The position numbers were made by a program, and so were the translations under genes. Source: Bacteroidales bacterium (lineage in GTDB: Bacteria > Bacteroidota > Bacteroidia > Bacteroidales > WCHB1-69). From it: a stretch of 64,000 bases of DNA. The DNA is taken from the NCBI GenBank assembly GCA_017525245.1, contig JAFXTE010000077.1, positions 1 through 64,000 on the forward strand, given 5' to 3'. Shown in pieces: positions 1 to 64,000 of the stretch (positions within the stretch are counted from its first letter, which is position 1; every line of letters starts with the position of its first letter). Under the pieces are notes generated by a model. That model was not told the DNA's origin, ran no database searches, and worked only from the letters and a program-made list of their open reading frames with translations.

Positions 1-564
1 CAGGTAAGCGTAGGTCTGGTCGAGTTTCTTATGGGTGGCGTAGAAGATGATACCCAGCGCGAACATGTTACGGCAGCGGTCGGCGGTCTTCTTGTCGGCG
101 CCCTGCTCGTTGCCGATGCGTTGCGTGAACGAGGTGACGGGAGCCTTGATGATGGTGTAGGCACGTTCCATCTCGTCCGTGAACGGGTTGTCGCTCTCGG
201 TGTAGCCGGCTTTCTCGAGGGCCTCGTCGGTGAACGTGTCGATATCGACGATGATAGTGGCGCCTTTCTTGGCCCACTTGAGGTTCGACTTGAGGGAGGC
301 CGGGTTCATGGCGACGAGGATGTCGCACTTGTCACCGGAACTGTAAATGTGATTACCCACGTGCACCTGATAGCCGGAGACGCCGGCGATGGTGTTGTGA
401 GGGGCGCGGATTTCCGCCGGATAATCGGGGAAGGTGGCGATGTCGTTGCCTGTGAGGGCGGAAGCGTCCGAGAACAAGGTCCCGGAGAGCTGCATACCGT
501 CGCCAGAGTCACCCGCAAAACGGACGACGATGTCGTCAATTTTCGTGATTTGCTCTGTTGCCAT
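1..564 (-). CDS. korA: 2-oxoglutarate (2-oxoacid):ferredoxin oxidoreductase, alpha subunit (N-terminal part)
   Basis: The gene runs off the left edge, so only the first 188 codons are present. Translated from the ATG at 562-564, the protein starts MATEQITKIDDIVVRFAGDS and continues with GDGMQLSGTLF, the hallmark start of the gamma-type domain at the front of KorA-like alpha subunits. The enzyme family oxidatively decarboxylates 2-oxoglutarate to succinyl-CoA and reduces ferredoxin in the cytoplasm, together with a beta subunit (KorB) that should lie beyond the left edge. A TAnnTTTG -7 box sits just upstream. The family is clear; substrate (2-oxoglutarate versus another 2-oxoacid) is inferred from similarity only. 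Confidence 0.9.
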   Translation of the reverse strand, partial: MATEQITKIDDIVVRFAGDSGDGMQLSGTLFSDASALTGNDIATFPDYPAEIRAPHNTIAGVSGYQVHVGNHIYSSGDKCDILVAMNPASLKSNLKWAKKGATIIVDIDTFTDEALEKAGYTESDNPFTDEMERAYTIIKAPVTSFTQRIGNEQGADKKTADRCRNMFALGIIFYATHKKLDQTYAYL

Positions 565-583
565 AAATTCTTTTATTTTACTG

Positions 584-591
584 CAAAATTA
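584..591 (-). promoter_or_regulatory. -7 box of korA promoter
   Basis: On the minus strand this reads TAATTTTG, a match to the Bacteroidota -7 consensus TAnnTTTG, 20 bases before the korA start codon. I found no convincing -33 TTTG at the usual spacing. Confidence 0.5.
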
Positions 592-795
592 TAAGTTGTC
601 AAAAATAAAGTCCCACACCGCAAAAGAACAAAACGAAAAATCAAGCAATCATTTGAAACACAATAACTTAATTTTCCGTCCATCATCTTTTTTAGTATGG
701 CGCAAAAATATCAAATTTAATGAGATTTCCAACGGAATTTTCGCGGGGCGGGAAATTTATTTTGCGAGTGGTGAATAGTGAATATCGAACAGTCT

Positions 796-853
796 GTAGA
801 GACGTGCCATGGCGCGTCTCTACCTCCCCGCGGACGACCCAGAACATGCCCCG
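796..853 (+). repeat. Dispersed palindromic repeat (GTAGAGACG family), copy 1
   Basis: Bases 796-823 form a near-perfect palindrome, GTAGAGACG...CGTCTCTAC, able to fold into one hairpin. The following 30 bases, including GCGGACGA at 830-837, match most positions of the 30 bases after the palindrome at 3450-3477, so the element is longer than the palindrome itself. It lies in the 380-base gap between korA and the next gene. That gap otherwise holds only the korA promoter and AT-rich sequence. Confidence 0.85.
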
Positions 854-944
854 TACTTTTTTTTCATGTCATAATACTATAATCACCTTTTTCAGCGTTG
901 TGATAATCTGATAATCATATAAGTTGTATTATAAAACCACGAAT

Positions 945-2330
945 ATGTCAAAGCATACCCTTGTCTGTCTTTTGTTGTTGATTGGAATGGGGATGGGAAC
1001 GGTCTGTGGACAAGAAGATTCCGTCAGAATCTCCAATCCGTCTGTGAAGATCCCGATTTGGGACAACGGCTTCCGCATCGGGCTGACCTCCCAGGCCCAG
1101 CTGGTGCTGCCCGCCACCCTCTCGGCCGACGACCCATACGTGAAGAGTCTGCCGGGCTTCGGGGGCGAGAACGGCATTGAACTCTCGTACCATTTCGGCT
1201 ATTTCGGCGTCTCTCTGGGGCTGACTTTCGGGACGTTCCGCGTGTTCAACTTCAAGCCCCACTTCGATGACGCGCCCGGCGCCGACTTTGACGACCCGGA
1301 CTTTTGGTTCTACAACCAATTTCACCATTACTCGATGGTCCACAACGTGTTCCTCCCGCTGAAGTTCGAGTTCCACTACCCGTTTAACGACAAGTTCGCC
1401 ATCATGGCCGACATCGGGACGAAGCTCGCCGTGGGATACCAGCTTCGAATGGCTGACGGGAGCATGTGGATGACGACCTACGAGGATGCGGCGATGAAGC
1501 CGCTGTTCGCCTCTTTGGTGACGGACGTCGGATTCTACTACCGCCTGCCCTACGGCGACCTGATCCGGGGCTCCATTGGGGCGAACGTGGGATTCCAGCA
1601 CGTGACGGACGGCGAGTACAGTTACCAAAATCCGAGTTGCAACGTGGAAGGCGAAGGGACGTTTTTCAGTCGGAACACCAATTTCAACGTGCAGGCGGCT
1701 TATATCCACACTTTCCACCGTTATAAGCAGCGCCGCGTGACGGAAACCGCCTGGAAAACGGAACTGCCGCGCCACGAGTTCCAGTTCAACGTCGGCGACC
1801 CGGTGCTGACCGCGAACAGCAGCAATATCGGCTTTGACAATTTCTTTTACAGTCTTTTCGGATTCCCGTTCATCTATTCCCCAACGTACTGGACGCACCC
1901 CATCGGTGACTATCCCATAACCCGTATTGTACCGACGTTTTCCTTTAATTACCACTACCGCGCCGCAAAGTGGCTATGGGTGGGCGGACTCACCACGGTT
2001 TCCGGACTGCACAACACGTGGCACGACCGTTTCACGGACGAAGTGACCGGCCACGGCAGTGAAGTCCACGTCACGCTGATGCCCGACCTGCGCTTCTCCT
2101 ACCTCAACCGCAAGCATGTGACCTTATACTCCGGATTCGGGCTCGGACTGAATATGCTTTTTATGAAAGATCCTCATTTGTACGGTGAAAACACACAGTC
2201 TTACTTTGGATTGGCCTACCAATTGACCGCTTTCGGCGTGAAGGCCGGCGCAAAACACTGGTTCGGCAACTTGGAATTGGGCTACGGTGACAAGGGAATT
2301 ATATCAGCAGGATTTGGGTATGAGTTTTAA
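945..2330 (+). CDS. Secreted/outer-membrane protein of unknown function
   Basis: A 461-residue protein with a clean signal peptide (charged MSKHT, a hydrophobic run, cleavage after about residue 22 at VCGQ). The mature part is rich in aromatic and alternating polar/apolar residues and ends in the aromatic pair YEF, the usual signature of an outer-membrane beta-barrel recognised by the BAM machinery. I do not recognise a named family. An in-frame TTG at 924 would add seven residues, but the ATG at 945 gives a normal signal peptide and is preferred. It is followed after about 160 bases by a lipoprotein gene on the same strand, which may work with it at the cell surface. Confidence 0.75.
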   Translation: MSKHTLVCLLLLIGMGMGTVCGQEDSVRISNPSVKIPIWDNGFRIGLTSQAQLVLPATLSADDPYVKSLPGFGGENGIELSYHFGYFGVSLGLTFGTFRVFNFKPHFDDAPGADFDDPDFWFYNQFHHYSMVHNVFLPLKFEFHYPFNDKFAIMADIGTKLAVGYQLRMADGSMWMTTYEDAAMKPLFASLVTDVGFYYRLPYGDLIRGSIGANVGFQHVTDGEYSYQNPSCNVEGEGTFFSRNTNFNVQAAYIHTFHRYKQRRVTETAWKTELPRHEFQFNVGDPVLTANSSNIGFDNFFYSLFGFPFIYSPTYWTHPIGDYPITRIVPTFSFNYHYRAAKWLWVGGLTTVSGLHNTWHDRFTDEVTGHGSEVHVTLMPDLRFSYLNRKHVTLYSGFGLGLNMLFMKDPHLYGENTQSYFGLAYQLTAFGVKAGAKHWFGNLELGYGDKGIISAGFGYEF

Positions 2331-2488
2331 CCTGTTGAGATAAGTTGAATTAAGACTTTTGACAGAGCCGATTCTTATTTGAGACGTAGGACGTGAGACT
2401 TAAGACTTTGGAGTTGAAAGGAAACCATTACGGGTTGTAGCCATAAAGAAAGTTGTAATAATTGTATGAATAATAGAAATTTAGAAAT

Positions 2489-3340
2489 ATGAATAAATCA
2501 ATCAAAGTTCTTATCGTGATGATGGTCGCCGTGATGATGGCGGGTTGCGAGGTCGGCGAAGGCGAACTGATGAAGACCAAAACCGGACATCTGATGTACC
2601 TCGGCTGGACGGACGACATCAACGGCATTGTGTTCAACATAGTGGAGCCGACCTTCAACCTCAACGCTTGGGTGCAAGCTTCTGAAGATCAGAAACCGGA
2701 GATTTTCCAAAAACACTTTTACAGCAACACGGTCATCGATGTGCTGTCGGACCATACGTGGCGGATCCGGGTTGACGGCACCACGGCCTCGCTTCGGGTG
2801 GCGTTGGTAAATGGGACTTCGCTTGCGGAAACAGGGGCGAAGATGCGGTTGCTTTATTCGAAAGATTATGATCACAGCGTTTGGGCAAACACCGTCTTTG
2901 TCTTGGAGAACAAGGGGAACGGCCTGTGGGATTTTTATTCTGAAGACGGACAAATCCATCTCCAATTCACGCTCGGCACGTCTGAAGTCCCCGAATCGCT
3001 CACCGAAACATCCCTCAAGATAGCAGGTGCCGGCACTTTCACCGAAAGAACCGTCATATCACATTGCTCGGGGGATGTCTGCTCAGAGGAGACCATCTTC
3101 ACCTACCTGTCGTACGACATCCAACAGCCGTTCGAGACCAGCTGGAAGCAGGATGCGAGACGCATCAATTGGACAAGTCAGTTTAACCGGAACGATTATT
3201 TTATCGCGTTTTCCGCCGGTAAAGTGCATTTGCAGGCCCTCGACGAGGAAGGTCAGGGCAACGCCGCCGTTATTTCCGTGCTCAACCCCGGGGAAATCGA
3301 AATTGAGATGGACGGCATCGTGCAACGCCGCAAGATTTAG
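2489..3340 (+). CDS. Predicted lipoprotein, unknown function
   Basis: 283 residues. The N-terminus has a lysine, a short hydrophobic run and the lipobox MMAGC (Cys20), so the protein should be lipid-anchored, in Bacteroidota probably at the outer membrane. The mature part is predicted mostly beta, with no catalytic motif I can identify. Its stop codon overlaps the stop region of the convergent ATP-grasp-like gene by 4 bases (3337-3340). It probably shares transcription with the barrel-like gene upstream. Function is unknown. Confidence 0.75.
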   Translation: MNKSIKVLIVMMVAVMMAGCEVGEGELMKTKTGHLMYLGWTDDINGIVFNIVEPTFNLNAWVQASEDQKPEIFQKHFYSNTVIDVLSDHTWRIRVDGTTASLRVALVNGTSLAETGAKMRLLYSKDYDHSVWANTVFVLENKGNGLWDFYSEDGQIHLQFTLGTSEVPESLTETSLKIAGAGTFTERTVISHCSGDVCSEETIFTYLSYDIQQPFETSWKQDARRINWTSQFNRNDYFIAFSAGKVHLQALDEEGQGNAAVISVLNPGEIEIEMDGIVQRRKI

Positions 3341-4473
3341 GTTTTGTCGTTCAATTCCATCACCACGGCATACCTTGTCGCGGCCGTGACGGGGCTCAGC
3401 GCTATCGTGCCGGACCACCACAGCCCGTCACGCAACTGCATTCCCGATTGTAGAGACGTTTCATGAAACGTCTCTACGGATCCGCGGACGATCCGGAACG
3501 TGCCCTGCGATTCGGGATGGCAATATCGTGCGTAGATGTCGTGCGCCGCCAGCCCCATCGTCTTCCGCAGGTTCACCTCCACGAAAGGATGAATCTTGTA
3601 CGTCCCATCTTCCTGATAAACAAACATATCGACACCGGCATCGCCCTCGTAATGCGGGGCGATTTCTTTTTGCAAAAAATCGCTGACGATTGACTGGACG
3701 GCGGCCAGCTCCTCTATATCGACATAGCGGGAAAGAGCCAGTAGAATTTCGGAATCCGGCATCAACAGGTTGCCGCCGTAGCCATAATGTTCGGTTTTGA
3801 AGAGCGAATAGCCCCGGAAGATGACTTCCCCGTTCCGGCACTCGAACTCCATGGCAAAGTCCTGGACCACCGTGTATTGCTTTTCCGCCAGAATGCCGCC
3901 TTGCCGTTTCAGGACGCCGCCGCACTGCCGGAGAAGGGTGGGGGAGCACTCCCCGTGCGCGTAGAGGTGCCCGCGCCCGTTGCCCGAATACGGCGACTTG
4001 AAGATGACGTCTTTCTTTCGTTGCACAAAATCCTCAATTTCCTGGATCTCAGTCAGATATTCGGGAGTTTCGGGCAGCTTTTCGGGTTGAGCACAATGTC
4101 CCCGCAGAAACTCCATCGCCGCGATGGTGGTTCTGCGGTGCGCCAGCGCGCGGAGTTTCGACAGTTGTTCGTCTGTCGGCAGTAGCTTGTCCGGAACCCC
4201 GATGCGCTGCAGCTGAAAGACCACCGCCGCGTCCCAGCCCCAAGGGGTTACCTTCGTGATGCGGTCCGCGTTCTCCAACGGAGCGAAATTCTTCTGGAAC
4301 TCCTTCCCAAAAGGATGGTAGGCGTCCAACACCACTGCCTCGTCCTCCGCCAAATACCGCATGAACGGTGCGCAGTCGTAGGCGAACTGCGCCGCCGACC
4401 GCAACGCCACAAACTGCGGCTGGTTGTCCGCCAGCGCGTAGTCGTGTTCGGGGTTGAAGACCAAAAGGTTCAT
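3337..4473 (-). CDS. ATP-grasp-like protein of unknown function
   Basis: 378 residues from the ATG at 4471-4473 (start MNLLVFNPEHDYALA); an upstream in-frame ATG at 4506 would add a poor 11-residue extension. Two features suggest an ATP-grasp ligase fold: a glycine-rich phosphate-binding stretch KSPYSGNGRGHL near residue 160, and a late acidic/Asn motif EVNLRKTMG near residue 315, comparable to the metal-binding ExN of the family. Similar Bacteroidota proteins are usually left as hypothetical, so the substrate is unknown. Near the C-terminus about 19 residues are encoded by a palindromic repeat (3450-3507) read in frame. The gene ends convergently with the lipoprotein gene, overlapping by 4 bases. 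Confidence 0.65.
   Translation of the reverse strand: MNLLVFNPEHDYALADNQPQFVALRSAAQFAYDCAPFMRYLAEDEAVVLDAYHPFGKEFQKNFAPLENADRITKVTPWGWDAAVVFQLQRIGVPDKLLPTDEQLSKLRALAHRRTTIAAMEFLRGHCAQPEKLPETPEYLTEIQEIEDFVQRKKDVIFKSPYSGNGRGHLYAHGECSPTLLRQCGGVLKRQGGILAEKQYTVVQDFAMEFECRNGEVIFRGYSLFKTEHYGYGGNLLMPDSEILLALSRYVDIEELAAVQSIVSDFLQKEIAPHYEGDAGVDMFVYQEDGTYKIHPFVEVNLRKTMGLAAHDIYARYCHPESQGTFRIVRGSVETFHETSLQSGMQLRDGLWWSGTIALSPVTAATRYAVVMELNDKT
3450..3507 (+). repeat. Palindromic repeat (GTAGAGACG family), copy 2, inside a coding region
   Basis: Bases 3450-3477 form a perfect 28-base palindrome, GTAGAGACG...CGTCTCTAC. The 30 bases after it align with the tail of copy 1 (both contain GCGGACGA, then GAAC and TGCCC). 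Read on the minus strand in frame with the ATP-grasp-like gene, the element encodes roughly GTFRIVRGSVETFHETSL. This resembles the way Rickettsia palindromic elements sit inside genes. Confidence 0.85.
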
Positions 4474-4541
4474 TTCAGGGGTTAGAAGCTTAGAAGAAGG
4501 CGGCAAATGTACACAAAATACGAATACACACAGACCGATGG

Positions 4542-4589
4542 AATTGACGCTGTAGAGACGTTTCAGGAAACGTCTCTACAGCGTCAATT
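4542..4589. repeat. 48-base palindrome (GTAGAGACG family), copy 3
   Basis: Two 23-base arms match perfectly around a 2-base centre. The inner 28 bases are the GTAGAGACG palindrome; the outer 10 on each side (AATTGACGCT and its complement) are extra symmetry. It lies between the ccsBA stop codon and the ATP-grasp-like start, so its hairpin could stop or buffer transcription between them. Confidence 0.85.
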
Positions 4590-4627
4590 TCACCAGAATG
4601 TATCTGTCAGGCGATAATAATTATGCA

Positions 4628-6742
4628 TTATGAATTATAACTATGCATCCCGCCCAGCAGGAAGTTGACCCCGAAGTAGGTGATCAGCACGCTGAGGAAG
4701 GCGATGATGCCGTAGATGTGGAAGAACATCGGTTTCTGGAACGATTTCCAGAGCGAGCTGTGCAGCGGGGCGGTGTAAACCAGAAGGGTGATGAGCGCCC
4801 AGACCTCTTTGGGATCCCACGACCAGTAGTTGCCCCACGAGATGTTGGCCCACACCGCGCCGATGAAGATGCCCGCGGCGAGCAACGCCACGGCAGGGTA
4901 GAGCATGATTGTGCTGATGTCGCGCAAACGCTCCAGATATTGCGTGTTCGACGGCTGCGTGAAGCGGACGATCACCGCGCTGATACCGTTCAGCATGACG
5001 AAGAACAGCAGCGCGTAGGCGATCATGATGACCGTGACGTGCAGACTGAGCAGCGGCGATGAGAGTACGGGCATCAGGTGGGTGATAGGGGGATTGGAAC
5101 CGCCCATCATCTGCACCAACAGCACGAAACCGATCATCATCAGACCCGCCGGCAGTGCCATCTCGTATTTTCTGCTCATGAGCAAGGTGATGATGCAGAT
5201 GCTCAAGGCCAAAAGGTTCATGGAGTCGAAACTGCCGGCCATCGGCACGTGCCCGCCGGCAATCCACCGCAGGATGAATACCGCCGCCAAGAATAGACAA
5301 AGCAGTGACACCCAGATGATTGCGATAATGCGGACGGGCTTGTAGAGCTTTCGCCCTTTCCCGAGGCAGATTAACGCCATCGCGAAACATATTAGTCCAA
5401 GGGTGATGGTCACCATGGCGAGCCATCGACCGGCCGAGAGACGGTTGTAGAGCCGCTCGGCACGATATTGCACCTTGGATTGTACTTGTCCGAGGGCGTG
5501 CTTCTCCTGATAGATTTTGGTTTTTTCGAAGACTTCGTTCAGCTCGTCGAAATTGCCCGTTACAGCATATTCTTTGCAGAGACTCATCTGTTTGCGGATG
5601 AAAAGGTACTCGTCATCGGGAATGTCCAAGGGCAGTTCGTCATTTTGGGAATACCAGGTCACTTGTCCGGTACTGTCGGCGTGAGGGAAGGTTTTCAGCA
5701 GTTGGGTGTTTTGCAACATGTTGATAATCTGTTTTTTCTCTTCGGCTTCGCGAATTTTGTTCCGTTTCAGGTCGCGCTCAATTCTGGGCGTCGGCTCGTT
5801 TTGCCATTCGTCGGTGTAGAAGAGCCAACCGCTAAAGACCTGCTCCGGGGTGTATCCTTTGTAACGGGCGCTGCCGTACAGCTTGGTGGTGAAGTCCTTG
5901 GCGAGGGTCTGCAGCGGGCAGACGCGGCCTTTGTACATCACGTACATCTGTCCCATCTTGTCGGCGCTCTCCCTCGGCAGGACGCTCGGCTTGTCGGCGG
6001 CTCGTGCGGGCAGGGCGGCGCACAGCGTCACGAGGACCAGCAGCGCGGCGGCCTTGCCGGCGGTATTCCGCAAGAGTGTCCGGAACTGTCCGTTTCGCTC
6101 GACGAACAGCCCGATTAGGGCGATGAACAGCAGGATGTAGCCCGCGTATGTCACCCCGACGCCCCAGGGGTCGTGTGCGACGGACAACACGGAGTTGCCC
6201 TCCTCGTCGTAGTCGCTCTGGTAAAAGCGGTAGTGACGATGCTTCAGGATGTTGTTCATCGAGATTTTCGCATCTGAGACCGTGCCGTTGTCGGAAATTT
6301 GGAGGTAGCTTACGAAATCCATCGGCGTGCGGGTGCCCGGGTAGGTCTCCACTTCGAAACGGTCGAGGGTGAGCGAGAAGGGAAGTCTCGCATCGTGGGT
6401 GTCGCCGTGTTTTTCGATGGAGAAGCTACTGACGGGTTTTCCGGGTGCGAGGGTCATCTCGCCGTGCTGTCCAGTGGTCATCGTCAGCAAGGCGCCGAGC
6501 AGGATGAGCAGCACGGAGCTGTGCAGGGCGCAGATGACTGGCCGTTGCCAGCTTTTGCGTGTGATCATCATGACCAGCATTCCGATGGCCAGCAATGCCC
6601 ATAGGGCCACGAACCACCAGCTGCCATAGACGTGGTTCAGTGCGTATTCGTTGCCGTGGAATTTCTCCACGACGGAGCCCGCCGCCATTGCGACGATCAG
6701 GGCGATGAGGAGGGAGGAGAGGAGGTGACGGAGGGGTTTCAT
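4628..6742 (-). CDS. ccsBA: Cytochrome c biogenesis protein CcsBA (fused ResB-CcsA)
   Basis: 704 residues, an integral membrane protein of System II cytochrome c maturation. The N-terminal third is ResB/CcsB-like: membrane segments near residues 10-30 and 42-60, a periplasmic beta-rich region, then a segment near 190-210. The C-terminal part is CcsA-like, with several membrane helices and the WWD haem-handling motif GNYWSWDPKEVWAL near residue 650. The fused protein exports haem and attaches it to CxxCH apocytochromes outside the inner membrane. A direct client is encoded next upstream: the di-haem protein at 6909-8465, same strand. The gap between them holds only repeats. The fused form is common in Bacteroidota and Epsilonproteobacteria. 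Confidence 0.92.
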   Translation of the reverse strand: MKPLRHLLSSLLIALIVAMAAGSVVEKFHGNEYALNHVYGSWWFVALWALLAIGMLVMMITRKSWQRPVICALHSSVLLILLGALLTMTTGQHGEMTLAPGKPVSSFSIEKHGDTHDARLPFSLTLDRFEVETYPGTRTPMDFVSYLQISDNGTVSDAKISMNNILKHRHYRFYQSDYDEEGNSVLSVAHDPWGVGVTYAGYILLFIALIGLFVERNGQFRTLLRNTAGKAAALLVLVTLCAALPARAADKPSVLPRESADKMGQMYVMYKGRVCPLQTLAKDFTTKLYGSARYKGYTPEQVFSGWLFYTDEWQNEPTPRIERDLKRNKIREAEEKKQIINMLQNTQLLKTFPHADSTGQVTWYSQNDELPLDIPDDEYLFIRKQMSLCKEYAVTGNFDELNEVFEKTKIYQEKHALGQVQSKVQYRAERLYNRLSAGRWLAMVTITLGLICFAMALICLGKGRKLYKPVRIIAIIWVSLLCLFLAAVFILRWIAGGHVPMAGSFDSMNLLALSICIITLLMSRKYEMALPAGLMMIGFVLLVQMMGGSNPPITHLMPVLSSPLLSLHVTVIMIAYALLFFVMLNGISAVIVRFTQPSNTQYLERLRDISTIMLYPAVALLAAGIFIGAVWANISWGNYWSWDPKEVWALITLLVYTAPLHSSLWKSFQKPMFFHIYGIIAFLSVLITYFGVNFLLGGMHSYNS

Positions 6743-6745
6743 CTA

Positions 6746-6796
6746 ATTATGAATTATGAATTATGAATGATGAATGTTGAATGATGAATGTTGAAT
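6746..6796. repeat. Low-complexity spacer (TGAATTATGAA words)
   Basis: The gap between ccsBA and the di-haem gene starts with tandem variants of TGAATTATGAA/TGAATGTTGAA. The right end of the gap (6876-6906) has ATAACCA-type words. The DHOR-imelysin gap at 8466-8495 has the related ATTCAACATTCATAA word. Confidence 0.8.
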
Positions 6797-6824
6797 GAAA
6801 AAAGATTGCAAAAATAGGAAAAAT

Positions 6825-6857
6825 GTAGAGACGCAATGCATTGCGTTGCGTCTCTAC
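6825..6857. repeat. Palindromic repeat (GTAGAGACG family), copy 4
   Basis: Twelve-base arms, GTAGAGACGCAA and its complement, flank a 9-base centre. The outer nine bases are the same as in copies 1-3; the centre differs, so the ends are conserved while the middle varies. Confidence 0.85.
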
Positions 6858-6908
6858 GGTATTGCTAACGTTTGGCTTCAATAACCAATAACCAATAACC
6901 CATAACCA

Positions 6909-8465
6909 TTAAATAGCATTAATGAACTTCACCACTGCGTCGCGGTCTTCTTTGCTGAGGTTACGGAACTTCTCGACGGTCCAGCGGGCGTCGCTTTGGG
7001 CGCTACCGTGCCACATGATGGCCTCGATGACGTTGCGGGCTCGGCAGTCATGCAGACGGTCGCTGGAGCCGGTGCAGATGGCGGAGAGACCGCGGCCCCA
7101 GAGCGGGGTGGTCCGGCACCAGCCCGTGCGGATGTCGTTTTTCATGCAAAGGCGGTGCTGTACCATGTCGGTGTAAGGCCATATCTTCTGGTTGGGATAA
7201 CGCGGCAAACGGCTGTCGCCTGTGGTGAAGAAGCCGTTGGGGTCGGTGAAGCGGTCGGGACCGGTGGTCCAGCTGGGACGGTGGCAGGTGGCGCATCCGA
7301 TTTCGCGGAAGATCTTGCGGCCTTTCTGCACCTCCTCGTCTTTGAGGTTACGGGCGGCGGGCACGGCCAAACCGCGATGCCACACCATCAGGTTGACGTA
7401 GTCATCGTTGCTCATCTCAGCAGGCAGACTCTTGCCCATCAAATAGTTGTAGATGTCGGTCTCGGGATTGCCCGTGACATTGTATTCAGGGAAATAGGTG
7501 TAGAATTCGGCTTGCACCTGCGGGTCTTGCGAAGCCACGCGGGCGTAGGTTTCGGTCATGTAGTGGTAGCGGCGGTCGCCACGGGTCACGTTGGTGATGT
7601 TCCAGATGGCGTTGGCGCCCGGACCATCCTGCAGCGGACCGCGGGAGCAGGCATAGGTGAAGCGTTTCGGATGGTTGGTCTTGCCGTAAAGTCCTGTGGG
7701 TGCCCAGTCGGTGCCGGCCCACATTGCCGGGTTCAGGTTCGCGCCGGCCATTGACTCACGCAGGTATTGCGCCTTCAAGGAGTCGTCGGGGATGGCATCC
7801 AACAGCCCGGTGCCATAGATGCCGATGGTCGATTCCAGGCGCACAATCTCGTTGCCGTATGGGATTTGCACTCCGTTGGATTCCAGCGGGACGTAGTACG
7901 CCGAGGCGGGAATGTAAACTTCGGGATAAATCAGACTGTAGGTCTCGCCGTCGGGGAAGCGGTTGCCCCATTCATCCACGTAGTCTAACCAGCTGATCTG
8001 GATCTGGCTCTCGTCGATGGGCGCCTTGAAGGGCGGCACGGCTTTGGTCTGCGGCATGCCCGTGAGCGAACTCACGTAGTTGTCGTTCTGGTCGGTGACC
8101 ACCAGCAGGTAGCCGTTGCCCCAGTCACTGGCGGCATAGCGGTCCATGCGCTTTCCGTGGCCGTAGCCTGGGTGACAGGCGATGCAGGAGCTGCGGATGT
8201 AGAGCGGTCCCAAGCCGTTGAACGGCGGCGTGTTGATGTTGAAGTCGCGTTCGAAGAGGTATTCGCCGTACTTGAACGCGGCGATGTCAGTGACCGCCGG
8301 GGCGGGGTCCTCGTATGCGGACGACGAACTGTTGAACGTTGTGCCTAATTTGCCGCCGGCGTAGGTTTCCTCCTCAATCCAGGACATTTCGCCGTTTTCG
8401 GGTCTGTGGCAGCCCGCAAATAAGAATAATCCCAAAATAATAATGATTGTCGTTATTTTTTCCAT
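6909..8465 (-). CDS. Di-haem oxidoreductase (DHOR/putative peroxidase family), lipoprotein
   Basis: 518 residues with a lipobox FAGC (Cys19). Two haem-binding CxxCH motifs are visible: CIACH at residues 94-98 and CATCH near 390. Length, spacing and the stretch between match the DHOR family (also annotated 'thiol oxidoreductase'), periplasmic c-type cytochromes related to MauG-type di-haem peroxidases. In many bacteria DHOR genes accompany imelysin genes, as here (30-base gap upstream), in iron-linked clusters. The likely role is redox chemistry on a metal or metal-bound protein at the cell envelope, but the substrate is not known. Maturation would use the CcsBA protein encoded next downstream. 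Confidence 0.85.
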   Translation of the reverse strand: MEKITTIIIILGLFLFAGCHRPENGEMSWIEEETYAGGKLGTTFNSSSSAYEDPAPAVTDIAAFKYGEYLFERDFNINTPPFNGLGPLYIRSSCIACHPGYGHGKRMDRYAASDWGNGYLLVVTDQNDNYVSSLTGMPQTKAVPPFKAPIDESQIQISWLDYVDEWGNRFPDGETYSLIYPEVYIPASAYYVPLESNGVQIPYGNEIVRLESTIGIYGTGLLDAIPDDSLKAQYLRESMAGANLNPAMWAGTDWAPTGLYGKTNHPKRFTYACSRGPLQDGPGANAIWNITNVTRGDRRYHYMTETYARVASQDPQVQAEFYTYFPEYNVTGNPETDIYNYLMGKSLPAEMSNDDYVNLMVWHRGLAVPAARNLKDEEVQKGRKIFREIGCATCHRPSWTTGPDRFTDPNGFFTTGDSRLPRYPNQKIWPYTDMVQHRLCMKNDIRTGWCRTTPLWGRGLSAICTGSSDRLHDCRARNVIEAIMWHGSAQSDARWTVEKFRNLSKEDRDAVVKFINAI

Positions 8466-8495
8466 AATTCAGCATTCATAATTCAACATTCATAA

Positions 8496-9641
8496 TTATT
8501 CCTCGTATGTTCTCAAAGCATCGTTGACCTTGGAGAGCACGTCATCGAGATTCTGGCAAGCTTCGATGGCTTCCCCATTGGCGGGGTTGGTGTAGTTCTG
8601 CACGAAAGGACGAGGCATGGCGTTGATCTTGGTTAAAGCGGTGTTTATGGCTTCTTCCACTTCGTTGTCAAGACCTTTGTCCATCTTCTTGACGTAGGCG
8701 TGCAAGGAGAGCTTGTCGTTGCGCTGGCCTTCGATGCCGCCGTAGTAGGCGTTCTGGATGCTGAGAATGTTGTCGTAGAAGTCCTCGATGGATTTCTGGC
8801 TGTAGGGGGATTCGATGTAGTTGGCGTCTTCGCCGTTGTAGGGTTTGCCGATCTTGGAGGTGCCCACCTCGTCGGCGATGGTCTTGCAACCATCAACGAT
8901 GGCCATGAGGCCGCTCACGGAGCTGGCGTAGGTGCTGCCGGCGTTGCCGGCCTTCTTGAGGTTGTCACCATAGCTGTAGCTGCCTCCGTTGACGGTGCTG
9001 TTGAGCTCCAGTTCCTCGACTTTGTCGCGGTGCGACTTCGGGGCGGCGTCACCGATCCAACTCACCTCGAGTTGGAAGCAGCGGTTGCGCAGGTCGCCGG
9101 CCACAGCCACGGCATAGACCATCTGCGTCTCGGTGATCTCGCTGGCATTGCGCACTTGTCCGTTGTGGAAGAGGATGTACTCGATGCCGTGGAATCCGAG
9201 CAGTGCGTTGCCGAGCTGCTCGCCAGCTACCACATCGCCGTCCTCACCGGCCAAAACGGCCAGCATGTTCGGACTGCTCATCAGGTTGTTGAAGGCATCC
9301 ACGTCCAACGGCCATGAGTCGATGTGCGGGTCGATGCCGAAGTCGTTGGCGGCTCCGAAGAGGAAAGCCTCGCTCTTCTCCCACCAGGCGCGGGCGTTCA
9401 GGAAGGTCTCGCACACCTTGTTCAGGTCGCCTTGGGAATGGCTGTTCTGGAAGGCCTTCAGCTCGTTGACCAGCTGTTCCGAGGAGTTGGCCAGATTGAT
9501 GTACGTGGGCGCGATGGTGTGGTCCACGTATTGTTCGATGACGGCGGCCTGCTTCTCGTTGACCAGCTCGCCGTTGTTGTGATTGCATCCCACGCTCAGG
9601 AATGCGATTGCCACCATGGTGGCGATGATTGATTTTTTCAT
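8496..9641 (-). CDS. Imelysin family (peptidase M75-like) lipoprotein
   Basis: 381 residues with a lipobox SVGC (Cys19). The GxHxxE signature of imelysins is present as GFHGIE near residue 150, and further conserved acidic/His positions follow. Imelysin/IrpA/EfeO-type proteins are envelope proteins involved in iron uptake; despite the M75 name, protease activity is doubtful for most. It is probably co-transcribed with the DHOR gene downstream and may be served by the porin encoded upstream. The 245-base upstream gap contains a hairpin-type repeat (9709-9853) rather than another gene. Confidence 0.87.
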   Translation of the reverse strand: MKKSIIATMVAIAFLSVGCNHNNGELVNEKQAAVIEQYVDHTIAPTYINLANSSEQLVNELKAFQNSHSQGDLNKVCETFLNARAWWEKSEAFLFGAANDFGIDPHIDSWPLDVDAFNNLMSSPNMLAVLAGEDGDVVAGEQLGNALLGFHGIEYILFHNGQVRNASEITETQMVYAVAVAGDLRNRCFQLEVSWIGDAAPKSHRDKVEELELNSTVNGGSYSYGDNLKKAGNAGSTYASSVSGLMAIVDGCKTIADEVGTSKIGKPYNGEDANYIESPYSQKSIEDFYDNILSIQNAYYGGIEGQRNDKLSLHAYVKKMDKGLDNEVEEAINTALTKINAMPRPFVQNYTNPANGEAIEACQNLDDVLSKVNDALRTYEE

Positions 9642-9708
9642 ATTGTATTTGTTTTAGTTTGTTTCATTTCCGCTGCTCCCGCAGTCCGAACCTGTCTCCT
9701 GTCTCAAG

Positions 9709-9853
9709 CCCCACACTGCGCTGCGCTTTGTCGTTATCGCTGTTCCCGCAGTCCGTACCTGTCTCCTGTGTCAAGCCCCACACTGCGCTGCGCTTGTGTG
9801 GGGTTATTAGCGCTTCGCGCGTCTTGCCCCTTCGGGGCTGCTCAAGGAAGTTG
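9709..9853. repeat. CCCCACA/TGTGGGG hairpin repeat, copy near imelysin
   Basis: One full unit plus the tail of the repeat also found at 17624-17894. CCCCACACTGCGCTGCGC starts at 9709 and again at 9776 (67-base period). The second is followed by TTGTGTGGGGTTATTAG, making a CCCCACAC/GTGTGGGG stem, then by a short hairpin GCCCCTTCGGGGC and CTGCTCAAGGAAG. The repeat lies between the porin and imelysin genes. Confidence 0.8.
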
Positions 9854-9887
9854 GTTCATATATACTGGGTTCTTTCGTTCATTCCTC

Positions 9888-11237
9888 TCATCCTCTCTTG
9901 TGGAACTCGCGAGAGAACATCCCCGCCCAGGTGATGCCGAGGGCGCACCAGGGTTCGGGGTTGTACTGTTCTTTCAGCAGCCGCACGCCGCCTTCGGCCT
10001 TGATGATGATCTCCTTGATGGGACTGTAGTTGAGGCCGCCGCTCACGCAATGACGGTCGCTCCAAGCATAGTCGGTCATGTTGTGGCCGGGAATGTAGGA
10101 GTCGTAGTATTCGTAGTGGGCGAAGACGTAGAGCTTGTGACGGTCCATCTTCGGGTTTTTGTGATGATGGAAGACGTCGTAGCCGATCTCGCCGCCCGCG
10201 CTCCAAGCCGCCTGTCCAACAAGAGTCTGCGGGTAAGGAGCTTGCGAGCTGTGGGGTAGGGTGGAGTTATAGACGGAAATCAGCTCGCAGTCGCTGAGGT
10301 GGCCGTAGAGACCGCTGCCGCGCAGCACGAATCCGCCTGTCTTGTAGCTGAAGTCCAAACCGCCGATGACCACCGTGCCGCGAACGTCCGCGTAACGCGA
10401 GGAGCCCTCGTCGGTGATAATGTCGTTTCGGAAGGTGTTGCCCACGAAGCCGCTGACGCCGATGTGCAGCCCTTTGACGCTGTAGTTATCGACACGGGCG
10501 GCCACGGCCAACTTGTTGGCGACGCGGAACTCGTAAGGTGAGGCGGAACCGTCGTGCGCCCAGCCGGAAACGCTGAACATGCTGGAGTTAAGCGACGGGA
10601 TGAGCATCACGTCGTAACGCCAGCCCTTGATGCGGCCCCACACCTCGATGCCGGTCTCGTGCCATGTGCAGGGAAGGATGGTGTTCTCGCCCTCGGGACG
10701 ATAGACCCCGAAGAACTCGTTGGGCAGGTGGGCGTTGTTGGTGCCCCCGACCGGCACGACGATGTGACCGGCACGGATGTTCATCTTCCCGTCCCAGAAG
10801 GCCTTCTGTAACCAGAACTGCTCCAGGGCGACCTCGCCGCCGCGCTCGATCTCCTTCTCGAACTCGCCGGTCTCCTCGGCCTCTACTTCCACGGCCGACT
10901 CGGTGCCGCCGTGCTCGAACTCGATTTCCGTGTTGAAGCTCCAGCCGTGACCGAAATCATAACCTAACATGATGACAGCGTGCGGCAAATCCACACGCCC
11001 GTGACCTTTGGAGTCGGCGTAGTTGGTTGCGTGTGAGTAACGGAAAACATTGTCGCTGAAGAAGTTGTATTTATAGACGGCCTCGCCGTAACCACCAATA
11101 GTGAGCGTGCCCAAAGATTTCCCTTTCGAAGAGTTTTCAACCTTTGAAGTGTCTGTGCCCTGTTGGGCAGTAATTGTTTGTAAACCAAAGAATAAAATAC
11201 CTGCTAATGCGAGTAATGCCTTTCTGCTCATGAACAC
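9888..11237 (-). CDS. Outer-membrane porin-like protein
   Basis: 449 residues with a signal peptide ending near TAQQ (residue 25). The mature part begins with a strand, LGTLTIGGYGEAVYKY, and continues as alternating beta strands with many aromatic and charged residues, as in OprP/phosphate-selective-type porins of Bacteroidota. An acidic, Glu-rich stretch (about residues 120-145) would form an extracellular loop. First gene of the minus-strand set porin-imelysin-DHOR-ccsBA, which suggests passage of a metal or small ligand. ATGs at 11237 and 11231 are both possible starts. The ligand cannot be told from sequence. Confidence 0.78.
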   Translation of the reverse strand: MFMSRKALLALAGILFFGLQTITAQQGTDTSKVENSSKGKSLGTLTIGGYGEAVYKYNFFSDNVFRYSHATNYADSKGHGRVDLPHAVIMLGYDFGHGWSFNTEIEFEHGGTESAVEVEAEETGEFEKEIERGGEVALEQFWLQKAFWDGKMNIRAGHIVVPVGGTNNAHLPNEFFGVYRPEGENTILPCTWHETGIEVWGRIKGWRYDVMLIPSLNSSMFSVSGWAHDGSASPYEFRVANKLAVAARVDNYSVKGLHIGVSGFVGNTFRNDIITDEGSSRYADVRGTVVIGGLDFSYKTGGFVLRGSGLYGHLSDCELISVYNSTLPHSSQAPYPQTLVGQAAWSAGGEIGYDVFHHHKNPKMDRHKLYVFAHYEYYDSYIPGHNMTDYAWSDRHCVSGGLNYSPIKEIIIKAEGGVRLLKEQYNPEPWCALGITWAGMFSREFHKRG

Positions 11238-11373
11238 TTGATTTTATGCAGCAAAAGTGCAAAACTCACCCCAGTCGCGATATACCTAAAAATGATGATT
11301 CGCGGCGTGGGGAATAATGATTAATGAGGATGTGAAGAACCTAGATACGACGGGGATTTTCGGCTTGTGGGGA

Positions 11374-12711
11374 TTATCTGGTCAGCCGTTTATATCGTTC
11401 TGTCTTGATTTTAAGGTCGATGAGGGCGTCGGTGCGCTGGTTTTGGGATTGAAGAAGCAAGGTCTGGGCCTCCAACAGTTCGGAAACGGCCACCATGCCT
11501 GCGTCGAAGTTGGCTTTCGTGTCGTGGAGGTTGGCTTCCGCGCTGCGCACGGAGGATTCGGCGAGCGTCACCTGACTGTTGGCCTCCTCGATGTTGCACC
11601 ACGCCTGACGGGTCTCTAACTCCATCTTCTCCACATAGTCGGCACGCTCGTTCTCGGCCTTCTGGATGAGGTAATTCTGCTGACGGATCTTATGGGTTGT
11701 CTCCCACCAGCCCGTCAAGGGGACCTGCAATGTCATGAAAGCCAGTGCGTTGTAGTCGTAGCGGTCGAAAATGAGACTGCCATACGAGGCGTTAGCCCCG
11801 ATCATCAAATGCGGCACGCTCTCCCCGATGGCGATATCCTTCTTCAGCTTCTCCGCCCTGACCTGACAATCCAACAGCTGTTTCTCCGTCCTGCGGTACA
11901 CCGCGTTCCGGATGTCCGCATCCTTCGGGGCTTCGCTATTCAAATCTTGACCGATTAAATCTGTAAGCACCAGATTTTCACTGTATTCCAAGCCAATCAT
12001 TTGGCAAAGAAGCATGGCGGAGAGGGTAATGCCGTTGTTAACTTTGAGGAGGTTGGATTGCATCTCGTTCTGCTTGAGCTCGACCTTCAGGACATCGTTG
12101 CGGGTCACCAGACCGGCTTCCGCTGCGACGGTCACGTCACGGTGCAGCGTGTCTAAAAAGGTTATCGCCTGCTGCAGCGTTATCCGTTTTTCGAGGAGCG
12201 AGACGGTCTGCCAGTAGGTCTCTTCCACCTGCTGCAAGACTTGGTCGCGGGTCAGCTGGCTTTTGTAGTGCGAGGCGGCGACCCCCACGTCAGCCAGCGC
12301 ATTGCCGCCTACGATCTGTCCACCCATGAAAACCGGCTGCACGGCCGTCACCCCGACGCCCAGTCCGCCGTCGCAGAGCGAAATCTTGTCGGAGAGTCCC
12401 ATCGCCGCGCCGTACTCGTAGTAGAGATTATGTAGCTGCTGCCGTGCCGCGGCGCTCCCGATGTCGTCAATACCGTACTCGATCAACGGTTTCGCGGGAA
12501 CATAGCCGATGCCCGTGGCGCTGATCTGCGGGAAGTATTTCGTGCGGGCCTGCATCTTCACCTCCTGCGCCGCCTTCACGTCCAGCACGGCATTCTTCAC
12601 CGCCGCATTGTTCCGCAACGCCATCGCCTTGCAGGTGTCCAAGGAGAGATGCTGCGCGGTTATGGTTGCGCTTACGAATATTGTCAGTAGTATTGCTATT
12701 ATCCTTTTCAT
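11374..12711 (-). CDS. TolC-family outer-membrane efflux protein
   Basis: 445 residues from the ATG at 12709-12711, with signal peptide MKRIIAILLTIFVSATITAQ. The mature protein is largely alpha-helical with the two-fold repeat typical of TolC/OEP proteins: long Gln/Glu/Ala-rich helices around residues 170-220 and 370-440. It forms the trimeric exit duct for tripartite efflux. It is the last gene of the minus-strand set TetR, small lipoprotein, adaptor, RND pump, TolC. An in-frame ATG at 12732 would add seven residues before the signal peptide and is less likely. Confidence 0.9.
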   Translation of the reverse strand: MKRIIAILLTIFVSATITAQHLSLDTCKAMALRNNAAVKNAVLDVKAAQEVKMQARTKYFPQISATGIGYVPAKPLIEYGIDDIGSAAARQQLHNLYYEYGAAMGLSDKISLCDGGLGVGVTAVQPVFMGGQIVGGNALADVGVAASHYKSQLTRDQVLQQVEETYWQTVSLLEKRITLQQAITFLDTLHRDVTVAAEAGLVTRNDVLKVELKQNEMQSNLLKVNNGITLSAMLLCQMIGLEYSENLVLTDLIGQDLNSEAPKDADIRNAVYRRTEKQLLDCQVRAEKLKKDIAIGESVPHLMIGANASYGSLIFDRYDYNALAFMTLQVPLTGWWETTHKIRQQNYLIQKAENERADYVEKMELETRQAWCNIEEANSQVTLAESSVRSAEANLHDTKANFDAGMVAVSELLEAQTLLLQSQNQRTDALIDLKIKTERYKRLTR

Positions 12712-12822
12712 AATCGTTTTTTTGTCGTTCATCCGTCCCTTTTGATACCCCCCTGCCCTGCGGGCATCCCCCCTAAAGGGGGGAATGGTCCTTCGACCGT
12801 ATTATATTCTACATTCAACGCT

Positions 12823-12895
12823 TCATCGTCTCATCGCTTCATCGCTTCATCGTCTCATCGCCTCATCGCCTCATCGCTTCATCGTCTCATCGTCA
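12823..12895. repeat. Octamer tandem repeat (TCATCGYY)
   Basis: About nine consecutive 8-base words of the form TCATCGTC/TCATCGCT/TCATCGCC. The array touches the stop codon of the RND pump gene at 12893. The same octamer occurs at 17938-17994, where it runs into the tetR coding region. Confidence 0.85.
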
Positions 12896-15800
12896 CTTGA
12901 AGATTTGCCAGTACATCACGGGCAGCACCGTCACCACCAGGGGCAGCGAGAAGATGGTGCCGAAGCATATCACCACGCCCATGGGCATCCAGAGGGCGGT
13001 GTGCGCCACGATCATCGGCATGACACCCAAGGCCGTGGTCGCGGAGGTGAGGAAGATGGGGCGCATACGGCGGCGGCCCGCTTCGAAGGCGGCGTCCTTC
13101 GCGCTGTATCTGTGAACTTTCCGCAGACTCTCCGCATATTCGAACATGATGATGGCGTTGCGCACGATGATGCCGATCAAGCTGACCACGCCCAACACCG
13201 CCGTGATGCTGAAGTCGAGACGGAAGAGCCAGAGACCTAAACACGCCCCGAATACACAGATCAGACTGGCCGACAAGGTCAGGAACACGATGTCCAGCCG
13301 CCCGAAATGGTAGAGCAGGAAGATGAACAGCACCAACACCGCCGCGATGAAGCTGAGGGCGATTTGCGGGATCACCATGTTGTTGGCGCCGGTGAGTCCG
13401 CCGTAAGTGATCTCCACGCCGTCGGCCATCGCCGGCTTCAACTCCTCGTTGACGTACTTGTCGATTTTTTCCATCACCTTGGGTTGGCTGCAGCCGTAGT
13501 TGAGGTCCGCGCCCACTGTCACCGTGCGGATGCTGTTGCGCCGGTTGATGACCGCGTCGTGCCATTCGGGACCCACCTCCGCCACCTGCCGCAACGGCAC
13601 CCACGTGCCGGGAATAGAGGTGGGAATCAGGAAGTCTTCGAGATCCTGATAGGCGAGGGTGTCGCCGCTTTTTCGGGTGTAGAGCATCACCGGCACCTTG
13701 TAGTCGCCCTCCCACACGTTGGTGAGGTTCTGCCCGCCGAGCGCCGAGGAGAGGTACAGCGACAACATGCTCTGCGTGACCCCGAGACGCGTGGCTTCGT
13801 CGCTCTTCAGCGTGATCCCGATGTCCTGCGAGGTCATGTCCATGTCGGAGTGCACCCAAGTCAGTTCCGGCATGGTGTTCAAGAAATTCTTCAGGGAGTC
13901 GGCGGCCGACTTCATCGCGTCGAAGTCGTTGCCGGCGAAACGCACCTCCACGGGATTGTTGACGGGCTGGTAGTCAATCTGTTTGAAACGGATGTAGGCG
14001 TTCGGGAAATGGTATTCGTATTTCGGTCCGTACTCGCGGATGAGCTTCAGGGTGTTCTTCTCAGAAGTGGTGTTGACGATAAACTGGGCGTAGTTCTTGT
14101 GCGCCATCTGCGGGGCGTAGGTGGCGTGGAAGCGCGGCGAGGAGCAGCCGATGAAGGAGGTCACAGAGGTCACCCGAGGGTCGGCACGAAGCACATGCTC
14201 CATGCTGTCGGCGATGGCCTCCGTTTGCTCAAGCGTGCTTCCCTCCGCGATGTGCATCTCCACGGCGAAGCAGTTGCGGTCGGCCTTCGGCAGCATCTGG
14301 ATCTGCAGGCGCGTGAACAGGAACACGCCGAGAGAAACGGCGCTGACAGCCAAACAGATGACGATAGCAGGGTGATGGAAACAGTGTGCCAGCACTTTGT
14401 CGTAGAGGTTCTGCAAAAGGACAAAGAATCGGTTCTGCGCCGCTTCAAACCGGTTCGGGGCGATACCGTCTTTGTTTCTCTTGATGAAAACCGTTGACAG
14501 ATAAGGAATTATCCATACGGCATAGAAGATGGAGCAGACTAATGCGAACAAGACCGTCCAGGGGAACAGCTGCACGAAGTCGCCCAACGGCCCGGTGATG
14601 ATGCGGGTCATCGGGAAGAACATGCCCGAGATGGCCAGCGTGGCCAACGACATCGGGACGAATAGCGTCTTGGTGCTGTTAAACGCTGAGTACCAGCGGG
14701 AATAGCCCTTCTGTAGCGTGTCGGTGTAGCCGTCGATGACGATGACCGAGTCATCCACGATCATGCCCAGCACCACGATGAGGGCAGCGAGGGTGACCGT
14801 GTTCAGCTCGATGCCGAAGATGTACATCAGCCCCATGGTGATGGCGGTGCAGACGGGCACGCTGGAGCCGGAGACGAGAGCCGTGCGCAGCGGGAAGAGC
14901 AGCAGCATCACCGCGATGACCACGAGGATGGAGAAGAGCAGGTCGCGCAGGAACGACATCACCGACTTGTTGACCACGTAGGGCTGGTTGGTGATCTTGT
15001 GCATATCGACATCCGGTGGCAGCGTCTGCTTGCACTTGGCAATCTCGCTTTCCACCTTCTTGCCGAAAGACACGATGTTGTTGCCGGGTGCCATCTCCAT
15101 GGAAATCAGGACGGTGGATGCCCCGTTGTATTTGATATGACTTTTGGCTTCGGCGTAACGGCGCTGGATGTCGGCGATGTCGCGAAGCCGTGCTTGATGA
15201 CCTAAAGGATCGGTGAAAATAATCTGTTCACCAATCTCATATTCAGATTGATATGGAATGGAGACATGTACTTGCGCATCACCGGCTTCGTTCTCCACGT
15301 TGCCGCCCATGGTGCGTATGCCTTGCGTGGCCAGTTCCACCAATAACGCTCGCTGGCTGATGCCGTAGGAGGCTAATTTCTCTTGATCCACCAAAACGGC
15401 GATTTCCTCGTTTTGCTGTCCGAGGATTTTGATGTTGCCCATCTCGGGGATGCTCCGCAGTCGGTCGCAGAGCTGTTCGGCGTAGTGCTCCAGTTCGCGT
15501 GGGGTCCGCTCGGGTGATTCCACGGTGAGCAGCATGGAGGAGGTGTTGCCGAAGTCATCGACCACCACGATCTCCAGTACGCCCGCCGGCAGCGAGGTCT
15601 TCTTGAACAGCTGCAGCCCGTGCCGTATCTTCGACCAGGCGCCGTCCTTGTCCTTCACCGACACGCGCAGCTCCGCATACACATAGACGATGCCGTTCTC
15701 CGTGACCGAATAGGTTTTCTCTTTGTCGATTTCGGCGTAGGTGAAGAGGAACCGCTCTAACGGCTTGGTGACCTGCTCCTCGACCTCCTGTGCCGTCGCA

Positions 15801-15967
15801 CCGGGATAGATCGCCGCCACCACGCCCTGCCGGATCGTGAACTGCGGGAACTCGTCCTTGTTCAGCTTTGTCAGTGCGAAAATGCCGAATACAACCAAGC
15901 AGGCCACAATGAAGAAGATGATCTTGTGGCCGCGCATCGCGGAGAGGATATGGTGACGTTTATTCAA
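12893..15967 (-). CDS. RND-family efflux pump, inner-membrane transporter (HAE1/AcrB-like)
   Basis: 1024 residues, full length for the family. It has the characteristic first membrane helix, the following periplasmic entry LNKDEFPQF, the two large porter domains, and two blocks of membrane helices (about residues 330-530 and 850-1015). A proton-relay aspartate pair is visible in GMIVDDSVIVIDGY of helix 4. The pump uses the proton gradient to push drugs, lipids or dyes through the adaptor and TolC encoded beside it. The longest frame begins with TTG at 15967, right after an ATAACCA-type repeat; an ATG at 15937 is an alternative, but would leave almost no residues before the first helix. Confidence 0.92.
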   Translation of the reverse strand: MNKRHHILSAMRGHKIIFFIVACLVVFGIFALTKLNKDEFPQFTIRQGVVAAIYPGATAQEVEEQVTKPLERFLFTYAEIDKEKTYSVTENGIVYVYAELRVSVKDKDGAWSKIRHGLQLFKKTSLPAGVLEIVVVDDFGNTSSMLLTVESPERTPRELEHYAEQLCDRLRSIPEMGNIKILGQQNEEIAVLVDQEKLASYGISQRALLVELATQGIRTMGGNVENEAGDAQVHVSIPYQSEYEIGEQIIFTDPLGHQARLRDIADIQRRYAEAKSHIKYNGASTVLISMEMAPGNNIVSFGKKVESEIAKCKQTLPPDVDMHKITNQPYVVNKSVMSFLRDLLFSILVVIAVMLLLFPLRTALVSGSSVPVCTAITMGLMYIFGIELNTVTLAALIVVLGMIVDDSVIVIDGYTDTLQKGYSRWYSAFNSTKTLFVPMSLATLAISGMFFPMTRIITGPLGDFVQLFPWTVLFALVCSIFYAVWIIPYLSTVFIKRNKDGIAPNRFEAAQNRFFVLLQNLYDKVLAHCFHHPAIVICLAVSAVSLGVFLFTRLQIQMLPKADRNCFAVEMHIAEGSTLEQTEAIADSMEHVLRADPRVTSVTSFIGCSSPRFHATYAPQMAHKNYAQFIVNTTSEKNTLKLIREYGPKYEYHFPNAYIRFKQIDYQPVNNPVEVRFAGNDFDAMKSAADSLKNFLNTMPELTWVHSDMDMTSQDIGITLKSDEATRLGVTQSMLSLYLSSALGGQNLTNVWEGDYKVPVMLYTRKSGDTLAYQDLEDFLIPTSIPGTWVPLRQVAEVGPEWHDAVINRRNSIRTVTVGADLNYGCSQPKVMEKIDKYVNEELKPAMADGVEITYGGLTGANNMVIPQIALSFIAAVLVLFIFLLYHFGRLDIVFLTLSASLICVFGACLGLWLFRLDFSITAVLGVVSLIGIIVRNAIIMFEYAESLRKVHRYSAKDAAFEAGRRRMRPIFLTSATTALGVMPMIVAHTALWMPMGVVICFGTIFSLPLVVTVLPVMYWQIFK

Positions 15968-16061
15968 TGGTTATGGGTTATTGGTTATGGGTTATTGAAG
16001 CTGGTGAATAGTGATTAGTGAATAGTGATTGGTGATTAGAAACTACTTTGGAGGTTAATTA

Positions 16062-17087
16062 TCAATTATCAATTATCAATTCTGCATTAAGGTAGAGTTT
16101 CTCCATGCCGGCGGTGATGACGGTGTCGCCGGGGTGGAGGCCGGAGGAGACGAGCACGCCGTTGGCGACAAATTCCGAGGAGGTGATGATGCGGTGTTGG
16201 GCGCGGCCGTTCTCCATCACCCAGACGGAGAGTCCTTCGGGACGGGTTTGTACGCATTTGGCGGGAATCACAAAGCCTTGGTCATCAGGTTGTTCGAGCA
16301 GTACCTTGCAGACCATTCCCGGCAGGAGCGAGCGGTCGGCGTTGGGGAATGCGATCTTCACTTGGTAGCTGTGCGACACGCGCGAGGAGGTCACGCTCCG
16401 GTCGGTGATGCGGCCTGTCATCATGCGGTTGTCCAGTGCGGGGACATAGACGTAGGCGTCTTCCCCGAGTTTCACGGAGTTGATTTCGCTTTCGGGTACC
16501 GAGAAGGTCACGCACACCTTGCCGAGGTCGAGAATCGTGACGGCGGGTTCGCCGGGCAGCAGTGAGCCGCCCGCTTTGGCGTTGCAACTGCCGATCACTC
16601 CCGATACGGGCGCCCGTAACGTGCAGTCATCCAGCTGCTTCTTGGCAATCTGCTCCATTGAGCGGGCCTGCTCTAAGGTGGTCTGCATCTCCACCCACTT
16701 CACCTCGGCCAGGCTGCCCTGGTCATACACTTTCTTCAGCCGTTTGTAAGCGTCCTCGGCCTGCTCAAGCGCGGCCTTGGCAGAGTTGTAGGCGTTCTGC
16801 GCGGTGGCGCTGTTGGCGGTGACGAGGATCTGCCCCTCGCGCACGCGGTCGCCCTCATGCACATAGACGCGCTCCACGCGCCCGCCCACGGGGAAGCTCA
16901 CTGCCACCGACAGGTTCTCCTCCACGGTGCCCACGTAGGTGCGGGTCATGCCGCCGGCCACCGTATCGACCACCAGCACTTCCACGTCTATGGGTGGACG
17001 CTCCTGTTTCGGCGCCTCGTGCTTGCAGCCGATTGTCACGATACAGAATGCTGCCACGGCCAATATCAAGGATGTTGTTCGTTTCAT
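16062..17087 (-). CDS. RND efflux periplasmic adaptor (membrane fusion protein), lipoprotein
   Basis: 341 residues with lipobox TIGC (Cys21). The HlyD/MFP layout is clear: a lipoyl-like half with GGRVERVYVHEGDRVREGQ near residues 65-85, a helical hairpin of Ala/Gln/Glu-rich sequence (about 90-145), the second lipoyl half with RAPVSGVIGSC, then beta-barrel and membrane-proximal domains. It links the RND pump to TolC. It starts 1 base after the stop of the small lipoprotein gene upstream, so the two are translationally close. A 94-base repeat spacer separates it from the pump gene. Confidence 0.92.
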   Translation of the reverse strand: MKRTTSLILAVAAFCIVTIGCKHEAPKQERPPIDVEVLVVDTVAGGMTRTYVGTVEENLSVAVSFPVGGRVERVYVHEGDRVREGQILVTANSATAQNAYNSAKAALEQAEDAYKRLKKVYDQGSLAEVKWVEMQTTLEQARSMEQIAKKQLDDCTLRAPVSGVIGSCNAKAGGSLLPGEPAVTILDLGKVCVTFSVPESEINSVKLGEDAYVYVPALDNRMMTGRITDRSVTSSRVSHSYQVKIAFPNADRSLLPGMVCKVLLEQPDDQGFVIPAKCVQTRPEGLSVWVMENGRAQHRIITSSEFVANGVLVSSGLHPGDTVITAGMEKLYLNAELIIDN

Positions 17088-17088
17088 G

Positions 17089-17631
17089 TCAGTTCTTTTC
17101 TGCGATGATGGTCATTTCCGGTCCGCTGATGGTGACGGAGCTGTTTCCGCTCTGCGTTCCATTCCAAACCTCTCTGAGTATCAAGATGTTTCCATTGACG
17201 GTTCCGCTACCTGCCGCCGAGATGCGATAGACTATGGTGGCTTCCTCATCTTGGTTGAGGTCCAGGTCGATGTTGAGATCCGGGATACTGCTGGTGGAGA
17301 GGATGTTCGTGTTGAACGAGTGTGAGTCTATCAGCAGTGAGTCGCCGTGCAACGCGGCGTTCATCGTGTAGCATCCGCCGGTCATCTCGTTCATCGTGAT
17401 GATGTAGCGGTCCTTGTCCGATTTGTCCCGCAGGATATTCATCTGTCCGTTCCGGTGGATAAGTCGGTAGGTCACCGTCCCGTCCGCGTCGGTCAACGCC
17501 ACCTCGCCTGAAAGCTTGTAGCTGTAGTCGCCGGTCAGAGCTTGCCTGTCGCGTTCGCAGGCCGTACACAGCACCGCCATGACGATGATACAGCATAGCT
17601 CGGCTATAGCTGTACGTGCCTTGCCCCACAC
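17089..17631 (-). CDS. Small predicted lipoprotein fused to repeat-derived sequence
   Basis: The credible protein begins near the GTG at 17629-17631, or possibly the ATG at 17578-17580: a short hydrophobic run, lipobox CTAC, and about 150 residues of a beta-rich domain (lipocalin/YceI-like look, no named family). The frame stays open upstream to 17904 only because it crosses a 66-base repeat (exactly 22 codons), giving three copies of a peptide like RSAVWGLTQETGSDCG; that extension is probably not native. The gene lies one base before the adaptor gene and after tetR, so it belongs to the efflux set. It may help capture or sense the pump's substrate, but that is a guess. Confidence 0.6.
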   Translation of the reverse strand: MWGKARTAIAELCCIIVMAVLCTACERDRQALTGDYSYKLSGEVALTDADGTVTYRLIHRNGQMNILRDKSDKDRYIITMNEMTGGCYTMNAALHGDSLLIDSHSFNTNILSTSSIPDLNIDLDLNQDEEATIVYRISAAGSGTVNGNILILREVWNGTQSGNSSVTISGPEMTIIAEKN

Positions 17632-17894
17632 TGCGCTACGCTTGTCGTTATCGTTGACTCCGCAGTCCGGTCCTGTCTCCTGTGTCAATCCCCACACTGC
17701 GCTGCGGTTATCGTTATCGCTGACTCCGCAGTCCGAACCTGTCTCCTGTGTCAATCCCCACACTGCGCTGCGGTTGTCGTTATCGCTGTCTCCGCAGTCC
17801 GAACCAGTCTCGTGTTTCAATCCCCACACTGCGCTGCGCTTATGTGGGGTTATTAGCGCTTCGCGCGTCTTGCCCCTTCGGGGCTGCTCAAGGA
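17624..17894. repeat. 66-base tandem repeat and hairpin tail (CCCCACA family)
   Basis: CCCCACACTGCGCT begins at 17624, 17690, 17756 and 17822: three exact 66-base periods plus a terminal unit. Each unit also contains CGCAGTCCG and GTCTC(C/G)TGT. The last unit closes a stem with TATGTGGGG, followed by TTATTAGCGCTTCGCGCG, a GCCCCTTCGGGGC hairpin and CTGCTCAAGGAA. It is the same element as at 9709-9853. Confidence 0.9.
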
Positions 17895-17937
17895 AAGTTT
17901 TCATATATATTGGGGTTTTTCGTTAATTTCTCATTAA

Positions 17938-17994
17938 ATCATCGTTTCATCGCCTCATCGTCTCATCGTCTCATCGTCTCATCGCCTCATCGTG
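17938..17994. repeat. Octamer tandem repeat overlapping the 3' end of tetR
   Basis: About seven TCATCGYY words. The tetR stop codon (TGA, plus-strand 17971-17973) and its last codons (…DEAMRR) are made of this repeat. Confidence 0.85.
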
Positions 17995-18600
17995 TCCGGC
18001 AAACTGCACGAACACGCTGTTGACGATCAAGTCAATGAGCATCTCATAGGAGGGCTTGTACTGTTCGTATTTGTCTTCCACAAAGAAGGTGTAGCTCAGG
18101 CCGTTGAGGGTCACGCTGAGCATGTCGGCGAAGGCGACGGCCTGCTGCTCGACGGTTGCGGGCGGGTCGTTCGTCGGTTTGGCGTACCAGACCTTCTTGA
18201 ACAGCTGGTGTTCCCAGTCTGAAAACTCGGCCATCCGATTACGTAAGTTGTCGAAACGGAAGTCGTTGTCTTCCAGGTGTTTGTCTTTCATGGCCACTTG
18301 GAGTGTGCCGGCTTCAGCGATGAGTTCCACGCGTGCGAGGAGGTATTGGCGGAGGCGGGGCAGCACGGGTTGACGGTCATCGGCCACGGTCTCCGCCAGC
18401 CGTTGCTGTATATGGTCGATCTCCGAGATGACCGTGGTGCAGAAGAGTTCCTCCTTGTTGCTGAAATAGTTGTAGATGGAACGTTTGGCCTTGTGCGCTT
18501 TCTGGGCGATGTCGTCCATGGAGGTCTTCTCGAAGCCGAACTTCCGGAAAAGTCCGCTCGCGACCTGCTGTATCACCTCGCCCGTCGTCGGTTTGTTCAT
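17971..18600 (-). CDS. TetR-family transcriptional regulator
   Basis: 209 residues from the ATG at 18598-18600. The N-terminal helix-turn-helix is textbook: FRKFGFEKTSMDDIAQKAHK, then AKRSIYNYFSNKEELF (residues about 15-55). The C-terminal ligand-binding part is helical and not conserved enough to name a ligand. It is first in the minus-strand efflux set and so is the obvious repressor of that set and of itself. An inverted repeat (TTTTTGCAC-N15-GTGCAAAAA, 18601-18633) lies immediately upstream as a candidate operator. The last few codons and the stop are made of an octamer tandem repeat, so the original C-terminus may have been altered. A longer frame to 18873 is not needed. Confidence 0.9.
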   Translation of the reverse strand: MNKPTTGEVIQQVASGLFRKFGFEKTSMDDIAQKAHKAKRSIYNYFSNKEELFCTTVISEIDHIQQRLAETVADDRQPVLPRLRQYLLARVELIAEAGTLQVAMKDKHLEDNDFRFDNLRNRMAEFSDWEHQLFKKVWYAKPTNDPPATVEQQAVAFADMLSVTLNGLSYTFFVEDKYEQYKPSYEMLIDLIVNSVFVQFAGHDEAMRR

Positions 18601-18683
18601 TTTTTGCACGTTTTTAGTTTCAGGGTGCAAAAATACAAAAATTCCGGTTTCTTTTGTCAAATCGGGATTTTTTTGTATTTTTG
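18601..18683. promoter_or_regulatory. Divergent promoter region, tetR / toxin-antitoxin
   Basis: Plus strand: TTTG at 18653-18656, 19 bases, then TATTTTTG at 18676-18683, an excellent Bacteroidota promoter leading into the antitoxin at 18710. Minus strand: TATTTTTG (18628-18635) with TTTG at 18658-18661 (22-base spacing) could serve tetR. The inverted repeat TTTTTGCAC/GTGCAAAAA at 18601-18633 overlaps the tetR -7 box and would suit TetR autoregulation. Confidence 0.65.
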
Positions 18684-18709
18684 CCGTTGATATTAAACAC
18701 ACCAGAAAG

Positions 18710-18976
18710 ATGACAGCAGTGCAGTTAAACACGATGAATACGGAATTGTGGCAGAGCATAGGCGCCATAGCCGACTGCGAGCCTCTGATGCGGAGACTGA
18801 CTCGGTATGCCAAAAAGTTGGCGAAGGAGAAAAGAGACGAGGCGCTGATGAGTGAGGAAGAATACTTTGCCAAGATTGAACGAGCTGAGCAACAGGCAGC
18901 CCGAGGGGAAGGTATGGAATTGTTACCAGGCGAAGATCTGACTACTTTCTTGAAACGTAACGGCTATGAAATATAA
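18710..18976 (+). CDS. Antitoxin of a YoeB-type toxin-antitoxin module
   Basis: 88 residues, charged and helical. It starts 27 bases after a strong -7 box. Its stop overlaps the toxin start by 11 bases, the usual coupled arrangement. The N-terminus (MTAVQL..., then ...IADCEPLMRRL) resembles the antitoxin at 52242-52490 (MTAVEL..., ...IAEDEGLMRKV), though the partner toxins differ. The role is assigned from position and from the adjacent toxin; no DNA-binding family is recognisable with certainty. Confidence 0.75.
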   Translation: MTAVQLNTMNTELWQSIGAIADCEPLMRRLTRYAKKLAKEKRDEALMSEEEYFAKIERAEQQAARGEGMELLPGEDLTTFLKRNGYEI

Positions 18977-19241
18977 AGTATTCATTATGCCTGAGGCCGC
19001 AAGCGATTTGCAACGCCTTGCCAAAAATGAACCTAAAGCTTTTGCCAAGGCCAATCGTTTCATAGAAGAGCTTGCAGAGCACCCCAAGACAGGCACAGGT
19101 CATCCTGAACCGTTGAAAGGCAAGCCTGAAGGACGATGGAGCCGTGAAATCACTAAGAAACACAGACTCGTGTATCGTATTTTCGAAACCGAGGTGTACG
19201 TTGATGTATTGACTGCCTACGGGCATTATGGAGACAAGTGA
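18966..19241 (+). CDS. YoeB/Txe-family mRNA interferase toxin
   Basis: 91 residues. The second half carries the typical YoeB signature: HPEPLKGKPEGRWSREITKKHRLVYRI..., ending in AYGHYGDK. Family members bind the ribosome and cut mRNA in the A site, and are neutralised by the antitoxin encoded just upstream. Length and catalytic-region residues (Glu, Arg, His, C-terminal Tyr) look complete, so the toxin is probably functional. Confidence 0.88.
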   Translation: MKYKVFIMPEAASDLQRLAKNEPKAFAKANRFIEELAEHPKTGTGHPEPLKGKPEGRWSREITKKHRLVYRIFETEVYVDVLTAYGHYGDK

Positions 19242-19419
19242 CATCCTGCGTTAGCGGCAGAATCTCTTGTGTCGCTGGGATTATAAGGGGATAGCCTGCG
19301 ATTGTGAAGAAACTTCCCCGCATATCGTTTTCCAAGACAGGACTATTTCAGCCCCAATAGTGGAGGTCCTTTCTCTTTCTGAAAAATTATTGAACAATGT
19401 CTGGATATTAAATAAAATG

Positions 19420-19427
19420 TATTTTTG
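19420..19427 (+). promoter_or_regulatory. -7 box of the tRNA-like transcript
   Basis: TATTTTTG matches TAnnTTTG and lies about 12 bases before the tRNA-like element. No convincing -33 box at standard spacing. Confidence 0.5.
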
Positions 19428-19438
19428 CGGTTGAAACA

Positions 19439-19519
19439 TTGGTTGATGGTCGCAACATGGTAGCGGGGCACGCTCATCATCGGAGCCTGCATATTGAGGG
19501 TTCGACTCCCTCCGCCAAA
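19439..19519 (+). ncRNA. tRNA-like small RNA (atypical or degenerate tRNA)
   Basis: The 3' part is a perfect tRNA T-arm: GAGGG, loop TTCGACT, CCCTC (19496-19512), followed by CGCCAAA. A D-arm-like segment (TCGC, loop AACATGGTA with GG, GCGG) lies at 19450-19466. An anticodon-like hairpin has an eight-pair stem with one C-C mismatch (GCACGCTC/GAGCCTGC) and a 7-base loop ATCATCG that would place CAT at the anticodon. The acceptor stem is poor: TTGG/CCAA pairs, but the rest is mismatched. A promoter and a strong terminator frame it, so it looks transcribed. It could be a worn tRNA-Met/Ile2, a tRNA-mimicking RNA or an integration remnant. Confidence 0.4.
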
Positions 19520-19523
19520 TCCC

Positions 19524-19552
19524 AAAGGAGGCTTCGTGCCTCCTTTATTTTA
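19524..19552 (+). terminator. Rho-independent terminator after the tRNA-like RNA
   Basis: Nine-pair stem AAAGGAGGC/GCCTCCTTT with loop TTCGT, followed by a T-rich tract. It ends the small transcript starting near 19435. Confidence 0.85.
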
Positions 19553-19690
19553 TTTTTCGGTATTGGATTCCGTTCATTTTGCTCGTTTCCACTATTCCCC
19601 AATTTTGTATCCAAACCATCAAACATGGCATCTTTCGTTTTCATAGTGGCAATAATACTATTGCGGATGTTTTTAAACTACTTCTTTTTC

Positions 19691-20333
19691 TTACATTTTC
19701 CCCTTCGCCAGCTTCTTTGCCGTATCAACTTCCTTGATGAGCTGTTCTGATGTAGGAAGATACAATTTGTATTCGCTGGCGAGAATTGTTTTGTTGTCTT
19801 CGGGCAGGGCTTTCTGGAATGCGCTGCTTGCGGGCAATAGCCAGAACGCTCTCTTTATCGTTGCTTAAGAGTAGTCGTTCATAGAGCATGGAATTGATTT
19901 GCCGCTCCGTTTCCCGCGCTGTCCACGCATTGTTCACCGATTCCAACTCATAATACTCGCGCTTGTCAGGATCTGCGATAGCGGTAAGTAGCTTATATTG
20001 ACCCCAGTTCAATTGCGTCCGCAGTGCGGACGCAATTGGGTAAAGTCGGTAAAATGCCCTTGCACGCTCTAATTGTCTTGGTCCAAATCCGCTGCCATAG
20101 TCAGGTTTCAATCGTGTGGAAAGGTTCTTAATCAGATAGGTGCCATAATCGGCACGCTCTTTCCCTTGTTGTTCTTCTTCAAAGATGCGTTTCCCCAAGT
20201 TCCAGTACATCTGCACTCGACAGAAGTCCACGCTTCGCACAGCGTTGCTGCGTGCTGCTTCTATTATTTGACAGGCATCTTGGTAGAGTGAGTCTATGGG
20301 TGTGAAGGTCATAAGATTTGTTTCTTTCTTCAT
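19691..20333 (-). pseudogene. DUF1016 (YhcG-like) nuclease, broken by an internal deletion
   Basis: The first 170 codons encode a normal DUF1016 N-terminal domain: WNLGKRIFEEEQQGKERADYG..., then SVNNAWTARETERQINSMLYERLLLSNDKE. After ...VLAIARK the frame changes and stops at 19725. In the next frame the expected C-terminal end of the PD-(D/E)XK nuclease domain reappears (ALPEDNKTILASEYKLYLPT) and stops at 19691. About 100 residues, including the nuclease core, are missing between these parts. A deletion with frameshift is the simplest reading, so the gene is dead. It is a typical defence-island passenger beside the operon at 21.7-33.5 kb. Confidence 0.8.
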
Positions 20334-20584
20334 CCTAATCTATATAATATTTCCGCCGACAAACATACAAAATCCTTACGTGAAAAACAACCGAAAATAA
20401 TGTTTAACTTGTTAAAAATCAAATATATAAAAATAACATTTTTCGATTTGAAAGATGTCGTTTTCGTGAACAAAATTGCAGATTGCAGAAAAATTGCAAA
20501 GCCCCGGGCATCCACTCGTAGGGTGGGGCGGTGTGAATTTTGGAAGATTTTGGCGATAGTACGTTCTCTGGCGAGGCGGAGGTT

Positions 20585-21050
20585 CCGTTTGGTAGAAAAA
20601 TGTCCTGCTGATCCGACATTCATGGATCGGATAAGACGGCGGCGGGAATGAACGGCACTACCAAGCGTGCTGGAAGCAGGCCATCTTAATAACCCCACAT
20701 AAGGCCGACAGGTCGCAGTGTGGGGTACGCGGACGGTTCGCGGGACTACGTGTCGGAGACACGCCACAAAGTCGCCAGCAGTAGCGTGTCTCCGACATGC
20801 CTCCAGGCGACCGCTTCCGCCACCCCACACAAGCGCAACGGAGTGGAGCGCAGTATGGGGTTATTAGGATTCCGTGCCTCCGGCACGAGTCTGCAACCGG
20901 AACTGTCATCCCTTGTCATCTACTACTGGCAAATTGGCAAAGGAAGACGATGATATGACCATGACGATGCGATGTTATCGGCACGGGCAAGCGTTTTCGA
21001 CAGGGTGGGGTGGCCAAACGGAATGGCGGTGAGTTGTTCGGTAAGGTTTG
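20585..21050. repeat. Long non-coding direct repeat, copy A
   Basis: Starts CCGTTTGGTAGAAAAATGTCC and ends near GGCCAAACGGAATGGCGGTG. It matches the block at 21160-21621 over nearly its whole length with scattered substitutions. Inside are GATCCGACATTCATGGATCG, two CCCCACA/TGTGGGG-type stems (20693-20728 and 20823-20862), GTGTCGGAGACACG / CGTGTCTCCGACAT inverted repeats, and a GTGCCTCCGGCAC hairpin. Frames through it are not conserved between copies as protein. The 250 bases before it (20334-20584) are AT-rich with no gene I can support. Confidence 0.85.
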
Positions 21051-21159
21051 CGCGTGCGGGTTGTCGATGAGTGACGGCAAATGCCCGTTCGGCAATCTCT
21101 GTGCTGATGGTAACAGCATGATAGTCAACCCCATAAATAACGGAAGAGCCACCACCAGT

Positions 21160-21621
21160 CCGTTTGGCAGAAAAATGTCCAGCTGATCCGACATTCATGG
21201 ATCGGATAAGACGGCGGCGGGAATGAACGGCACTACCAAGCGTGCTGGAAGCAGGCTATCTTAATAACCCCACATAAGGCCGACAGGCCGCAGTGTGGGG
21301 TACGCGGACGGTGTGTGAGACCGCGTGTCGAAGACACGCCACAAAGTCGCCATGCTGTAGCGTGTCTCCGACACGCCTCCAGGCGACCGCCTCCGCCACC
21401 CCACACTGCGCTCCACTACGTTACGCTTGTATGGGGTTATTAGGATTCCGTGCCTCCGGCACGAGTCCGCAACCGGTACAGTCCTTCTATTGTCTTCTAT
21501 TGGTAAATCGGAGGAGAGAGACGATGAAATGACCGTGACAATGTGATGTCATCGGCAAGGGCAAGCGTTTTTCGTTATGGCGCGGTGGCCAAACGGAATG
21601 GTGGTGCGTTGTCTGGTAGCT
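21160..21621. repeat. Long non-coding direct repeat, copy B
   Basis: Same order of landmarks as copy A, offset by about 575 bases: CCGTTTGGCAGAAAAATGTCC at the start; GATCCGACATTCATGGATCG; CCCCACATAAGGCCGACAGG...TGTGGGG; CCCCACACTGCGCTCC...TATGGGGTTATTAGG; GTGCCTCCGGCAC; and the end GGCCAAACGGAATGGTGGTG. It ends just downstream of the HNH nuclease stop codon (21656), so it lies at the 3' end of the defence-like operon. Confidence 0.85.
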
Positions 21622-21655
21622 TTTGCTGTTGCAGGGTTGTTCAGACAAACTGGAA

Positions 21656-22600
21656 TCATCTAAAGCCCCAGCGTGCACGATGCGCAGCGAGGCAATCTCT
21701 GTTTGGATAGAATGATTCGTTATACGGGAGTTTAATGGGTTGGCCTTCGAATTGGGACAAAGCGAACACAGAATTTGAGTCTTCAGCAAAATTACAGTTA
21801 ACTAAAACAGTATAGTCATCAGAAATGGAAATTAGTCCTCTGTCAAAAGCACGATGCAGGTTTGGACAAAGAGCAATGCCATTGCCAACAGAATCATCGT
21901 GGGATTCGGAGAATGGGATAATATGGCAAGCATCCACCATACTGATACTTTTATCAAAAGAGTTTAGTCGTAGCCTTGAAATGGCACAAGTGTGGTCATA
22001 GATTTGAGGAATCACCACCTTGAAGGCTTGTCCTCGCATGTAGTTGTTTTCGTCAGCATCCCTTGCGACCATTTTATTCTTTTGAACTCCCGAATCTACT
22101 ATTTGTTTGATCAATGCCGTTTCAAGCGGTGGAATTGAAATTTGAGTATATGAACAGTATGGTATGTTAAAGTATTGTTCCACCAACGTTTTTTCAAGGA
22201 TGGTGTTGCAAACAGGATTCATCATAAAGTCAGACAAACTTCTGTCAATGATTGCAAATGCAACACAGTCGTTTAGTTGGAAAAAACTACCAATTCCCGT
22301 AGGAATGCATTTGCCCGGTTTTGGTACAAGTTTCCAAAATGATTCGCTGCCCAAATGGAAGAATGGGTAGTAGAAGGTCGGGTTAAAGGGCACTGAAGCA
22401 GGTACGAGCTTGATCCATAGATGTTTGAATGTATGGAAAAGCAACGGCGATGGTTTGATTTCAGAGGACAACAAATCACCGCTTTGAAATAAGCGGAGAA
22501 CACTCAATAGCAGAATTGGCTTGTGCGGGGCACCGCCATTTTCTCTGTTTCTCCTCAGGGTGGAAAAAGCTTTCTGATAATAAGCCAAATCTTTCGTCAT
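21656..22600 (-). CDS. HNH endonuclease with SBD-like N-terminus
   Basis: 314 residues. The C-terminal third is an HNH nuclease: Cys near 206, DACHIIPFSES near 223-233, then NGIALCPNLHRAFDRGLISI, with the His/Asn/His catalytic pattern and zinc-site cysteines. The N-terminal half has APHKPILLLSVLRLF at residues 24-38 and FYYPFFHLGSESFWKLV near 95-111. That pattern (PHKP-LLL, then YPF..L....W) matches, from memory, sulfur-binding domains of type IV enzymes such as ScoMcrA that cut phosphorothioate DNA. It is the last gene of the nine-gene operon, 53 bases after the previous gene. The likely role is restriction of a particular DNA state. Binding specificity is inference. Confidence 0.8.
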   Translation of the reverse strand: MTKDLAYYQKAFSTLRRNRENGGAPHKPILLLSVLRLFQSGDLLSSEIKPSPLLFHTFKHLWIKLVPASVPFNPTFYYPFFHLGSESFWKLVPKPGKCIPTGIGSFFQLNDCVAFAIIDRSLSDFMMNPVCNTILEKTLVEQYFNIPYCSYTQISIPPLETALIKQIVDSGVQKNKMVARDADENNYMRGQAFKVVIPQIYDHTCAISRLRLNSFDKSISMVDACHIIPFSESHDDSVGNGIALCPNLHRAFDRGLISISDDYTVLVNCNFAEDSNSVFALSQFEGQPIKLPYNESFYPNRDCLAAHRARWGFR

Positions 22601-22653
22601 CCTACCGGCAAATCACGGCGGCAAAATTAAGAAAAATTTGTAAAAGAAGATTC

Positions 22654-23220
22654 TTATAATTCTTCTGGGAGTTCGTCTTCTTCGTCAGGAATTTTCGTAT
22701 CAAAAGCCAAGAAAACCTCTAAAAATGCTGTTTCTTTGTAAAAACAATTAGGATCATCAAGCATCTTATCTTCTATAAAATGGAATCCCCAATTGGCATA
22801 TTCCTCCATCGTCTTCATAAGCATATCAACTGCTTTTCGGGAAGTCATTTCCCCTTTTTCCAAAGCGATGAAATCAATGTCGGTGCGAGCGACAAGGGCG
22901 GTGAATAGGTACTCTCGGAGTTTTGGATAAGCCTTCCTTCCCTTAACAGAATCCAAATTACCCCAATATTGGATAGGCTGACCAAAAGTCTTACGTTTTT
23001 GGGTATCTTCAATGAGTGGTCTTCTTTGGTCAAAATACAAACCCATAAAGAAAGCGACAATAAATATTTCATAACCACCACCGAATATCTTGCCTCTTTC
23101 TTCACGCAATGATGTTGCACCACGACCATACTCACAAAAGATTTTAATGATGTCTTCGTATCTCTTTTCCCATTGTGGGTTACGACTCGCCCACAAATCA
23201 TATATTTTTTCTGTTGCCAT
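22654..23220 (-). CDS. Conserved-looking 188-aa protein of the defence operon
   Basis: 188 residues, soluble, starting MATEKIYDLW. A hydrophobic patch GGGYEIFIVAFFMGLYFDQRRPL (residues about 47-69) is followed by a polar, helix-rich region and an acidic tail (EEDELPEEL). The pattern of a short hydrophobic helix ending in G(F/Y)...RRPL reminds me of small dnd-associated proteins and of DndE-sized partners, but I cannot assign a family. It starts 22 bases after the DndD-like gene and precedes the HNH gene by 53 bases. It could be a DNA-binding or structural subunit. Confidence 0.65.
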   Translation of the reverse strand: MATEKIYDLWASRNPQWEKRYEDIIKIFCEYGRGATSLREERGKIFGGGYEIFIVAFFMGLYFDQRRPLIEDTQKRKTFGQPIQYWGNLDSVKGRKAYPKLREYLFTALVARTDIDFIALEKGEMTSRKAVDMLMKTMEEYANWGFHFIEDKMLDDPNCFYKETAFLEVFLAFDTKIPDEEDELPEEL

Positions 23221-23242
23221 AATGGATATATTTGTATTATCT

Positions 23243-25429
23243 TTATAATAGAGAATTCTTTACGATTTCAATTGTTGTTTGGATAGTCTCAATCTTATTT
23301 TCGTCAAAAGGTTCAACTTTTTTAATTCGATAAACAGAACAATTTAACTTATTTATAGTTTCCATATCCAATTTTTTTTCTCCTGTCTCATTATCTAATA
23401 TCAGCAGATCTTTGGTAGCAATTACACATTGTTTATCAATTTGATCAATGACATTATAGAAAATATCTCTTTTATAATTGCCAAATGAAGATGTTGGCGC
23501 ATCAAAAATTAACGGATAGTCCTGTTCGCGTTTTAGCGTGGTGATTTGTGAAATAGCAAATAAAACAGACATATACATAGTTGTCTTCAACGCGCCATTC
23601 GGGTTTTCAATTCGAGTGTTATTGTCGCTATATAATTCGATTCGTGCAGAATTATTGATTGTTTTTCTGATGCGGATTATGCCATAAAAATCGTTCTTGT
23701 TCAATTTTTTTAGATACTTGTTTGATTCTGCCTCAAGCATTTGGAGGAAATTATTGATGTTTTGTTCTTTCGCATTAGCAAATGCTTTGGTTATTCTTTC
23801 AAATGCAGTATGAACTCGCTGATAAACCTGCGTCATTGAGCTCCCTGGTGTAAGTTGAGACAATTTTTCTTGTATCTCTGCCTTCAAACTCTCCTTGAAT
23901 TTTAAAGTGGTTTCTAATTCAGAAACACGACTTTCATAGCGACTTTTTGTGTCGAAGAAACCTCTTAAATCCAATATATTCTTATCTAGTAATTCTGCAG
24001 TCGAACCTGATTGCACCAGTAAATCACTTTGCTCTTGTTCCAATTCTTTTAACTGTTTCTCAACTTCTGCTAATTCTTCTTTCCTTGTGTTTACAAACTC
24101 CAAACAATCCGTAATCGTCGTTGCAATTTTTGAAATTTCTTGCTCATTATCTCCACTTAATCTGATCTGGCGAGAATGTAATTCATTGATGAAAGAATTG
24201 ACAAATAGGGGTTTTTCATCGTCTTCTTTCGTATTAGAATTGATATTAGCTTCTTCTGCTATATGAGCAAGATATTCATTAAGTTTATTACACATGAATT
24301 TGTAAGCGTCTGAATCTTTAGGGGCAGGACGACCACAAACCTTACATATTTCATCATCAATCATTTCTTTCATTGTTGCCTCATCGGGCAAATTCCACGG
24401 CAATGGGACAGCATCATTAGCTAGTTTCTGAATTCTCGAAATAGCCTCCCGTTCACCAGCTTTTTTTGCACGGCGTTCTGTTTCTTGCTTGTCAAGTCTT
24501 CTTTTTTCTTTGCTTAAAGCAGATACTTTTGCAGAAAACTCTTTTATGATAGGAGGAAAAGAACGCAAAATCCAATATTCATCCAACAAATTAGTATTAT
24601 ACTCGCAAGATGACAAAGCAAGTAATCTTACACGCTTGTCTTTAAGACCTTTTATGCGTTCTTTTATTGCTTGATAGCGTTCTGTTGTTTCTTGATTCTT
24701 TTCTAGATTTTCCAACTCTGAGGAAAACTTATTGATGGAAATCTTCTTTTGATTAAGTTCTGTTTTAATGCTCTGAATATCGTTTACAACATCAGTTAAT
24801 TGGGCGTTCAGTTCTTTTGCTTGTTTTGATACTTTTCTGTCGTTTTGCAATTCGCGACTGGTTGCACGTGCAGAACTTTGTTCAAAACTTGATGTCAAAT
24901 CAACCAATTTATCAAAATCTCGAATTCCCGAAAAAGTATCGACCAGGGTTTTCAATGCAGTGTCATTGTCAAACACATTAAGTTCATTTTCACCTTTAAA
25001 CAAACAGTATTTTCGTATTACAGGCTCAAAGCACATATTTAATAGTATATCACCAGCAACTCTACGGCGTTCAGAACCGTCTACAACATACCCGATAAAT
25101 TTGTAATCCTTTGTGCGTATGTTGTCAGTGGTTGTTTTTTCAAAGGTGAAACATTTCTCTATCTCTTTTTCGCCATCATGTTCAAAGCTTATATTTACAG
25201 CAACCTCATCACTCTCTCCTATTCTCAATTCTGATTTTCGCTTTTCAGAAATGTGTGATTCTTTTCTGTTCTCACCTGTTGTGTCGAAAAGCCATTCCAA
25301 TGCTTCAAATAAGGTGGTTTTCCCATCGCCATTATCTCCGATTACTAATGTCAGACTTTTTGATAAAGAAAGGTGATTGTCACCATAATAACTGCGAAAG
25401 TTCTTGATTTGTATTTTTTTTATAATCAT
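23243..25429 (-). CDS. DndD-like SMC/Rad50-type ATPase
   Basis: 728 residues. Walker A GDNGDGKTT at 31-39, long coiled coils at about 190-330 and 400-570, a zinc-hook-like CKVCGRP near 361 in the middle, and a Walker B region DYPLIFDAPTSSFG near 640. This is the Rad50/SbcC architecture shared by DndD, the ATPase of DNA phosphorothioation, whose exact role is thought to be nicking or DNA-structure handling. Its start overlaps the 77-aa gene stop by 4 bases (ATGA-type coupling). Given the DndC-like gene in the same operon, DndD-like is the best call; a generic AAA_23 defence ATPase is the alternative. Confidence 0.82.
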   Translation of the reverse strand: MIIKKIQIKNFRSYYGDNHLSLSKSLTLVIGDNGDGKTTLFEALEWLFDTTGENRKESHISEKRKSELRIGESDEVAVNISFEHDGEKEIEKCFTFEKTTTDNIRTKDYKFIGYVVDGSERRRVAGDILLNMCFEPVIRKYCLFKGENELNVFDNDTALKTLVDTFSGIRDFDKLVDLTSSFEQSSARATSRELQNDRKVSKQAKELNAQLTDVVNDIQSIKTELNQKKISINKFSSELENLEKNQETTERYQAIKERIKGLKDKRVRLLALSSCEYNTNLLDEYWILRSFPPIIKEFSAKVSALSKEKRRLDKQETERRAKKAGEREAISRIQKLANDAVPLPWNLPDEATMKEMIDDEICKVCGRPAPKDSDAYKFMCNKLNEYLAHIAEEANINSNTKEDDEKPLFVNSFINELHSRQIRLSGDNEQEISKIATTITDCLEFVNTRKEELAEVEKQLKELEQEQSDLLVQSGSTAELLDKNILDLRGFFDTKSRYESRVSELETTLKFKESLKAEIQEKLSQLTPGSSMTQVYQRVHTAFERITKAFANAKEQNINNFLQMLEAESNKYLKKLNKNDFYGIIRIRKTINNSARIELYSDNNTRIENPNGALKTTMYMSVLFAISQITTLKREQDYPLIFDAPTSSFGNYKRDIFYNVIDQIDKQCVIATKDLLILDNETGEKKLDMETINKLNCSVYRIKKVEPFDENKIETIQTTIEIVKNSLL

Positions 25430-25659
25430 ATATTCGATTTTAAAAAGTTACTAACTTCATTGTAAATTTCTCTTTCTGTGGCATTTTGTTCATTTCGGTA
25501 AATGATTTGAGCAATGGCTTGAATTACAGGAATGTCAGAATCCAACGCATCTGATATTAAACTGTAATCATCGGGATTGTAGCCATAGAAATTAACAAGC
25601 TGCCCATCAGCAATCACAGCTTGCAAAATTTTATCGCAATTTGTTTGATACTTACTCAT
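25426..25659 (-). CDS. 77-aa protein of unknown function in the defence operon
   Basis: 77 residues, starting MSKYQTNCDKILQAVIADGQ, mostly helical, no recognisable domain. Coupled on both sides: it begins 6 bases after the helicase stop and its stop overlaps the DndD-like start by 4 bases. That tight fit argues for a real gene whose product is needed in proportion to its neighbours. It may be a small subunit of the helicase or SMC complex. Confidence 0.65.
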   Translation of the reverse strand: MSKYQTNCDKILQAVIADGQLVNFYGYNPDDYSLISDALDSDIPVIQAIAQIIYRNEQNATEREIYNEVSNFLKSNI

Positions 25660-25665
25660 AGTGCA

Positions 25666-27933
25666 CTAATTAAATATGGATAAATTATAATGATTCAATA
25701 CATCTTGTAATTCAGTAATGGTGTTGTTCAGATTCTCCGACAGTAATGCAAAATCTCGAACTCTTTTCAACTCGCTTTCTACAAGCCCTTTTTCTAATGT
25801 ATAACATTCACCTTCAAACACATTATCCGGAACAACAATGAGATCGTGTATAACAGCGAAACGTTTGTCTTTGTGCGTGCGCAGAACACGGCCACGACGT
25901 TGGATGAATTGACGCGGGTTTCCTGTACTCGCACAGAAAATAGCCAATTCGCTTCTTGGCACATCGATACCCTCGTCCAAACATTTCATCGAGGTAAGCA
26001 CATCGATGCTACCATCAGCAAACTCTTTGAGCATGGCATCCCGGTCGGTGGATTCAGAGGTGAACTGGCGGACGACGATATGAGAATCCAAGTCGCGGAC
26101 AATGCGGGTGAAATCGTCAATAAGATGCTCGGTTTCGGGATCCGTTGCAATGGTGTCTAACTGGTCGAAAATGTCCGCCTCGTAGTTGTCGGGCATATTG
26201 CCCTCCGGTACATAGACTAACGTATATTTCAGACTGCCCCTTTCTAACATTCGCTGTTGGAGAATCTGCTGGAAAACAGTCAACTTGTTGACCGCTTTAT
26301 GAATGATGCGTTTGCGTCTCAACAAGAGCATTTTCAGCATCTCCTGACTCTTTTCGTCTTGATAACCCATCATTTTTGCGATCTTCCCAGAAAGTTCAAC
26401 GTAGTCATCCATTTCGTTCTCGGTCAGACGGACAATGTGAGGATAGTAGTAATAACGGCACAATGCACCTTTCCGGATCGCTTCGTCCATTGTGTACTCG
26501 AACGTATAGTGGTCATCACAACCGAAAAAATCCATCAGCTTCCGGTTACCTATTTCGTCATATTGGCGTTCTGGTGTGGCGGAAAGACCAATTCGCCGCA
26601 AATACTTTATCTCTGGCAAGCGCTTGACCGTCAATCCACCACCCATGTTGTGGGCTTCGTCCGCAATAAGCAGCAATTTGCTTTTCGGAAATTGGTTCAA
26701 CTCCATGAATACTTCGGAACGCACAAAAGAAGCATACGTGGATATGATGATGTAAGACAATTTGTTGCTGCTGTTACTCAATTCGAGCAATCTCAGATTG
26801 GCAATAGCGGATTTCCATCTGTTATATTTGGAACAGACTTTAATTATATTGCTGAAATTAAATTTTTTACACTCGACTTCCCACTGCTCTACAAGCGTGA
26901 TAGTTGGAACAAGAATAATGGCCTTGTAAAAATCAAACTTCTTGTATATCTCCAACAAACAGTTCAAAGCCGTAATAGTTTTACCAGTTCCTGTTGCCAT
27001 AGCGAACAATCCCTTTTGTCCGTTGTTCTTCCAATTCTCGAACGCTTGCTTCTGATAATCTCTCGGACCGGATTTATATGGGAAACAAGGTTCGTGATTT
27101 TGGAGAATTCCGCTTCCTATTTTTGCTTTTATTTTCTCAATTTCTCTCTCAACCTTGATTTTGGCTATTCCCAATGCTTTAATCACAGTCTGGGGCAAAC
27201 TTTTGACAGAAATGTCTTGTTGAATGAATTTATACTCATCTTCCAAAAGTTCTCTAAGTTCTTTATTCTTGAAAGCTCCTTCTATGCGTGTTCTAACCTT
27301 ATCGGTAGGAATAAACACAACGCTTTCATCTTTACCCGTGAAAACGAGTTCGAAATCATCCATTAGCGAATTAATCGTAGCCGTAGAAGTGTCTCCGTCC
27401 CAATCACATGAAACGGTTAAACTTTCGAGATTGTCAATCAACGCCGATCGGGAAAAATTACATGATCCATCAAAGCCCACTTTGTTCAAGCCGTCGCTAA
27501 AAACACCTGTTTTCGTATGGGAAATTCCAACGCCCTCTTTGGGAGCAACAATCCTTATCTCCAAACGATTGTTGCGGATTAACCATGCTAAGCAGTCAAA
27601 AAAGTGGGTATCTCGTTCCGACAATGTATTCTTTAATTGTTCAATATTTGTAATATCAAAATATGGTATTGGAACATCCAATTCTCCGTTGGCAATCGCC
27701 TTCTTGTCTTCTTCAGTCAGAATGTCATTCACAATCAATCTCATACGACCTCCATTGTACAAGAACGAAGCAAAACCGTATGATAACACATTGATGGCTG
27801 ATGAGGAAAAGAAACCGAGCATCAAATCGAATTGGGTTGAATTGCACAAACAATCAGAGAAGAAACCGACAGGTTCCCACTCGGTACGCGACTTGTATCG
27901 CCGATGAACTGGAAAATTTACTTCTTTAAGCAT
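25666..27933 (-). CDS. PLD-like nuclease fused to SF2 helicase
   Basis: 755 residues. The N-terminal region has a phospholipase-D-type motif: SHTKTGVFSD near 137-146, then GFDGSCNFSRSAL, matching HxK...(D/G)SxN. The rest is a superfamily 2 helicase: Walker A ATGTGKT near 315, ADEAH near 423, GLSATPERQ near 445, and motif VI QRRGRVLRT near 677. PLD-SF2 fusions (ResIII-like) occur in several defence systems, where they translocate on and cut DNA. The gene starts 1 base after the acidic protein gene and ends 6 bases before the 77-aa gene. It is the most probable effector or translocase of the system besides the HNH protein. Confidence 0.87.
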   Translation of the reverse strand: MLKEVNFPVHRRYKSRTEWEPVGFFSDCLCNSTQFDLMLGFFSSSAINVLSYGFASFLYNGGRMRLIVNDILTEEDKKAIANGELDVPIPYFDITNIEQLKNTLSERDTHFFDCLAWLIRNNRLEIRIVAPKEGVGISHTKTGVFSDGLNKVGFDGSCNFSRSALIDNLESLTVSCDWDGDTSTATINSLMDDFELVFTGKDESVVFIPTDKVRTRIEGAFKNKELRELLEDEYKFIQQDISVKSLPQTVIKALGIAKIKVEREIEKIKAKIGSGILQNHEPCFPYKSGPRDYQKQAFENWKNNGQKGLFAMATGTGKTITALNCLLEIYKKFDFYKAIILVPTITLVEQWEVECKKFNFSNIIKVCSKYNRWKSAIANLRLLELSNSSNKLSYIIISTYASFVRSEVFMELNQFPKSKLLLIADEAHNMGGGLTVKRLPEIKYLRRIGLSATPERQYDEIGNRKLMDFFGCDDHYTFEYTMDEAIRKGALCRYYYYPHIVRLTENEMDDYVELSGKIAKMMGYQDEKSQEMLKMLLLRRKRIIHKAVNKLTVFQQILQQRMLERGSLKYTLVYVPEGNMPDNYEADIFDQLDTIATDPETEHLIDDFTRIVRDLDSHIVVRQFTSESTDRDAMLKEFADGSIDVLTSMKCLDEGIDVPRSELAIFCASTGNPRQFIQRRGRVLRTHKDKRFAVIHDLIVVPDNVFEGECYTLEKGLVESELKRVRDFALLSENLNNTITELQDVLNHYNLSIFN

Positions 27934-27934
27934 A

Positions 27935-28288
27935 TTAATTCTCTTTTTCTTTTAAAAACAATTCAATACCTTTAGCCACAAAAACATCCACTTCCTCATC
28001 AGTCATTTCATCATAACAAAAGGACTCATCTTCTGAACAATCACCTATTACATCCTCTGGATATAGATGTCCTTTGGGCCACATAAACTCTTCTCCAACG
28101 GATTCTGCTATTTTGCTAATCGAAGGAGTTCCATCTTCTTCGAAAAACTCTGCTCTTTGACAACAAACATCCTCTTCAGACATTTCTTCAACGTATTCAG
28201 TCCAGGAGTTGTATAATTCAATCGCCCGATTATACACTGTATTGGAAATAAGTCCCCCAACTTTTAAAAACAACTCGGATTTATTCAT
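27935..28288 (-). CDS. Small acidic protein of the defence operon
   Basis: 117 residues from the ATG at 28286-28288, which has AGAG six bases upstream; an earlier ATG at 28318 would overlap the DndC-like gene and gives a poor extension. The protein is strongly acidic (many Asp/Glu, e.g. YVEEMSEEDV and CSEDESFCYDEM) with several cysteines. No domain recognised. Acidic small proteins in such operons can be DNA mimics or inhibitors of their own nuclease, but nothing in the sequence proves that. It is followed 1 base later by the helicase gene. Confidence 0.6.
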   Translation of the reverse strand: MNKSELFLKVGGLISNTVYNRAIELYNSWTEYVEEMSEEDVCCQRAEFFEEDGTPSISKIAESVGEEFMWPKGHLYPEDVIGDCSEDESFCYDEMTDEEVDVFVAKGIELFLKEKEN

Positions 28289-28296
28289 AAGCATCT

Positions 28297-29397
28297 CTAT
28301 ATAAAACAATTTGTACACATAATATCATCACCAAGTATATCAACGAGTGTGGCCCCTTTACTCTGTTTGCGATTCTCCTCCTGGCGCTTAATCACATCAA
28401 GTTTGATTTGACGCACTCTCTCGGGTCTACACAATTCTTTCAAGCTCTCATTTTGATTCCAGGTATAGCCATCTTTCTCGAATTCCATCGCTTTCTGATA
28501 TAGATCCGGATGTTGTTCATACAGCCAGACCCATTCGATCTTCTGTTGAAAAAAACAGAAGTAGCACCCTGAGCGACTGCGACAGTATGTGCCCGTTTTA
28601 CCGTCAACCTCAAAAGGAATCTCTTCATAATAGGCAGGAACACCGACTCCACTCTCCCTTAACAATCTGAAAATGTCATCTTTCACTAAGACATCTGTAT
28701 TGTCCAGCAATGGGAAATTATTCAATTGTCCTATAGGGTAGTCTGTCGTTTTCAAAAACTCAAACACGACGTGGTTGAACAATTTGACATCGTAATCAAG
28801 CAAAGCATTCATTTTCTTTGAGTAATAGAAATGCTTAGATAGAGGCTGTCTAACAGTCGTCATAATATCTTCTTTGAGAATAGTGTTTGGACAAAGACTA
28901 TCATAAATGGCAATTAGCTGTTCTAAATTATCGTTGTGAAGAATTTTGTTGACGACATCAATGCTCCAAATATTCTTACGAAAAGGAAATACTGCTTGAA
29001 TGTTCGGTTTCGAAGATATATACCCGTCCCTGTCCTCATCTCCTCGTATACCCACATACGAAACTGCCAAATCTTCTCCGACATATTTTTCAAATTCTGC
29101 CAATTTCATCTTCTGGGTACACCATCGAGCTTGGGGAGATGGAAGGAAACCACCATTTGCCTTGAGGAAATGATGAAATGGTGTTGGTTCAGGGCTGTCT
29201 TCGGCAGCTCTTAACTTGTTGATTTTTCCCAGATATGCTTCTAAACGATCTATCAACATTTCCGTTTCGGCAAGTTCACATCCCGTGTCCGAATTGTAGA
29301 ATTCTATAGGCAAAGACGGATACCGCTGTTTCATGTAGATAGCTAATGCGGCACTGTCTTTGCCTCCTGATATGCCCAATATGTGCCTGATTTTCAT
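28297..29397 (-). CDS. DndC-like PAPS-reductase-fold protein (putative DNA sulfurtransferase)
   Basis: 366 residues. The ATP-pyrophosphatase P-loop SGGKDS is at residues 10-15. Cysteines at 93 (RWCTQK) and at 272, 278 and 281 (CRSRSGCYFC) match the four-cysteine iron-sulfur cluster pattern of DndC, the enzyme that activates the DNA backbone for sulfur insertion. A further CxxC lies at the extreme C-terminus (361/364), which I do not recall from DndC. Its start overlaps the stop of the large ATPase gene by 4 bases. No cysteine desulfurase (DndA) is encoded nearby; a housekeeping IscS could supply sulfur. A BREX type 4 BrxP-like role is the main alternative, but no PglZ is present. Confidence 0.85.
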   Translation of the reverse strand: MKIRHILGISGGKDSAALAIYMKQRYPSLPIEFYNSDTGCELAETEMLIDRLEAYLGKINKLRAAEDSPEPTPFHHFLKANGGFLPSPQARWCTQKMKLAEFEKYVGEDLAVSYVGIRGDEDRDGYISSKPNIQAVFPFRKNIWSIDVVNKILHNDNLEQLIAIYDSLCPNTILKEDIMTTVRQPLSKHFYYSKKMNALLDYDVKLFNHVVFEFLKTTDYPIGQLNNFPLLDNTDVLVKDDIFRLLRESGVGVPAYYEEIPFEVDGKTGTYCRSRSGCYFCFFQQKIEWVWLYEQHPDLYQKAMEFEKDGYTWNQNESLKELCRPERVRQIKLDVIKRQEENRKQSKGATLVDILGDDIMCTNCFI

Positions 29398-32300
29398 TGT
29401 TTGATCTTTTTGTTGAGGATAGACAGTAAAGTGCAGACATCCAAATTGTTGTCTCCTGAGAGGAGTTGATTAATGCGCTCTTCTAATTTGGTTGACTTAT
29501 CCTTATCACTCTTAGGGAGGATGTATGTCTGCGTATGAAATGTTTCTCCCTTGCTAGAAACCATGTCAAATGAATATGCCTCAAAGCCTGTCAAATCATC
29601 TGTCTTTTTGGATATATCAGCATACTTTTCACATTCACGAAACATATAAACGAGATCATTCGAGAGTTTCTCTTCCTCCTCATCTTTAAGAGATTCCAAT
29701 TTATGGTCTAACACCACGTAACAAATGGATTGGAACCATAAAGTCCGATTATCATATTCTGTCATAACATGGTGGTAGAACTCTTTTAATTTGTCTGTCA
29801 AAAGGTATGTTTTAACCGATGACAATCTTTCTTGAACTTCTTGGACATACTTTTCGTAATCTCCATTTTGAAGTCCAAACTCATCGACGACCCGTTCTTC
29901 AATTCTGTCTATCAGTTGGCTATAGCAAGAACGGAGTTCTCTAATTGACCTGTGAATTAGAGCCCCATAACTTTCCAAAGACTTACTATCAGAAAGATTT
30001 CTCTTATCAAATCCTAAAGCTTCCGGCAAATCTTCAAAAAATGCCTTTTCCGGATCTTTGGCCGTCGCGAGAACGTTTCGGAAACGCTCGGTGGTCTGGT
30101 GGTCGAATTTTCGTGTATGTTTAGCATATTCATTTAGTCGCTTGTAAAAAAAGAGAAACGGCTTGATTGTTTCGATAAAATTATCCGTAGTTATTGATAA
30201 TTCCTCTCCCAAATTCACATACTTCCGATACTGGTTAAAGAAGTCAAGACTGACACCATCTAACGCAAATGCCTTAACTGTATAGTTTGAGGGCTGTCTT
30301 TGTAAGAGTTCAAAGAATGCCATATCAACAACAGGAATATAGGATCCCGTTGAGACATCATGCAGAGCATAATCTTGACGTTTAATAAACAAATATGTCG
30401 GCATCCAAAAGTCAATAAAACCTTGTTTCAGTTTGTATGGTTTTTGTGAAAGAAGTTTAATTAGTTCAGAAATTCGTCTTGGTTTATTAATCGTGCTTTT
30501 CAAGAAAGTCTCGCAGGCGTTCCACAGCGGCATAATTCCATCGTTTTTTGGAGAATCGTGAAGGAAACCTTCTTTGTGCAGCCCAGTATTTTTCAACAAA
30601 GAGCAATAGATGGTCTTCTCTGGAGGAAACTTGTTCTCTTCAAATCCCAAGTCCGATTCCGAATGATGTTCCACTAATGCCGTGAGATAGTTCTTTTTAG
30701 CCAAAGATATGGTACTGCTCAGTTTTTGTCTGTTGAATAGTTCGTTGATGAGGACAGGTGTCTTAGAATAGATAGTGTCACAGACAAAGGACAACAACTT
30801 GTTGAAATCCATAAAGTTTGACACCTTGTATGTTTCACCCTGGAAAATCCAATCCACTTGACCTTTGTATGCGAACAGACAGTCACTGATTGCTTTGTTC
30901 AACAAGGTTTCCTCATATTCAACCAACTTTTCAATTTCATTATACGCAACACGATCCCCGTTTTTGTCTATCAAAACTTTCTCGAGAATGTATTTGTATT
31001 TCTGAATGTTGTACAAATGATCAACCAAATTCTCTGTGTTTTTGAAATACACATAGATAATAGCTTCTCCATCATTTTCACGACTAAAATCCTTGACTCT
31101 TTCCAAAAAATCAGGAGATTGATTGAAAATCAGTTCTATAAAGCCATCGGTATCACCTGTGGGCGACAGTAATATTGGTTCTTCCCTTATTTCATATTCA
31201 AAAAAGCGAGGTGTCCCTTTTTGATAATAATGTGCTTTAACGGGAGCTATGCGTTTGTTTATGAAACTTCTTAAATCATCAATGAAATCCGCAGGACGTG
31301 ACACAATTGATCCTGCTCTGAGTACTTCCGCTTCTAAATCGACATCTGTGCCATCAAACAGAAGCAATCGACTTTTATATTCAGCATATCTGATGATTTT
31401 TGCATTACGAAGACGTTGAATGATGTATGTCGCGTTCTCCACATCCATAGCATTGGTAGCATAGTCGCACATCTGTGATTCAGAAAGACGGAAACTTGCC
31501 TTTCCGAATAAATTCAACAATCCAATAGCTTTCAATATCTTGACCGCATTCGACATATCAATAGCGTTATCCCATGGCAAACCTTCCGCACGCTCGACAG
31601 CCACTTGCATAGAGCTCCAACTCATAGAATCAGTATTTGCATCTTTCAGATATGAGTAGAAGTTGTAAACAATATAATCATAGACATTTGCAAGATTATA
31701 CGAACATCTTTCACTTGGTTCAAAATCCTGAATAGAATTGGAACCTCGGGTTGACAAGAAAGAGAAAAGGGATCGTTCGTTTTGACCATAACGATGGATG
31801 GCGGAAGTGATAGTGTAAGCAGAAAAAGCATCCAAGGGATATAGTTGCAATGCAGTCTCCTCGGAAAAAGTATTTGCTAAAAGTCCAGTTTCCTGAGAAA
31901 GTCGATACAGACGTTGTGCATTTGCTGTTTCTGAGTTATTATGGTCGTGCAAAAGTTGTTTAGAAGCCAAAAACAACAGTTGCTCTACAGGTTCCACAAA
32001 TGCTATTTCCATAAAACGTCCCTTGACTTTCTGCCACTCGTTTTTTTGCGCTTCAGTCAAATCCTTTGAGTATGCGCCAAAATTTTGATGCAGTGTGGTA
32101 AGAAGTAAGATGTTTCTGGAAGGATGATTAACAAATTCCGCCAACTTTTGCATGAAGTACAATTCTCGCTCAGGATTGTTCTTCGCAGCGTGTTCCAAAA
32201 TTTTACCAAATTCATCCACAACTATTACCAAAAATTTATTCTCTGATTCTACTTTTCTGTAATAGGCTTTCAATTCATCAAGAACACTTTGTGAAGTCCC

Positions 32301-32630
32301 TTCTACATGCAATTTTTGCCCCAACAAAGTTGACAGTTCTTGGTAATCTCCAACAATATTAAGTATCATGTACCCTTTAGCGGATGAGAGATTCGATGAG
32401 TTTAATAGCCGTGGTTGCCTGTTCGTCCTTTTCAAATCGGACTCTAAAGCCAACAAAAAGCTCGACTTCCCTGTCCCGTATGTGCCAATTATAGTAAATG
32501 AGTGTATGCCGGATTTGTAGCCGTCAACAATTGCGCTAACGGATTTCAATCCATTAGGCGTGACAACGTATTGCATCGCGCTTGGGAAACCATCTTCTAT
32601 ATTTGCCGACAGACTAAAGGACTGATTCAT
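29394..32630 (-). CDS. Large P-loop ATPase of the defence operon
   Basis: 1078 residues. Walker A GTYGTGKSS at 49-57 and Walker B LVIVVDEFGK near 136-145 mark an AAA/STAND-type ATPase at the N-terminus. The remaining 800 residues are helical with no motif I can name. Large ATPases of this sort (in the style of BrxC/PglY or DUF499) form scaffolds in defence complexes. Its start overlaps the DUF4007 gene stop by 17 bases, and its stop overlaps the DndC-like start by 4 bases, so these three are translationally coupled. The function is probably ATP-driven loading or remodelling on DNA. Full-length and apparently intact. Confidence 0.78.
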   Translation of the reverse strand: MNQSFSLSANIEDGFPSAMQYVVTPNGLKSVSAIVDGYKSGIHSFTIIGTYGTGKSSFLLALESDLKRTNRQPRLLNSSNLSSAKGYMILNIVGDYQELSTLLGQKLHVEGTSQSVLDELKAYYRKVESENKFLVIVVDEFGKILEHAAKNNPERELYFMQKLAEFVNHPSRNILLLTTLHQNFGAYSKDLTEAQKNEWQKVKGRFMEIAFVEPVEQLLFLASKQLLHDHNNSETANAQRLYRLSQETGLLANTFSEETALQLYPLDAFSAYTITSAIHRYGQNERSLFSFLSTRGSNSIQDFEPSERCSYNLANVYDYIVYNFYSYLKDANTDSMSWSSMQVAVERAEGLPWDNAIDMSNAVKILKAIGLLNLFGKASFRLSESQMCDYATNAMDVENATYIIQRLRNAKIIRYAEYKSRLLLFDGTDVDLEAEVLRAGSIVSRPADFIDDLRSFINKRIAPVKAHYYQKGTPRFFEYEIREEPILLSPTGDTDGFIELIFNQSPDFLERVKDFSRENDGEAIIYVYFKNTENLVDHLYNIQKYKYILEKVLIDKNGDRVAYNEIEKLVEYEETLLNKAISDCLFAYKGQVDWIFQGETYKVSNFMDFNKLLSFVCDTIYSKTPVLINELFNRQKLSSTISLAKKNYLTALVEHHSESDLGFEENKFPPEKTIYCSLLKNTGLHKEGFLHDSPKNDGIMPLWNACETFLKSTINKPRRISELIKLLSQKPYKLKQGFIDFWMPTYLFIKRQDYALHDVSTGSYIPVVDMAFFELLQRQPSNYTVKAFALDGVSLDFFNQYRKYVNLGEELSITTDNFIETIKPFLFFYKRLNEYAKHTRKFDHQTTERFRNVLATAKDPEKAFFEDLPEALGFDKRNLSDSKSLESYGALIHRSIRELRSCYSQLIDRIEERVVDEFGLQNGDYEKYVQEVQERLSSVKTYLLTDKLKEFYHHVMTEYDNRTLWFQSICYVVLDHKLESLKDEEEEKLSNDLVYMFRECEKYADISKKTDDLTGFEAYSFDMVSSKGETFHTQTYILPKSDKDKSTKLEERINQLLSGDNNLDVCTLLSILNKKIKQ

Positions 32631-33483
32631 AATAACGATCTAAAACGTTCATTTTATCTAAAGAATGGATAATTTGTAATTGTCGTACACCTGCCACATC
32701 ATTATATGCCAATGCGTCGGGATATAAATCAGCAAGCTTCTTTGCCATTTCCAGTATCTCAAGATTATTCATACAAAATACAAGACCAAGTTCTTGTAAT
32801 TGGTCAAAAGAAATGCTAAAATTGCCTGAATCAACATCAGAAAGAAGAGCAAAGAGAAAACAATGCGGTGGAATCTGACGTTTCCCATCAACATTAAAAT
32901 AATAGGTCTTATTTTCTTCTTTTTGACGAAGTAAATCAAGGTCTATAAGCAGGTTGGAATATTCTTCGTGAGATTGAGGTGCATGGGGTAGAGTATAATT
33001 CTGGAAGAGGACTCCTATGTCTTTCTTTACCGTGTTTGGATTGAACAGCTTTTCCGATCCTTGTTCAACCATCTTCCTTTTGATGAAATTCAGTATGTGT
33101 TCACGTTCAAATTCTTTTCTTTCTTTTTGGTAATCAACAAAGAACAAAGAATATAACGATGCAATACGGCTATGGACAATGAGAAAATGCAACAGCCAAA
33201 GGGTTCCTGAGTCTTCCAAGAATGGGTCTTTCCCTGTTTCACTGTCAAAAAGATAATCCGCCATAGCTGTTGGTTTGTTGTCTTCAATTAGAGAAAAGGC
33301 CTTTAACCAATAGCGAATGGCAGTAACCATATTCTTGCCAACACCCAAATGTATTACAGCATCTGGCGAGTTAAAGTCATGACCATCCTTAATAAAATCA
33401 TACCCCTTCTTCAGCCATAGTGATTTGCAAGGGAATGATTCATGCCCTGAGAACACATATCGGTTTTTTTCCTGTTTGTCCAT
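32614..33483 (-). CDS. DUF4007 family protein
   Basis: 289 residues from the ATG at 33481-33483. The signature YVFSGHESFPCKSLWLKKG (residues 9-27) and LGVGKNMVTAIRYW near 47-60 are those of DUF4007, a family I know mainly from defence islands, including loci with DndC-like proteins. The N-terminal third looks like a winged-helix or DNA-contacting domain. It is the first gene of the operon and overlaps the large ATPase by 17 bases. The frame is open further up to 33648, but that stretch shows no family similarity and is treated as leader. Confidence 0.85.
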   Translation of the reverse strand: MDKQEKNRYVFSGHESFPCKSLWLKKGYDFIKDGHDFNSPDAVIHLGVGKNMVTAIRYWLKAFSLIEDNKPTAMADYLFDSETGKDPFLEDSGTLWLLHFLIVHSRIASLYSLFFVDYQKERKEFEREHILNFIKRKMVEQGSEKLFNPNTVKKDIGVLFQNYTLPHAPQSHEEYSNLLIDLDLLRQKEENKTYYFNVDGKRQIPPHCFLFALLSDVDSGNFSISFDQLQELGLVFCMNNLEILEMAKKLADLYPDALAYNDVAGVRQLQIIHSLDKMNVLDRYYESVL

Positions 33484-33733
33484 TTTTTGTATTCTTCCGC
33501 GCCATAATAAAGAAGCGTGAACCACTTTATTTTCTGTCAAGGCTCCGGAATGGCCTGCGGCAACAATAAAGTAACTCCACGCCCAAGCGCAGACATCACT
33601 CTTTGCTGTTGCCGCTTCAAAATTTTCCGGATTCTGACAGGCACACAAAAAGACAATGCTTTCGTATAAGTTATCGTATAAAGAAGTCCCCTTCTCTTAT
33701 AGGCAATTCAATTTGGTTAATATTAATAAACCG

Positions 33734-33741
33734 CAAAAATA
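33734..33741 (-). promoter_or_regulatory. Candidate -7 box of the nine-gene operon
   Basis: Reads TATTTTTG on the minus strand. If used, the transcript would carry a leader of about 240 bases before the DUF4007 start codon. The 33484-33906 gap contains no other gene I can support. It includes short repeats of AATAAAG and the divergent start region of the next lipoprotein gene. Confidence 0.4.
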
Positions 33742-33906
33742 GCATTTTTCCGCATACATTCTGCCAAAAACGCACATTTTTTTGCACCCATACCCCTCTC
33801 GCTGACACTTCCTGTCATTGCGTTTTTCCCAATCCACTGCCACACGGTGTACACCGACGTGTTGTTATTTTGCATCGTCAAATCAATCACCGAAAAAAGA
33901 AACATT

Positions 33907-34539
33907 ATGATGAAAAAAGCAATGTCATTACCCTTGGCTATCATCTGCTCGGCCTTATTGCTGACAAGCTGTGGCATGTTCACCTATCCGAACTATTCGG
34001 TCTCCCTTTGCAAGGTGGAACGCCCGGAGGATGCCAAAAATCAGTTCGGAGAAACCAAAATCGTGAGTTTCAACGATGAAAACCTTACTAAGTACTCCTT
34101 TGAAGATGAGTACATTAAAATTGTTTGGTATGTGAGTCGAACTTCCCTGCATTTTCAGCTCACCAATAAATCCCAACATTCAATCAAGATTCCGTGGGAT
34201 GAAGTGGTTTATGTGGATATCAAAGGACAGACGGGGCGCGTGATGCATTCAGGAATCAAGTATATTGACCGAAACAACTCCCAGCCAGCATCGGTGGTTC
34301 CCCGTGGCGCTTCAATTTCTGATCTGGTTATGCCGACCGACAATGTTTATTATGTGTCAGGTCAATATGGGGGATGGTCGGAACACCCTCTGCTGCCGAA
34401 ATATACAACAACGGAGGAAATCCAGTCGAGTGGAGTAGTGGGGAAATCAATGAAAGTGCTGTTCCCTGTCGTGATAGAGAATGTGACCAACGAATACACT
34501 TTCGAATTCTGTATAGATGGTGCTACTGTTGGGCAGTAA
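33907..34539 (+). CDS. Predicted lipoprotein, unknown function
   Basis: 210 residues with a lipobox LLTSC (Cys22 counted from the ATG at 33907; a second ATG follows directly at 33910). The mature domain is beta-rich, around the level of NTNKSQHSIKIPWDEVVYVD, resembling small immunoglobulin-like or FxLYD-type envelope proteins, but no family is certain. It is divergent from the nine-gene operon and convergent with the WYL regulator. It may mark the right border of the AT-rich island. Confidence 0.7.
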   Translation: MMKKAMSLPLAIICSALLLTSCGMFTYPNYSVSLCKVERPEDAKNQFGETKIVSFNDENLTKYSFEDEYIKIVWYVSRTSLHFQLTNKSQHSIKIPWDEVVYVDIKGQTGRVMHSGIKYIDRNNSQPASVVPRGASISDLVMPTDNVYYVSGQYGGWSEHPLLPKYTTTEEIQSSGVVGKSMKVLFPVVIENVTNEYTFEFCIDGATVGQ

Positions 34540-34604
34540 TCATCATATTTTTCCGGCAATTTCGCGAAATCTTACGCCTCTACCCTCGTCACCATAAAGT
34601 CCTC

Positions 34605-35507
34605 TCACTCCCGCATCATCCTCACCCGATACCGCACGAACTCCCGTAACTCCTCCCCGCCAAGGATCTCCACGTCATCGTAGAGACCCAGGATGAAGCG
34701 GGTGACACCCTCCAGGCGGCAGACCTCCGTCTCCAACAGGTAGCGGCCGCCCTCCTCCGCCTTCAGGAACGGCTCCGACAGCGGGTATTCCTCCGTCAAT
34801 AAGCTCGCCGCACGGGTGGAGAGGCGCAGTCGCACGGGGAATCGCTGAGTGCCGTGCAACCGGAAGATATCGACGTAGCCCGTCTCGTGTTTCTCTTCGT
34901 AACGCCAGCCGGTTTCCAGTACTTCCACCCGCTGGATGCGCGTCACTTTGAAGGTCTTCACCATTTTGGACCCAGGCTCGTAGCACCAGACTTGGTCATG
35001 GCCAGACGTGAAATCGTAGGGTTCCACTAAACGGTCGGTGGTAGAGTTGCTGTGCCCCGATCGGTAACCCACCAGCACCGCCTGTCGCTGTCCCTCTATG
35101 GCCGTTGTCAGCTCGTGGATGGTGCGTTGAGTGCGTTTGCTCACCCCCATGTCGGTGATAACCTTGTAGTCATAGACCGCGTACAATTTCTTCTTCAGCA
35201 GTTCCTTTGACTTGGTGTTCGACTCAATGGAGTCGATGGCGGCACGCAGCACTAATTCCTCTTCCTCAGAGAAGTGTAGTAGTTCGCGGAGATGCCGCGA
35301 CATCTTGTTGGCTGCCGTTTCTATGCGATAGGCGTTGTATTCGTTCTTCTTGACGGCAAAACCCGCTTCGCGGAACGTGTCAATGTAACGGAAGAAGGTA
35401 CGCTCGCAGAAGCCAAAACGCTCGCAGATTTCCTCCTTGTTCATATATCGGTTGTTGGCGAGGAGCATTAGTAGTTGCAGCTCGCGCACGATTCTCGGTT
35501 GGTCCAT
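34605..35507 (-). CDS. WYL-domain transcriptional regulator (YafY/PafC-like)
   Basis: 300 residues. An N-terminal winged helix (residues 1-65, with NKEEICERFGFCERTFFRYIDTF) is followed by a WYL domain (about 140-210; here the signature region is VLVGYRSGHSNS...EPYDF...QVWCYE) and a WCX-like C-terminal part. WYL regulators are thought to sense nucleic-acid or nucleotide ligands and often control stress, DNA-repair or phage-defence genes. Its nearness to the island is suggestive only. It has its own -7 box at 35530-35537. Confidence 0.88.
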   Translation of the reverse strand: MDQPRIVRELQLLMLLANNRYMNKEEICERFGFCERTFFRYIDTFREAGFAVKKNEYNAYRIETAANKMSRHLRELLHFSEEEELVLRAAIDSIESNTKSKELLKKKLYAVYDYKVITDMGVSKRTQRTIHELTTAIEGQRQAVLVGYRSGHSNSTTDRLVEPYDFTSGHDQVWCYEPGSKMVKTFKVTRIQRVEVLETGWRYEEKHETGYVDIFRLHGTQRFPVRLRLSTRAASLLTEEYPLSEPFLKAEEGGRYLLETEVCRLEGVTRFILGLYDDVEILGGEELREFVRYRVRMMRE

Positions 35508-35529
35508 GTCAGTGTGTTTAAATTTGCGG

Positions 35530-35537
35530 CAAAAATA
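35530..35537 (-). promoter_or_regulatory. -7 box of the WYL regulator promoter
   Basis: TATTTTTG on the minus strand, 23 bases upstream of the start codon. Confidence 0.55.
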
Positions 35538-35714
35538 CGGATAATTACTGACACGACGTATCAGTATAATTGATTTTTTTATGTGACAGAATGAGTCATT
35601 ACCGATGGGGGATTTTACGGCGCGAAAAATAAAATGAATGATATTATAAAAGAATAATTGTTATGATTTGTTTCTTCGTCGGAACTGCTAATTACTAACA
35701 GCAAATTGCCTGTC

Positions 35715-37103
35715 TCACCTTTCCACCCTGGAAACCACTTCCCCGCAATAAAACCTCGTCACCAAGCTGTCGCCTTGCGCGAGCCCGGCGGCGTCGGTCA
35801 CCGCCTTGCCGTCCTTTAACGTGATGCTGTAGCCGCGCTTCAGCACGTTCTCCGGACTCAGCAGCTGCAGCTTCTCCTCCATGGCCGTGAGGTCGCGGGT
35901 CTTGCGCTTCAGCAGGGCACGGCACTCGCGGGGCAGCCGCTCCTCCACGGTCACCAAATGCTGTCGCGACCGCTGCAACTGCAACTGCGTCTCGTTGCCC
36001 GCCTCGCGCATCAACTCTCTCAGCCGGAAATTCTGGCTTGTCATGAACTCTTTGCTCTTGAAAACCAGATTCTTGTAGGTGTCGGCAAGGTTGCTCCGAT
36101 GCCAGTCCAGCGCCTTCGGCAACTTGTACTGCAGGGAGGCCTCCACCTTGAGCATCTCCTGACGGCAGTCCGTGATCTGCTGCTGCACCCGTTGCACGAT
36201 GCGGCCGATGGCGTCGTCAACCTGCTCGTCGAAGTGGCGGAAGGCGGCCAGCAGCGAGAAGGCCACATCGGTGGGGGTGATGAAGTGGGCGTGCGCCACC
36301 ATGTCGGTGACCGTCAGGTTGGTGGAATGCCCGATGCCGGTGAGCACGGGCAACGGGAAGGTGGCCACGCTGCGGGTCAGCTCGTAGTCGTCGTAGCAGC
36401 TCATCCCCACGTCGCCGCCGCCACCGCGCACGATGACCGCCACGTCGAAGTCGTCCTGCCGCATCGCGATCTCCCCGAACCGCCCCATGATTCCCGTGAT
36501 GGCCTTGTCTCCCTGCAAGATGCTGGGAAACAGTTCCGTACGGAAACGGTAACCGTACTCGTTCTGCTGCAACGTCTGCATGAAGTCGCTGTAACCCTTG
36601 CTGGTCTCCACGGAGATCACCGCCACGCGCTTCGGCAGCAGCGGCATCGGCAGGTTGCGGTTCCGCTCGAAAAGACCCTCCTTCTTGAGCCGCGCGATCA
36701 CCTCCTGACGGTTCTTCACCATCTCCCCGAGGGTGTACGTTGGCTCGATGTCCTCGATGTGCAGCGCCAAGCCGTGCTTCGGACTGAACTGGATGGTGGC
36801 GAGGCACAGGATGCGGATGTTCTCTTTCAACGGCTCGCCGGTGATCTGCTCGAACCGCCGGTTGATGTCTTGGAAATGACTGGACCAGATGATGGCTCGC
36901 ATCTCGGTCTTGATGGTATTCCCCTCGCGCTCAACGAGTTCCGGATAGCAGTGACCGCTGTAAGGATAGTAGTTCAGCTTCAGGATTTCCGCCTTGATGT
37001 AATAGGGTCGGGTATAGGTGCGCTCAATCATCTTGTGGATGCTCATGGCCACATCCGACAAGGAATAAACGGTATGGTTGTTGAAGGTTTCGCGTTCGGA
37101 CAT
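35715..37103 (-). CDS. xseA: Exodeoxyribonuclease VII large subunit
   Basis: 462 residues. An OB-fold domain at the front (residues 10-105, with YYIKAEILKLNYYPYSGHCY) is followed by the ExoVII large-subunit domain, including PKRVAVISVETSKGYSDF near 160, VRGGGG near 230 and GIGHSTNLTVTDMVAH near 262. The C-terminal part has long helices. The enzyme degrades single-stranded DNA from both ends and needs the small subunit XseB, which I do not see adjacent. Bacteroidota versions have HST where others have HET/HES. An ATAACCA-rich spacer precedes it. Confidence 0.93.
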   Translation of the reverse strand: MSERETFNNHTVYSLSDVAMSIHKMIERTYTRPYYIKAEILKLNYYPYSGHCYPELVEREGNTIKTEMRAIIWSSHFQDINRRFEQITGEPLKENIRILCLATIQFSPKHGLALHIEDIEPTYTLGEMVKNRQEVIARLKKEGLFERNRNLPMPLLPKRVAVISVETSKGYSDFMQTLQQNEYGYRFRTELFPSILQGDKAITGIMGRFGEIAMRQDDFDVAVIVRGGGGDVGMSCYDDYELTRSVATFPLPVLTGIGHSTNLTVTDMVAHAHFITPTDVAFSLLAAFRHFDEQVDDAIGRIVQRVQQQITDCRQEMLKVEASLQYKLPKALDWHRSNLADTYKNLVFKSKEFMTSQNFRLRELMREAGNETQLQLQRSRQHLVTVEERLPRECRALLKRKTRDLTAMEEKLQLLSPENVLKRGYSITLKDGKAVTDAAGLAQGDSLVTRFYCGEVVSRVER

Positions 37104-37287
37104 GCTTTTGTAATGGTTATTGGTTATGGGTTATTGGTTATTGAAGGTTTAATGGTTATTGGTTATTGGTTATTGAAGGTTAAAGGTTAGAAGGTTAGAG
37201 GTTAGAAGGTTAGAGGTTAGAAGGTACGAGGTTTAGGACGAAAGTACGGTTCGCCAATTATAATTATCAATTATCAATTATCAATTA
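37104..37287. repeat. Low-complexity spacer with several tandem word families
   Basis: The gap holds TTATTGGTTATGGG-type words (37113-37177), then GAAGGTTAGAGGTTA words (37186-37223), then CAATTATCAATTAT words up to the stop codon of the YqgE gene. No gene is visible. Confidence 0.85.
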
Positions 37288-37869
37288 TCAATTAAACGTG
37301 ATGTTTTTCGGGATTTTCAGCCAGTGTTCGTAGGGTTTGCCGAGGCGTTTGACGGCGAGGGGCCAGATATCTTCGGGGGGCGTGTCGAATATCAGGGAAT
37401 GCGTGGCTGGGGCGACTACCCACATGTTGCGCAGAAGTTCGTCTTCGAGCTGTCCGGGTGACCAGCCGGCGTAGCCCAACAGGAATTTGTGCTTCAGGTT
37501 GGGGATGGCCGCGTGCTCGATAACGGCCAGCAGCACAGGATTGTAGCCCACATAGACGTTGGGGAGCAGTCGGGACGCCTCGGGACAGGAGTCGAAGTTG
37601 TGAAGGAGGAAGACGGCTTCGGTCAGCACCGGCCCGCCGAAGAAAATGGGCGTATCGACTTTGATCTCGTTCACCACCTCGCGCACGCTGTGCGGCAGCG
37701 GCCTGTTGATGATCAGCCCCGCCGTGTGCTCCTCCTCGTAGTCAGTCAGCAGCACCACGGAATGGTTGAAGAAGGGGTCGTTGAAGTACGGGGTGGAGAT
37801 CAGCAACCGCCCCGCATCCGGCACGATCCCGGTGGGCTCAAAATCCAGAAAATCATTGTACATGTCCAT
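37288..37869 (-). CDS. YqgE/AlgH family protein (UPF0301)
   Basis: 193 residues from the ATG at 37867-37869. The family pattern is clear: GRLLISTPYFNDPFFNHSVV near residue 17, TAGLIINRPL near 50, FFGGPV near 76 and FLLGYAGWSPGQLE near 128. The family is widespread. Its biochemical role is unsettled, with a proposed link to alginate regulation in Pseudomonas. It has a clean -7 box (37885-37892) and stands alone. An upstream start at 37911 adds residues not typical of the family. Confidence 0.92.
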   Translation of the reverse strand: MDMYNDFLDFEPTGIVPDAGRLLISTPYFNDPFFNHSVVLLTDYEEEHTAGLIINRPLPHSVREVVNEIKVDTPIFFGGPVLTEAVFLLHNFDSCPEASRLLPNVYVGYNPVLLAVIEHAAIPNLKHKFLLGYAGWSPGQLEDELLRNMWVVAPATHSLIFDTPPEDIWPLAVKRLGKPYEHWLKIPKNITFN

Positions 37870-37884
37870 TTTCCAAAATTTGCG

Positions 37885-37892
37885 CAAAGATA
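37885..37892 (-). promoter_or_regulatory. -7 box of the YqgE/AlgH promoter
   Basis: TATCTTTG on the minus strand, a TAnnTTTG match 16 bases before the start codon. The rest of the 37870-38208 gap is AT-rich and otherwise contains only the divergent amidase promoter. Confidence 0.6.
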
Positions 37893-38134
37893 CGATTTTT
37901 ATCCTTAGCATTCATGAATTCTCGTCGCCCCAAAGTCTCAGGTCTTACGTCTTGCGTCCTAAAATCTTCTTTTTAAAATGATAATATCATGTGTTGTAAA
38001 TTTTAAATTAACATTCTTTAGTACATTTTGTGCGGTTTTTCGGACGGAATCAAACTTTTTGTATTTAGTATATTGCTGAATTACAGGTGTTTGTGTTAGC
38101 TCTTGTTAAAAATGCTTAAAAATAATGCCACCCT

Positions 38135-38166
38135 CTTGACAAGGGCGTTTTTCTGTTGTATCTTTG
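38135..38166 (+). promoter_or_regulatory. Promoter of the T9SS amidase gene
   Basis: A -33-like CTTG at 38135-38138, 20 bases, then TATCTTTG at 38159-38166, followed by the start codon at 38209. Confidence 0.6.
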
Positions 38167-38208
38167 CATTGACAAAAACAAAATTTATAAACCTAAAACA
38201 AACAAACA

Positions 38209-41200
38209 ATGAAATGCAAAGTACAATGGAAAATTCTATTGGCTATTCTGACGTTAATGTCAGGGAAAATGAGTGCTCAGCAACCAGAGGCGTATGGGCA
38301 GAATCGCAAAACTCAAGACAGTCAGATTGAACAACTGCTGCGGCAACAATATCAGGAGGTAAGTCCCTGGTTTGAGGAAGCTTACCGGGACTACCCGACG
38401 CTTCCGCGAGGGGTGTTGGAGGCGGTGGCGTTCCAATATACCCGCTTTGACCCGAACGTGCGGATGGACACGGCGGAGGTGGATCCCTCGGAAATCCCCC
38501 GTACCTATTCCATCATGGGGTTGACCCTCCATGGGAAGGGGTTTTTCAGGGAGAATGCGCGGCTGTTGGCGGCCCAAAGTCCGTATCCGCTGGATGCGAT
38601 ACTGTGGGATCCGGGAACGGCGGTCAAGGCCTACGCCTACGTGTTTGCCCGAAAACAGCGGGAGTACGGCTGCTTTGGCGACTCCTTGGAACAGTATCGG
38701 CGTATCTTCGAGGATCTCTGCGAGTTGCCGGTTCCAGACAGGCAGGGAGATGATTTTGCGATGAACAGCTTCCTTTATATGATATACTGGTTCTTGAGCG
38801 ACCCGGATAACGCTACCTATGGCGGGCCTGCGCGAAAAGTGGATTTCGAACGGCTGTTCGGGGACGAATATGCACGGCTCCGAGGGAACAAGGCGGAGGT
38901 GCGTACGAATGACGGGGTCCGTTCCGGTACCGCCACAGACTATCCCGGCGCGATTTACAATCCCGCCGCGACGTGCAACTATACTTCCGGTAGGGGCGGG
39001 ACGACCGTCACCGCGGTGACCATCCACTACACGCAGGGAACGTACTCGGGAGCCATCGCCTGGTTCCAGAACTGCAATGCGAAGGTTTCCGCCCATTACG
39101 TCATCCGTTCTATTGACGGGCAGGTCACCCAGATGGTGCGCGAAGCGGACAAGGCGTGGCATGTGGGGGTGGCCAATAGCTACACAATCGGCATCGAGCA
39201 TGAGGCATACGGGGACATCGCCTCCTATTTCACCACGAACATGTATCAGTCGTCGGCGAACCTCGCGAAAGACATCTGCTCCCGCCGCAACAACATCAAC
39301 CCGCGTCGTGTTTTCTATCGCGACACGCTGGATGACGGGACCGTGCTGAACTACGGTGTCCACAGTCTCGGAGGGGCTACCGCCTGTACGCAAATCCGAG
39401 GACACCAGCATTTCCCGTCCCAGACGCACACGGATCCCGGCCCTTACTGGAACTGGAATCTGTACTACAAGCTGATCAACGACAACCCTACGGTCACCTT
39501 GTTGACCTCGCAGACGGGCATCTTGACGGATTCCGGCGGTCAGACGGGCAACTACGGTGACGATGAACGGAAGATGTACCACATCCATGTTGCGGGGGCG
39601 GACAGCATAGCGCTGGAGTTCCAACAGTTCGACTTGGAGCCGGACTACGATTTCCTGTGGATTTACAACGGCGCTTCGGAGTTCTCCCCGTTGCTCGGGC
39701 GTTGGAACACCTACTCGCCGGGCCGTGTGGTGGCGGCAGGAGAAGACATGACGGTGGAGTTCCGCTCAGACTGCGCCACGACAGCCGCCGGCTGGAGGGC
39801 GCAATGGTCCGCCTGTCAGCAGTCTCCTGGTGGAGATAGTGACGACGGCGGCGAGGACATAGGAGGAAACGGTGGTGACGACGATGGTGGTACTGGCGAT
39901 GGTGGAGATGGTGGTGATTCTGGCGGAGGTGATGACCAAGAAGAGGAAGAGGACGATTCGGAGGAGGAACCACCGGTGGTGGACCACGCCAACCCGCAGA
40001 CACAGATCAACCTCGACCAAACCCAGTGGATCACGCGTGATTTTGATGCGACCTTCACAGATACGGATGACTCCGGCATCAAATGGGCCTTCTACCAGAT
40101 TATGGAGTCCGACGGGGTGGGGTGGTATGCCCACGGCGACCAAGGCTTCCTCTGCGACAATTTCGACCATACTCTGAATCCGAACGTGTGGGTGAACAAC
40201 ACATCCAATCATTGGGCGGTATATGATGGTGCTTTGTGCCAAAACAATACCTCTACGGAATACTCTGGTGTGGCGGCACATTATAACGGCTCCGCACACA
40301 CGGCCTATCTGTTCGACTTTTTCCTGGAATTCAATGGCGGGGAGAAGTGCTCGTTCTTCTTCAATTGCAACAATGCCCCCTCATTGACCTCCTTGTTTTC
40401 GGGGTATGAGGTCTGTTTCGACAAATCCAACCATACCGTCAGCGTATATCGGCTCATATTGGGATCCAAACGGCTGCTGAAGAAAAACGAACTGGTCTAT
40501 TTTATGGATGAGACCTCCTATTTCTGCCGGGTCATCTATGACCATTCCAGAGGGGAAATTATCGTGATGCGGCACGGGAACAAGCTGTTGCGGACGGTGG
40601 ACAATGTGCTTGCCACCACAACGGACTCCTATATCGGCTTTGTGACGCGGCGCGCATCGGTTTGCGTGGATAATCTGCGGGTATATGGCTCACGTACCTC
40701 GTCTGTCCATATCACGGTCGGCAATGCGAGTACATGCAACATACAAACGCAAGCGGTACATGGGCTTGGACGTGCCAAGTTGAAGTCTGTGGTGGTGGAC
40801 AGGGCGTACAAGTTCTCAACATTAGCGGAGAGGATGTTGCGTGTTGACTATACGGCCCCGCCCGCAGTCGCGGATATCACACTGCAGCTGAACTACGAAA
40901 CACTGTTTGATGGCTCCCAGCAGGTGCATGTCTCCGCCTCGTGGCCCCCTTCTTCCGATGAACAATCCGGCGTCTGTCATTACTATTACCATAATTCCCC
41001 TTGCAACCATTGCCAGTGGAATCCGAACTGGACTGATAACATTACGTTGTTGTCCTGCCACGATTGTTACACCTATACGGCCGACCAAATTGTCTCTTTC
41101 AGCGTTATTGTGGAGAACATTGCTGGATTGCGCTCGCCTGCCACCACAAAAATGCTGGGTCAAAATATTAGTCAAAATGCTATGAAAAAGAATCCAAAAA

Positions 41201-41448
41201 TACAATTCTCGCTCTATGGCGGAAAGAATTTGGTGATAGATTGTCCTTCAACAGATTCTGACTTTGAAGAGATTCGGAAACCGATACGCTATGATGTTTT
41301 TGACATGTCTGGCAGAAAATTGATGAGCGGTGAGTTTGCCGGGCACGCCACGGTTGGGTTGTCTCATTTGAGCGGAGGAATTTATCTGTTCCGTTTCGTA
41401 CGGGGTAACACACTCTTGTCCACCGAAAAAATTGTGCTGCCAAACTGA
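38209..41448 (+). CDS. Secreted N-acetylmuramoyl-L-alanine amidase-like protein with T9SS sorting domain
   Basis: 1079 residues in several parts. Signal peptide ending near SAQ (24). A helical N-terminal region (30-235). An Amidase_2/PGRP-type domain (about 260-425) with zinc-site histidines in VTIHYTQGTY and RGHQHFPSQTHTDPGPYW. A CUB-like beta domain (about 440-545). A highly acidic Gly/Asp/Glu linker (545-595). Large lectin-like beta regions. Finally a T9SS type A sorting domain (about 1000-1079, YDVFDMSGRKLM...GGIYLFRF). The family cleaves the amide between MurNAc and L-Ala in peptidoglycan. Export by T9SS would place it at the cell surface or outside, where it could attack other bacteria's walls. 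The target is inferred. Confidence 0.85.
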   Translation: MKCKVQWKILLAILTLMSGKMSAQQPEAYGQNRKTQDSQIEQLLRQQYQEVSPWFEEAYRDYPTLPRGVLEAVAFQYTRFDPNVRMDTAEVDPSEIPRTYSIMGLTLHGKGFFRENARLLAAQSPYPLDAILWDPGTAVKAYAYVFARKQREYGCFGDSLEQYRRIFEDLCELPVPDRQGDDFAMNSFLYMIYWFLSDPDNATYGGPARKVDFERLFGDEYARLRGNKAEVRTNDGVRSGTATDYPGAIYNPAATCNYTSGRGGTTVTAVTIHYTQGTYSGAIAWFQNCNAKVSAHYVIRSIDGQVTQMVREADKAWHVGVANSYTIGIEHEAYGDIASYFTTNMYQSSANLAKDICSRRNNINPRRVFYRDTLDDGTVLNYGVHSLGGATACTQIRGHQHFPSQTHTDPGPYWNWNLYYKLINDNPTVTLLTSQTGILTDSGGQTGNYGDDERKMYHIHVAGADSIALEFQQFDLEPDYDFLWIYNGASEFSPLLGRWNTYSPGRVVAAGEDMTVEFRSDCATTAAGWRAQWSACQQSPGGDSDDGGEDIGGNGGDDDGGTGDGGDGGDSGGGDDQEEEEDDSEEEPPVVDHANPQTQINLDQTQWITRDFDATFTDTDDSGIKWAFYQIMESDGVGWYAHGDQGFLCDNFDHTLNPNVWVNNTSNHWAVYDGALCQNNTSTEYSGVAAHYNGSAHTAYLFDFFLEFNGGEKCSFFFNCNNAPSLTSLFSGYEVCFDKSNHTVSVYRLILGSKRLLKKNELVYFMDETSYFCRVIYDHSRGEIIVMRHGNKLLRTVDNVLATTTDSYIGFVTRRASVCVDNLRVYGSRTSSVHITVGNASTCNIQTQAVHGLGRAKLKSVVVDRAYKFSTLAERMLRVDYTAPPAVADITLQLNYETLFDGSQQVHVSASWPPSSDEQSGVCHYYYHNSPCNHCQWNPNWTDNITLLSCHDCYTYTADQIVSFSVIVENIAGLRSPATTKMLGQNISQNAMKKNPKIQFSLYGGKNLVIDCPSTDSDFEEIRKPIRYDVFDMSGRKLMSGEFAGHATVGLSHLSGGIYLFRFVRGNTLLSTEKIVLPN

Positions 41449-41508
41449 TTTTTTTCTATTTTCGCCGTTTGAAAAAAAATGGATTCATATCATTGAAACA
41501 ATCTGATT

Positions 41509-42252
41509 ATGAGATATTTTGACAGTAAAGTGCTGGACAATCAACAGGTGGCTGAAGACATTTTTGTGCTACGTGTGGAACACAATGGCGCGGAGGCGAA
41601 GGCGGGACAGTTCTATATGTTGAAGAGCTGGGACAAGGAGCTTACGTTGATGCGTCCGATCAGTGTTTTTAAGGCGGAAAAGGATGAACTGTGGTTCATG
41701 TACCGCCTGGTCGGTAAAGGCACCCAAATTCTGTCACTGTTGGAGAAAGGTGCGTCTATCAAGTTGCTGGGACCATGCGGGAACGGCTATCCATGCGAGA
41801 AACTCTCCGGAAAAGTGGCTGTCGTCGGTGGTGGATTGGGCGTCCCCCCGTTGTGCGAGACTTCCAGACAGCTGACCCAGGCTGGCGTCACGGTTGATGC
41901 TTACCTCGGCTTCCGGGATGTCCTTTTCGGCGTGGAGGATTTTGAGCCGTGGTGCGACAGTATCTTCGTCTCCACCGAAAAAGGAGAAGAGGGCTACAAA
42001 GGATTTGTCACAGATCTGCTGAAACCGGAAGGATACGATTGCGTGATCACCTGCGGACCTGAAATCATGATGCGCAAGGTCGCCGCGATGTGCGCGGAAG
42101 CCGCTGTCCCCTGTTACTGCTCGTTGGAGCATCGGATGGCCTGCGGCCTCGGCGCCTGCCTCGGCTGCAGCATCCGCACCCAAAACGGCATGAAACGTGT
42201 CTGCAAAGACGGCCCGGTCTTCCTCAGCACCGAACTGCTGTGGAATAGTTAG
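41509..42252 (+). CDS. pyrK: Dihydroorotate dehydrogenase B, electron-transfer subunit
   Basis: 247 residues. A flavin-binding barrel (MRPISVF near 45), an NAD-binding part (VAVVGGGLGVPPL near 105) and the C-terminal [2Fe-2S] cysteines (CSLEHRMACGLGACLGCS, and a later Cys in RVCKDGP). PyrK passes electrons from PyrD to NAD+ in pyrimidine synthesis. It is followed by pyrD on the same strand with a repeat-filled gap. Confidence 0.94.
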   Translation: MRYFDSKVLDNQQVAEDIFVLRVEHNGAEAKAGQFYMLKSWDKELTLMRPISVFKAEKDELWFMYRLVGKGTQILSLLEKGASIKLLGPCGNGYPCEKLSGKVAVVGGGLGVPPLCETSRQLTQAGVTVDAYLGFRDVLFGVEDFEPWCDSIFVSTEKGEEGYKGFVTDLLKPEGYDCVITCGPEIMMRKVAAMCAEAAVPCYCSLEHRMACGLGACLGCSIRTQNGMKRVCKDGPVFLSTELLWNS

Positions 42253-42373
42253 TAGTTAGCAGTTAGTAGTTAGTAGTTAGCAGTTAGCAGTTGGCTTTGA
42301 GCCAATAGTCATAGTCTAAGTCTAAGTCATAGTCTAAGTTATAGTCATAGTCATAGTTATAGTCATAGTCATA
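42247..42373. repeat. Low-complexity spacer between pyrK and pyrD
   Basis: Two adjoining tandem-word blocks: GTTAGTAGTTAGCA words (42249-42293) and TAAGTCATAGTC words (42310-42372). The array ends at the pyrD start codon region. Confidence 0.85.
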
Positions 42374-43285
42374 ATGGATAAATCAATCAATCTGTCAGTG
42401 AATATCGCGGGAGTCCCGTTCAAGAATCCGGTCATTGCCGCATCAGGGACTTTCGGGTTCGGTGAAGAATATAATGAACTGTATGATGTCGGGTGTCTGG
42501 GCGGAATCTGCTCCAAAGGCCTGACCCTTCATCCGAAAGACGGGAACGAAGGCATTCGGGTTTGGGAAACGGCCTCAGGGATGATGAACAGCGTGGGTTT
42601 GCAGAATCCGGGCGTTGAGTATTTCATTGAGAATGATATTCCCTTGATGCGCCGTTTCGGGAATGTGCTGATTGCCAATATGGGCGGTCACAGCTTGGAA
42701 GATTATGTCACCGGCGCTTCAATGCTTTCCGCTGCCGATATCGACATGCTGGAACTGAACATCTCCTGTCCGAACGTGAAGAGCGGCGGCATGGCTTTCG
42801 GCATCAAAGCGGATGTGGCGCACGATGTGGTCAAAGAGGTGCGTGCGGTCTGCAAGAAACCCCTGATAGTCAAGCTGTCCCCGAATGCGGAGAACATTCT
42901 GGAAATGGCCAAGGCGTGTGAGGATGCCGGTGCGGATGCGCTTTCGCTGGTCAACACGTTCCAGGCCATGGCCATCGACATACGCAAACGGAAACCGGTC
43001 TTCAACAATGTCTATGCCGGACTGTCGGGCGCGGCCATCAAGCCGATCGCGCTCCGCATGGTCCATTCGGTCTGCAAACAGGTCCGTGTTCCCGTGATCG
43101 GGATTGGCGGAATCTACACGGCGGAGGATGTCCTCGAATTCATGATGGCGGGTGCCAGCGCCGTGCAGATCGGCACCGTGAATTTTAACGACCCGCTCGC
43201 CGGCAAGAATGTGCTCGAGGATTTGTCCGCACTCTGCCAGCGTGAGGGAATTGTTGACATAAACGAAATCAAAGGGATATGCTAA
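42374..43285 (+). CDS. pyrD: Dihydroorotate dehydrogenase B, catalytic subunit
   Basis: 303 residues, TIM-barrel FMN enzyme of class 1B. Visible are [18 protein letters not shown] at 13-30, the active-site loop [16 protein letters not shown] near 132-147 with the class-1 catalytic Cys, the lysine in VKLSPN, and phosphate-binding glycines in [10 protein letters not shown]. It oxidises dihydroorotate to orotate, with PyrK as electron acceptor. Its stop overlaps the next gene's start by 7 bases. Confidence 0.95.
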
Positions 43286-44355
43286 ATCGTTTTCGGAATT
43301 TATGGATGCTGCTCATTTGCATGGGCTTAACCGTTTATGGATACGGCCAGTCGTCGGTCACGCAGCCGCCTAACCCGGGATTCGAGAACTGGCCCGGCAG
43401 CGAGACCAGCTCCCCTGCGGGATGGCATTCTTACGACGAGGCCTCAGGAATCTTCGCCAGCACCGTCTCCAACAAAAGCGGCGGAGACCAGCCCTCCCTG
43501 CAACGGGTCAGCGGCCGTTTCGGGAAAAACGCCGTGGTGATCCGCTGCAACAAGGTCATCGGGGTCGCCGCCAATGGCGCGCTGACCTGCGGACGCGTGT
43601 GCATGGCGGCGATGGGCGCCTCCAGTCCGAAAAACTATTGCTTCACCGACAGGGCGAACGGTTATGCCTACAAGTTCACCGCCCGTCCGGATTCGGTCTA
43701 TTTCTGGGCCAAGTTCAAAATGAAAGGAAATGTGACAGCTTCCGCCAAAGCACATCTGCACACCGACTGTGACTTCCGGGATTTTGTGGATATCGGCCAG
43801 CCGTCTGACATCGCCTCCGCGATTTTCTATTTCCAGGACAAGGGGAACGGCCAATGGCATCAGTACAAGCAGGCGTTCAAGGCATTCGCCTCCCCGCAAA
43901 AGGCCACAGCAGAGCAGGCTCCAATCCCCACACTCAACAACTGGACCCGTCGGCCAAGCTATCTGCTATTCTCCTTTACCACAAATCGTTATGTGATGAA
44001 AGGAACTAAGGGGGACGCGCTCTACATCGACAATATCCAGTTTATATACAACAAGAAATTGTCCATGCTGTATATCGATGGAATGGATCTTCCCGATTTT
44101 TCAGGCGATAGGGATGAGTATGTCTGTTTCTATGATCCCAAAAATATCCCCTTGTTGCCTCATGTTGATGCGCAAACTGAATCCCCCAGAGCGGAGGTCT
44201 CAATTCGTCAGGCCACGATGGCTAATCCCGTGGCAGAGGTGACGGTCACCCACGATGATGTGTTATTGGGTGACGCTTTGCCGAAAGTGTACAGGATTGT
44301 TTTCCTCCCGCAATACTCTTTCCCGCTGGCTCATAACGAACAAGGCGTCCAATAG
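43279..44355 (+). CDS. Secreted PCMD-like carbohydrate-binding protein
   Basis: 358 residues with a signal peptide ending near YGQ (residue 24). The start of the mature part, [11 protein letters not shown], and the later [10 protein letters not shown]...[14 protein letters not shown] resemble PCMD-type putative carbohydrate-metabolism domains of Bacteroidota (galactose-binding-like jelly roll). It probably binds a glycan or cell-surface structure. The start overlaps pyrD by 7 bases, so the two are translationally coupled although functionally unrelated. Confidence 0.7.
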
Positions 44356-44430
44356 TGCGGGAACTTTTGTACAATAAAGTGATTGTTTGTGCGTTATCAG
44401 TTTCTCATTTGAAATATAAGAACAGCAAAA

Positions 44431-45027
44431 ATGAAAGGTCTTCCAGTGAAATTCGCCCTGTTTCTATTCGTGTCTTTTATAACATTGAACATGTTTACCG
44501 TCGGTAAAGCCAAGGGTCAAGTGGCTTTGGGCATAAAGGCGGCTGGTAACATGACTAATTACATGAACCTCACAAACATGGATTTCGGTATGGAAGCCGG
44601 TGTTTTTATGAGGCTTGGGAACAAGCTCTTTTTTCAGCCCGAAGTGAATTATGTGTTCAAGAATTCCACTTTCAAGGAGAATGCTATAGAGGAGATATCC
44701 ACTAATGAGAAATTGCGACAGCACACTATAGCAGTCCCCTTATTGCTGGGTTTCCATTTCATAAACAAGGAAAATTTCAAATTCCACTTTACAGTAGGTC
44801 CTCGCTTTAATTTCAGAATCTCCGACAATGTGGTTGGCACCGACTGGAAAGCAGGGGCTCTGCAGTGGGGAGGACAGATTGGTCTTGGAATTGATGTATG
44901 GCGGTTTGCTTTTGATGTAAGTTATTGTATAGCAGCGGATAACTTTCGCAATTCGGTTACGACCGTCACCCATACTCAAATGGCCAATACCATACTTTTT
45001 TCGCTGGGTTTCAAGTTCTTGAAATAA
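44431..45027 (+). CDS. Outer-membrane beta-barrel protein (PorT-like, OMP_b-brl family)
   Basis: 198 residues with a signal peptide ending near KGQ (residue 29). The mature part has eight or so beta strands (VALGIKAAGNM, MEAGVFMRLGNKLFFQPEVNY, FTVGPRFNFRI, LGIDVWRFAFDVSY) and ends in FKFLK, typical of small barrels in Bacteroidota. The function is unknown. It is followed 48 bases later by an ECF sigma factor gene. Confidence 0.8.
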   Translation: MKGLPVKFALFLFVSFITLNMFTVGKAKGQVALGIKAAGNMTNYMNLTNMDFGMEAGVFMRLGNKLFFQPEVNYVFKNSTFKENAIEEISTNEKLRQHTIAVPLLLGFHFINKENFKFHFTVGPRFNFRISDNVVGTDWKAGALQWGGQIGLGIDVWRFAFDVSYCIAADNFRNSVTTVTHTQMANTILFSLGFKFLK

Positions 45028-45075
45028 TTTTCGGTTGTCACCCAAGATTCGGTTGTCAAAATACGTTTGTATAAA

Positions 45076-45630
45076 ATGAAAGAGCAGTCGGAAGTGTTGC
45101 AGTGGGTTCAAGACTGTCGTAGCGGCAGTACTCGTGCGCAACACAAACTGTTCAAGTACTTTTACAGCAGTGTCATGAGTGTGTGCATGCGCTATGCCGG
45201 AAGTACGGACGAGGCCGCCGATATGCTCAACGAAGGTTTCTTGAAAGTGTTTTCTAACCTTGACAAATATGAAAACTCAGGTTCTTTTGAGGCGTGGCTG
45301 AAACGGGTCGTGTGCAACGCCGCACTGGATTACCGGCGTAAGTATGATAGGAATGTCAATCTGGTGGACATTGACGATGTTCAGGACTCCCATTTTTCGG
45401 ATTACAATGTGAATGACGCCATATCGAAGATTTCTTCGGAGGAAATTGTCGGGTTAATCCAGCAGTTGCCGCCGGTCACGCGGGTTGTGTTCAACATGTT
45501 CGTTTTCGAGGGGTTCTCGCATCGCGAAATCGCCCAACAGTTAGACATTTCAGAGAATACGTCTGCATGGCATGTGAATCAGGCCAGATGTCGCCTCAAG
45601 GAATCCATAAAACTGTATGACAATGAATGA
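45076..45630 (+). CDS. ECF-type RNA polymerase sigma factor
   Basis: 184 residues. Region 2 spans about 20-95 (AADMLNEGFLKVFSNLDKYENS..WLKRVVCNAALDYRR). Region 4 at about 125-180 has the helix-turn-helix VFEGFSHREIAQQLDISENTSAWHV. A TTG at 45067 is an alternative start; the ATG at 45076 is preferred. The downstream gene overlaps it by 14 bases and encodes a one-helix membrane protein that may act as the anti-sigma factor. The likely signal is envelope stress or a surface cue. Confidence 0.92.
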   Translation: MKEQSEVLQWVQDCRSGSTRAQHKLFKYFYSSVMSVCMRYAGSTDEAADMLNEGFLKVFSNLDKYENSGSFEAWLKRVVCNAALDYRRKYDRNVNLVDIDDVQDSHFSDYNVNDAISKISSEEIVGLIQQLPPVTRVVFNMFVFEGFSHREIAQQLDISENTSAWHVNQARCRLKESIKLYDNE

Positions 45631-46138
45631 TATGACGGATTTTGACAAACTGATTAAAGAGAAAGCGGGACAAGCCTCCTATCCTTACGATAAGGCAGCT
45701 TGGAAGCAGTATAAGCGTAAAGCGGGGTTGCATGGCGGGGCTGCAAAGTATTGGGTGCTTGGGGCTGCCTCCATTGTTGCTGTTGGCACTTTTCTTCTGC
45801 TTAAACAGGGGCATCAAGCACCTCCTCCTTCTGTCCAACCTACACAAACTGTAGTATCCGCAGTAGATTCCGGATTGGCTTTGCAGAATGCCTCAAGCGA
45901 AGTGGCGGAGGACACATTGGCAATACAGGAAATACATGCGGTTTCAAAAGGCGCACATTCCGTTTCTCAAAAAAATATTGAAAAAATCGTAGAACAACCA
46001 CAAGCTTTGTTGAAAGACACATCCAAAGTCATCGGAAAAGTCACCTACGGGAAACCGATTGTCATCGATGTGGACACGATAACACGTATGGTCCCTACAG
46101 ATGAAGAATTGAAAAAAGGGCATAGCCGGTTGTTCTGA
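45617..46138 (+). CDS. Single-pass membrane protein, possible anti-sigma factor
   Basis: 173 residues. A short cytoplasmic part (1-43) with DKAAWKQYKRKAG, one membrane helix at about 44-61 (YWVLGAASIVAVGTFLLL), then a low-complexity Pro/Ser/Val-rich periplasmic part. No zinc-binding anti-sigma motif is visible. The 14-base overlap with the ECF sigma gene suggests a partner role. ATGs at 45617, 45623 and 45632 are all possible starts. Confidence 0.65.
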   Translation: MTMNDMTDFDKLIKEKAGQASYPYDKAAWKQYKRKAGLHGGAAKYWVLGAASIVAVGTFLLLKQGHQAPPPSVQPTQTVVSAVDSGLALQNASSEVAEDTLAIQEIHAVSKGAHSVSQKNIEKIVEQPQALLKDTSKVIGKVTYGKPIVIDVDTITRMVPTDEELKKGHSRLF

Positions 46139-46168
46139 AATTTTGGAGGATGGTTGCACTTTTTTTTG

Positions 46169-46176
46169 TACTTTTG
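46169..46176 (+). promoter_or_regulatory. -7 box of the yidC promoter
   Basis: TACTTTTG, a TAnnTTTG match, 21 bases before the yidC start codon. Confidence 0.55.
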
Positions 46177-46197
46177 CCGCCAATTTAAATTTGGAAA

Positions 46198-48141
46198 ATG
46201 GATAAGAATACGGTAATAGGTCTGTTGCTGATTTTCGCCCTGTTTATGGGCTTCAGCTTCTACCAGACCTCTCAGATGAAGAAGCAGAAAGCCGCGCAAG
46301 AAGCGCAGATGTTGGAAGAAATTGAGAAAGAGACGGCGGAAACCGCAAAGACACTCTCCTTGGACAATCAGTCGGACACGGCCGGTGTCCCTGTCGCACC
46401 CACCGCAACGGCAGCACTCACCCCCGCACAACGTTTCTCTAACGCCCAAGTCTCCGAAGACGGTGACTATATGGTTGAGACCGCCAAGGCTTACTACTTC
46501 TTCAGCAAGAAAGGAGGCTACCTCAAACAAATCGAACTTAAGGATGTCTATCGCTACACGCCGAAGGACTCCGCCAAGCAACCCCTTGTGATTTACGAAG
46601 GCGGCTCCAACAGCATGGCTATCAAGCTGATGCTCCGCGACCAGTCGGAAATCTCCACCGGTGATTGCTATTTTTTGGCCAATGCGGATGAACTTGTGGT
46701 GGATGAGCAACACAACAAACTCTCCCTCAGACTCTATCCTAACGCCGGCACCGACAGTACAAAGTGTCAGGTTCTTGACCAAAAATCCTACATTGAGTAT
46801 CTTTATACATTCTCCAATGACGACTATAAGTTCGACTATGAAATCAATGTCGTCAATATGGAGCCTTACCTCTACCCGAACCGCCGGGCCTTTACGATAC
46901 AGTGGCAGGCGCAGCCCAAGTGTGTGGAGAAAAATTTCGATTATGAGAAGAACATCACCTCTGTATATTATATGGATAACAGCGATGATGTCGGCAACTT
47001 AGATGAGCGTAAGCCTGACAAAAAGGATTTCACCGCCCCGCTGAAGTGGGTCTCCTTCAAACAGCAGTTCTTCACCACCTGTTTGGTGTCTAAGGAGGTC
47101 CCGTTCTCTTCCGGTTCCCTGTCGGTGCAAATTCCCGAAGACAGACGTGACAACATTCTGAAAGACTGCACCGCCGACCTTGATTTCGAGGTCGCCGACT
47201 TGAACAAAGGGCATTTCGGTATGTACATGTACGTGGGACCGAACCAGTACCGTTTACTCAAGGAGTACGATACGAAGTTAGAGCGTCAGGTTCCGCTTGG
47301 TTGGGGTTTCTTCCTGTTGCATTGGGTAAACCGTTTCATCATCATCCCGATTTTCAACTGGTTGGAAGCGTACGGATTGAGCTACGGAATCATCATTCTG
47401 ATACTCACCATTTTCATCAAGATAGTGGTGCTGCCGGTGAGTTACAAGACGTATATGTCATCGGCGAAGATGCGTGTTTTGAAGCCTGAGATTGAGGCGA
47501 TAAATGCGAAATACCCGAAAGACGAGGACATGATGAAGAAGCAACAGGCCACGATGCAACTATATCGTAGCGCAGGTGTCAAACCGGCTGGCGGTTGCGT
47601 GCCGATGCTGCTGCAAATGCCTATCCTCATTGCCATGTATCGCTTTTTCCCTGCCGCATACGAGTTGCGCCAGCAGTCGTTCCTGTGGGCAGAAGATCTC
47701 TCCACGTATGATTCTATCTGGGATTTCGGCCGCAGCATCCCGCTCTATGGCGATCACGTCAGCCTTTTCACGCTGCTGATGACTGCCGCCACGATAGTAT
47801 ATACTTGGCTGAACAACAAGTTGATGGCCCCCACGCAGGGCAATAAGGACCAGCAACGTATGATGAACATCATGATGTATATGATGCCTATCATGTTCCT
47901 GTTCATGTTCAACAATTTCGCATCCGCTCTTACTTACTATTATCTGCTCTTCAACCTTGTCACATTCCTGCAGATGTTCATCTTCCGTGTTGCAGTCGAT
48001 GAGAACAAACTTCGCGCCAAAATGCAGGAGAATATGAAGAAGCCCGTCAAGAAATCCAAATGGCAGCTGAAGATGGAAGAATTGCAAAAACAGCAGGCGC
48101 AAATGCTTAAACAACAGCAACAATCACAAAAAAGAAAATAA
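46198..48141 (+). CDS. yidC: Membrane protein insertase YidC
   Basis: 647 residues, the usual length of Bacteroidota YidC. An N-terminal membrane helix is followed by a large periplasmic beta-sandwich (about 80-350). The conserved 60KD insertase block comes at about 370-600, with YGLSYGIIILILTIFIKIVVLPV, then QMPILIAMYRFFP and the last helices. The C-terminus is basic/Gln-rich (KQQQQSQKRK), likely contacting ribosomes. It inserts and folds inner-membrane proteins with or without SecYEG. Confidence 0.96.
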   Translation: MDKNTVIGLLLIFALFMGFSFYQTSQMKKQKAAQEAQMLEEIEKETAETAKTLSLDNQSDTAGVPVAPTATAALTPAQRFSNAQVSEDGDYMVETAKAYYFFSKKGGYLKQIELKDVYRYTPKDSAKQPLVIYEGGSNSMAIKLMLRDQSEISTGDCYFLANADELVVDEQHNKLSLRLYPNAGTDSTKCQVLDQKSYIEYLYTFSNDDYKFDYEINVVNMEPYLYPNRRAFTIQWQAQPKCVEKNFDYEKNITSVYYMDNSDDVGNLDERKPDKKDFTAPLKWVSFKQQFFTTCLVSKEVPFSSGSLSVQIPEDRRDNILKDCTADLDFEVADLNKGHFGMYMYVGPNQYRLLKEYDTKLERQVPLGWGFFLLHWVNRFIIIPIFNWLEAYGLSYGIIILILTIFIKIVVLPVSYKTYMSSAKMRVLKPEIEAINAKYPKDEDMMKKQQATMQLYRSAGVKPAGGCVPMLLQMPILIAMYRFFPAAYELRQQSFLWAEDLSTYDSIWDFGRSIPLYGDHVSLFTLLMTAATIVYTWLNNKLMAPTQGNKDQQRMMNIMMYMMPIMFLFMFNNFASALTYYYLLFNLVTFLQMFIFRVAVDENKLRAKMQENMKKPVKKSKWQLKMEELQKQQAQMLKQQQQSQKRK

Positions 48142-48178
48142 TTTTTGAAAAAAGATGGCAAAGTGAACGAAATTTCCG

Positions 48179-48186
48179 TACTTTTG
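48179..48186 (+). promoter_or_regulatory. -7 box upstream of the DUF3276-parA-parB genes
   Basis: TACTTTTG, 35 bases before the DUF3276 start codon. Confidence 0.5.
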
Positions 48187-48221
48187 CGGTCTCATTTGAA
48201 TCAATAAAAGTATTAGACATT

Positions 48222-48569
48222 ATGGAAAATCAAGACAAAAACGAAGTCCTCTCGCGTGCAGTGAAAGCAGGGAAAAGAACCTATTTCTTCGATGTCAAGA
48301 AAAGCAGGAATGAGGAGATGTATCTCACCATTACGGAAAGCAAACGCAAGTTTAACGCTGATAACGGAAACTTCTTCTACGAGAAACACAAAATATTCCT
48401 CTACAAGGAGGATTTTGAAAAATTCAAGAACGCTCTTACGGGTGTGATTGATTTCATTGAAAATGGCATTGTTCCTGAGGACACGTTCATTGAGAACGAC
48501 AATTTTGAGAAGACGGATGACGATATGGATTTAGGCATCACCTTTGATGACATAGATCTTTCATTATAA
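48222..48569 (+). CDS. DUF3276 (PUR domain) nucleic-acid-binding protein
   Basis: 115 residues. The family pattern AGKRTYFFDVKKSRNEEMYLTITE...KHKIFLYKEDFEKF marks the bacterial PUR-alpha-like fold, a small homodimeric single-strand DNA/RNA binder typical of Bacteroidota and spirochaetes. The tail is acidic. The gene sits 1 base before parA, which hints at co-expression with the chromosome segregation genes. Confidence 0.88.
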   Translation: MENQDKNEVLSRAVKAGKRTYFFDVKKSRNEEMYLTITESKRKFNADNGNFFYEKHKIFLYKEDFEKFKNALTGVIDFIENGIVPEDTFIENDNFEKTDDDMDLGITFDDIDLSL

Positions 48570-48570
48570 A

Positions 48571-49344
48571 ATGGGGAAAGTAGTAGCCATTGTAAACCAG
48601 AAAGGTGGAGTAGGGAAGACAACCACCGCCGTGAATCTGGCAGCGTCGTTGGCGCTGCTGGATTTTCGTGTGTTGTTGATTGATGCTGACCCACAGGGCA
48701 ATGCATCCAGTGGTGTTGGTGTTTATCCGGACGACAACACCATAAGTATCTATGACTGCATTGTGAACGGTAAGATGGCCTCGGAGGCCGTTGTGGAAAC
48801 GAAAACCCCCAACCTCTATTTGATGCCAGCCACCATTCACCTTGTGGGTGCCGAAATCGAGATGATTTCTTTCGACCGTCGGGAATATCGGATGAAGGAC
48901 GCACTTACGGATGTCAGGAACGATTACGACTTTATCTTCATCGACTGTGCGCCGTCACTGGGCCTTGTCACCCTTAACGCGCTTGTCGCCGCCGATTCCG
49001 TCATCATTCCCGTGCAGTGCGAGTATTTCGCCCTCGAAGGTCTCGGCAAACTGCTCAACACAGTCCGTATCGTGCAGTCGAACATGAACCCAAATCTTTC
49101 CATTGAAGGAATTTTGATGACGATGTACACGAACCGCTTCAAGTCCTCCAACGCTGTCTATGAGGATGTGCGTTTCCATTGCCGCGACATCGTGTTCGAC
49201 ACCGTCATCAACCGCACGGTGCGCTTGAGCGAGGCCCCGAGCTATGGGGTGCCTATCGCTGTCTATGACATCAAATCCGTTGGCCACGTCAACTACATGA
49301 ACCTCGCCAAGGAGTTCTTGCTGAAGAACGGATACACCGTATAA
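48571..49344 (+). CDS. parA: Chromosome partitioning ATPase ParA (Soj)
   Basis: 257 residues. The deviant Walker A KGGVGKTTT is at residues 11-19, with the lysine signature of ParA/MinD ATPases. A Walker A' DADPQGN near 40 and DCAPSLG near 127 follow. It binds DNA non-specifically in its ATP form and moves ParB-parS complexes. ParB is encoded 93 bases downstream; the gap has TTCAAAG-type repeats. I saw no parS consensus in the window. Confidence 0.95.
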   Translation: MGKVVAIVNQKGGVGKTTTAVNLAASLALLDFRVLLIDADPQGNASSGVGVYPDDNTISIYDCIVNGKMASEAVVETKTPNLYLMPATIHLVGAEIEMISFDRREYRMKDALTDVRNDYDFIFIDCAPSLGLVTLNALVAADSVIIPVQCEYFALEGLGKLLNTVRIVQSNMNPNLSIEGILMTMYTNRFKSSNAVYEDVRFHCRDIVFDTVINRTVRLSEAPSYGVPIAVYDIKSVGHVNYMNLAKEFLLKNGYTV

Positions 49345-49385
49345 TGAACAATGTTCAAAGTTCAATGTTCAAAGTTCAAAGTTCA
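49345..49385. repeat. Low-complexity spacer between parA and parB
   Basis: Tandem TTCAAAGTTCAATG-type words. The same word family occurs at 51018-51080 and 55322-55358. Confidence 0.8.
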
Positions 49386-49437
49386 AATCACTATTCACTA
49401 ATCACTCTTCACAAACATTAATCTGAATCAAAATATT

Positions 49438-50313
49438 ATGCCAAAGAATGACAGACCATTAGGACGCGGATTGGAAGCGATGCTCGGCGGGATGGAGATA
49501 CCCGTGCACAGTGAGCATACGCAGGTGGTAAGTGGTAATACTAACATCCGTGTTGAATCGATAGAAGCCAACCCCTATCAGCCACGCACTCGTTTCGATG
49601 AAGAGTCGTTGGCGGAATTGGCCCAGTCCATCAAGACTTATGGGCTGATCCAGCCGGTGACAGTGCGTCCGGTAGGCAACGGCAAATACCAGCTCATTTC
49701 CGGAGAGCGACGTTTCCGTGCCGCGCAGTTGGCGGGATTGACTGAAATCCCTGCCTTTGTCCGCACTGTGGATGATGCCCTTTCCATCCAGATGGCTCTC
49801 GTGGAGAACATCCAACGCACCGACCTGAACGCTATCGAGATAGCCTTGAGCTACCAGATGCTCATGGAAGAATGTCATTTCACCCAAGAAGAACTGGCTG
49901 TCAAAGTAGGGAAGACCAACACGTCCATTTCCAACTACTTGCGTCTCCTCAAGCTTTCAACACCCGTGCAGGTGGCCGTGCGCGACAACCAGATCGCCAT
50001 GGGGCATGCCCGCGCATTGGTTCCTGTGGAGGACGAGGCGTTACAAGCCAAATTGGTACAGCAGATTATCAAAGATCAACTGTCTGTGAGACAGACTGAA
50101 TCGTTGGTGAAATCCGCCTTGGAGGGCACCCGTAACAAAAAGTCGAAGGTGAAAATAACCCTTTCCGATGAAGTGCGCAACGCCCAGACCGCCTTGGGGA
50201 AGAAATTGAACACAAAGGTGAATATCAAGAAAGATATCTCGGGGAAGGGCACGATTCAAATTCCGTTCTCCTCCGACGAAGAGTTAAAACATATTCTGGA
50301 CGTTTTGCAATAA
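49438..50313 (+). CDS. parB: Chromosome partitioning protein ParB
   Basis: 291 residues. The ParB/Spo0J N-terminal domain begins near 40 (IEANPYQPRTRFDEESLAEL). The CTP-binding signature SGERRFRAAQLAGL is near 83, and the helix-turn-helix QEELAVKVGKTNTSISNYLRLL near 150. The C-terminal dimerisation part is present. It binds parS sites and slides as a CTP-dependent clamp, interacting with ParA. Confidence 0.96.
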   Translation: MPKNDRPLGRGLEAMLGGMEIPVHSEHTQVVSGNTNIRVESIEANPYQPRTRFDEESLAELAQSIKTYGLIQPVTVRPVGNGKYQLISGERRFRAAQLAGLTEIPAFVRTVDDALSIQMALVENIQRTDLNAIEIALSYQMLMEECHFTQEELAVKVGKTNTSISNYLRLLKLSTPVQVAVRDNQIAMGHARALVPVEDEALQAKLVQQIIKDQLSVRQTESLVKSALEGTRNKKSKVKITLSDEVRNAQTALGKKLNTKVNIKKDISGKGTIQIPFSSDEELKHILDVLQ

Positions 50314-50348
50314 ATCGTTAACATCAGCGTTAGCTTGTTGCAAATGTG

Positions 50349-50933
50349 ATGATTATGAGAATGAAGAAGCAGATTTTTGTGGGTGTTATATTGCTCTGCA
50401 TGAGTCTGTTCGCTTATTCCCAAGAAATTACCTCACCGAAGGTCTCTCGTGTGAAAGCACATGATTCGCTGAAGGTTGCCAAACATAGTCCGACGGCCGC
50501 GATGCTGTATTCCATCATTCCAGGTGGCGGGCAGATTTATAACCGCAAATATTGGAAAGTGCCTATTATCTATGGCTTGTTTGAGGTGTCCGGCTATTTT
50601 TTGTACAAATACACGTCTGACATGCTCTTGTACAGAAGGGAATTTATCAACCGTCGCGATGGGCATACAGACTTGCTGATTCCCGGATTGGCCAATTCTG
50701 ATGACGAGAACATCCTTTCCATGCACCAAAAGGCGCTCCGCAATATGGAAATCAGTCTTGCGGCCACCGCCCTCATCTATACACTAAACTTTATCGATGC
50801 CATGGTGGATGCGCACCTCTACTACTTTGATGTTTCTGATGATTTGTCGCTGTATTGGAGCCCGATGTTGTTGCCGACCCCGGGCAGCACCTCGCCATCA
50901 TACGGCATCTCAGTGGCTTTGAGCTTCAAATAA
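50349..50933 (+). CDS. DUF5683 family protein
   Basis: About 194 residues with a signal sequence (MKKQIFVGVILLCMSLFAYSQ from the ATG at 50361). The family pattern HSPTAAMLYSIIPGGGQIYNRKYWKVP is followed by two membrane-like stretches. In Bacteroidota this gene commonly follows parB and precedes dapB/lepB, as here. It may be a small envelope protein; the role is unknown. Several closely spaced starts exist (GTG 50346, ATG 50349, 50355, 50361). Confidence 0.85.
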   Translation: MIMRMKKQIFVGVILLCMSLFAYSQEITSPKVSRVKAHDSLKVAKHSPTAAMLYSIIPGGGQIYNRKYWKVPIIYGLFEVSGYFLYKYTSDMLLYRREFINRRDGHTDLLIPGLANSDDENILSMHQKALRNMEISLAATALIYTLNFIDAMVDAHLYYFDVSDDLSLYWSPMLLPTPGSTSPSYGISVALSFK

Positions 50934-51086
50934 CTACTTAGACTTAAACTTAGACTTAGACTTAGACTTAAACTTAGACTTAGACTTAGACTTAAACTTA
51001 AACTTAGACTTAGACCCTTGAACATTGAACATTGAACATTGAACATAGACCCTTGAACATAGACCCTTGAACTTTAAACTTTAAAC
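50932..51086. repeat. Low-complexity spacer between DUF5683 gene and tlpA-like gene
   Basis: ACTTAGACTTAAACTTAG words (50934-51015) run directly into CTTGAACATTGAACATTG words (51016-51086). A frame through the complement would give a run of Leu-Ser repeats, which is not a protein-coding signal. Confidence 0.9.
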
Positions 51087-51093
51087 TAAAATA

Positions 51094-52197
51094 ATGACCA
51101 AATCCAATATCATCTTAGCCGCATTTGTCCTGTTCATGCTCCCATTTGGGCTTTCGGCGCAGAATTGTCATATTACGGGACGAGTCGCCGTGCCGGCACT
51201 GCAGGGCAAGAAAATCGCAGTGCTGAATATGAATACCGGCAAGTCGTTGACATCCACAAAGATAGTGGACAGCGTTTTTACATTGGACATCGATGTGTCG
51301 GAACCGTTCGTGGGCATGCTAAAGACGGATCCTCAAAACAACAATGCCCGCAGTTACTATTACCTGCGCATTGTTGGCGAACCAGGCAATATCTACGCCG
51401 ACTTGGTGACCGATTCGTTGTCTGGAACGCCGCTTAATGACCGGTTCTATGACTTTTCCAAAAGGTGCAATAATGAGGTAAGTGTCATCAACGCCTATTA
51501 TTCTAAACTGGATCAGTTGATTTCTAAGCCAAGGGAGGAGCGGGAGAAATTGGCGCAGGAGTATCAAAACAGGACCACGATGCTCTTTCTCATGGTAAAA
51601 GACACTTACACCGCTAACAAGTCGAATGCCATGGGCGCACTTGTTATGGAGAATTATCTGGAATATGAGGCGGAAGATTATGAGTCGGTGGTGGAAATGT
51701 TGGAAGGGGCAGCTCCTGTGGTAACTACATATCAGCCTCTTAAGACGAAACTGGCGGCGATGGAAAAAATTAGCCACACGGCAGCGGGCAAACCGTTTAT
51801 TGACCTTAACTTGACGGACTATAAGACAAAGAAACCAGTAAAGTTGAGTAAGGTGATCAACGGCAAGGTCGCTCTTATCGACTTCTGGGCTTCCTGGTGC
51901 GGACCGTGTCGCCGTGAAATCCCCTACATCAAGAAAATTCACGAACAATATGGTGGCAAGGACTTTGTGGTAATCAGTCTCAACGTGTGGGACAAACCCG
52001 AGGCGCAGGCCAAAGCTATCAAGGATTTGGGCATGACGTGGACACAGCTGACCGATGCCACCCGGAATGCAACCGATACCTACGGCGTTGATGGTATTCC
52101 GCAGATACTGCTCATCGGCAAGGACGGGAAAATCATTGCCCGTGATTTGAGAGGGGAAGAAATCGAGAAGGCCGTGAAAAAAGCATTGGAAAAATAG
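51094..52197 (+). CDS. TlpA-family thiol-disulfide oxidoreductase with DUF4369-like domain
   Basis: 367 residues. Signal peptide to about 22 (GLSAQN). A beta-rich DUF4369-like N-terminal domain (25-130). A helical linker. A C-terminal thioredoxin fold with the active site FWASWCGPCRREIPYIKKI near 266-284 and a cis-Pro GIPQILLI near 340. It acts in the periplasm, reducing or exchanging disulfides. It lies between the DUF5683 gene and the toxin-antitoxin pair in the parAB-dapB gene set. Confidence 0.9.
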   Translation: MTKSNIILAAFVLFMLPFGLSAQNCHITGRVAVPALQGKKIAVLNMNTGKSLTSTKIVDSVFTLDIDVSEPFVGMLKTDPQNNNARSYYYLRIVGEPGNIYADLVTDSLSGTPLNDRFYDFSKRCNNEVSVINAYYSKLDQLISKPREEREKLAQEYQNRTTMLFLMVKDTYTANKSNAMGALVMENYLEYEAEDYESVVEMLEGAAPVVTTYQPLKTKLAAMEKISHTAAGKPFIDLNLTDYKTKKPVKLSKVINGKVALIDFWASWCGPCRREIPYIKKIHEQYGGKDFVVISLNVWDKPEAQAKAIKDLGMTWTQLTDATRNATDTYGVDGIPQILLIGKDGKIIARDLRGEEIEKAVKKALEK

Positions 52198-52216
52198 TCC
52201 GTTTTTTGTACTTTTG
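52186..52216 (+). promoter_or_regulatory. Promoter of the second toxin-antitoxin module
   Basis: ATTG at 52186-52189 region, 19 bases, then TACTTTTG (52209-52216), followed by the antitoxin start at 52242. The stretch TTTTTTGTACTTTTGC closely resembles the TTTTTTGTATTTTTGC of the first module's promoter at 18668-18684. Confidence 0.65.
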
Positions 52217-52241
52217 CACTTTGAAACAAAGGATTAGACGT

Positions 52242-52490
52242 ATGACTGCTGTAGAATTACAAACCGAACTGTTGCGAGAAATCTCTCCCATTGCAGAAGA
52301 CGAGGGGTTGATGCGCAAGGTGATTAATTATGTTAGAGATCTCGTCCGCATTAAAGATGAGGAGGTCGAGACCAAAGAAGATGTCGTTGGAAACATACGT
52401 GAAGCATTTGCCGAATTTAAACAATATAAGGAAGGTCAACTTGAATTTCAAACTGCCGATGATTTACTAAATGAACTTCGTACATTATGA
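52242..52490 (+). CDS. Antitoxin of a RelE-type module
   Basis: 82 residues from the ATG at 52242 (a longer frame from 52206 would start inside the promoter). Charged, helical. The N-terminus MTAVELQTELLREISPIAED is similar to the antitoxin at 18710, while the C-terminus differs, as expected for the part that clamps a different toxin. Its stop overlaps the toxin start by 4 bases. Confidence 0.75.
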   Translation: MTAVELQTELLREISPIAEDEGLMRKVINYVRDLVRIKDEEVETKEDVVGNIREAFAEFKQYKEGQLEFQTADDLLNELRTL

Positions 52491-52831
52491 ACTGTAGAAT
52501 CGTTGTCACTCCGACTTTTTCTCGTGAATCTAAAAAACTATCCAAACGCTATCCTTCATTTGCGGACGATTTTGAAAGTTTTCTTCTTAATCTGAAGGAA
52601 AACCCATCGTCGGGAACTTCTATAGGGCATGGGATTCATAAAATTCGTTTCGCAATAACCTCAAAAGGCAAAGGAAAACGCGGTGGAGCAAGAGTCATTT
52701 CGCATGTTAACGTTGTACTTGAACTAAATCAACAAGAGGTGACTTTGTTAACAATATACGACAAGTCCTATAAAGAAAATATAACAAATCAGGAAATAAT
52801 ACAATTATTGCAAGAAGCAGGAATCGAATAA
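52487..52831 (+). CDS. RelE/ParE-superfamily toxin
   Basis: 114 residues. The pattern VTPTFSRESKKLSKRYPSF, then IHKIRFAITSKGKGKRGGARVI and VTLLTIYDKSYKENI, is typical of RelE/HigB-type toxins (ribosome-dependent mRNA cleavage). The stop codon TAA shares its last base with the dapB ATG (TAATG), so this addiction module is translationally attached to an essential biosynthetic gene. Confidence 0.83.
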   Translation: MNCRIVVTPTFSRESKKLSKRYPSFADDFESFLLNLKENPSSGTSIGHGIHKIRFAITSKGKGKRGGARVISHVNVVLELNQQEVTLLTIYDKSYKENITNQEIIQLLQEAGIE

Positions 52832-53550
52832 TGAAAGTCGCAATATTAGGATACGGGAAAATGGGCCACATCGTGGAGAAAGTGCTGCTGGAGCGGCGGC
52901 ACGAAGTTGTGGCCGTCATCGACAACGAGGCGGACTGGCAGCGTCTTGACCGTGAATTCCGTTCTGCGGAGGTTGCCATTGACTTTTCCGAACCGGGTGT
53001 CGCGGTGCCGAACATGCTCCGCGCATTCGAGGCGCATGTCCCGATTGTGGTGGGCACCACTGGCTGGCACGAACGCCTCGAAGAGGTGCGTCAGGCTTGT
53101 GCCGCACACAACGGACGTTTGGTTTATGGCGCCAACTTCAGCATCGGGGTCAATATTTTCTTCAAAGTCAACCAATTGTTAGCCAAGTTGATGAATAATC
53201 AAGACCGATACAAGGTGGCGATGGAGGAAACTCACCATATCCACAAGAAAGATGCACCGAGCGGCACCGCCATCCACCTTGCGAAGGATATTGTCAGCGA
53301 GGTCGATTCGCTGCAGGACTGGCGGTTGACTCCTTGTGACCATACGAATGTGGTGCCTATAACGGCCATCCGCGAGGGCGAAGTCCCCGGCACGCATAAG
53401 ATCGTGTGGGAATCTCCCGAAGACACTATCGAAATCACCCATACCGCCCACGGCCGCGAAGGCTTCGCCCGTGGCGCCGTCCACGCCGCCGAATGGCTGG
53501 TGTCGCGGCCTTCTGGCGTGTATCCGTTTGAGAAAACAATTGATATTTGA
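52831..53550 (+). CDS. dapB: 4-hydroxy-tetrahydrodipicolinate reductase
   Basis: 239 residues. The NAD(P)-binding glycine motif GYGKMG is at 8-13, VVGTTGW near 70, the catalytic HHIHKKDAPSGTA near 136-148. It reduces HTPA to tetrahydrodipicolinate in lysine/diaminopimelate synthesis. It starts within the stop codon of the RelE-type toxin and is followed by lepB. The order parA-parB-DUF5683-...-dapB-lepB is conserved in Bacteroidota. Confidence 0.95.
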   Translation: MKVAILGYGKMGHIVEKVLLERRHEVVAVIDNEADWQRLDREFRSAEVAIDFSEPGVAVPNMLRAFEAHVPIVVGTTGWHERLEEVRQACAAHNGRLVYGANFSIGVNIFFKVNQLLAKLMNNQDRYKVAMEETHHIHKKDAPSGTAIHLAKDIVSEVDSLQDWRLTPCDHTNVVPITAIREGEVPGTHKIVWESPEDTIEITHTAHGREGFARGAVHAAEWLVSRPSGVYPFEKTIDI

Positions 53551-53567
53551 AACGAGTCTACCGAGCT

Positions 53568-53597
53568 CTTGCCCCTTCGGGGCTGCTCAAGGAAGCT
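53568..53597. repeat. Hairpin tail of the CCCCACA repeat family
   Basis: CTTGCCCCTTCGGGGCTGC then TCAAGGAAG, the same tail as at 9826-9851 and 17867-17894, here without the CCCCACA stem. GCCCC/GGGGC with loop TTCG makes a tight hairpin right after dapB. Confidence 0.8.
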
Positions 53598-53634
53598 ATT
53601 CATCATTCATCATTCATAATTCATAATTAGAAAG

Positions 53635-55272
53635 ATGTTCATATCAAAAACCGCATTAATTATCATCCTCATCATCTCCTTCCTCGGCTGGCAGGTCGGG
53701 ATGTGGGGCATTTTCAAGAAAGCAGGGCTGAAGCCGTGGCTGTCACTGGTTCCGTTCTACAACATCTGGTTGTGGATCAAGGAGGTTATCGGCCGCAAAT
53801 GGTGGTGGATGCTGCTGTTCCTGATTCCGTATCTCGGCATTTTCATGTTCTTCTACATGATCTGGGAGACCATCCGGCAGTTCAACAAATACAGCTACTT
53901 GCCGCTGATTTTCGGCACGCTGTTCTTCCCGTTTTACCTGCCTTATTTGGGATTCTCGCCGAAGGAGCAGTATGTCACGCCGGAGAATCTGGAGCGTCCG
54001 AAGAAGACCTCTGCGCGTTCCTGGGGAGATGCGCTGATTTTCGCGGTGGCCGCCGCCTACATCATCCGTTCCTGCTGGTTCGAACTATACACCATCCCGA
54101 CTTCCTCCATGGAAAGCTCCTTGATGATTGGCGACTTCCTTTCCGTGAGCAAGGTTGCGTATGGTGTCCGTGCACCGCAAACCCCGTTAGCTATTCCGTT
54201 TATCCACAACAAGCTGCCTAAGACCGAGGTGAAATCTTATTCGGAAATCATCAAGCTGCCCTATATGCGTTCCAAGGCGTTGAAACCGATAAAACGCAAC
54301 GATGTGGTGGTCTTCAACTATCCTGACGGTGACACGGTCGTGGTGGAAAGGCAAGCGGAAAGTTACTACGCCATCGTCCGTGAATACGAGACGATGCTTA
54401 ACCCGAATGCGAGCATGGCGGAGAAAAACAACGTGTTCCGCCGTTACGCACCCGAATACATTCAACAGTTACGGATGAAATATCCCGGCGCGTATGTGCC
54501 CGGGAAGGGTAGGGAAGCGGTCTGGAACGAATACAAGGTGATTGCCCGTCCCGTTGACAAGCGCGAAAACTATGTGAAACGCTGCATCGGTACCCCAGGA
54601 GACAAGTTGCAAATTATCGACAGACAGGTTTATATTAACGGAGAGAAGGCGGTCAATCCCGACCGTATCCAATATGCCTGCCTGATTTCTCACCCTACAG
54701 GTCTGCAACTTTCTAAAAAGGAACGCAAGAATCTGAATATCAATGAAGAAGATATGCAGCAGGTGGATGTCAACCGTTATGTGGCGATGTTGAATGGAGA
54801 GCAGCAGGACATTATCAAGAAAAAAGGTTTTGATGTGCAGATTTTGGAGGAGGAAGAGGGTGTCTATAGTCCTGACATTTTCCCGCACGACAGCAACTAC
54901 AAGTGGAACAAGGACTTTTTCGGTCCGTTGACGATTCCGCAAAAGGGCGCCACCGTGCAGATTTCGCCCGAGAACATCGCTCTTTACGAGAAAATCATCC
55001 ATAACTATGAAGGCCATGATTTACAGGTAAAAGACGGGAAGGTTCTCATTGACGGACAGGTTGCCACCTCCTACACCTTTGCGATGGATTACTACTTCAT
55101 GATGGGCGACAACCGCCACAACAGCGCTGACTCCCGTTTCTGGGGCTTCGTGCCGGAAGACCACATCGTGGGCAAAGCCTCCATCGTGTGGCTCTCCCTC
55201 GACAAGTTCAAGACTTGGAGCGACAAAGGGAAAGTGAGATGGAAGAGGATGTTCAAGAAGATACGGATGTAA
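53635..55272 (+). CDS. lepB: Signal peptidase I
   Basis: 545 residues, longer than usual. Two to three membrane helices occupy the first 100 residues (DUF5684-like). Box B has the catalytic serine in [13 protein letters not shown] (Ser158). The catalytic lysine lies in [11 protein letters not shown] (Lys315). Box [21 protein letters not shown] is near residue 485. Inserts between these boxes explain the length. It cleaves signal peptides of exported proteins at the periplasmic face. Confidence 0.94.
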
Positions 55273-55370
55273 ACAGTTAGCAGTTAGCAGTTAGCAGTTG
55301 TGCGCTGGCGAGCACCCTAAACCTTGAATTTTGAACCTTGAGCTTGAAACTTGAAACTACCTCGATACGA

Positions 55371-55412
55371 AAAAAAAGAACGAGACACCAAATGACGTCT
55401 CGTTCTTTTTTT
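55371..55412. terminator. Bidirectional rho-independent terminator between lepB and tRNA-Val
   Basis: Sixteen-base arms: an A-run followed by GAACGAGAC (55371-55386), a 10-base loop, then GTCTCGTTC followed by a T-run (55397-55412). It can serve lepB on the plus strand and tRNA-Val on the minus strand. GTTAGCA and TTGAAC words fill 55273-55358. Confidence 0.9.
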
Positions 55413-55413
55413 G

Positions 55414-55488
55414 TGGGAACTACTAGATTCGAACTAGTGACCCCCTGCTTGTAAGGCAGGTGCTCTAAACCAACTGAGCTAAGCTCCC
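55414..55488 (-). tRNA. tRNA-Val (anticodon TAC)
   Basis: Full cloverleaf on the minus strand. Acceptor GGGAGCT/AGTTCCC with one G-U pair. D-arm GCTC..GAGC with loop AGTTGGTTTA. Anticodon arm CCTGC, loop CTTACAA, GCAGG (anticodon TAC). T-arm ACTAG, loop TTCGAAT, CTAGT. The CCA end is not encoded. A -7 box is at 55505-55512. Confidence 0.95.
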
Positions 55489-55504
55489 TGTCAATATGAC
55501 GCTG

Positions 55505-55512
55505 CAAAAATA
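55505..55512 (-). promoter_or_regulatory. -7 box of the tRNA-Val promoter
   Basis: TATTTTTG on the minus strand, 17 bases before the tRNA 5' end. Confidence 0.6.
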
Positions 55513-55603
55513 CACTTTTTTTTTTATATCCCGAAATTTATTTTTGTTTTGCCGTTGATAGCGGCATTATCGTAATAGTCTAAGTTTAAGTTACTTGTCT
55601 ATG

Positions 55604-56188
55604 TCAAAAAATCACGCCGGCGGAAATCCCGATGTATTGCGGCTTTTGTCCTTCCTTGTTTTGGAAGAAATGTTGGAATGAGTAGCGGTAATCAACGCCT
55701 ATGGTGATGTATCCGAGCCGCATGTCAAATCCCGCTGTCAGCAGCACCCAATGCTTCTTGATGTTCTCTTTGCTGTACCCTAAATTGTTTTCCGTGACTT
55801 TCAGCAGCGGTTGGTAGGAGATGCCCACTTGCGGCATGAAGGAGATCTTTTTTGTGATTCGCACATCACCGACCACTTTGACCGGGATGACTAAGTAACG
55901 GTTCTCCACCAGATCGTCGGTGACGCTGTCGTTCGGGAGTGTTACTCTGAACCTGTTTTTGAAGTACTGGTATCCAAACCCGATTTCGCCATAGACATAT
56001 TTTCCCGCACGGAAATAACCGCCGAAATGCACCGTTCTTGTGCCGGTCAGATAATCCACATCGGTGTAGTTATGGACTATCGGAAACTGCGTCCCAATCT
56101 TAAAGCCAATCTGATACCAATTCTCTTTTTGTGCGCTGACAATCGTTGCCGTCATCGCCAAAACCGTTATTATTATCCACTTTTTCAT
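55604..56188 (-). CDS. Outer-membrane beta-barrel protein
   Basis: 194 residues with a signal peptide ending near SAQ (19). The strands QIGFKIGTQFPIVHNY, FRAGKYVYGEIGFGYQYF, MPQVGISYQPLL, FDMRLGYITIGVDYRYSF and the C-terminal IGISAGVIF suggest a small eight-stranded barrel of the PorT/OmpA-like type. Last in the minus-strand group that starts at 58763. Function unknown. Confidence 0.8.
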   Translation of the reverse strand: MKKWIIITVLAMTATIVSAQKENWYQIGFKIGTQFPIVHNYTDVDYLTGTRTVHFGGYFRAGKYVYGEIGFGYQYFKNRFRVTLPNDSVTDDLVENRYLVIPVKVVGDVRITKKISFMPQVGISYQPLLKVTENNLGYSKENIKKHWVLLTAGFDMRLGYITIGVDYRYSFQHFFQNKEGQKPQYIGISAGVIF

Positions 56189-56207
56189 CGTGTTCTCATT
56201 TCATCGT

Positions 56208-56837
56208 TCATTCATCGTCCTTCTTCGCTTCTTCCTCTTCCATCGCCTTCGCACGCTCAGTCTCCTTCGTGTTGAACTGGTTCATGGTGAGTTGCATTCC
56301 AACCGTAACGAAGGATTTCACGGCGCTCACGGCGCGTTCGATGCAGGGCTCCACGAGCTTGAGCTCTTCGGAGGAGAACCGCCCCAGCACATAATCGACT
56401 TGGTAGCCTTGGGCGTAGTTTTTGCCGATACCGCAGCGCATACGCGGGATGTCGGTGCGCTCAAGGGTTTCGATAATGTCGCCGATGCCGTTGTGGGTGC
56501 CGCCGCCGCCTTTTGGCTTTAGCTTGAAGATACCGAGCGGCAGGTCAATGTCATCGTAGATGACCAGACAGTGGTCAACGGCCACGTTCTCTTCAGCAAG
56601 CCAGTATTTAACAGCTTTGCCGCTAAGATTCATGTAGGTGGTTGGCATGATGATAACTAACTCGCGGCCTTTGAACGAGGCGCGTGCTACGTACGCTAAA
56701 CGGTCGCTCTTGAACTCCGCTTTGAAGGCTTTTGCCACAGCGTTGGCCACCTCGAACCCGTAGTTGTGGCGTGTGCCGGCGTATTGTTGTTCGGCATTGC
56801 CCAAACCCACAATCAGATAACGTTTTTCATTCTCCAT
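56208..56837 (-). CDS. pth: Peptidyl-tRNA hydrolase
   Basis: 209 residues. YLIVGLGNAEQQYAGTRHNYGFEV at the start carries the Asn and catalytic His of the family. PTTYMNLSGKAVKYWL, the DDIDLPLG loop with the conserved Asp, and GGGGTHNGIGDII follow. It recycles peptidyl-tRNAs dropped by ribosomes. An extra charged tail (about 20 residues, KETERAKAMEEEEAKK) extends the C-terminus. Its start overlaps rsmD by 11 bases. Confidence 0.96.
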   Translation of the reverse strand: MENEKRYLIVGLGNAEQQYAGTRHNYGFEVANAVAKAFKAEFKSDRLAYVARASFKGRELVIIMPTTYMNLSGKAVKYWLAEENVAVDHCLVIYDDIDLPLGIFKLKPKGGGGTHNGIGDIIETLERTDIPRMRCGIGKNYAQGYQVDYVLGRFSSEELKLVEPCIERAVSAVKSFVTVGMQLTMNQFNTKETERAKAMEEEEAKKDDE

Positions 56838-57399
56838 CCGTCTCCTCGCTTTCTTCTTCGGACATGTTCACAAAAAAGGAAAAATGGAGTTTGCCATAGC
56901 GGCGGTGGTCGTAGAATTTTGGATGGCCGGAAAAATCATGTATTCCGGAATGCTCCATCACCAACCATCCGTCGGGAAGCAGCAATTCATGATCGAACAC
57001 GTTGTCGATGACTTTTTCGATGTTGGGAAGGTCGTATGGCGGGTCGGCGAAGATGATGTTGAACTTCTGTCGGCAGGCAGCAGTGTAGGCGAATGCGTCC
57101 TGCCGGATGACCGTCACCTGGTCGTTATACTGCAATTGGTCGATGGTTTTCTGTATGAATTTGGTACACAGCAGGTTCTCGTCAACAGCCACCACTGACA
57201 ATGCGCCTCGTGAGGCAAATTCGTATGTGATGTTGCCTGTGCCGGAAAAAAGGTCCAGCACTCTGACGTTGTCCAAATAAAAGTAGTTGTTCAGGATGTT
57301 GAACAGGCTTTCCTTGCCCATATCCATGGTCGGTCGCACCGGAAGGTTGCTGGGTGCAACGATATGACGGCCTCGGTTTTTCCCACTGATGATTCTCAT
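56827..57399 (-). CDS. rsmD: 16S rRNA (guanine-966-N2)-methyltransferase
   Basis: 190 residues. Start MRIISGKNRGRHI, the GKESLFNIL motif near 28, a SAM-binding VLDLFSGTGNITYEFASRG near 47, and the catalytic FADPPY near 117. It methylates G966 during 30S assembly. It is coupled with pth downstream (11-base overlap) and follows the DUF3822 gene by 3 bases. Confidence 0.95.
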   Translation of the reverse strand: MRIISGKNRGRHIVAPSNLPVRPTMDMGKESLFNILNNYFYLDNVRVLDLFSGTGNITYEFASRGALSVVAVDENLLCTKFIQKTIDQLQYNDQVTVIRQDAFAYTAACRQKFNIIFADPPYDLPNIEKVIDNVFDHELLLPDGWLVMEHSGIHDFSGHPKFYDHRRYGKLHFSFFVNMSEEESEETDGE

Positions 57400-57402
57400 G
57401 CC

Positions 57403-58074
57403 TTATACGATATTCGGGTTCAGCTTCTGCGTTTTCAAAAGAGCGATCAGTTTTTTGTCCTCTTCGGCAAAAAAATGAAGGTATATTGCGGGATCCTGCA
57501 AGTGGAATTGCGTGATGACATTATATATGTAATATAACGTGTCGGCAGGTTCCACCAAGGGGAATCGGTTAGTCAGAAGAATCTCCCCTTTATGGACGGC
57601 CATCATGTCTGTGAAATCCGCGTTCCTGCCCACAAACAAGGTGTCATTGGCGTTTTGTTGGCAGAGGAAACGATAGAACAGCGTGTTTTCTGCCACCGTC
57701 TGGAAACGGGAAGGAAGTCGTCCGAGGGTGTCTTTCTCATTTTGGGTGATGAAATATACCGCCCGATAGGCACCGAGCTTGTCCGAATAGGATTCTCCGA
57801 GACGGGACGTGTCGAACTGCAGGGAAAGATACTCGTTGTTGCGGTTCGGATCGTAAATCTCGTCAGGAATCAGCATGGGTGTGTGCTTTGCCACAATCAC
57901 GGAGATTTCGTCAGAGGGGTTGAAAAAACGGGGTGCCTCGTTTGTGATCAGGGTGTTGTCGGAATAGGAAAAAGACACGGATTCCATCTTATTCCCCGTA
58001 AGCCTAAAAAACGAAAATCCATCCGGTGCGATGCGAATGGATTTCTCGTAATATTGTTGAATAAAAGGTGTCAT
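57403..58074 (-). CDS. DUF3822 family protein
   Basis: 223 residues from the ATG at 58072-58074; the in-frame ATG at 58092 would overlap the preceding gene. Features: SIRIAPDGFSFFRL near the start, YFITQNEK near 120, HKGEILLTNRFPL near 170. DUF3822 occurs in Bacteroidota next to rsmD, as here, and has an actin/FtsA-like fold by family description. The role is unknown. Confidence 0.85.
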   Translation of the reverse strand: MTPFIQQYYEKSIRIAPDGFSFFRLTGNKMESVSFSYSDNTLITNEAPRFFNPSDEISVIVAKHTPMLIPDEIYDPNRNNEYLSLQFDTSRLGESYSDKLGAYRAVYFITQNEKDTLGRLPSRFQTVAENTLFYRFLCQQNANDTLFVGRNADFTDMMAVHKGEILLTNRFPLVEPADTLYYIYNVITQFHLQDPAIYLHFFAEEDKKLIALLKTQKLNPNIV

Positions 58075-58082
58075 AAGCGATA

Positions 58083-58763
58083 TTATTCCCAACTGCCGGC
58101 AGTGCTGGCTTCGGTCAGGGAACCCATGTAGATGGCTTCATACTGGGAACGGTACTGCTCTTCGTTAGCCAGGTCGTTATAGAAAATCTTGTTCCAGAGT
58201 TTTGTGAGGACTCCTGCATTGTCAGGGGTGATGGACTTGTCCATGTTGTAGAGCAGGTCGTCAAGGCTCACATCGATGCGGTAAACCGGAATGGTGTAGG
58301 TTTTGCTGGAGAGGGAGTCGGTCTGGATCTCATATTTTTTCTCCTTGTTGGAGAAGGGGATGTATTGGAAATTCTTGAAGTTCTCGGCAGGGATTTTGTG
58401 GTCGATGTCAAGAATCTTCTCCATGGCGGGAACCTCCACGATTTCCTTGTGTATCAAACCCAATTTGAAGGCTTGTGCCTCGCTCATGGTGTCAGGGAAG
58501 TTACCGACGTTCTTTTCAATCATCACCGTTCCGTTGTTGACGAAATCAACCAGTTTGTCAATGTCGTCGGCATACACTTTGTGGACGTTTTTGTAAACGG
58601 CCTGCGCGCTGCGGATGGCTAACAGGTTCTGCACGTTGGCCTCCTTGCGGAGCTGATAAACGGTTCTGAATTTTTCGGGGCGCATGATGCTGCGGGCGGC
58701 GAAAATGGCCAAAATCACCACGACAACCGCCAATAAAATAGAGATTAATCTTCTAATTTTCAT
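58083..58763 (-). CDS. Conserved membrane-anchored protein, unknown function
   Basis: 226 residues. One N-terminal membrane helix (residues 5-26, LISILLAVVVVILAIFAARS) is followed by a soluble helical domain. No named domain. First gene of the group with DUF3822, rsmD and pth; a good -7 box lies at 58812-58819. The gene order suggests an envelope or division-related role, which is inference. Confidence 0.75.
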   Translation of the reverse strand: MKIRRLISILLAVVVVILAIFAARSIMRPEKFRTVYQLRKEANVQNLLAIRSAQAVYKNVHKVYADDIDKLVDFVNNGTVMIEKNVGNFPDTMSEAQAFKLGLIHKEIVEVPAMEKILDIDHKIPAENFKNFQYIPFSNKEKKYEIQTDSLSSKTYTIPVYRIDVSLDDLLYNMDKSITPDNAGVLTKLWNKIFYNDLANEEQYRSQYEAIYMGSLTEASTAGSWE

Positions 58764-58811
58764 AATGTTATATAACTTTATTGTTTATTCTCCATTAAAA
58801 ATTTAACCTTG

Positions 58812-58819
58812 CAAAAGTA
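58812..58819 (-). promoter_or_regulatory. -7 box of the 58763-55604 gene group
   Basis: TACTTTTG on the minus strand, 49 bases before the first start codon of the group. Confidence 0.55.
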
Positions 58820-58877
58820 GTAAAAATATGGGTACGTTTTTATTTTTCTAAAAATATTTTCAAAAATCCATTGTGAA

Positions 58878-59516
58878 TTAAAAAAGTATCCGGTGTATCC
58901 CTGCTTCATATTGGTTTACAAGCAGGTTCTTAAGATGCTGGTAGTCAGAATTGTTTTCCACGAAATCGATGTTCTCGGTGTCAACCAGCAGAATGGGGAT
59001 TTGCTGGTTCTCGCGGAAATAGGTCAGATATTTCTCCTGAATGTCGGTCAGGTATTCAATGGTGATGTCCTTCTCGAAAGAGCGGTTCCGCTTGGCGATT
59101 TGTTTCAGCAGACGGTCGGGTTTGGTGTAAAGGTAGAGGATGAGATCGGGCTTCGGGAGGAAGTCGGCGATGGTGTCGAACACTTTCTTGAAGAGGGAAA
59201 ACTCGTCTTTGGAGAGGTTGTTTTTGGAAAAGAGCAGGCATTTGTCGATGAAATAGTCGCCGATGACGAAATCGGTGAAGAGGTCGCGGGCGGTGAGCAG
59301 GTTCTTGAGCTGTTGGTAGCGGTCCATGAGGAAGGTCATCTCCACGGGAAAAGCATAGTGCTCCGGGTCTTTGTAGAATTTCTCCAAAAATGGATTGTCT
59401 GCGAAACGCTCCAGGACGAGCTCGGCGTTCAGCTCGGACGCGAGCATGGTCGCCAGCGTGGTCTTGCCCGCGCCGATGCTGCCTTCTACAACCACATAAT
59501 TATAAGGTATTTTCAT
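58878..59516 (-). CDS. Deoxynucleoside kinase (dAK/dGK/dCK type)
   Basis: 212 residues. P-loop VVEGSIGAGKTTLA at 8-21, the Glu of LERFADNPFLEKFYKD near 36, DRYQQ near 65 and a lid region with RNRSFEKDI near 143. It phosphorylates deoxynucleosides for salvage. Its start overlaps the folK stop by 17 bases, so the two are coupled. Confidence 0.93.
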   Translation of the reverse strand: MKIPYNYVVVEGSIGAGKTTLATMLASELNAELVLERFADNPFLEKFYKDPEHYAFPVEMTFLMDRYQQLKNLLTARDLFTDFVIGDYFIDKCLLFSKNNLSKDEFSLFKKVFDTIADFLPKPDLILYLYTKPDRLLKQIAKRNRSFEKDITIEYLTDIQEKYLTYFRENQQIPILLVDTENIDFVENNSDYQHLKNLLVNQYEAGIHRILF

Positions 59517-59946
59517 GTTCGGTCAGGTTAATGTTCAATTCGTTAAGGGAAGCGAGCACAAAGTCGCGTTCGGCGATGTGCGGATGCGGGAGCGTGAGCC
59601 GTTCGTCGTGATACCGCATCCGGTCATAGTCCAGGATGTCTAAGTCGATGGTGCGGGCATGATACACGGGCTTCCCATCCTTGAGGTAGCTTTTCTGAGT
59701 CCGCCCCAGTCTCCGCTCGATAGATTGCAGGCCGTCCAAAAGCGCTAACGGTTCGAGCGAGGTCTCCATCACGACGACCTGGTTCAGGAACGGGTCTGAA
59801 TCAAACCCCCAAGAAGGGGTCTCAATCACGGAAGACCGTTGCAAAATAGAACCCAATTCCTTTTCAATAAGGAACCTGGCGGACTGGAGATAGAACTCGC
59901 GGTCGCCTTTGTTGCTGCCCAATCCGATTACGGCATGGTGCTGCAT
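59500..59946 (-). CDS. folK: 2-amino-4-hydroxy-6-hydroxymethyldihydropteridine diphosphokinase
   Basis: 148 residues from the ATG at 59944-59946; the frame is open further to 60009 but without homology. IGLGSNKGDRE near 7, NQVVVMET near 68, and HARTIDLDILDYD near 107 with the two catalytic aspartates, then LPHPHIAERDFVL. It transfers pyrophosphate from ATP to the pterin in folate synthesis. It starts 19 bases after a 49-aa gene's stop. Confidence 0.95.
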   Translation of the reverse strand: MQHHAVIGLGSNKGDREFYLQSARFLIEKELGSILQRSSVIETPSWGFDSDPFLNQVVVMETSLEPLALLDGLQSIERRLGRTQKSYLKDGKPVYHARTIDLDILDYDRMRYHDERLTLPHPHIAERDFVLASLNELNINLTEHENTL

Positions 59947-59965
59947 CTGTCCGTACGATAATGGC

Positions 59966-60115
59966 TTAGTTGTTGATGAAAAGCAGCGGATTAGCCGCCA
60001 AACCAGCAATCACACTCAACGATTGTGAATAATTGAGGATGTTGTTGATGATTCTTCTGGACGGTTTCTCTTTTTTGACGGTTCTCTTTATTTCAGGTGT
60101 AGAATATTTATTCAT
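59966..60115 (-). CDS. Small basic protein (49 aa) upstream of folK
   Basis: A frame from ATG (60113-60115) to TAA (59966-59968) encodes 49 residues: a charged Lys/Arg-rich first half (KRTVKKEKPSRR) and a hydrophobic second half (ILNYSQSLSVIAGLAAN). Similar very short Bacteroidota proteins with an ILNYS(K/Q)SL core are familiar to me from genome annotations but have no assigned function. It lies 19 bases before folK on the same strand. Confidence 0.65.
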   Translation of the reverse strand: MNKYSTPEIKRTVKKEKPSRRIINNILNYSQSLSVIAGLAANPLLFINN

Positions 60116-60200
60116 CGGCAGAAAATTTGTTTCTAATTTTTTCAATAAATGGTTAACGCGAGGTCTCTAAAAATATTGTACATCATATCCGAAAAAAACT

Positions 60201-60208
60201 TATTTTTG
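60201..60208 (+). promoter_or_regulatory. -7 box of the HerA-like ATPase promoter
   Basis: TATTTTTG, 40 bases before the start codon at 60248. Confidence 0.55.
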
Positions 60209-60247
60209 CAGACAGAAATATGGTATTACTTTGTAATTTGAAAAGTT

Positions 60248-61837
60248 ATGTATAATCAGGAATATGGACTTTATGTGGCGCATTGCGATGACGGTGCGCT
60301 TTCTATTCAATCGAAAATGGCCAACCGCCACGGCTTGATTGCCGGCGCAACGGGAACGGGCAAGACCGTCAGTTTGCAAGTGCTCGCCGAAACGTTCAGC
60401 CAGATAGGGGTGCCCTGCTTCATGGCCGACATGAAAGGCGACCTCTCCGGCATCAGTCAGGTTGGCAAGATGAGTGGGTTCATTGAGAAACGGTTACCGG
60501 AATTTGGACTCGAAAATCCTGATTTCCAAGCTTGTCCGGTTCGGTTCTACGACGTGTTCGGTGAGCAAGGACATCCGATTCGTGCCACCGTGTCGCAGAT
60601 GGGACCGCAGTTGCTCTCGCGTTTGCTTGGCCTCAACGAGACGCAGGACGGTGTGCTGAACATCGTGTTCCGCATCGCCGACGAACGCGGTCTTATGATC
60701 ATCGACCTCAAGGACCTGCGGGCGATGCTGGAGTATGTCTCTAAACACGCCAAGGAATACACGATGAAGTACGGCAACGTCTCCACGGCATCCATCGGCG
60801 CTATTCAGCGGGCGTTGCTGCAGTTAGAGGCGCAAGGTGCGGACAAGTTCCTCGGTGAGCCGAGCTTCGACATCTACGACCTCATCCAGACGGAGAACGG
60901 CAAGGGCGTGATGAGTGTTCTGGCCGCCGACAAGTTGATGATGCAGCCCAAACTATACAGCACGTTCCTGTTATGGCTTCTTTCCGAGCTATATTCCACG
61001 CTTCCTGAAGTCGGCGATCTTGACAAACCGAAACTTGTTTTCTTCTTCGATGAGGCGCACACGCTCTTCGAGGACACATCCAAAGCATTGGTTGACAAGA
61101 TAGAACAGGTGATTCGTCTGATCCGAAGCAAGGGTGTGGGCATCTACTTTATCTCGCAATATCCTACTGACATTCCGGACAGTATCCTCGGACAGTTGGG
61201 CAACCGCATCCAACACGCGTTGCGCGCCTATACCCCCAAAGACCAGAAAGCTGTGCGTACCGCCGCTGACACGTTCCGCGCTAATCCGGCGTTCAAGACC
61301 GACGAGGCCATCATGAACTTGGAAACAGGTGAGGCGTTGGTCAGCTTCCTTGACGAGAAAGGTGCGCCGGGCATGGTGCAACGTGCGAAAATCCTCTTCC
61401 CGTTGTCGCAAATCGGGGCTATCACCGAGGGACAGCGGATGGACATCATCAAGCAGAGTCGTGTCTATGGCAAATACGACACGCCCGTCGATAATGAGAG
61501 CGCTTTCGAGATTCTGATCAAGGAAGCGGAGGAGGCACTTGCCGTGCAAGAGGCTGAAAAACAGGCGATAGAGGAAGCCAAGCAAGAACAAAAGGGGGAG
61601 AAGACATCTTCCAAGAAGCAAGGTGTCATGGGCAAGGTGCTCAAGGCAATCATCACCGCCGTGACCGGCACGTTGGCTACGGCTGCGGGCACGGCCATCA
61701 GCAACAAGGTGACCGGCAAGAAGTCCAAGTCGAAAACCTCCACGAAGGAAAAGGTCATCAAGAACACCACCTCCGCCGCCACGAGAACGATTACACGGGA
61801 GATTTCGCGGGACATTCTCGGGAACATCCTTAAATAG
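60248..61837 (+). CDS. HerA-like ATPase (DUF853, YjgR family)
   Basis: 529 residues. Walker [11 protein letters not shown] at 32-41, [15 protein letters not shown] near 58, Walker [15 protein letters not shown] near 263, and a late arginine-finger region [16 protein letters not shown] near 318. The C-terminal 100 residues are low-complexity ([11 protein letters not shown]..., [13 protein letters not shown]). Members are predicted DNA-translocating hexamers of the FtsK/HerA superfamily; the role of YjgR is unsettled. Confidence 0.9.
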
Positions 61838-61990
61838 TTAGCAGTTAGTAGTTAGAAGTTAGCAGTTAAGTGCCGAATCGGAATAACTATTAACTACTAA
61901 CTATTAACAGCTTCAATAACCAATAACCAATAACCATTCAAACTATTAACAGCTTCAATAACCAATAACCTATAACCAATAACCATTCAA
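61838..61990. repeat. Low-complexity spacer before ansA
   Basis: GTTAGCAGTTAGTA words (61838-61867), TTAACTACTAACTATT (61888-61910), then ATAACCAATAACCA words repeated in two rounds up to 61987, directly before the ansA start. Confidence 0.9.
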
Positions 61991-61993
61991 AAA

Positions 61994-63025
61994 ATGCAAA
62001 AAGTACTAGTCATATACACCGGCGGTACCATCGGCATGATGATGGACCCGGAAGACAAGGCTCTGAAGCCTTTTGAATTCAAGAATATCCGGCAGCAGCT
62101 ACCTATGCTGGACCTCCTGGAGTGCGACATCACCTTCAAGAGCTTGCTGCCTCTCATCGACTCTTCGGACACCAACCCGCAGTTCTGGCTCCGGTTGGTG
62201 GACATGATAGAGTCTGAATATCAGAACTATGACGGCTTTGTGGTGCTGCACGGTACCGACACGATGGCCTACACTTCCTCGGCGCTCAGCTTCCTGTTAG
62301 AGAATCTTGACAAGCCCGTCATCATCACAGGTTCGCAGTTGCCCTTGGGCGTGTTGCGCACCGACGGCCGTCGCAACATCCTCAATGCCATCGGTTTTGC
62401 CGCTGACAGAAAAGACGGGAGGCCTATGCTGAACGAGGTGTGCCTCTTTTTCCAGACCGCCCTTTTCCGCGGAAACCGTATCTACAAGGACGATGCTGCC
62501 AGCTTCAACGCTTTTCACTCGCCTAACTACCCACATCTGGCAAATGTGGGCACCGAGATATCCTATAACGAGCATTGTTTGCTTCCTAAGAGCGTTCCCG
62601 GCACATTCATCGCTCACCACAAGATGGATAACAACGTGGGGCTTATCAAACTCTTCCCTGGCATTAACCTTGCTACCATGGAAGCCATGCTGAACACGGA
62701 AGGTTTGCATGCTGTTGTACTGGAGACCTTTGGCGTGGGCAATGCCCCGACATCTCCGGATTTCCTTAAGATTCTCAAGGACGCCATTGACCGAGACATC
62801 ATCCTCGTCAACATCTCCCAATGCAAGGGCGGTGGTGGCGTGGAGATGCAGCGTTACGCCACAGGCAAGCACCTTGCCGACATCGGTGTCACCTCCGGCA
62901 GTGACATGACCACCGAGGCGGCCCTTACCAAACTGATGTACCTCTTCGGCGAGGGTTATCCATTGGATACCATACGGAAATTGTTGAAAATGTCCCTGCG
63001 CGGGGAATTAACAGAGAACTACTAA
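61994..63025 (+). CDS. ansA: Type I L-asparaginase
   Basis: 343 residues. Catalytic motif 1 IYTGGTIGM at 7-15 and motif 2 VLHGTDTMAYT near 85-95 carry the two nucleophilic threonines and the Asp. No signal peptide, so the enzyme is cytoplasmic, as expected for type I. It hydrolyses asparagine to aspartate and ammonia. Its stop overlaps the cutC start by 1 base. Confidence 0.95.
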   Translation: MQKVLVIYTGGTIGMMMDPEDKALKPFEFKNIRQQLPMLDLLECDITFKSLLPLIDSSDTNPQFWLRLVDMIESEYQNYDGFVVLHGTDTMAYTSSALSFLLENLDKPVIITGSQLPLGVLRTDGRRNILNAIGFAADRKDGRPMLNEVCLFFQTALFRGNRIYKDDAASFNAFHSPNYPHLANVGTEISYNEHCLLPKSVPGTFIAHHKMDNNVGLIKLFPGINLATMEAMLNTEGLHAVVLETFGVGNAPTSPDFLKILKDAIDRDIILVNISQCKGGGGVEMQRYATGKHLADIGVTSGSDMTTEAALTKLMYLFGEGYPLDTIRKLLKMSLRGELTENY

Positions 63026-63708
63026 TGGAAATTGAAATCTGCTGCGGGTCGATACAGTCGGCGGCGAACGCGAAAGCTGGCGGCGCGGTGCGTATAGAGC
63101 TTTGCCAGGGATTGATAGAGGGCGGTACCACGCCGTCGCCCGCCATGATTGACATTGCCGTGCGGGATTTGGGATTGCAAGTCTTTGTGCTCGTGCGTCC
63201 CCGAAGTGGTGATTTCTGCTACAACGATTTGGAGGTCAGAACGATGATGGAGGATGTGGAGTACTGCAAAAAGGTTGGAGTTGCCGGCATTGTGGTCGGG
63301 TTTCTGCATCCTGACGGAAGCATTGACACGGAACTGACCCGTCGTTTCGTGAAATTAGCCGCCCCGCTGCCGGTAACATTCCATCGTGCCTTCGACCGTT
63401 GTCCTGAACCTTTGAAAGCGTTGGAGCAGATTATTGAGTGCGGTTGCGCCCGTATTCTGACCTCCGGTTGCAAACCTACCGCTGTGGAAGGCGCGGATAT
63501 GCTGCAACAGCTTGTGAGGCAGGCAAATGGACGCATCACAATTCTCGCGGGAAGCGGTGTCACCCCCGAAAACGCAGCGATGTTGCGGGAAAAAACCGGT
63601 GCTCCGGAGATTCACGGCTCTTGCAAAATCACGCGTGCTGATGGAGCGTGGGAGACGGATGCGGAACAGGTGAAAAAGCTGTTGGAAGTGTTGACAAATG
63701 TAGAATGA
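63025..63708 (+). CDS. cutC: CutC family protein (copper homeostasis protein CutC)
   Basis: 227 residues. Start EIEICCGSIQSAANAKAGGA, RIELCQGL near 30, VRPRSGDFCYNDLE near 58, and VTFHRAFDR near 118, ILTSG near 146, then ILAGSGVTPEN: the TIM-barrel pattern of CutC. The proposed role in copper tolerance is uncertain in many bacteria. Coupled with ansA by a 1-base overlap. Confidence 0.94.
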   Translation: MEIEICCGSIQSAANAKAGGAVRIELCQGLIEGGTTPSPAMIDIAVRDLGLQVFVLVRPRSGDFCYNDLEVRTMMEDVEYCKKVGVAGIVVGFLHPDGSIDTELTRRFVKLAAPLPVTFHRAFDRCPEPLKALEQIIECGCARILTSGCKPTAVEGADMLQQLVRQANGRITILAGSGVTPENAAMLREKTGAPEIHGSCKITRADGAWETDAEQVKKLLEVLTNVE

Positions 63709-63741
63709 AGAATGTGTGTGGGATTCTTTTGAGAATCATAA

Positions 63742-64000
63742 TCAGTTGATTGAATGTGCCACATTCTTTGCTATGGATAGCCGTCCGGTCTGCCGATAAT
63801 GCTCCGTCGGGAAATCGCGGTCGCGGAAATCCGCGTCCCGAACCTCTTTAAGATTGTTTACCACAATAACGCCTTTCGGTTCGTAGCGGTTGGTTATATA
63901 TTGCGTGTTGCGTTCCATTAGCCCAAGCAGGTCGGGACCGCATATACTGTCAATCTGATCGACATTTTCAGCCAAAATGTTGAAAACGGGCTGCCATCCG
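63742..64000 (-). CDS. C-terminal part of an unidentified protein
   Basis: The frame enters from the right edge with no start inside the window and ends at the TAA complement 63742-63744, giving about 85 residues: GWQPVFNILAENVDQID, then NRYEPKGVIVVNNLKEVRD and GRLSIAKNVAHSIN. It is probably the end of a cytosolic enzyme; I do not recognise the family. The part visible is intact. Confidence 0.6.
   Translation of the reverse strand, partial: GWQPVFNILAENVDQIDSICGPDLLGLMERNTQYITNRYEPKGVIVVNNLKEVRDADFRDRDFPTEHYRQTGRLSIAKNVAHSIN

Follow-up and report, generated by a model that had tools for sequence, protein, structure and literature searches.

SspABCD marks one DNA strand with a phosphorothioate (PT), at 5'-CpsCA-3' in the described cases. 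A survey of 2,678 sspBCD loci counts 196 with SspFGH, 199 with SspE and a further 36 with both, and most loci stand without a known partner (PMC8092258). Pbe is described in haloarchaeal DndCDEA-PbeABCD, and pbeAC occurs without dndCD in 320 of 553 cases (PMC6459918); the tests of Pbe presented in PMC6459918 and PMC9239217 involve double-strand PT only. Characterised sulfur-binding domains (SBDs) are sequence-selective, and SBDSpr is reported not to bind CpsCA (PMC7470945).

The operon analysed here is, as read from its genes, two known modules in one transcriptional order, SspB-SspC-SspD and then PbeA-(PbeB)-PbeC-PbeD, and very probably forms a composite PT restriction-modification system, SspBCD-PbeABCD. 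The initial annotation had proposed a DNA-thiolation modification and restriction system other than a canonical dnd locus, a proposal that the profile searches support. Only the combination may be new, the main modules being already named: no description of an sspBCD-pbeABCD operon was found in the article texts searched, with Krishnan et al. 2020 (10.1093/nar/gkaa726) outside that search. Judging from the citations in PMC10853773, that paper covers CxC systems and Ssp. PMC7464106 finds that about 10% of the Vibrio and Mycobacterium strains it covers carry pbeA-D, with dnd and ssp writers pooled, and refers to a 'dndEi' with a helicase in Prevotella and Bacteroides; these data could be a partial earlier sighting of the pairing.

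Gene content of the operon

Nine minus-strand ORFs at 21656..33483 of the window (the whole 64,000-nucleotide stretch analysed) run in the order SspBCD, a small acidic orphan, PbeABCD and a final SBD-HNH gene (Table 1). All nine are present and as closely spaced as originally noted. On re-measurement, SspB and SspC overlap by 17 bases and SspC and SspD by 4; SspD and the acidic gene overlap by 22 with a GTG start, or by zero if a later in-frame ATG is used. Gaps of 1 base (acidic gene/PbeA) and 6 (PbeA/PbeB), an overlap of 4 (PbeB/PbeC), and gaps of 22 (PbeC/PbeD) and 53 (PbeD/SBD-HNH) complete the run. The operon is AT-rich relative to its flanks, with a GC fraction of 0.385 against 0.518 in the remaining window. 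The promoter-like site upstream is one of 6 matches to the Bacteroidetes-type consensus in the window versus 1.6 expected by shuffling, with at least 6 in 2 of 100 shuffles. The host is a gut-type bacterium.

Table 1. Features of the operon and its upstream region
Feature	Positions	Strand	Basis or remark
Promoter-like site, Bacteroidetes-type, TTTG-N23-TATTTTTG	33734..33768	-	upstream of SspB; motif match only
SspB (DUF4007; predicted nickase/target recognition)	32614..33483	-	PADLOC SspB 6e-94, 312 bits; PF13182
SspC (Orc/Cdc6-type AAA+ ATPase, 1078 aa)	29394..32630	-	PADLOC SspC 1206 bits vs BrxC 199 bits
SspD (PP-loop ATP pyrophosphatase / sulfurtransferase)	28297..29397	-	PADLOC SspD 4.9e-87, 290 bits
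P0004, small acidic orphan protein	27935..28318	-	variable slot between SspD and PbeA
PbeA (HKD/PLD nuclease + SF2 helicase)	25666..27933	-	PADLOC PbeA 1089 bits
PbeB-position small protein, 77 aa	25426..25659	-	place between PbeA and PbeC; weak PbeB-set profile match
PbeC (CxC/zinc-hook ABC ATPase)	23243..25429	-	PADLOC PbeC 1e-21; hhalign to PbeC set 100%, 1.9e-55
P0008, PbeD-like (dnd_assoc_4 family cognate, 188 aa)	22654..23220	-	hhalign to PbeD set 95.8%, 7e-9
P0009, SBD-HNH: sulfur-binding domain ~1-150 + HNH nuclease ~185-310	21656..22600	-	PDB SBDHga 8h0l 3e-9

The Ssp writer genes SspB, SspC and SspD stand in their expected order, with the PP-loop and the SspD cysteines intact. The features first noted here, DUF4007, a 1078-aa ATPase and SGGKDS with its cysteines, are all found, as are the SF2 helicase, zinc hook, acidic protein and HNH_2 further along, and the first two proteins can now be named SspB and SspC. 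SspB matches PF13182 (DUF4007) at 6e-73 and the PDB SspB entries 6juf/6lb9 at 1.7e-15. The Walker A glycines and lysine and the DEF motif of SspC are kept in 96% of 27 aligned rows; in SspD, SGGKDS, C272, C278 and C281 are invariant across 20 aligned rows, and C361 and C364 are kept in 90% of them. SspA is absent from the operon. The genome holds 12 Aminotran_5 (aminotransferase-V) matches, the best three of which classify as a SufS-type desulfurase, a TIGR01977 desulfurase and a phosphoserine transaminase, with IscS/SspA not among these three.

The SGGKDS protein had been called DndC-like; the scores instead place it with SspD, against 25 bits for PADLOC DndC and 20 bits for TIGR03183 (DndC, cut-off 290), and no DndC is found in the host genome at 1e-30. 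A route to Dnd through DndD fails likewise: NCBIfam gives no DndD match, and the PADLOC DndD model reaches 41 bits, less than PbeC. That the locus is a BREX type 4 or sulfate-assimilation (CysH) operon is highly improbable. DUF4007, SspC-like and PAPS-reductase parts are common to BREX type 4 and this locus (PMC12839542), and the SGGKDS protein has a PAPS_reduct Pfam match of 0.003. Both readings are rejected on profile scores, BrxC falling far below SspC and BrxP reaching 17 bits against 290 for SspD, and no BrxL or PglZ appears among the listed matches of the nine proteins (best 25 for PbeA and PbeC).

On the restriction side, the earlier guess that pbe modules share families with the locus is borne out by the PbeA, PbeC and PbeD-set matches. 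PbeA scores 405 bits with TIGR04095, under the cut-off of 600, and is 23-36% identical to 25 listed plasmid relatives; a pattern search of viral_contigs matched no stretch. The annotated PLD-SF2 helicase is confirmed by Pfam for the SF2 part, and the PLD-like match lies below Pfam's cut-off; H139, K141, G156, S157 and N159, together with Walker A, are invariant in 16 aligned rows. The zinc-hook ATPase, its CxxC invariant in 16 aligned rows, groups with PbeC on the restriction side and not with DndD as first suggested. Beyond the window, 14 loci encode relatives of the 77-aa protein in the PbeA-PbeC interval, and its hhalign match to a PbeB set is weak (61%); its size and place fit PbeB, pointing indirectly to a PbeB-position protein. 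P0008 has no match among PADLOC models or PDB sequences, and its assignment as PbeD-like is also indirect, the comparison set holding a single protein annotated as dnd_assoc_4 and three others whose TIGR04062 scores stay under that model's cut-off. P0008 as a direct DndE is rejected, the family-versus-DndE profile comparison giving 0.3%.

The acidic protein P0004 (31 D/E against 10 K/R; pI 4.1) belongs to no family found by profile searches of Pfam, PADLOC and NCBIfam, and has no relatives in 27 related loci and only its self-match across 395 genomes.

Recurrence of the Ssp-Pbe pairing

The same seven core genes are found again elsewhere in the same order, so the core set is not a chance assembly. 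The initial annotation had grouped all nine genes; P0004 lacks relatives in the loci and genomes searched, and in most relatives P0009 does not adjoin these genes. Of the 27 related loci, 16 have PbeA downstream of SspBCD and 2 more have PbeC/PbeD there without PbeA; among the remaining 9, five terminate inside SspC or SspD, or no more than about 0.3 kb from SspC. Genomes were sampled from the host's phylum (395), other phyla being covered through plasmid records. Strong PbeA occurs in 11 genomes, and in 7 of them a strong SspD lies on that contig at most 10 kb away. Strong SspD occurs in 21, and 14 of these have no strong PbeA. The two share genomes with a hypergeometric p of 1e-7 at cut-offs picked after the matches were viewed; two PbeA and up to six SspD candidates were scored per genome, and weaker copies may escape.

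An alternative is that two independent systems happen to be neighbours in a defence hotspot, with SspBCD serving another reader and Pbe acting independently of PT. Consistent with it, gene distances track one another inside a module (r 0.68-0.88) and hardly do so across the two (-0.10 to 0.33), each module also occurs apart, and eight further plasmid pbeA regions include 2 with dnd, 2 with a methyltransferase gene, 3 with no writer in view and 1 unannotated. We nevertheless regard it as unlikely. Genes in the window overlap or nearly touch; PbeA starts 6-11 bases past the end of SspD in loci L014, L016, L029 and L034 and 4 bases inside it in the Sphingomonadaceae plasmid CP099618.1, where SspA-B-C-D-PbeA-B-C-D form a complete operon in one run. 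Across the 395 genomes, each of the 9 full-length PbeA, like an N-terminally short one (G270), lies at most about 11 kb from SspD or DndC, a PbeA fragment in G376 being the only one with neither nearby. At one chromosomal site in two relatives, the near flanks are 92-95% identical and the systems 67-71%, and the pairing persists in both alleles. The modules are convergent in the Rhizobium plasmid NZ_CP140639.1, and the extra cassettes differ from locus to locus. The plasmid collection yielded no near-identical copy of the operon. The pairing of SspBCD with PbeABCD may account for part of the partnerless sspBCD and the dndCD-less pbeAC.

Proposed working and the SBD-HNH nuclease

The analysis shows what the genes are, that their linkage recurs, that catalytic motifs are conserved and that modules are swapped. 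By analogy with characterised homologues, a host cysteine desulfurase would pass sulfur to SspD, while SspB would pick and nick the target with the SspC ATPase, and sulfur would enter the DNA backbone; as with SspABCD, a single strand would probably be modified. PbeC and PbeD may then search DNA for the mark; PbeA, as helicase and HKD nuclease, may with PbeB cut unmarked DNA or block its replication; the SBD-HNH protein would be an added reader effector from a pool of interchangeable cassettes. The composite system is supported by the SspB, SspC, SspD, PbeA and PbeC profiles, the PbeC and PbeD profile-profile matches, the recurrent linkage, the conserved HKD and helicase residues of PbeA and the pairing of both alleles. 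It is weakened by the missing SspA, the SspD genomes lacking strong PbeA, the indirect PbeB and PbeD assignments, the restriction of the cited Pbe tests to double-strand PT, and the near absence of between-module correlation, which independent neighbours would likewise give. Should Pbe act together with single-strand PT, what it reads would be the mark rather than any one writer.

An SBD-HNH protein within a PT-writing operon is a real puzzle. The SBD-like HNH nuclease of the initial annotation is upheld by the SBDHga match and by HNH_2 at 2e-13; NF045808 gives 84.9 bits, under its cut-off of 180. H26, K27, Y78 and P79 occupy published sulfur-cavity positions, and P0009 looks able to read PT tags. 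The chances seem evenly divided that P0009 alone is a plain type IV enzyme against foreign PT motifs, tolerated because its pocket ignores the operon's own motif, which is compatible with the composite system. The selectivity of SBDs, exemplified by SBDSpr, argues for this, as does the finding that, of the 21 other genomes with a strong P0009 relative (E < 1e-25), none places it close to strong SspD. Against it, P0009 is a gene of the writer operon. N-terminal domains of SBD type that keep the H-K and P residues are also encoded after PbeD in L028 and after SspD in L073, the His being lost in the relatives in L014 and L029, and Candidatus Chlorohelix encodes a full-length homologue (30%, Tyr for H26) beside pbe and dnd genes, its PbeC annotated at only 112 aa.

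A more tentative extension of the composite system, which we consider rather doubtful, makes SspBCD a general single-strand PT writer, with defence modules, PbeABCD being one, docking via the DNA mark and not via protein contacts. The SBD-HNH would then read its own operon's mark and, like SspE, be licensed by it, so that the mark triggers and does not merely shield. An SBD nuclease in a writer operon makes directly testable how PT readers avoid self-destruction.

Comparison with known systems

BREX type 4 also carries DUF4007, an Orc/Cdc6-type ATPase and a PAPS-reductase-type protein (PMC12839542), and is set apart by the profile scores and PglZ/BrxL results given above. With the ScoMcrA/SprMcrA-type SBD-HNH endonucleases (PMC6224610, PMC7470945), P0009 shares SBD cavity residues and HNH; unlike them, it is encoded in a PT-writing operon and misses the NF045808 cut-off. 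SspABCD-SspE and SspABCD-SspFGH (PMC9646914, PMC8092258) have the SspB, SspC, SspD writer order in common with the operon, whereas here the restriction side is Pbe, the operon contains no SspA, and SspE and SspF/G/H are absent among the listed PADLOC matches of the nine proteins (best 25 for PbeA and PbeC). DndCDEA-PbeABCD of haloarchaea (PMC6459918), which is the CxC ABC-ATPase/DndE system of PMC10853773, has PbeA, a small PbeB-position protein, PbeC and PbeD in the same order. The difference lies in the writer: Pbe here is not coupled to DndCDE(A) but to SspBCD, whose described mark is single-strand.

Identity of the nine operon proteins

The nine ORFs reported in the initial annotation are all present, with neighbours overlapping by 4-22 bases or standing 1-53 bases apart, and the operon is AT-rich, with a GC of 0.385 versus 0.518 in the remaining window. 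PADLOC identified SspB, SspC, SspD and PbeA with scores of 312, 1206, 290 and 1089 bits, respectively, and PbeC weakly at 75 bits; P0004 (acidic), P0006 (in the PbeB position) and P0008 matched no PADLOC model. The SGGKDS protein, earlier labelled DndC-like, reached just 20 bits with NCBIfam DndC against its 290 with PADLOC SspD, and is renamed SspD. Pfam matches comprise DUF4007, SF2 helicase, AAA and HNH_2, with the PLD-like domain of the helicase protein falling below cut-off. PbeA scored 405 bits (cut-off 600) against NCBIfam TIGR04095, "DNA phosphorothioation system restriction enzyme", and SspB matches the solved SspB structure 6juf.

Profile-profile comparison linked P0007 to PbeC (100%), P0008 to PbeD (95.8%) and, weakly, P0006 to PbeB (61%), using reference sets drawn mainly from dnd-linked loci (linkage judged by DndC, and in L062 by DndD and DndE) and one annotated plasmid record (L078), with one ssp-linked member apiece in the PbeB and PbeC sets (L058, L060). 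Conserved catalytic motifs include H139, K141, GSxN and the helicase motifs in PbeA, the PP-loop and cysteines in SspD, and Walker A in SspC and PbeC.

Recurrence and module histories

SspBCD-PbeABCD is a writer-reader pairing of two already named modules, recurring in the host's phylum and on plasmids of another phylum. Searching genome contigs with SspC yielded 27 loci, their records labelled Bacteroidales, Bacteroidetes, Prevotella, Prevotellaceae or Paludibacteraceae, with PbeA downstream of SspBCD in 16 and PbeC/PbeD without PbeA in 2. The other 9 carry no Pbe gene on contigs of which five stop in SspC, SspD or at most ~0.3 kb past SspC, two reach ~4 kb downstream and two 10 kb. Among 395 genomes from the host's phylum, 11 had PbeA above 80 bits (nine full-length, G270 with a short N-terminus and G376 a fragment) and 21 had SspD above 100 bits, with strong PbeA and SspD at most 10 kb apart on the same contig in 7. 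The chance expectation for genomes with both was 0.58 (p 1e-7, the cut-offs being picked after the hits were seen). The modules point toward each other in three of the seven (L057, L058, L059). The remaining three full-length PbeA genes have DndC within ~11 kb; 12 of the 395 genomes have DndC at an E-value no higher than 1e-30, and 9 of them pass its cut-off.

The plasmid examples come from 43 PbeA plasmid records and the 60 listed of 69 SspD records. Sphingomonadaceae plasmid CP099618.1 carries cysteine desulfurase, SspB, SspC, SspD, PbeA, a 74-aa ORF, PbeC and a 148-aa ORF in a single run, PADLOC matching SspA, B, C, D, PbeA and PbeC and leaving the 74-aa and 148-aa proteins without a match. 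In Rhizobium indigoferae plasmid NZ_CP140639.1, the same Ssp run is convergent with PbeA, "phosphorothioation-associated protein 4", PbeC and a small ORF.

Mantel correlations over the 12 loci carrying SspB, SspC, SspD, PbeA, PbeC and PbeD were 0.80-0.87 among Ssp genes and 0.68-0.88 among Pbe genes versus -0.10 to 0.33 between the modules, the two highest of the latter with p 0.01-0.02. Communication of the modules through the DNA mark is consistent with this weak coupling; two independent neighbours would also fit. The PbeA tree (33 rows) requires two switches between Ssp- and Dnd-linked rows, with several long branches making deep placement unsure.

Relatives hold extra genes in three slots: PDC-M31-like pairs between SspC and SspD; a DndB-like pair, a GHKL-ATPase trio, or a GmrSD_N (DUF262) protein with a protein kinase between SspD and PbeA or 3' of PbeD; and SBD-like proteins 3' of PbeD. 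In the window two are filled, by P0004 and the SBD-HNH protein P0009. DndB itself is a dnd gene. The GmrSD_N-kinase pair of ssp loci is possibly an SspE-like reader with kinase output, and the shortened SspD genes with their c5 and c13 ORFs possibly reflect insertion or remodelling. The separate genes of L076 resemble a split PbeA/PbeC.

Features of the window and of related loci
Sequence	Coordinates	Feature	Observation
Window	12740-19355	Left flank	92-95% DNA identity to RUG13189
Window	19725-20333	ORF with DUF1016 N-terminal domain	Between repeat and conserved left flank
Window	20584-21640	Two imperfect tandem copies of ~575-bp repeat	85% alike
Window	21656..33483	Nine-gene operon	Minus strand
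Window	34605-35507	WYL-domain regulator gene	Adjoins operon; 87% DNA match in L009
Window	35721-37902	Right flank	94-95% DNA identity to RUG13189
Window	41429-45766	Farther right	85% DNA identity to RUG13189
L013	14317-16117	DndB-like protein (PF14072, 3e-32) and 173-181-aa protein	In or beside ssp operon; likewise L020, L016, L034, L057, L068
L021	14329-16453	GmrSD_N (DUF262) protein, adjoining protein-kinase gene	ssp locus; likewise L015, L024, L066, L067
L018	16208-18499	763-aa GmrSD_N + GmrSD_C protein (SspE-like domain make-up)	After SspD; no Pbe gene seen within 10 kb
L017	15094	Shortened SspD, then c5 and c13 ORFs	SspD shortened after 31 or 303 matched residues (all four such loci)
L022	8290	Shortened SspD, then c5 ORF	
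L031	14170	Shortened SspD, then c5 and c13 ORFs	c5 member HNH_4; c13 member with methyltransferase and HIT domains
L032	14171	Shortened SspD, then c5 and c13 ORFs	
L076 (Hymenobacter plasmid NZ_CP141190.1)	11900-18363	SspBCD, separate helicase, ATPase and phospholipase-D genes	Then opposite-strand DUF262 protein
L077 (Hymenobacter plasmid NZ_CP110137.1)	13986-16983	SspBCD, then DUF262 and SIR2 proteins	

The site shared with RUG13189

The rumen MAG RUG13189 (L010, G395) carries adjacent flanks 92-95% identical in DNA to those of the window around systems that are only 67% (SspBCD) and 71% (Pbe genes) identical to the window's, so the systems were probably exchanged at one chromosomal site with the pairing retained. 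A GHKL trio takes the place of P0004 in RUG13189, where the Pbe part stops at PbeD, with the repeat directly after it and no SBD-HNH match at the site. The similarity to this MAG is also the ground for regarding the host as a gut-type Bacteroidota.

Parts of the window's tandem repeat recur elsewhere in the genome (20 matches in total), one part also bordering the system in RUG13189. At this site RUG13189 shows no DNA match to the DUF1016 ORF, which is matched at 75% on another RUG13189 contig; at protein level the ORF has a 34% match to the product of a gene that occupies the SspC/SspD slot in L023. The WYL gene is without a match in L010, though exoVII beyond it is common to both.

The SBD-HNH nuclease and comparison with known systems

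SspBCD would put PT on one strand with sulfur from a host cysteine desulfurase, and PbeABCD would next block unmarked DNA, as characterised homologues suggest. The host genome holds SufS-type and TIGR01977 enzymes, the 3 classified among 12 family matches including neither IscS nor SspA. Excerpts of PMC6459918 describe haloarchaeal PbeABCD as needing PT for action and leaving viral DNA intact; cutting by PbeA is thus a prediction from its motifs.

The N-terminal half of P0009 matches SBDHga (8h0l), a sulfur-binding domain of known structure, at 3e-9, with H26, K27, Y78 and P79 occupying sulfur-cavity positions of ScoMcrA (residues from excerpts of PMC6224610) and H82 the fifth, A168 in ScoMcrA. 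Against NCBIfam NF045808, "phosphorothioated DNA-binding restriction endonuclease", it scored 85 bits (cut-off 180). Binding and cleavage of PT-DNA are known from characterised SBD-HNH enzymes (PMC6224610, PMC7470945, in part). Encoded within an operon that writes PT, P0009 would therefore be expected to do harm unless it recognises a different motif, has gated activity, or is licensed by the mark, as excerpts of PMC9646914 describe for SspE. P0009-like proteins occur at E <1e-25 in 22 of the 395 genomes, the window's included; in the three others with a strong SspD (G218, G249, G166), the two genes are close together in none. Near SspD there are weaker relatives: L073 (G166) has one matching at the N-terminus, and G211 has one matching in the HNH domain, ~8 kb away from SspD. 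Candidatus Chlorohelix encodes a full-length homologue, 30% identical, beside genes of both the pbe and the dnd type.

No description of sspBCD and pbeABCD in one operon was found in the mainly open-access literature covered, Krishnan 2020 and supplementary files lying outside that scope. According to the covered part of PMC10853773, the Ssp system lacks a DndE cognate. Within this literature the SspBCD-PbeABCD pairing is new, and both of its modules already bear names.
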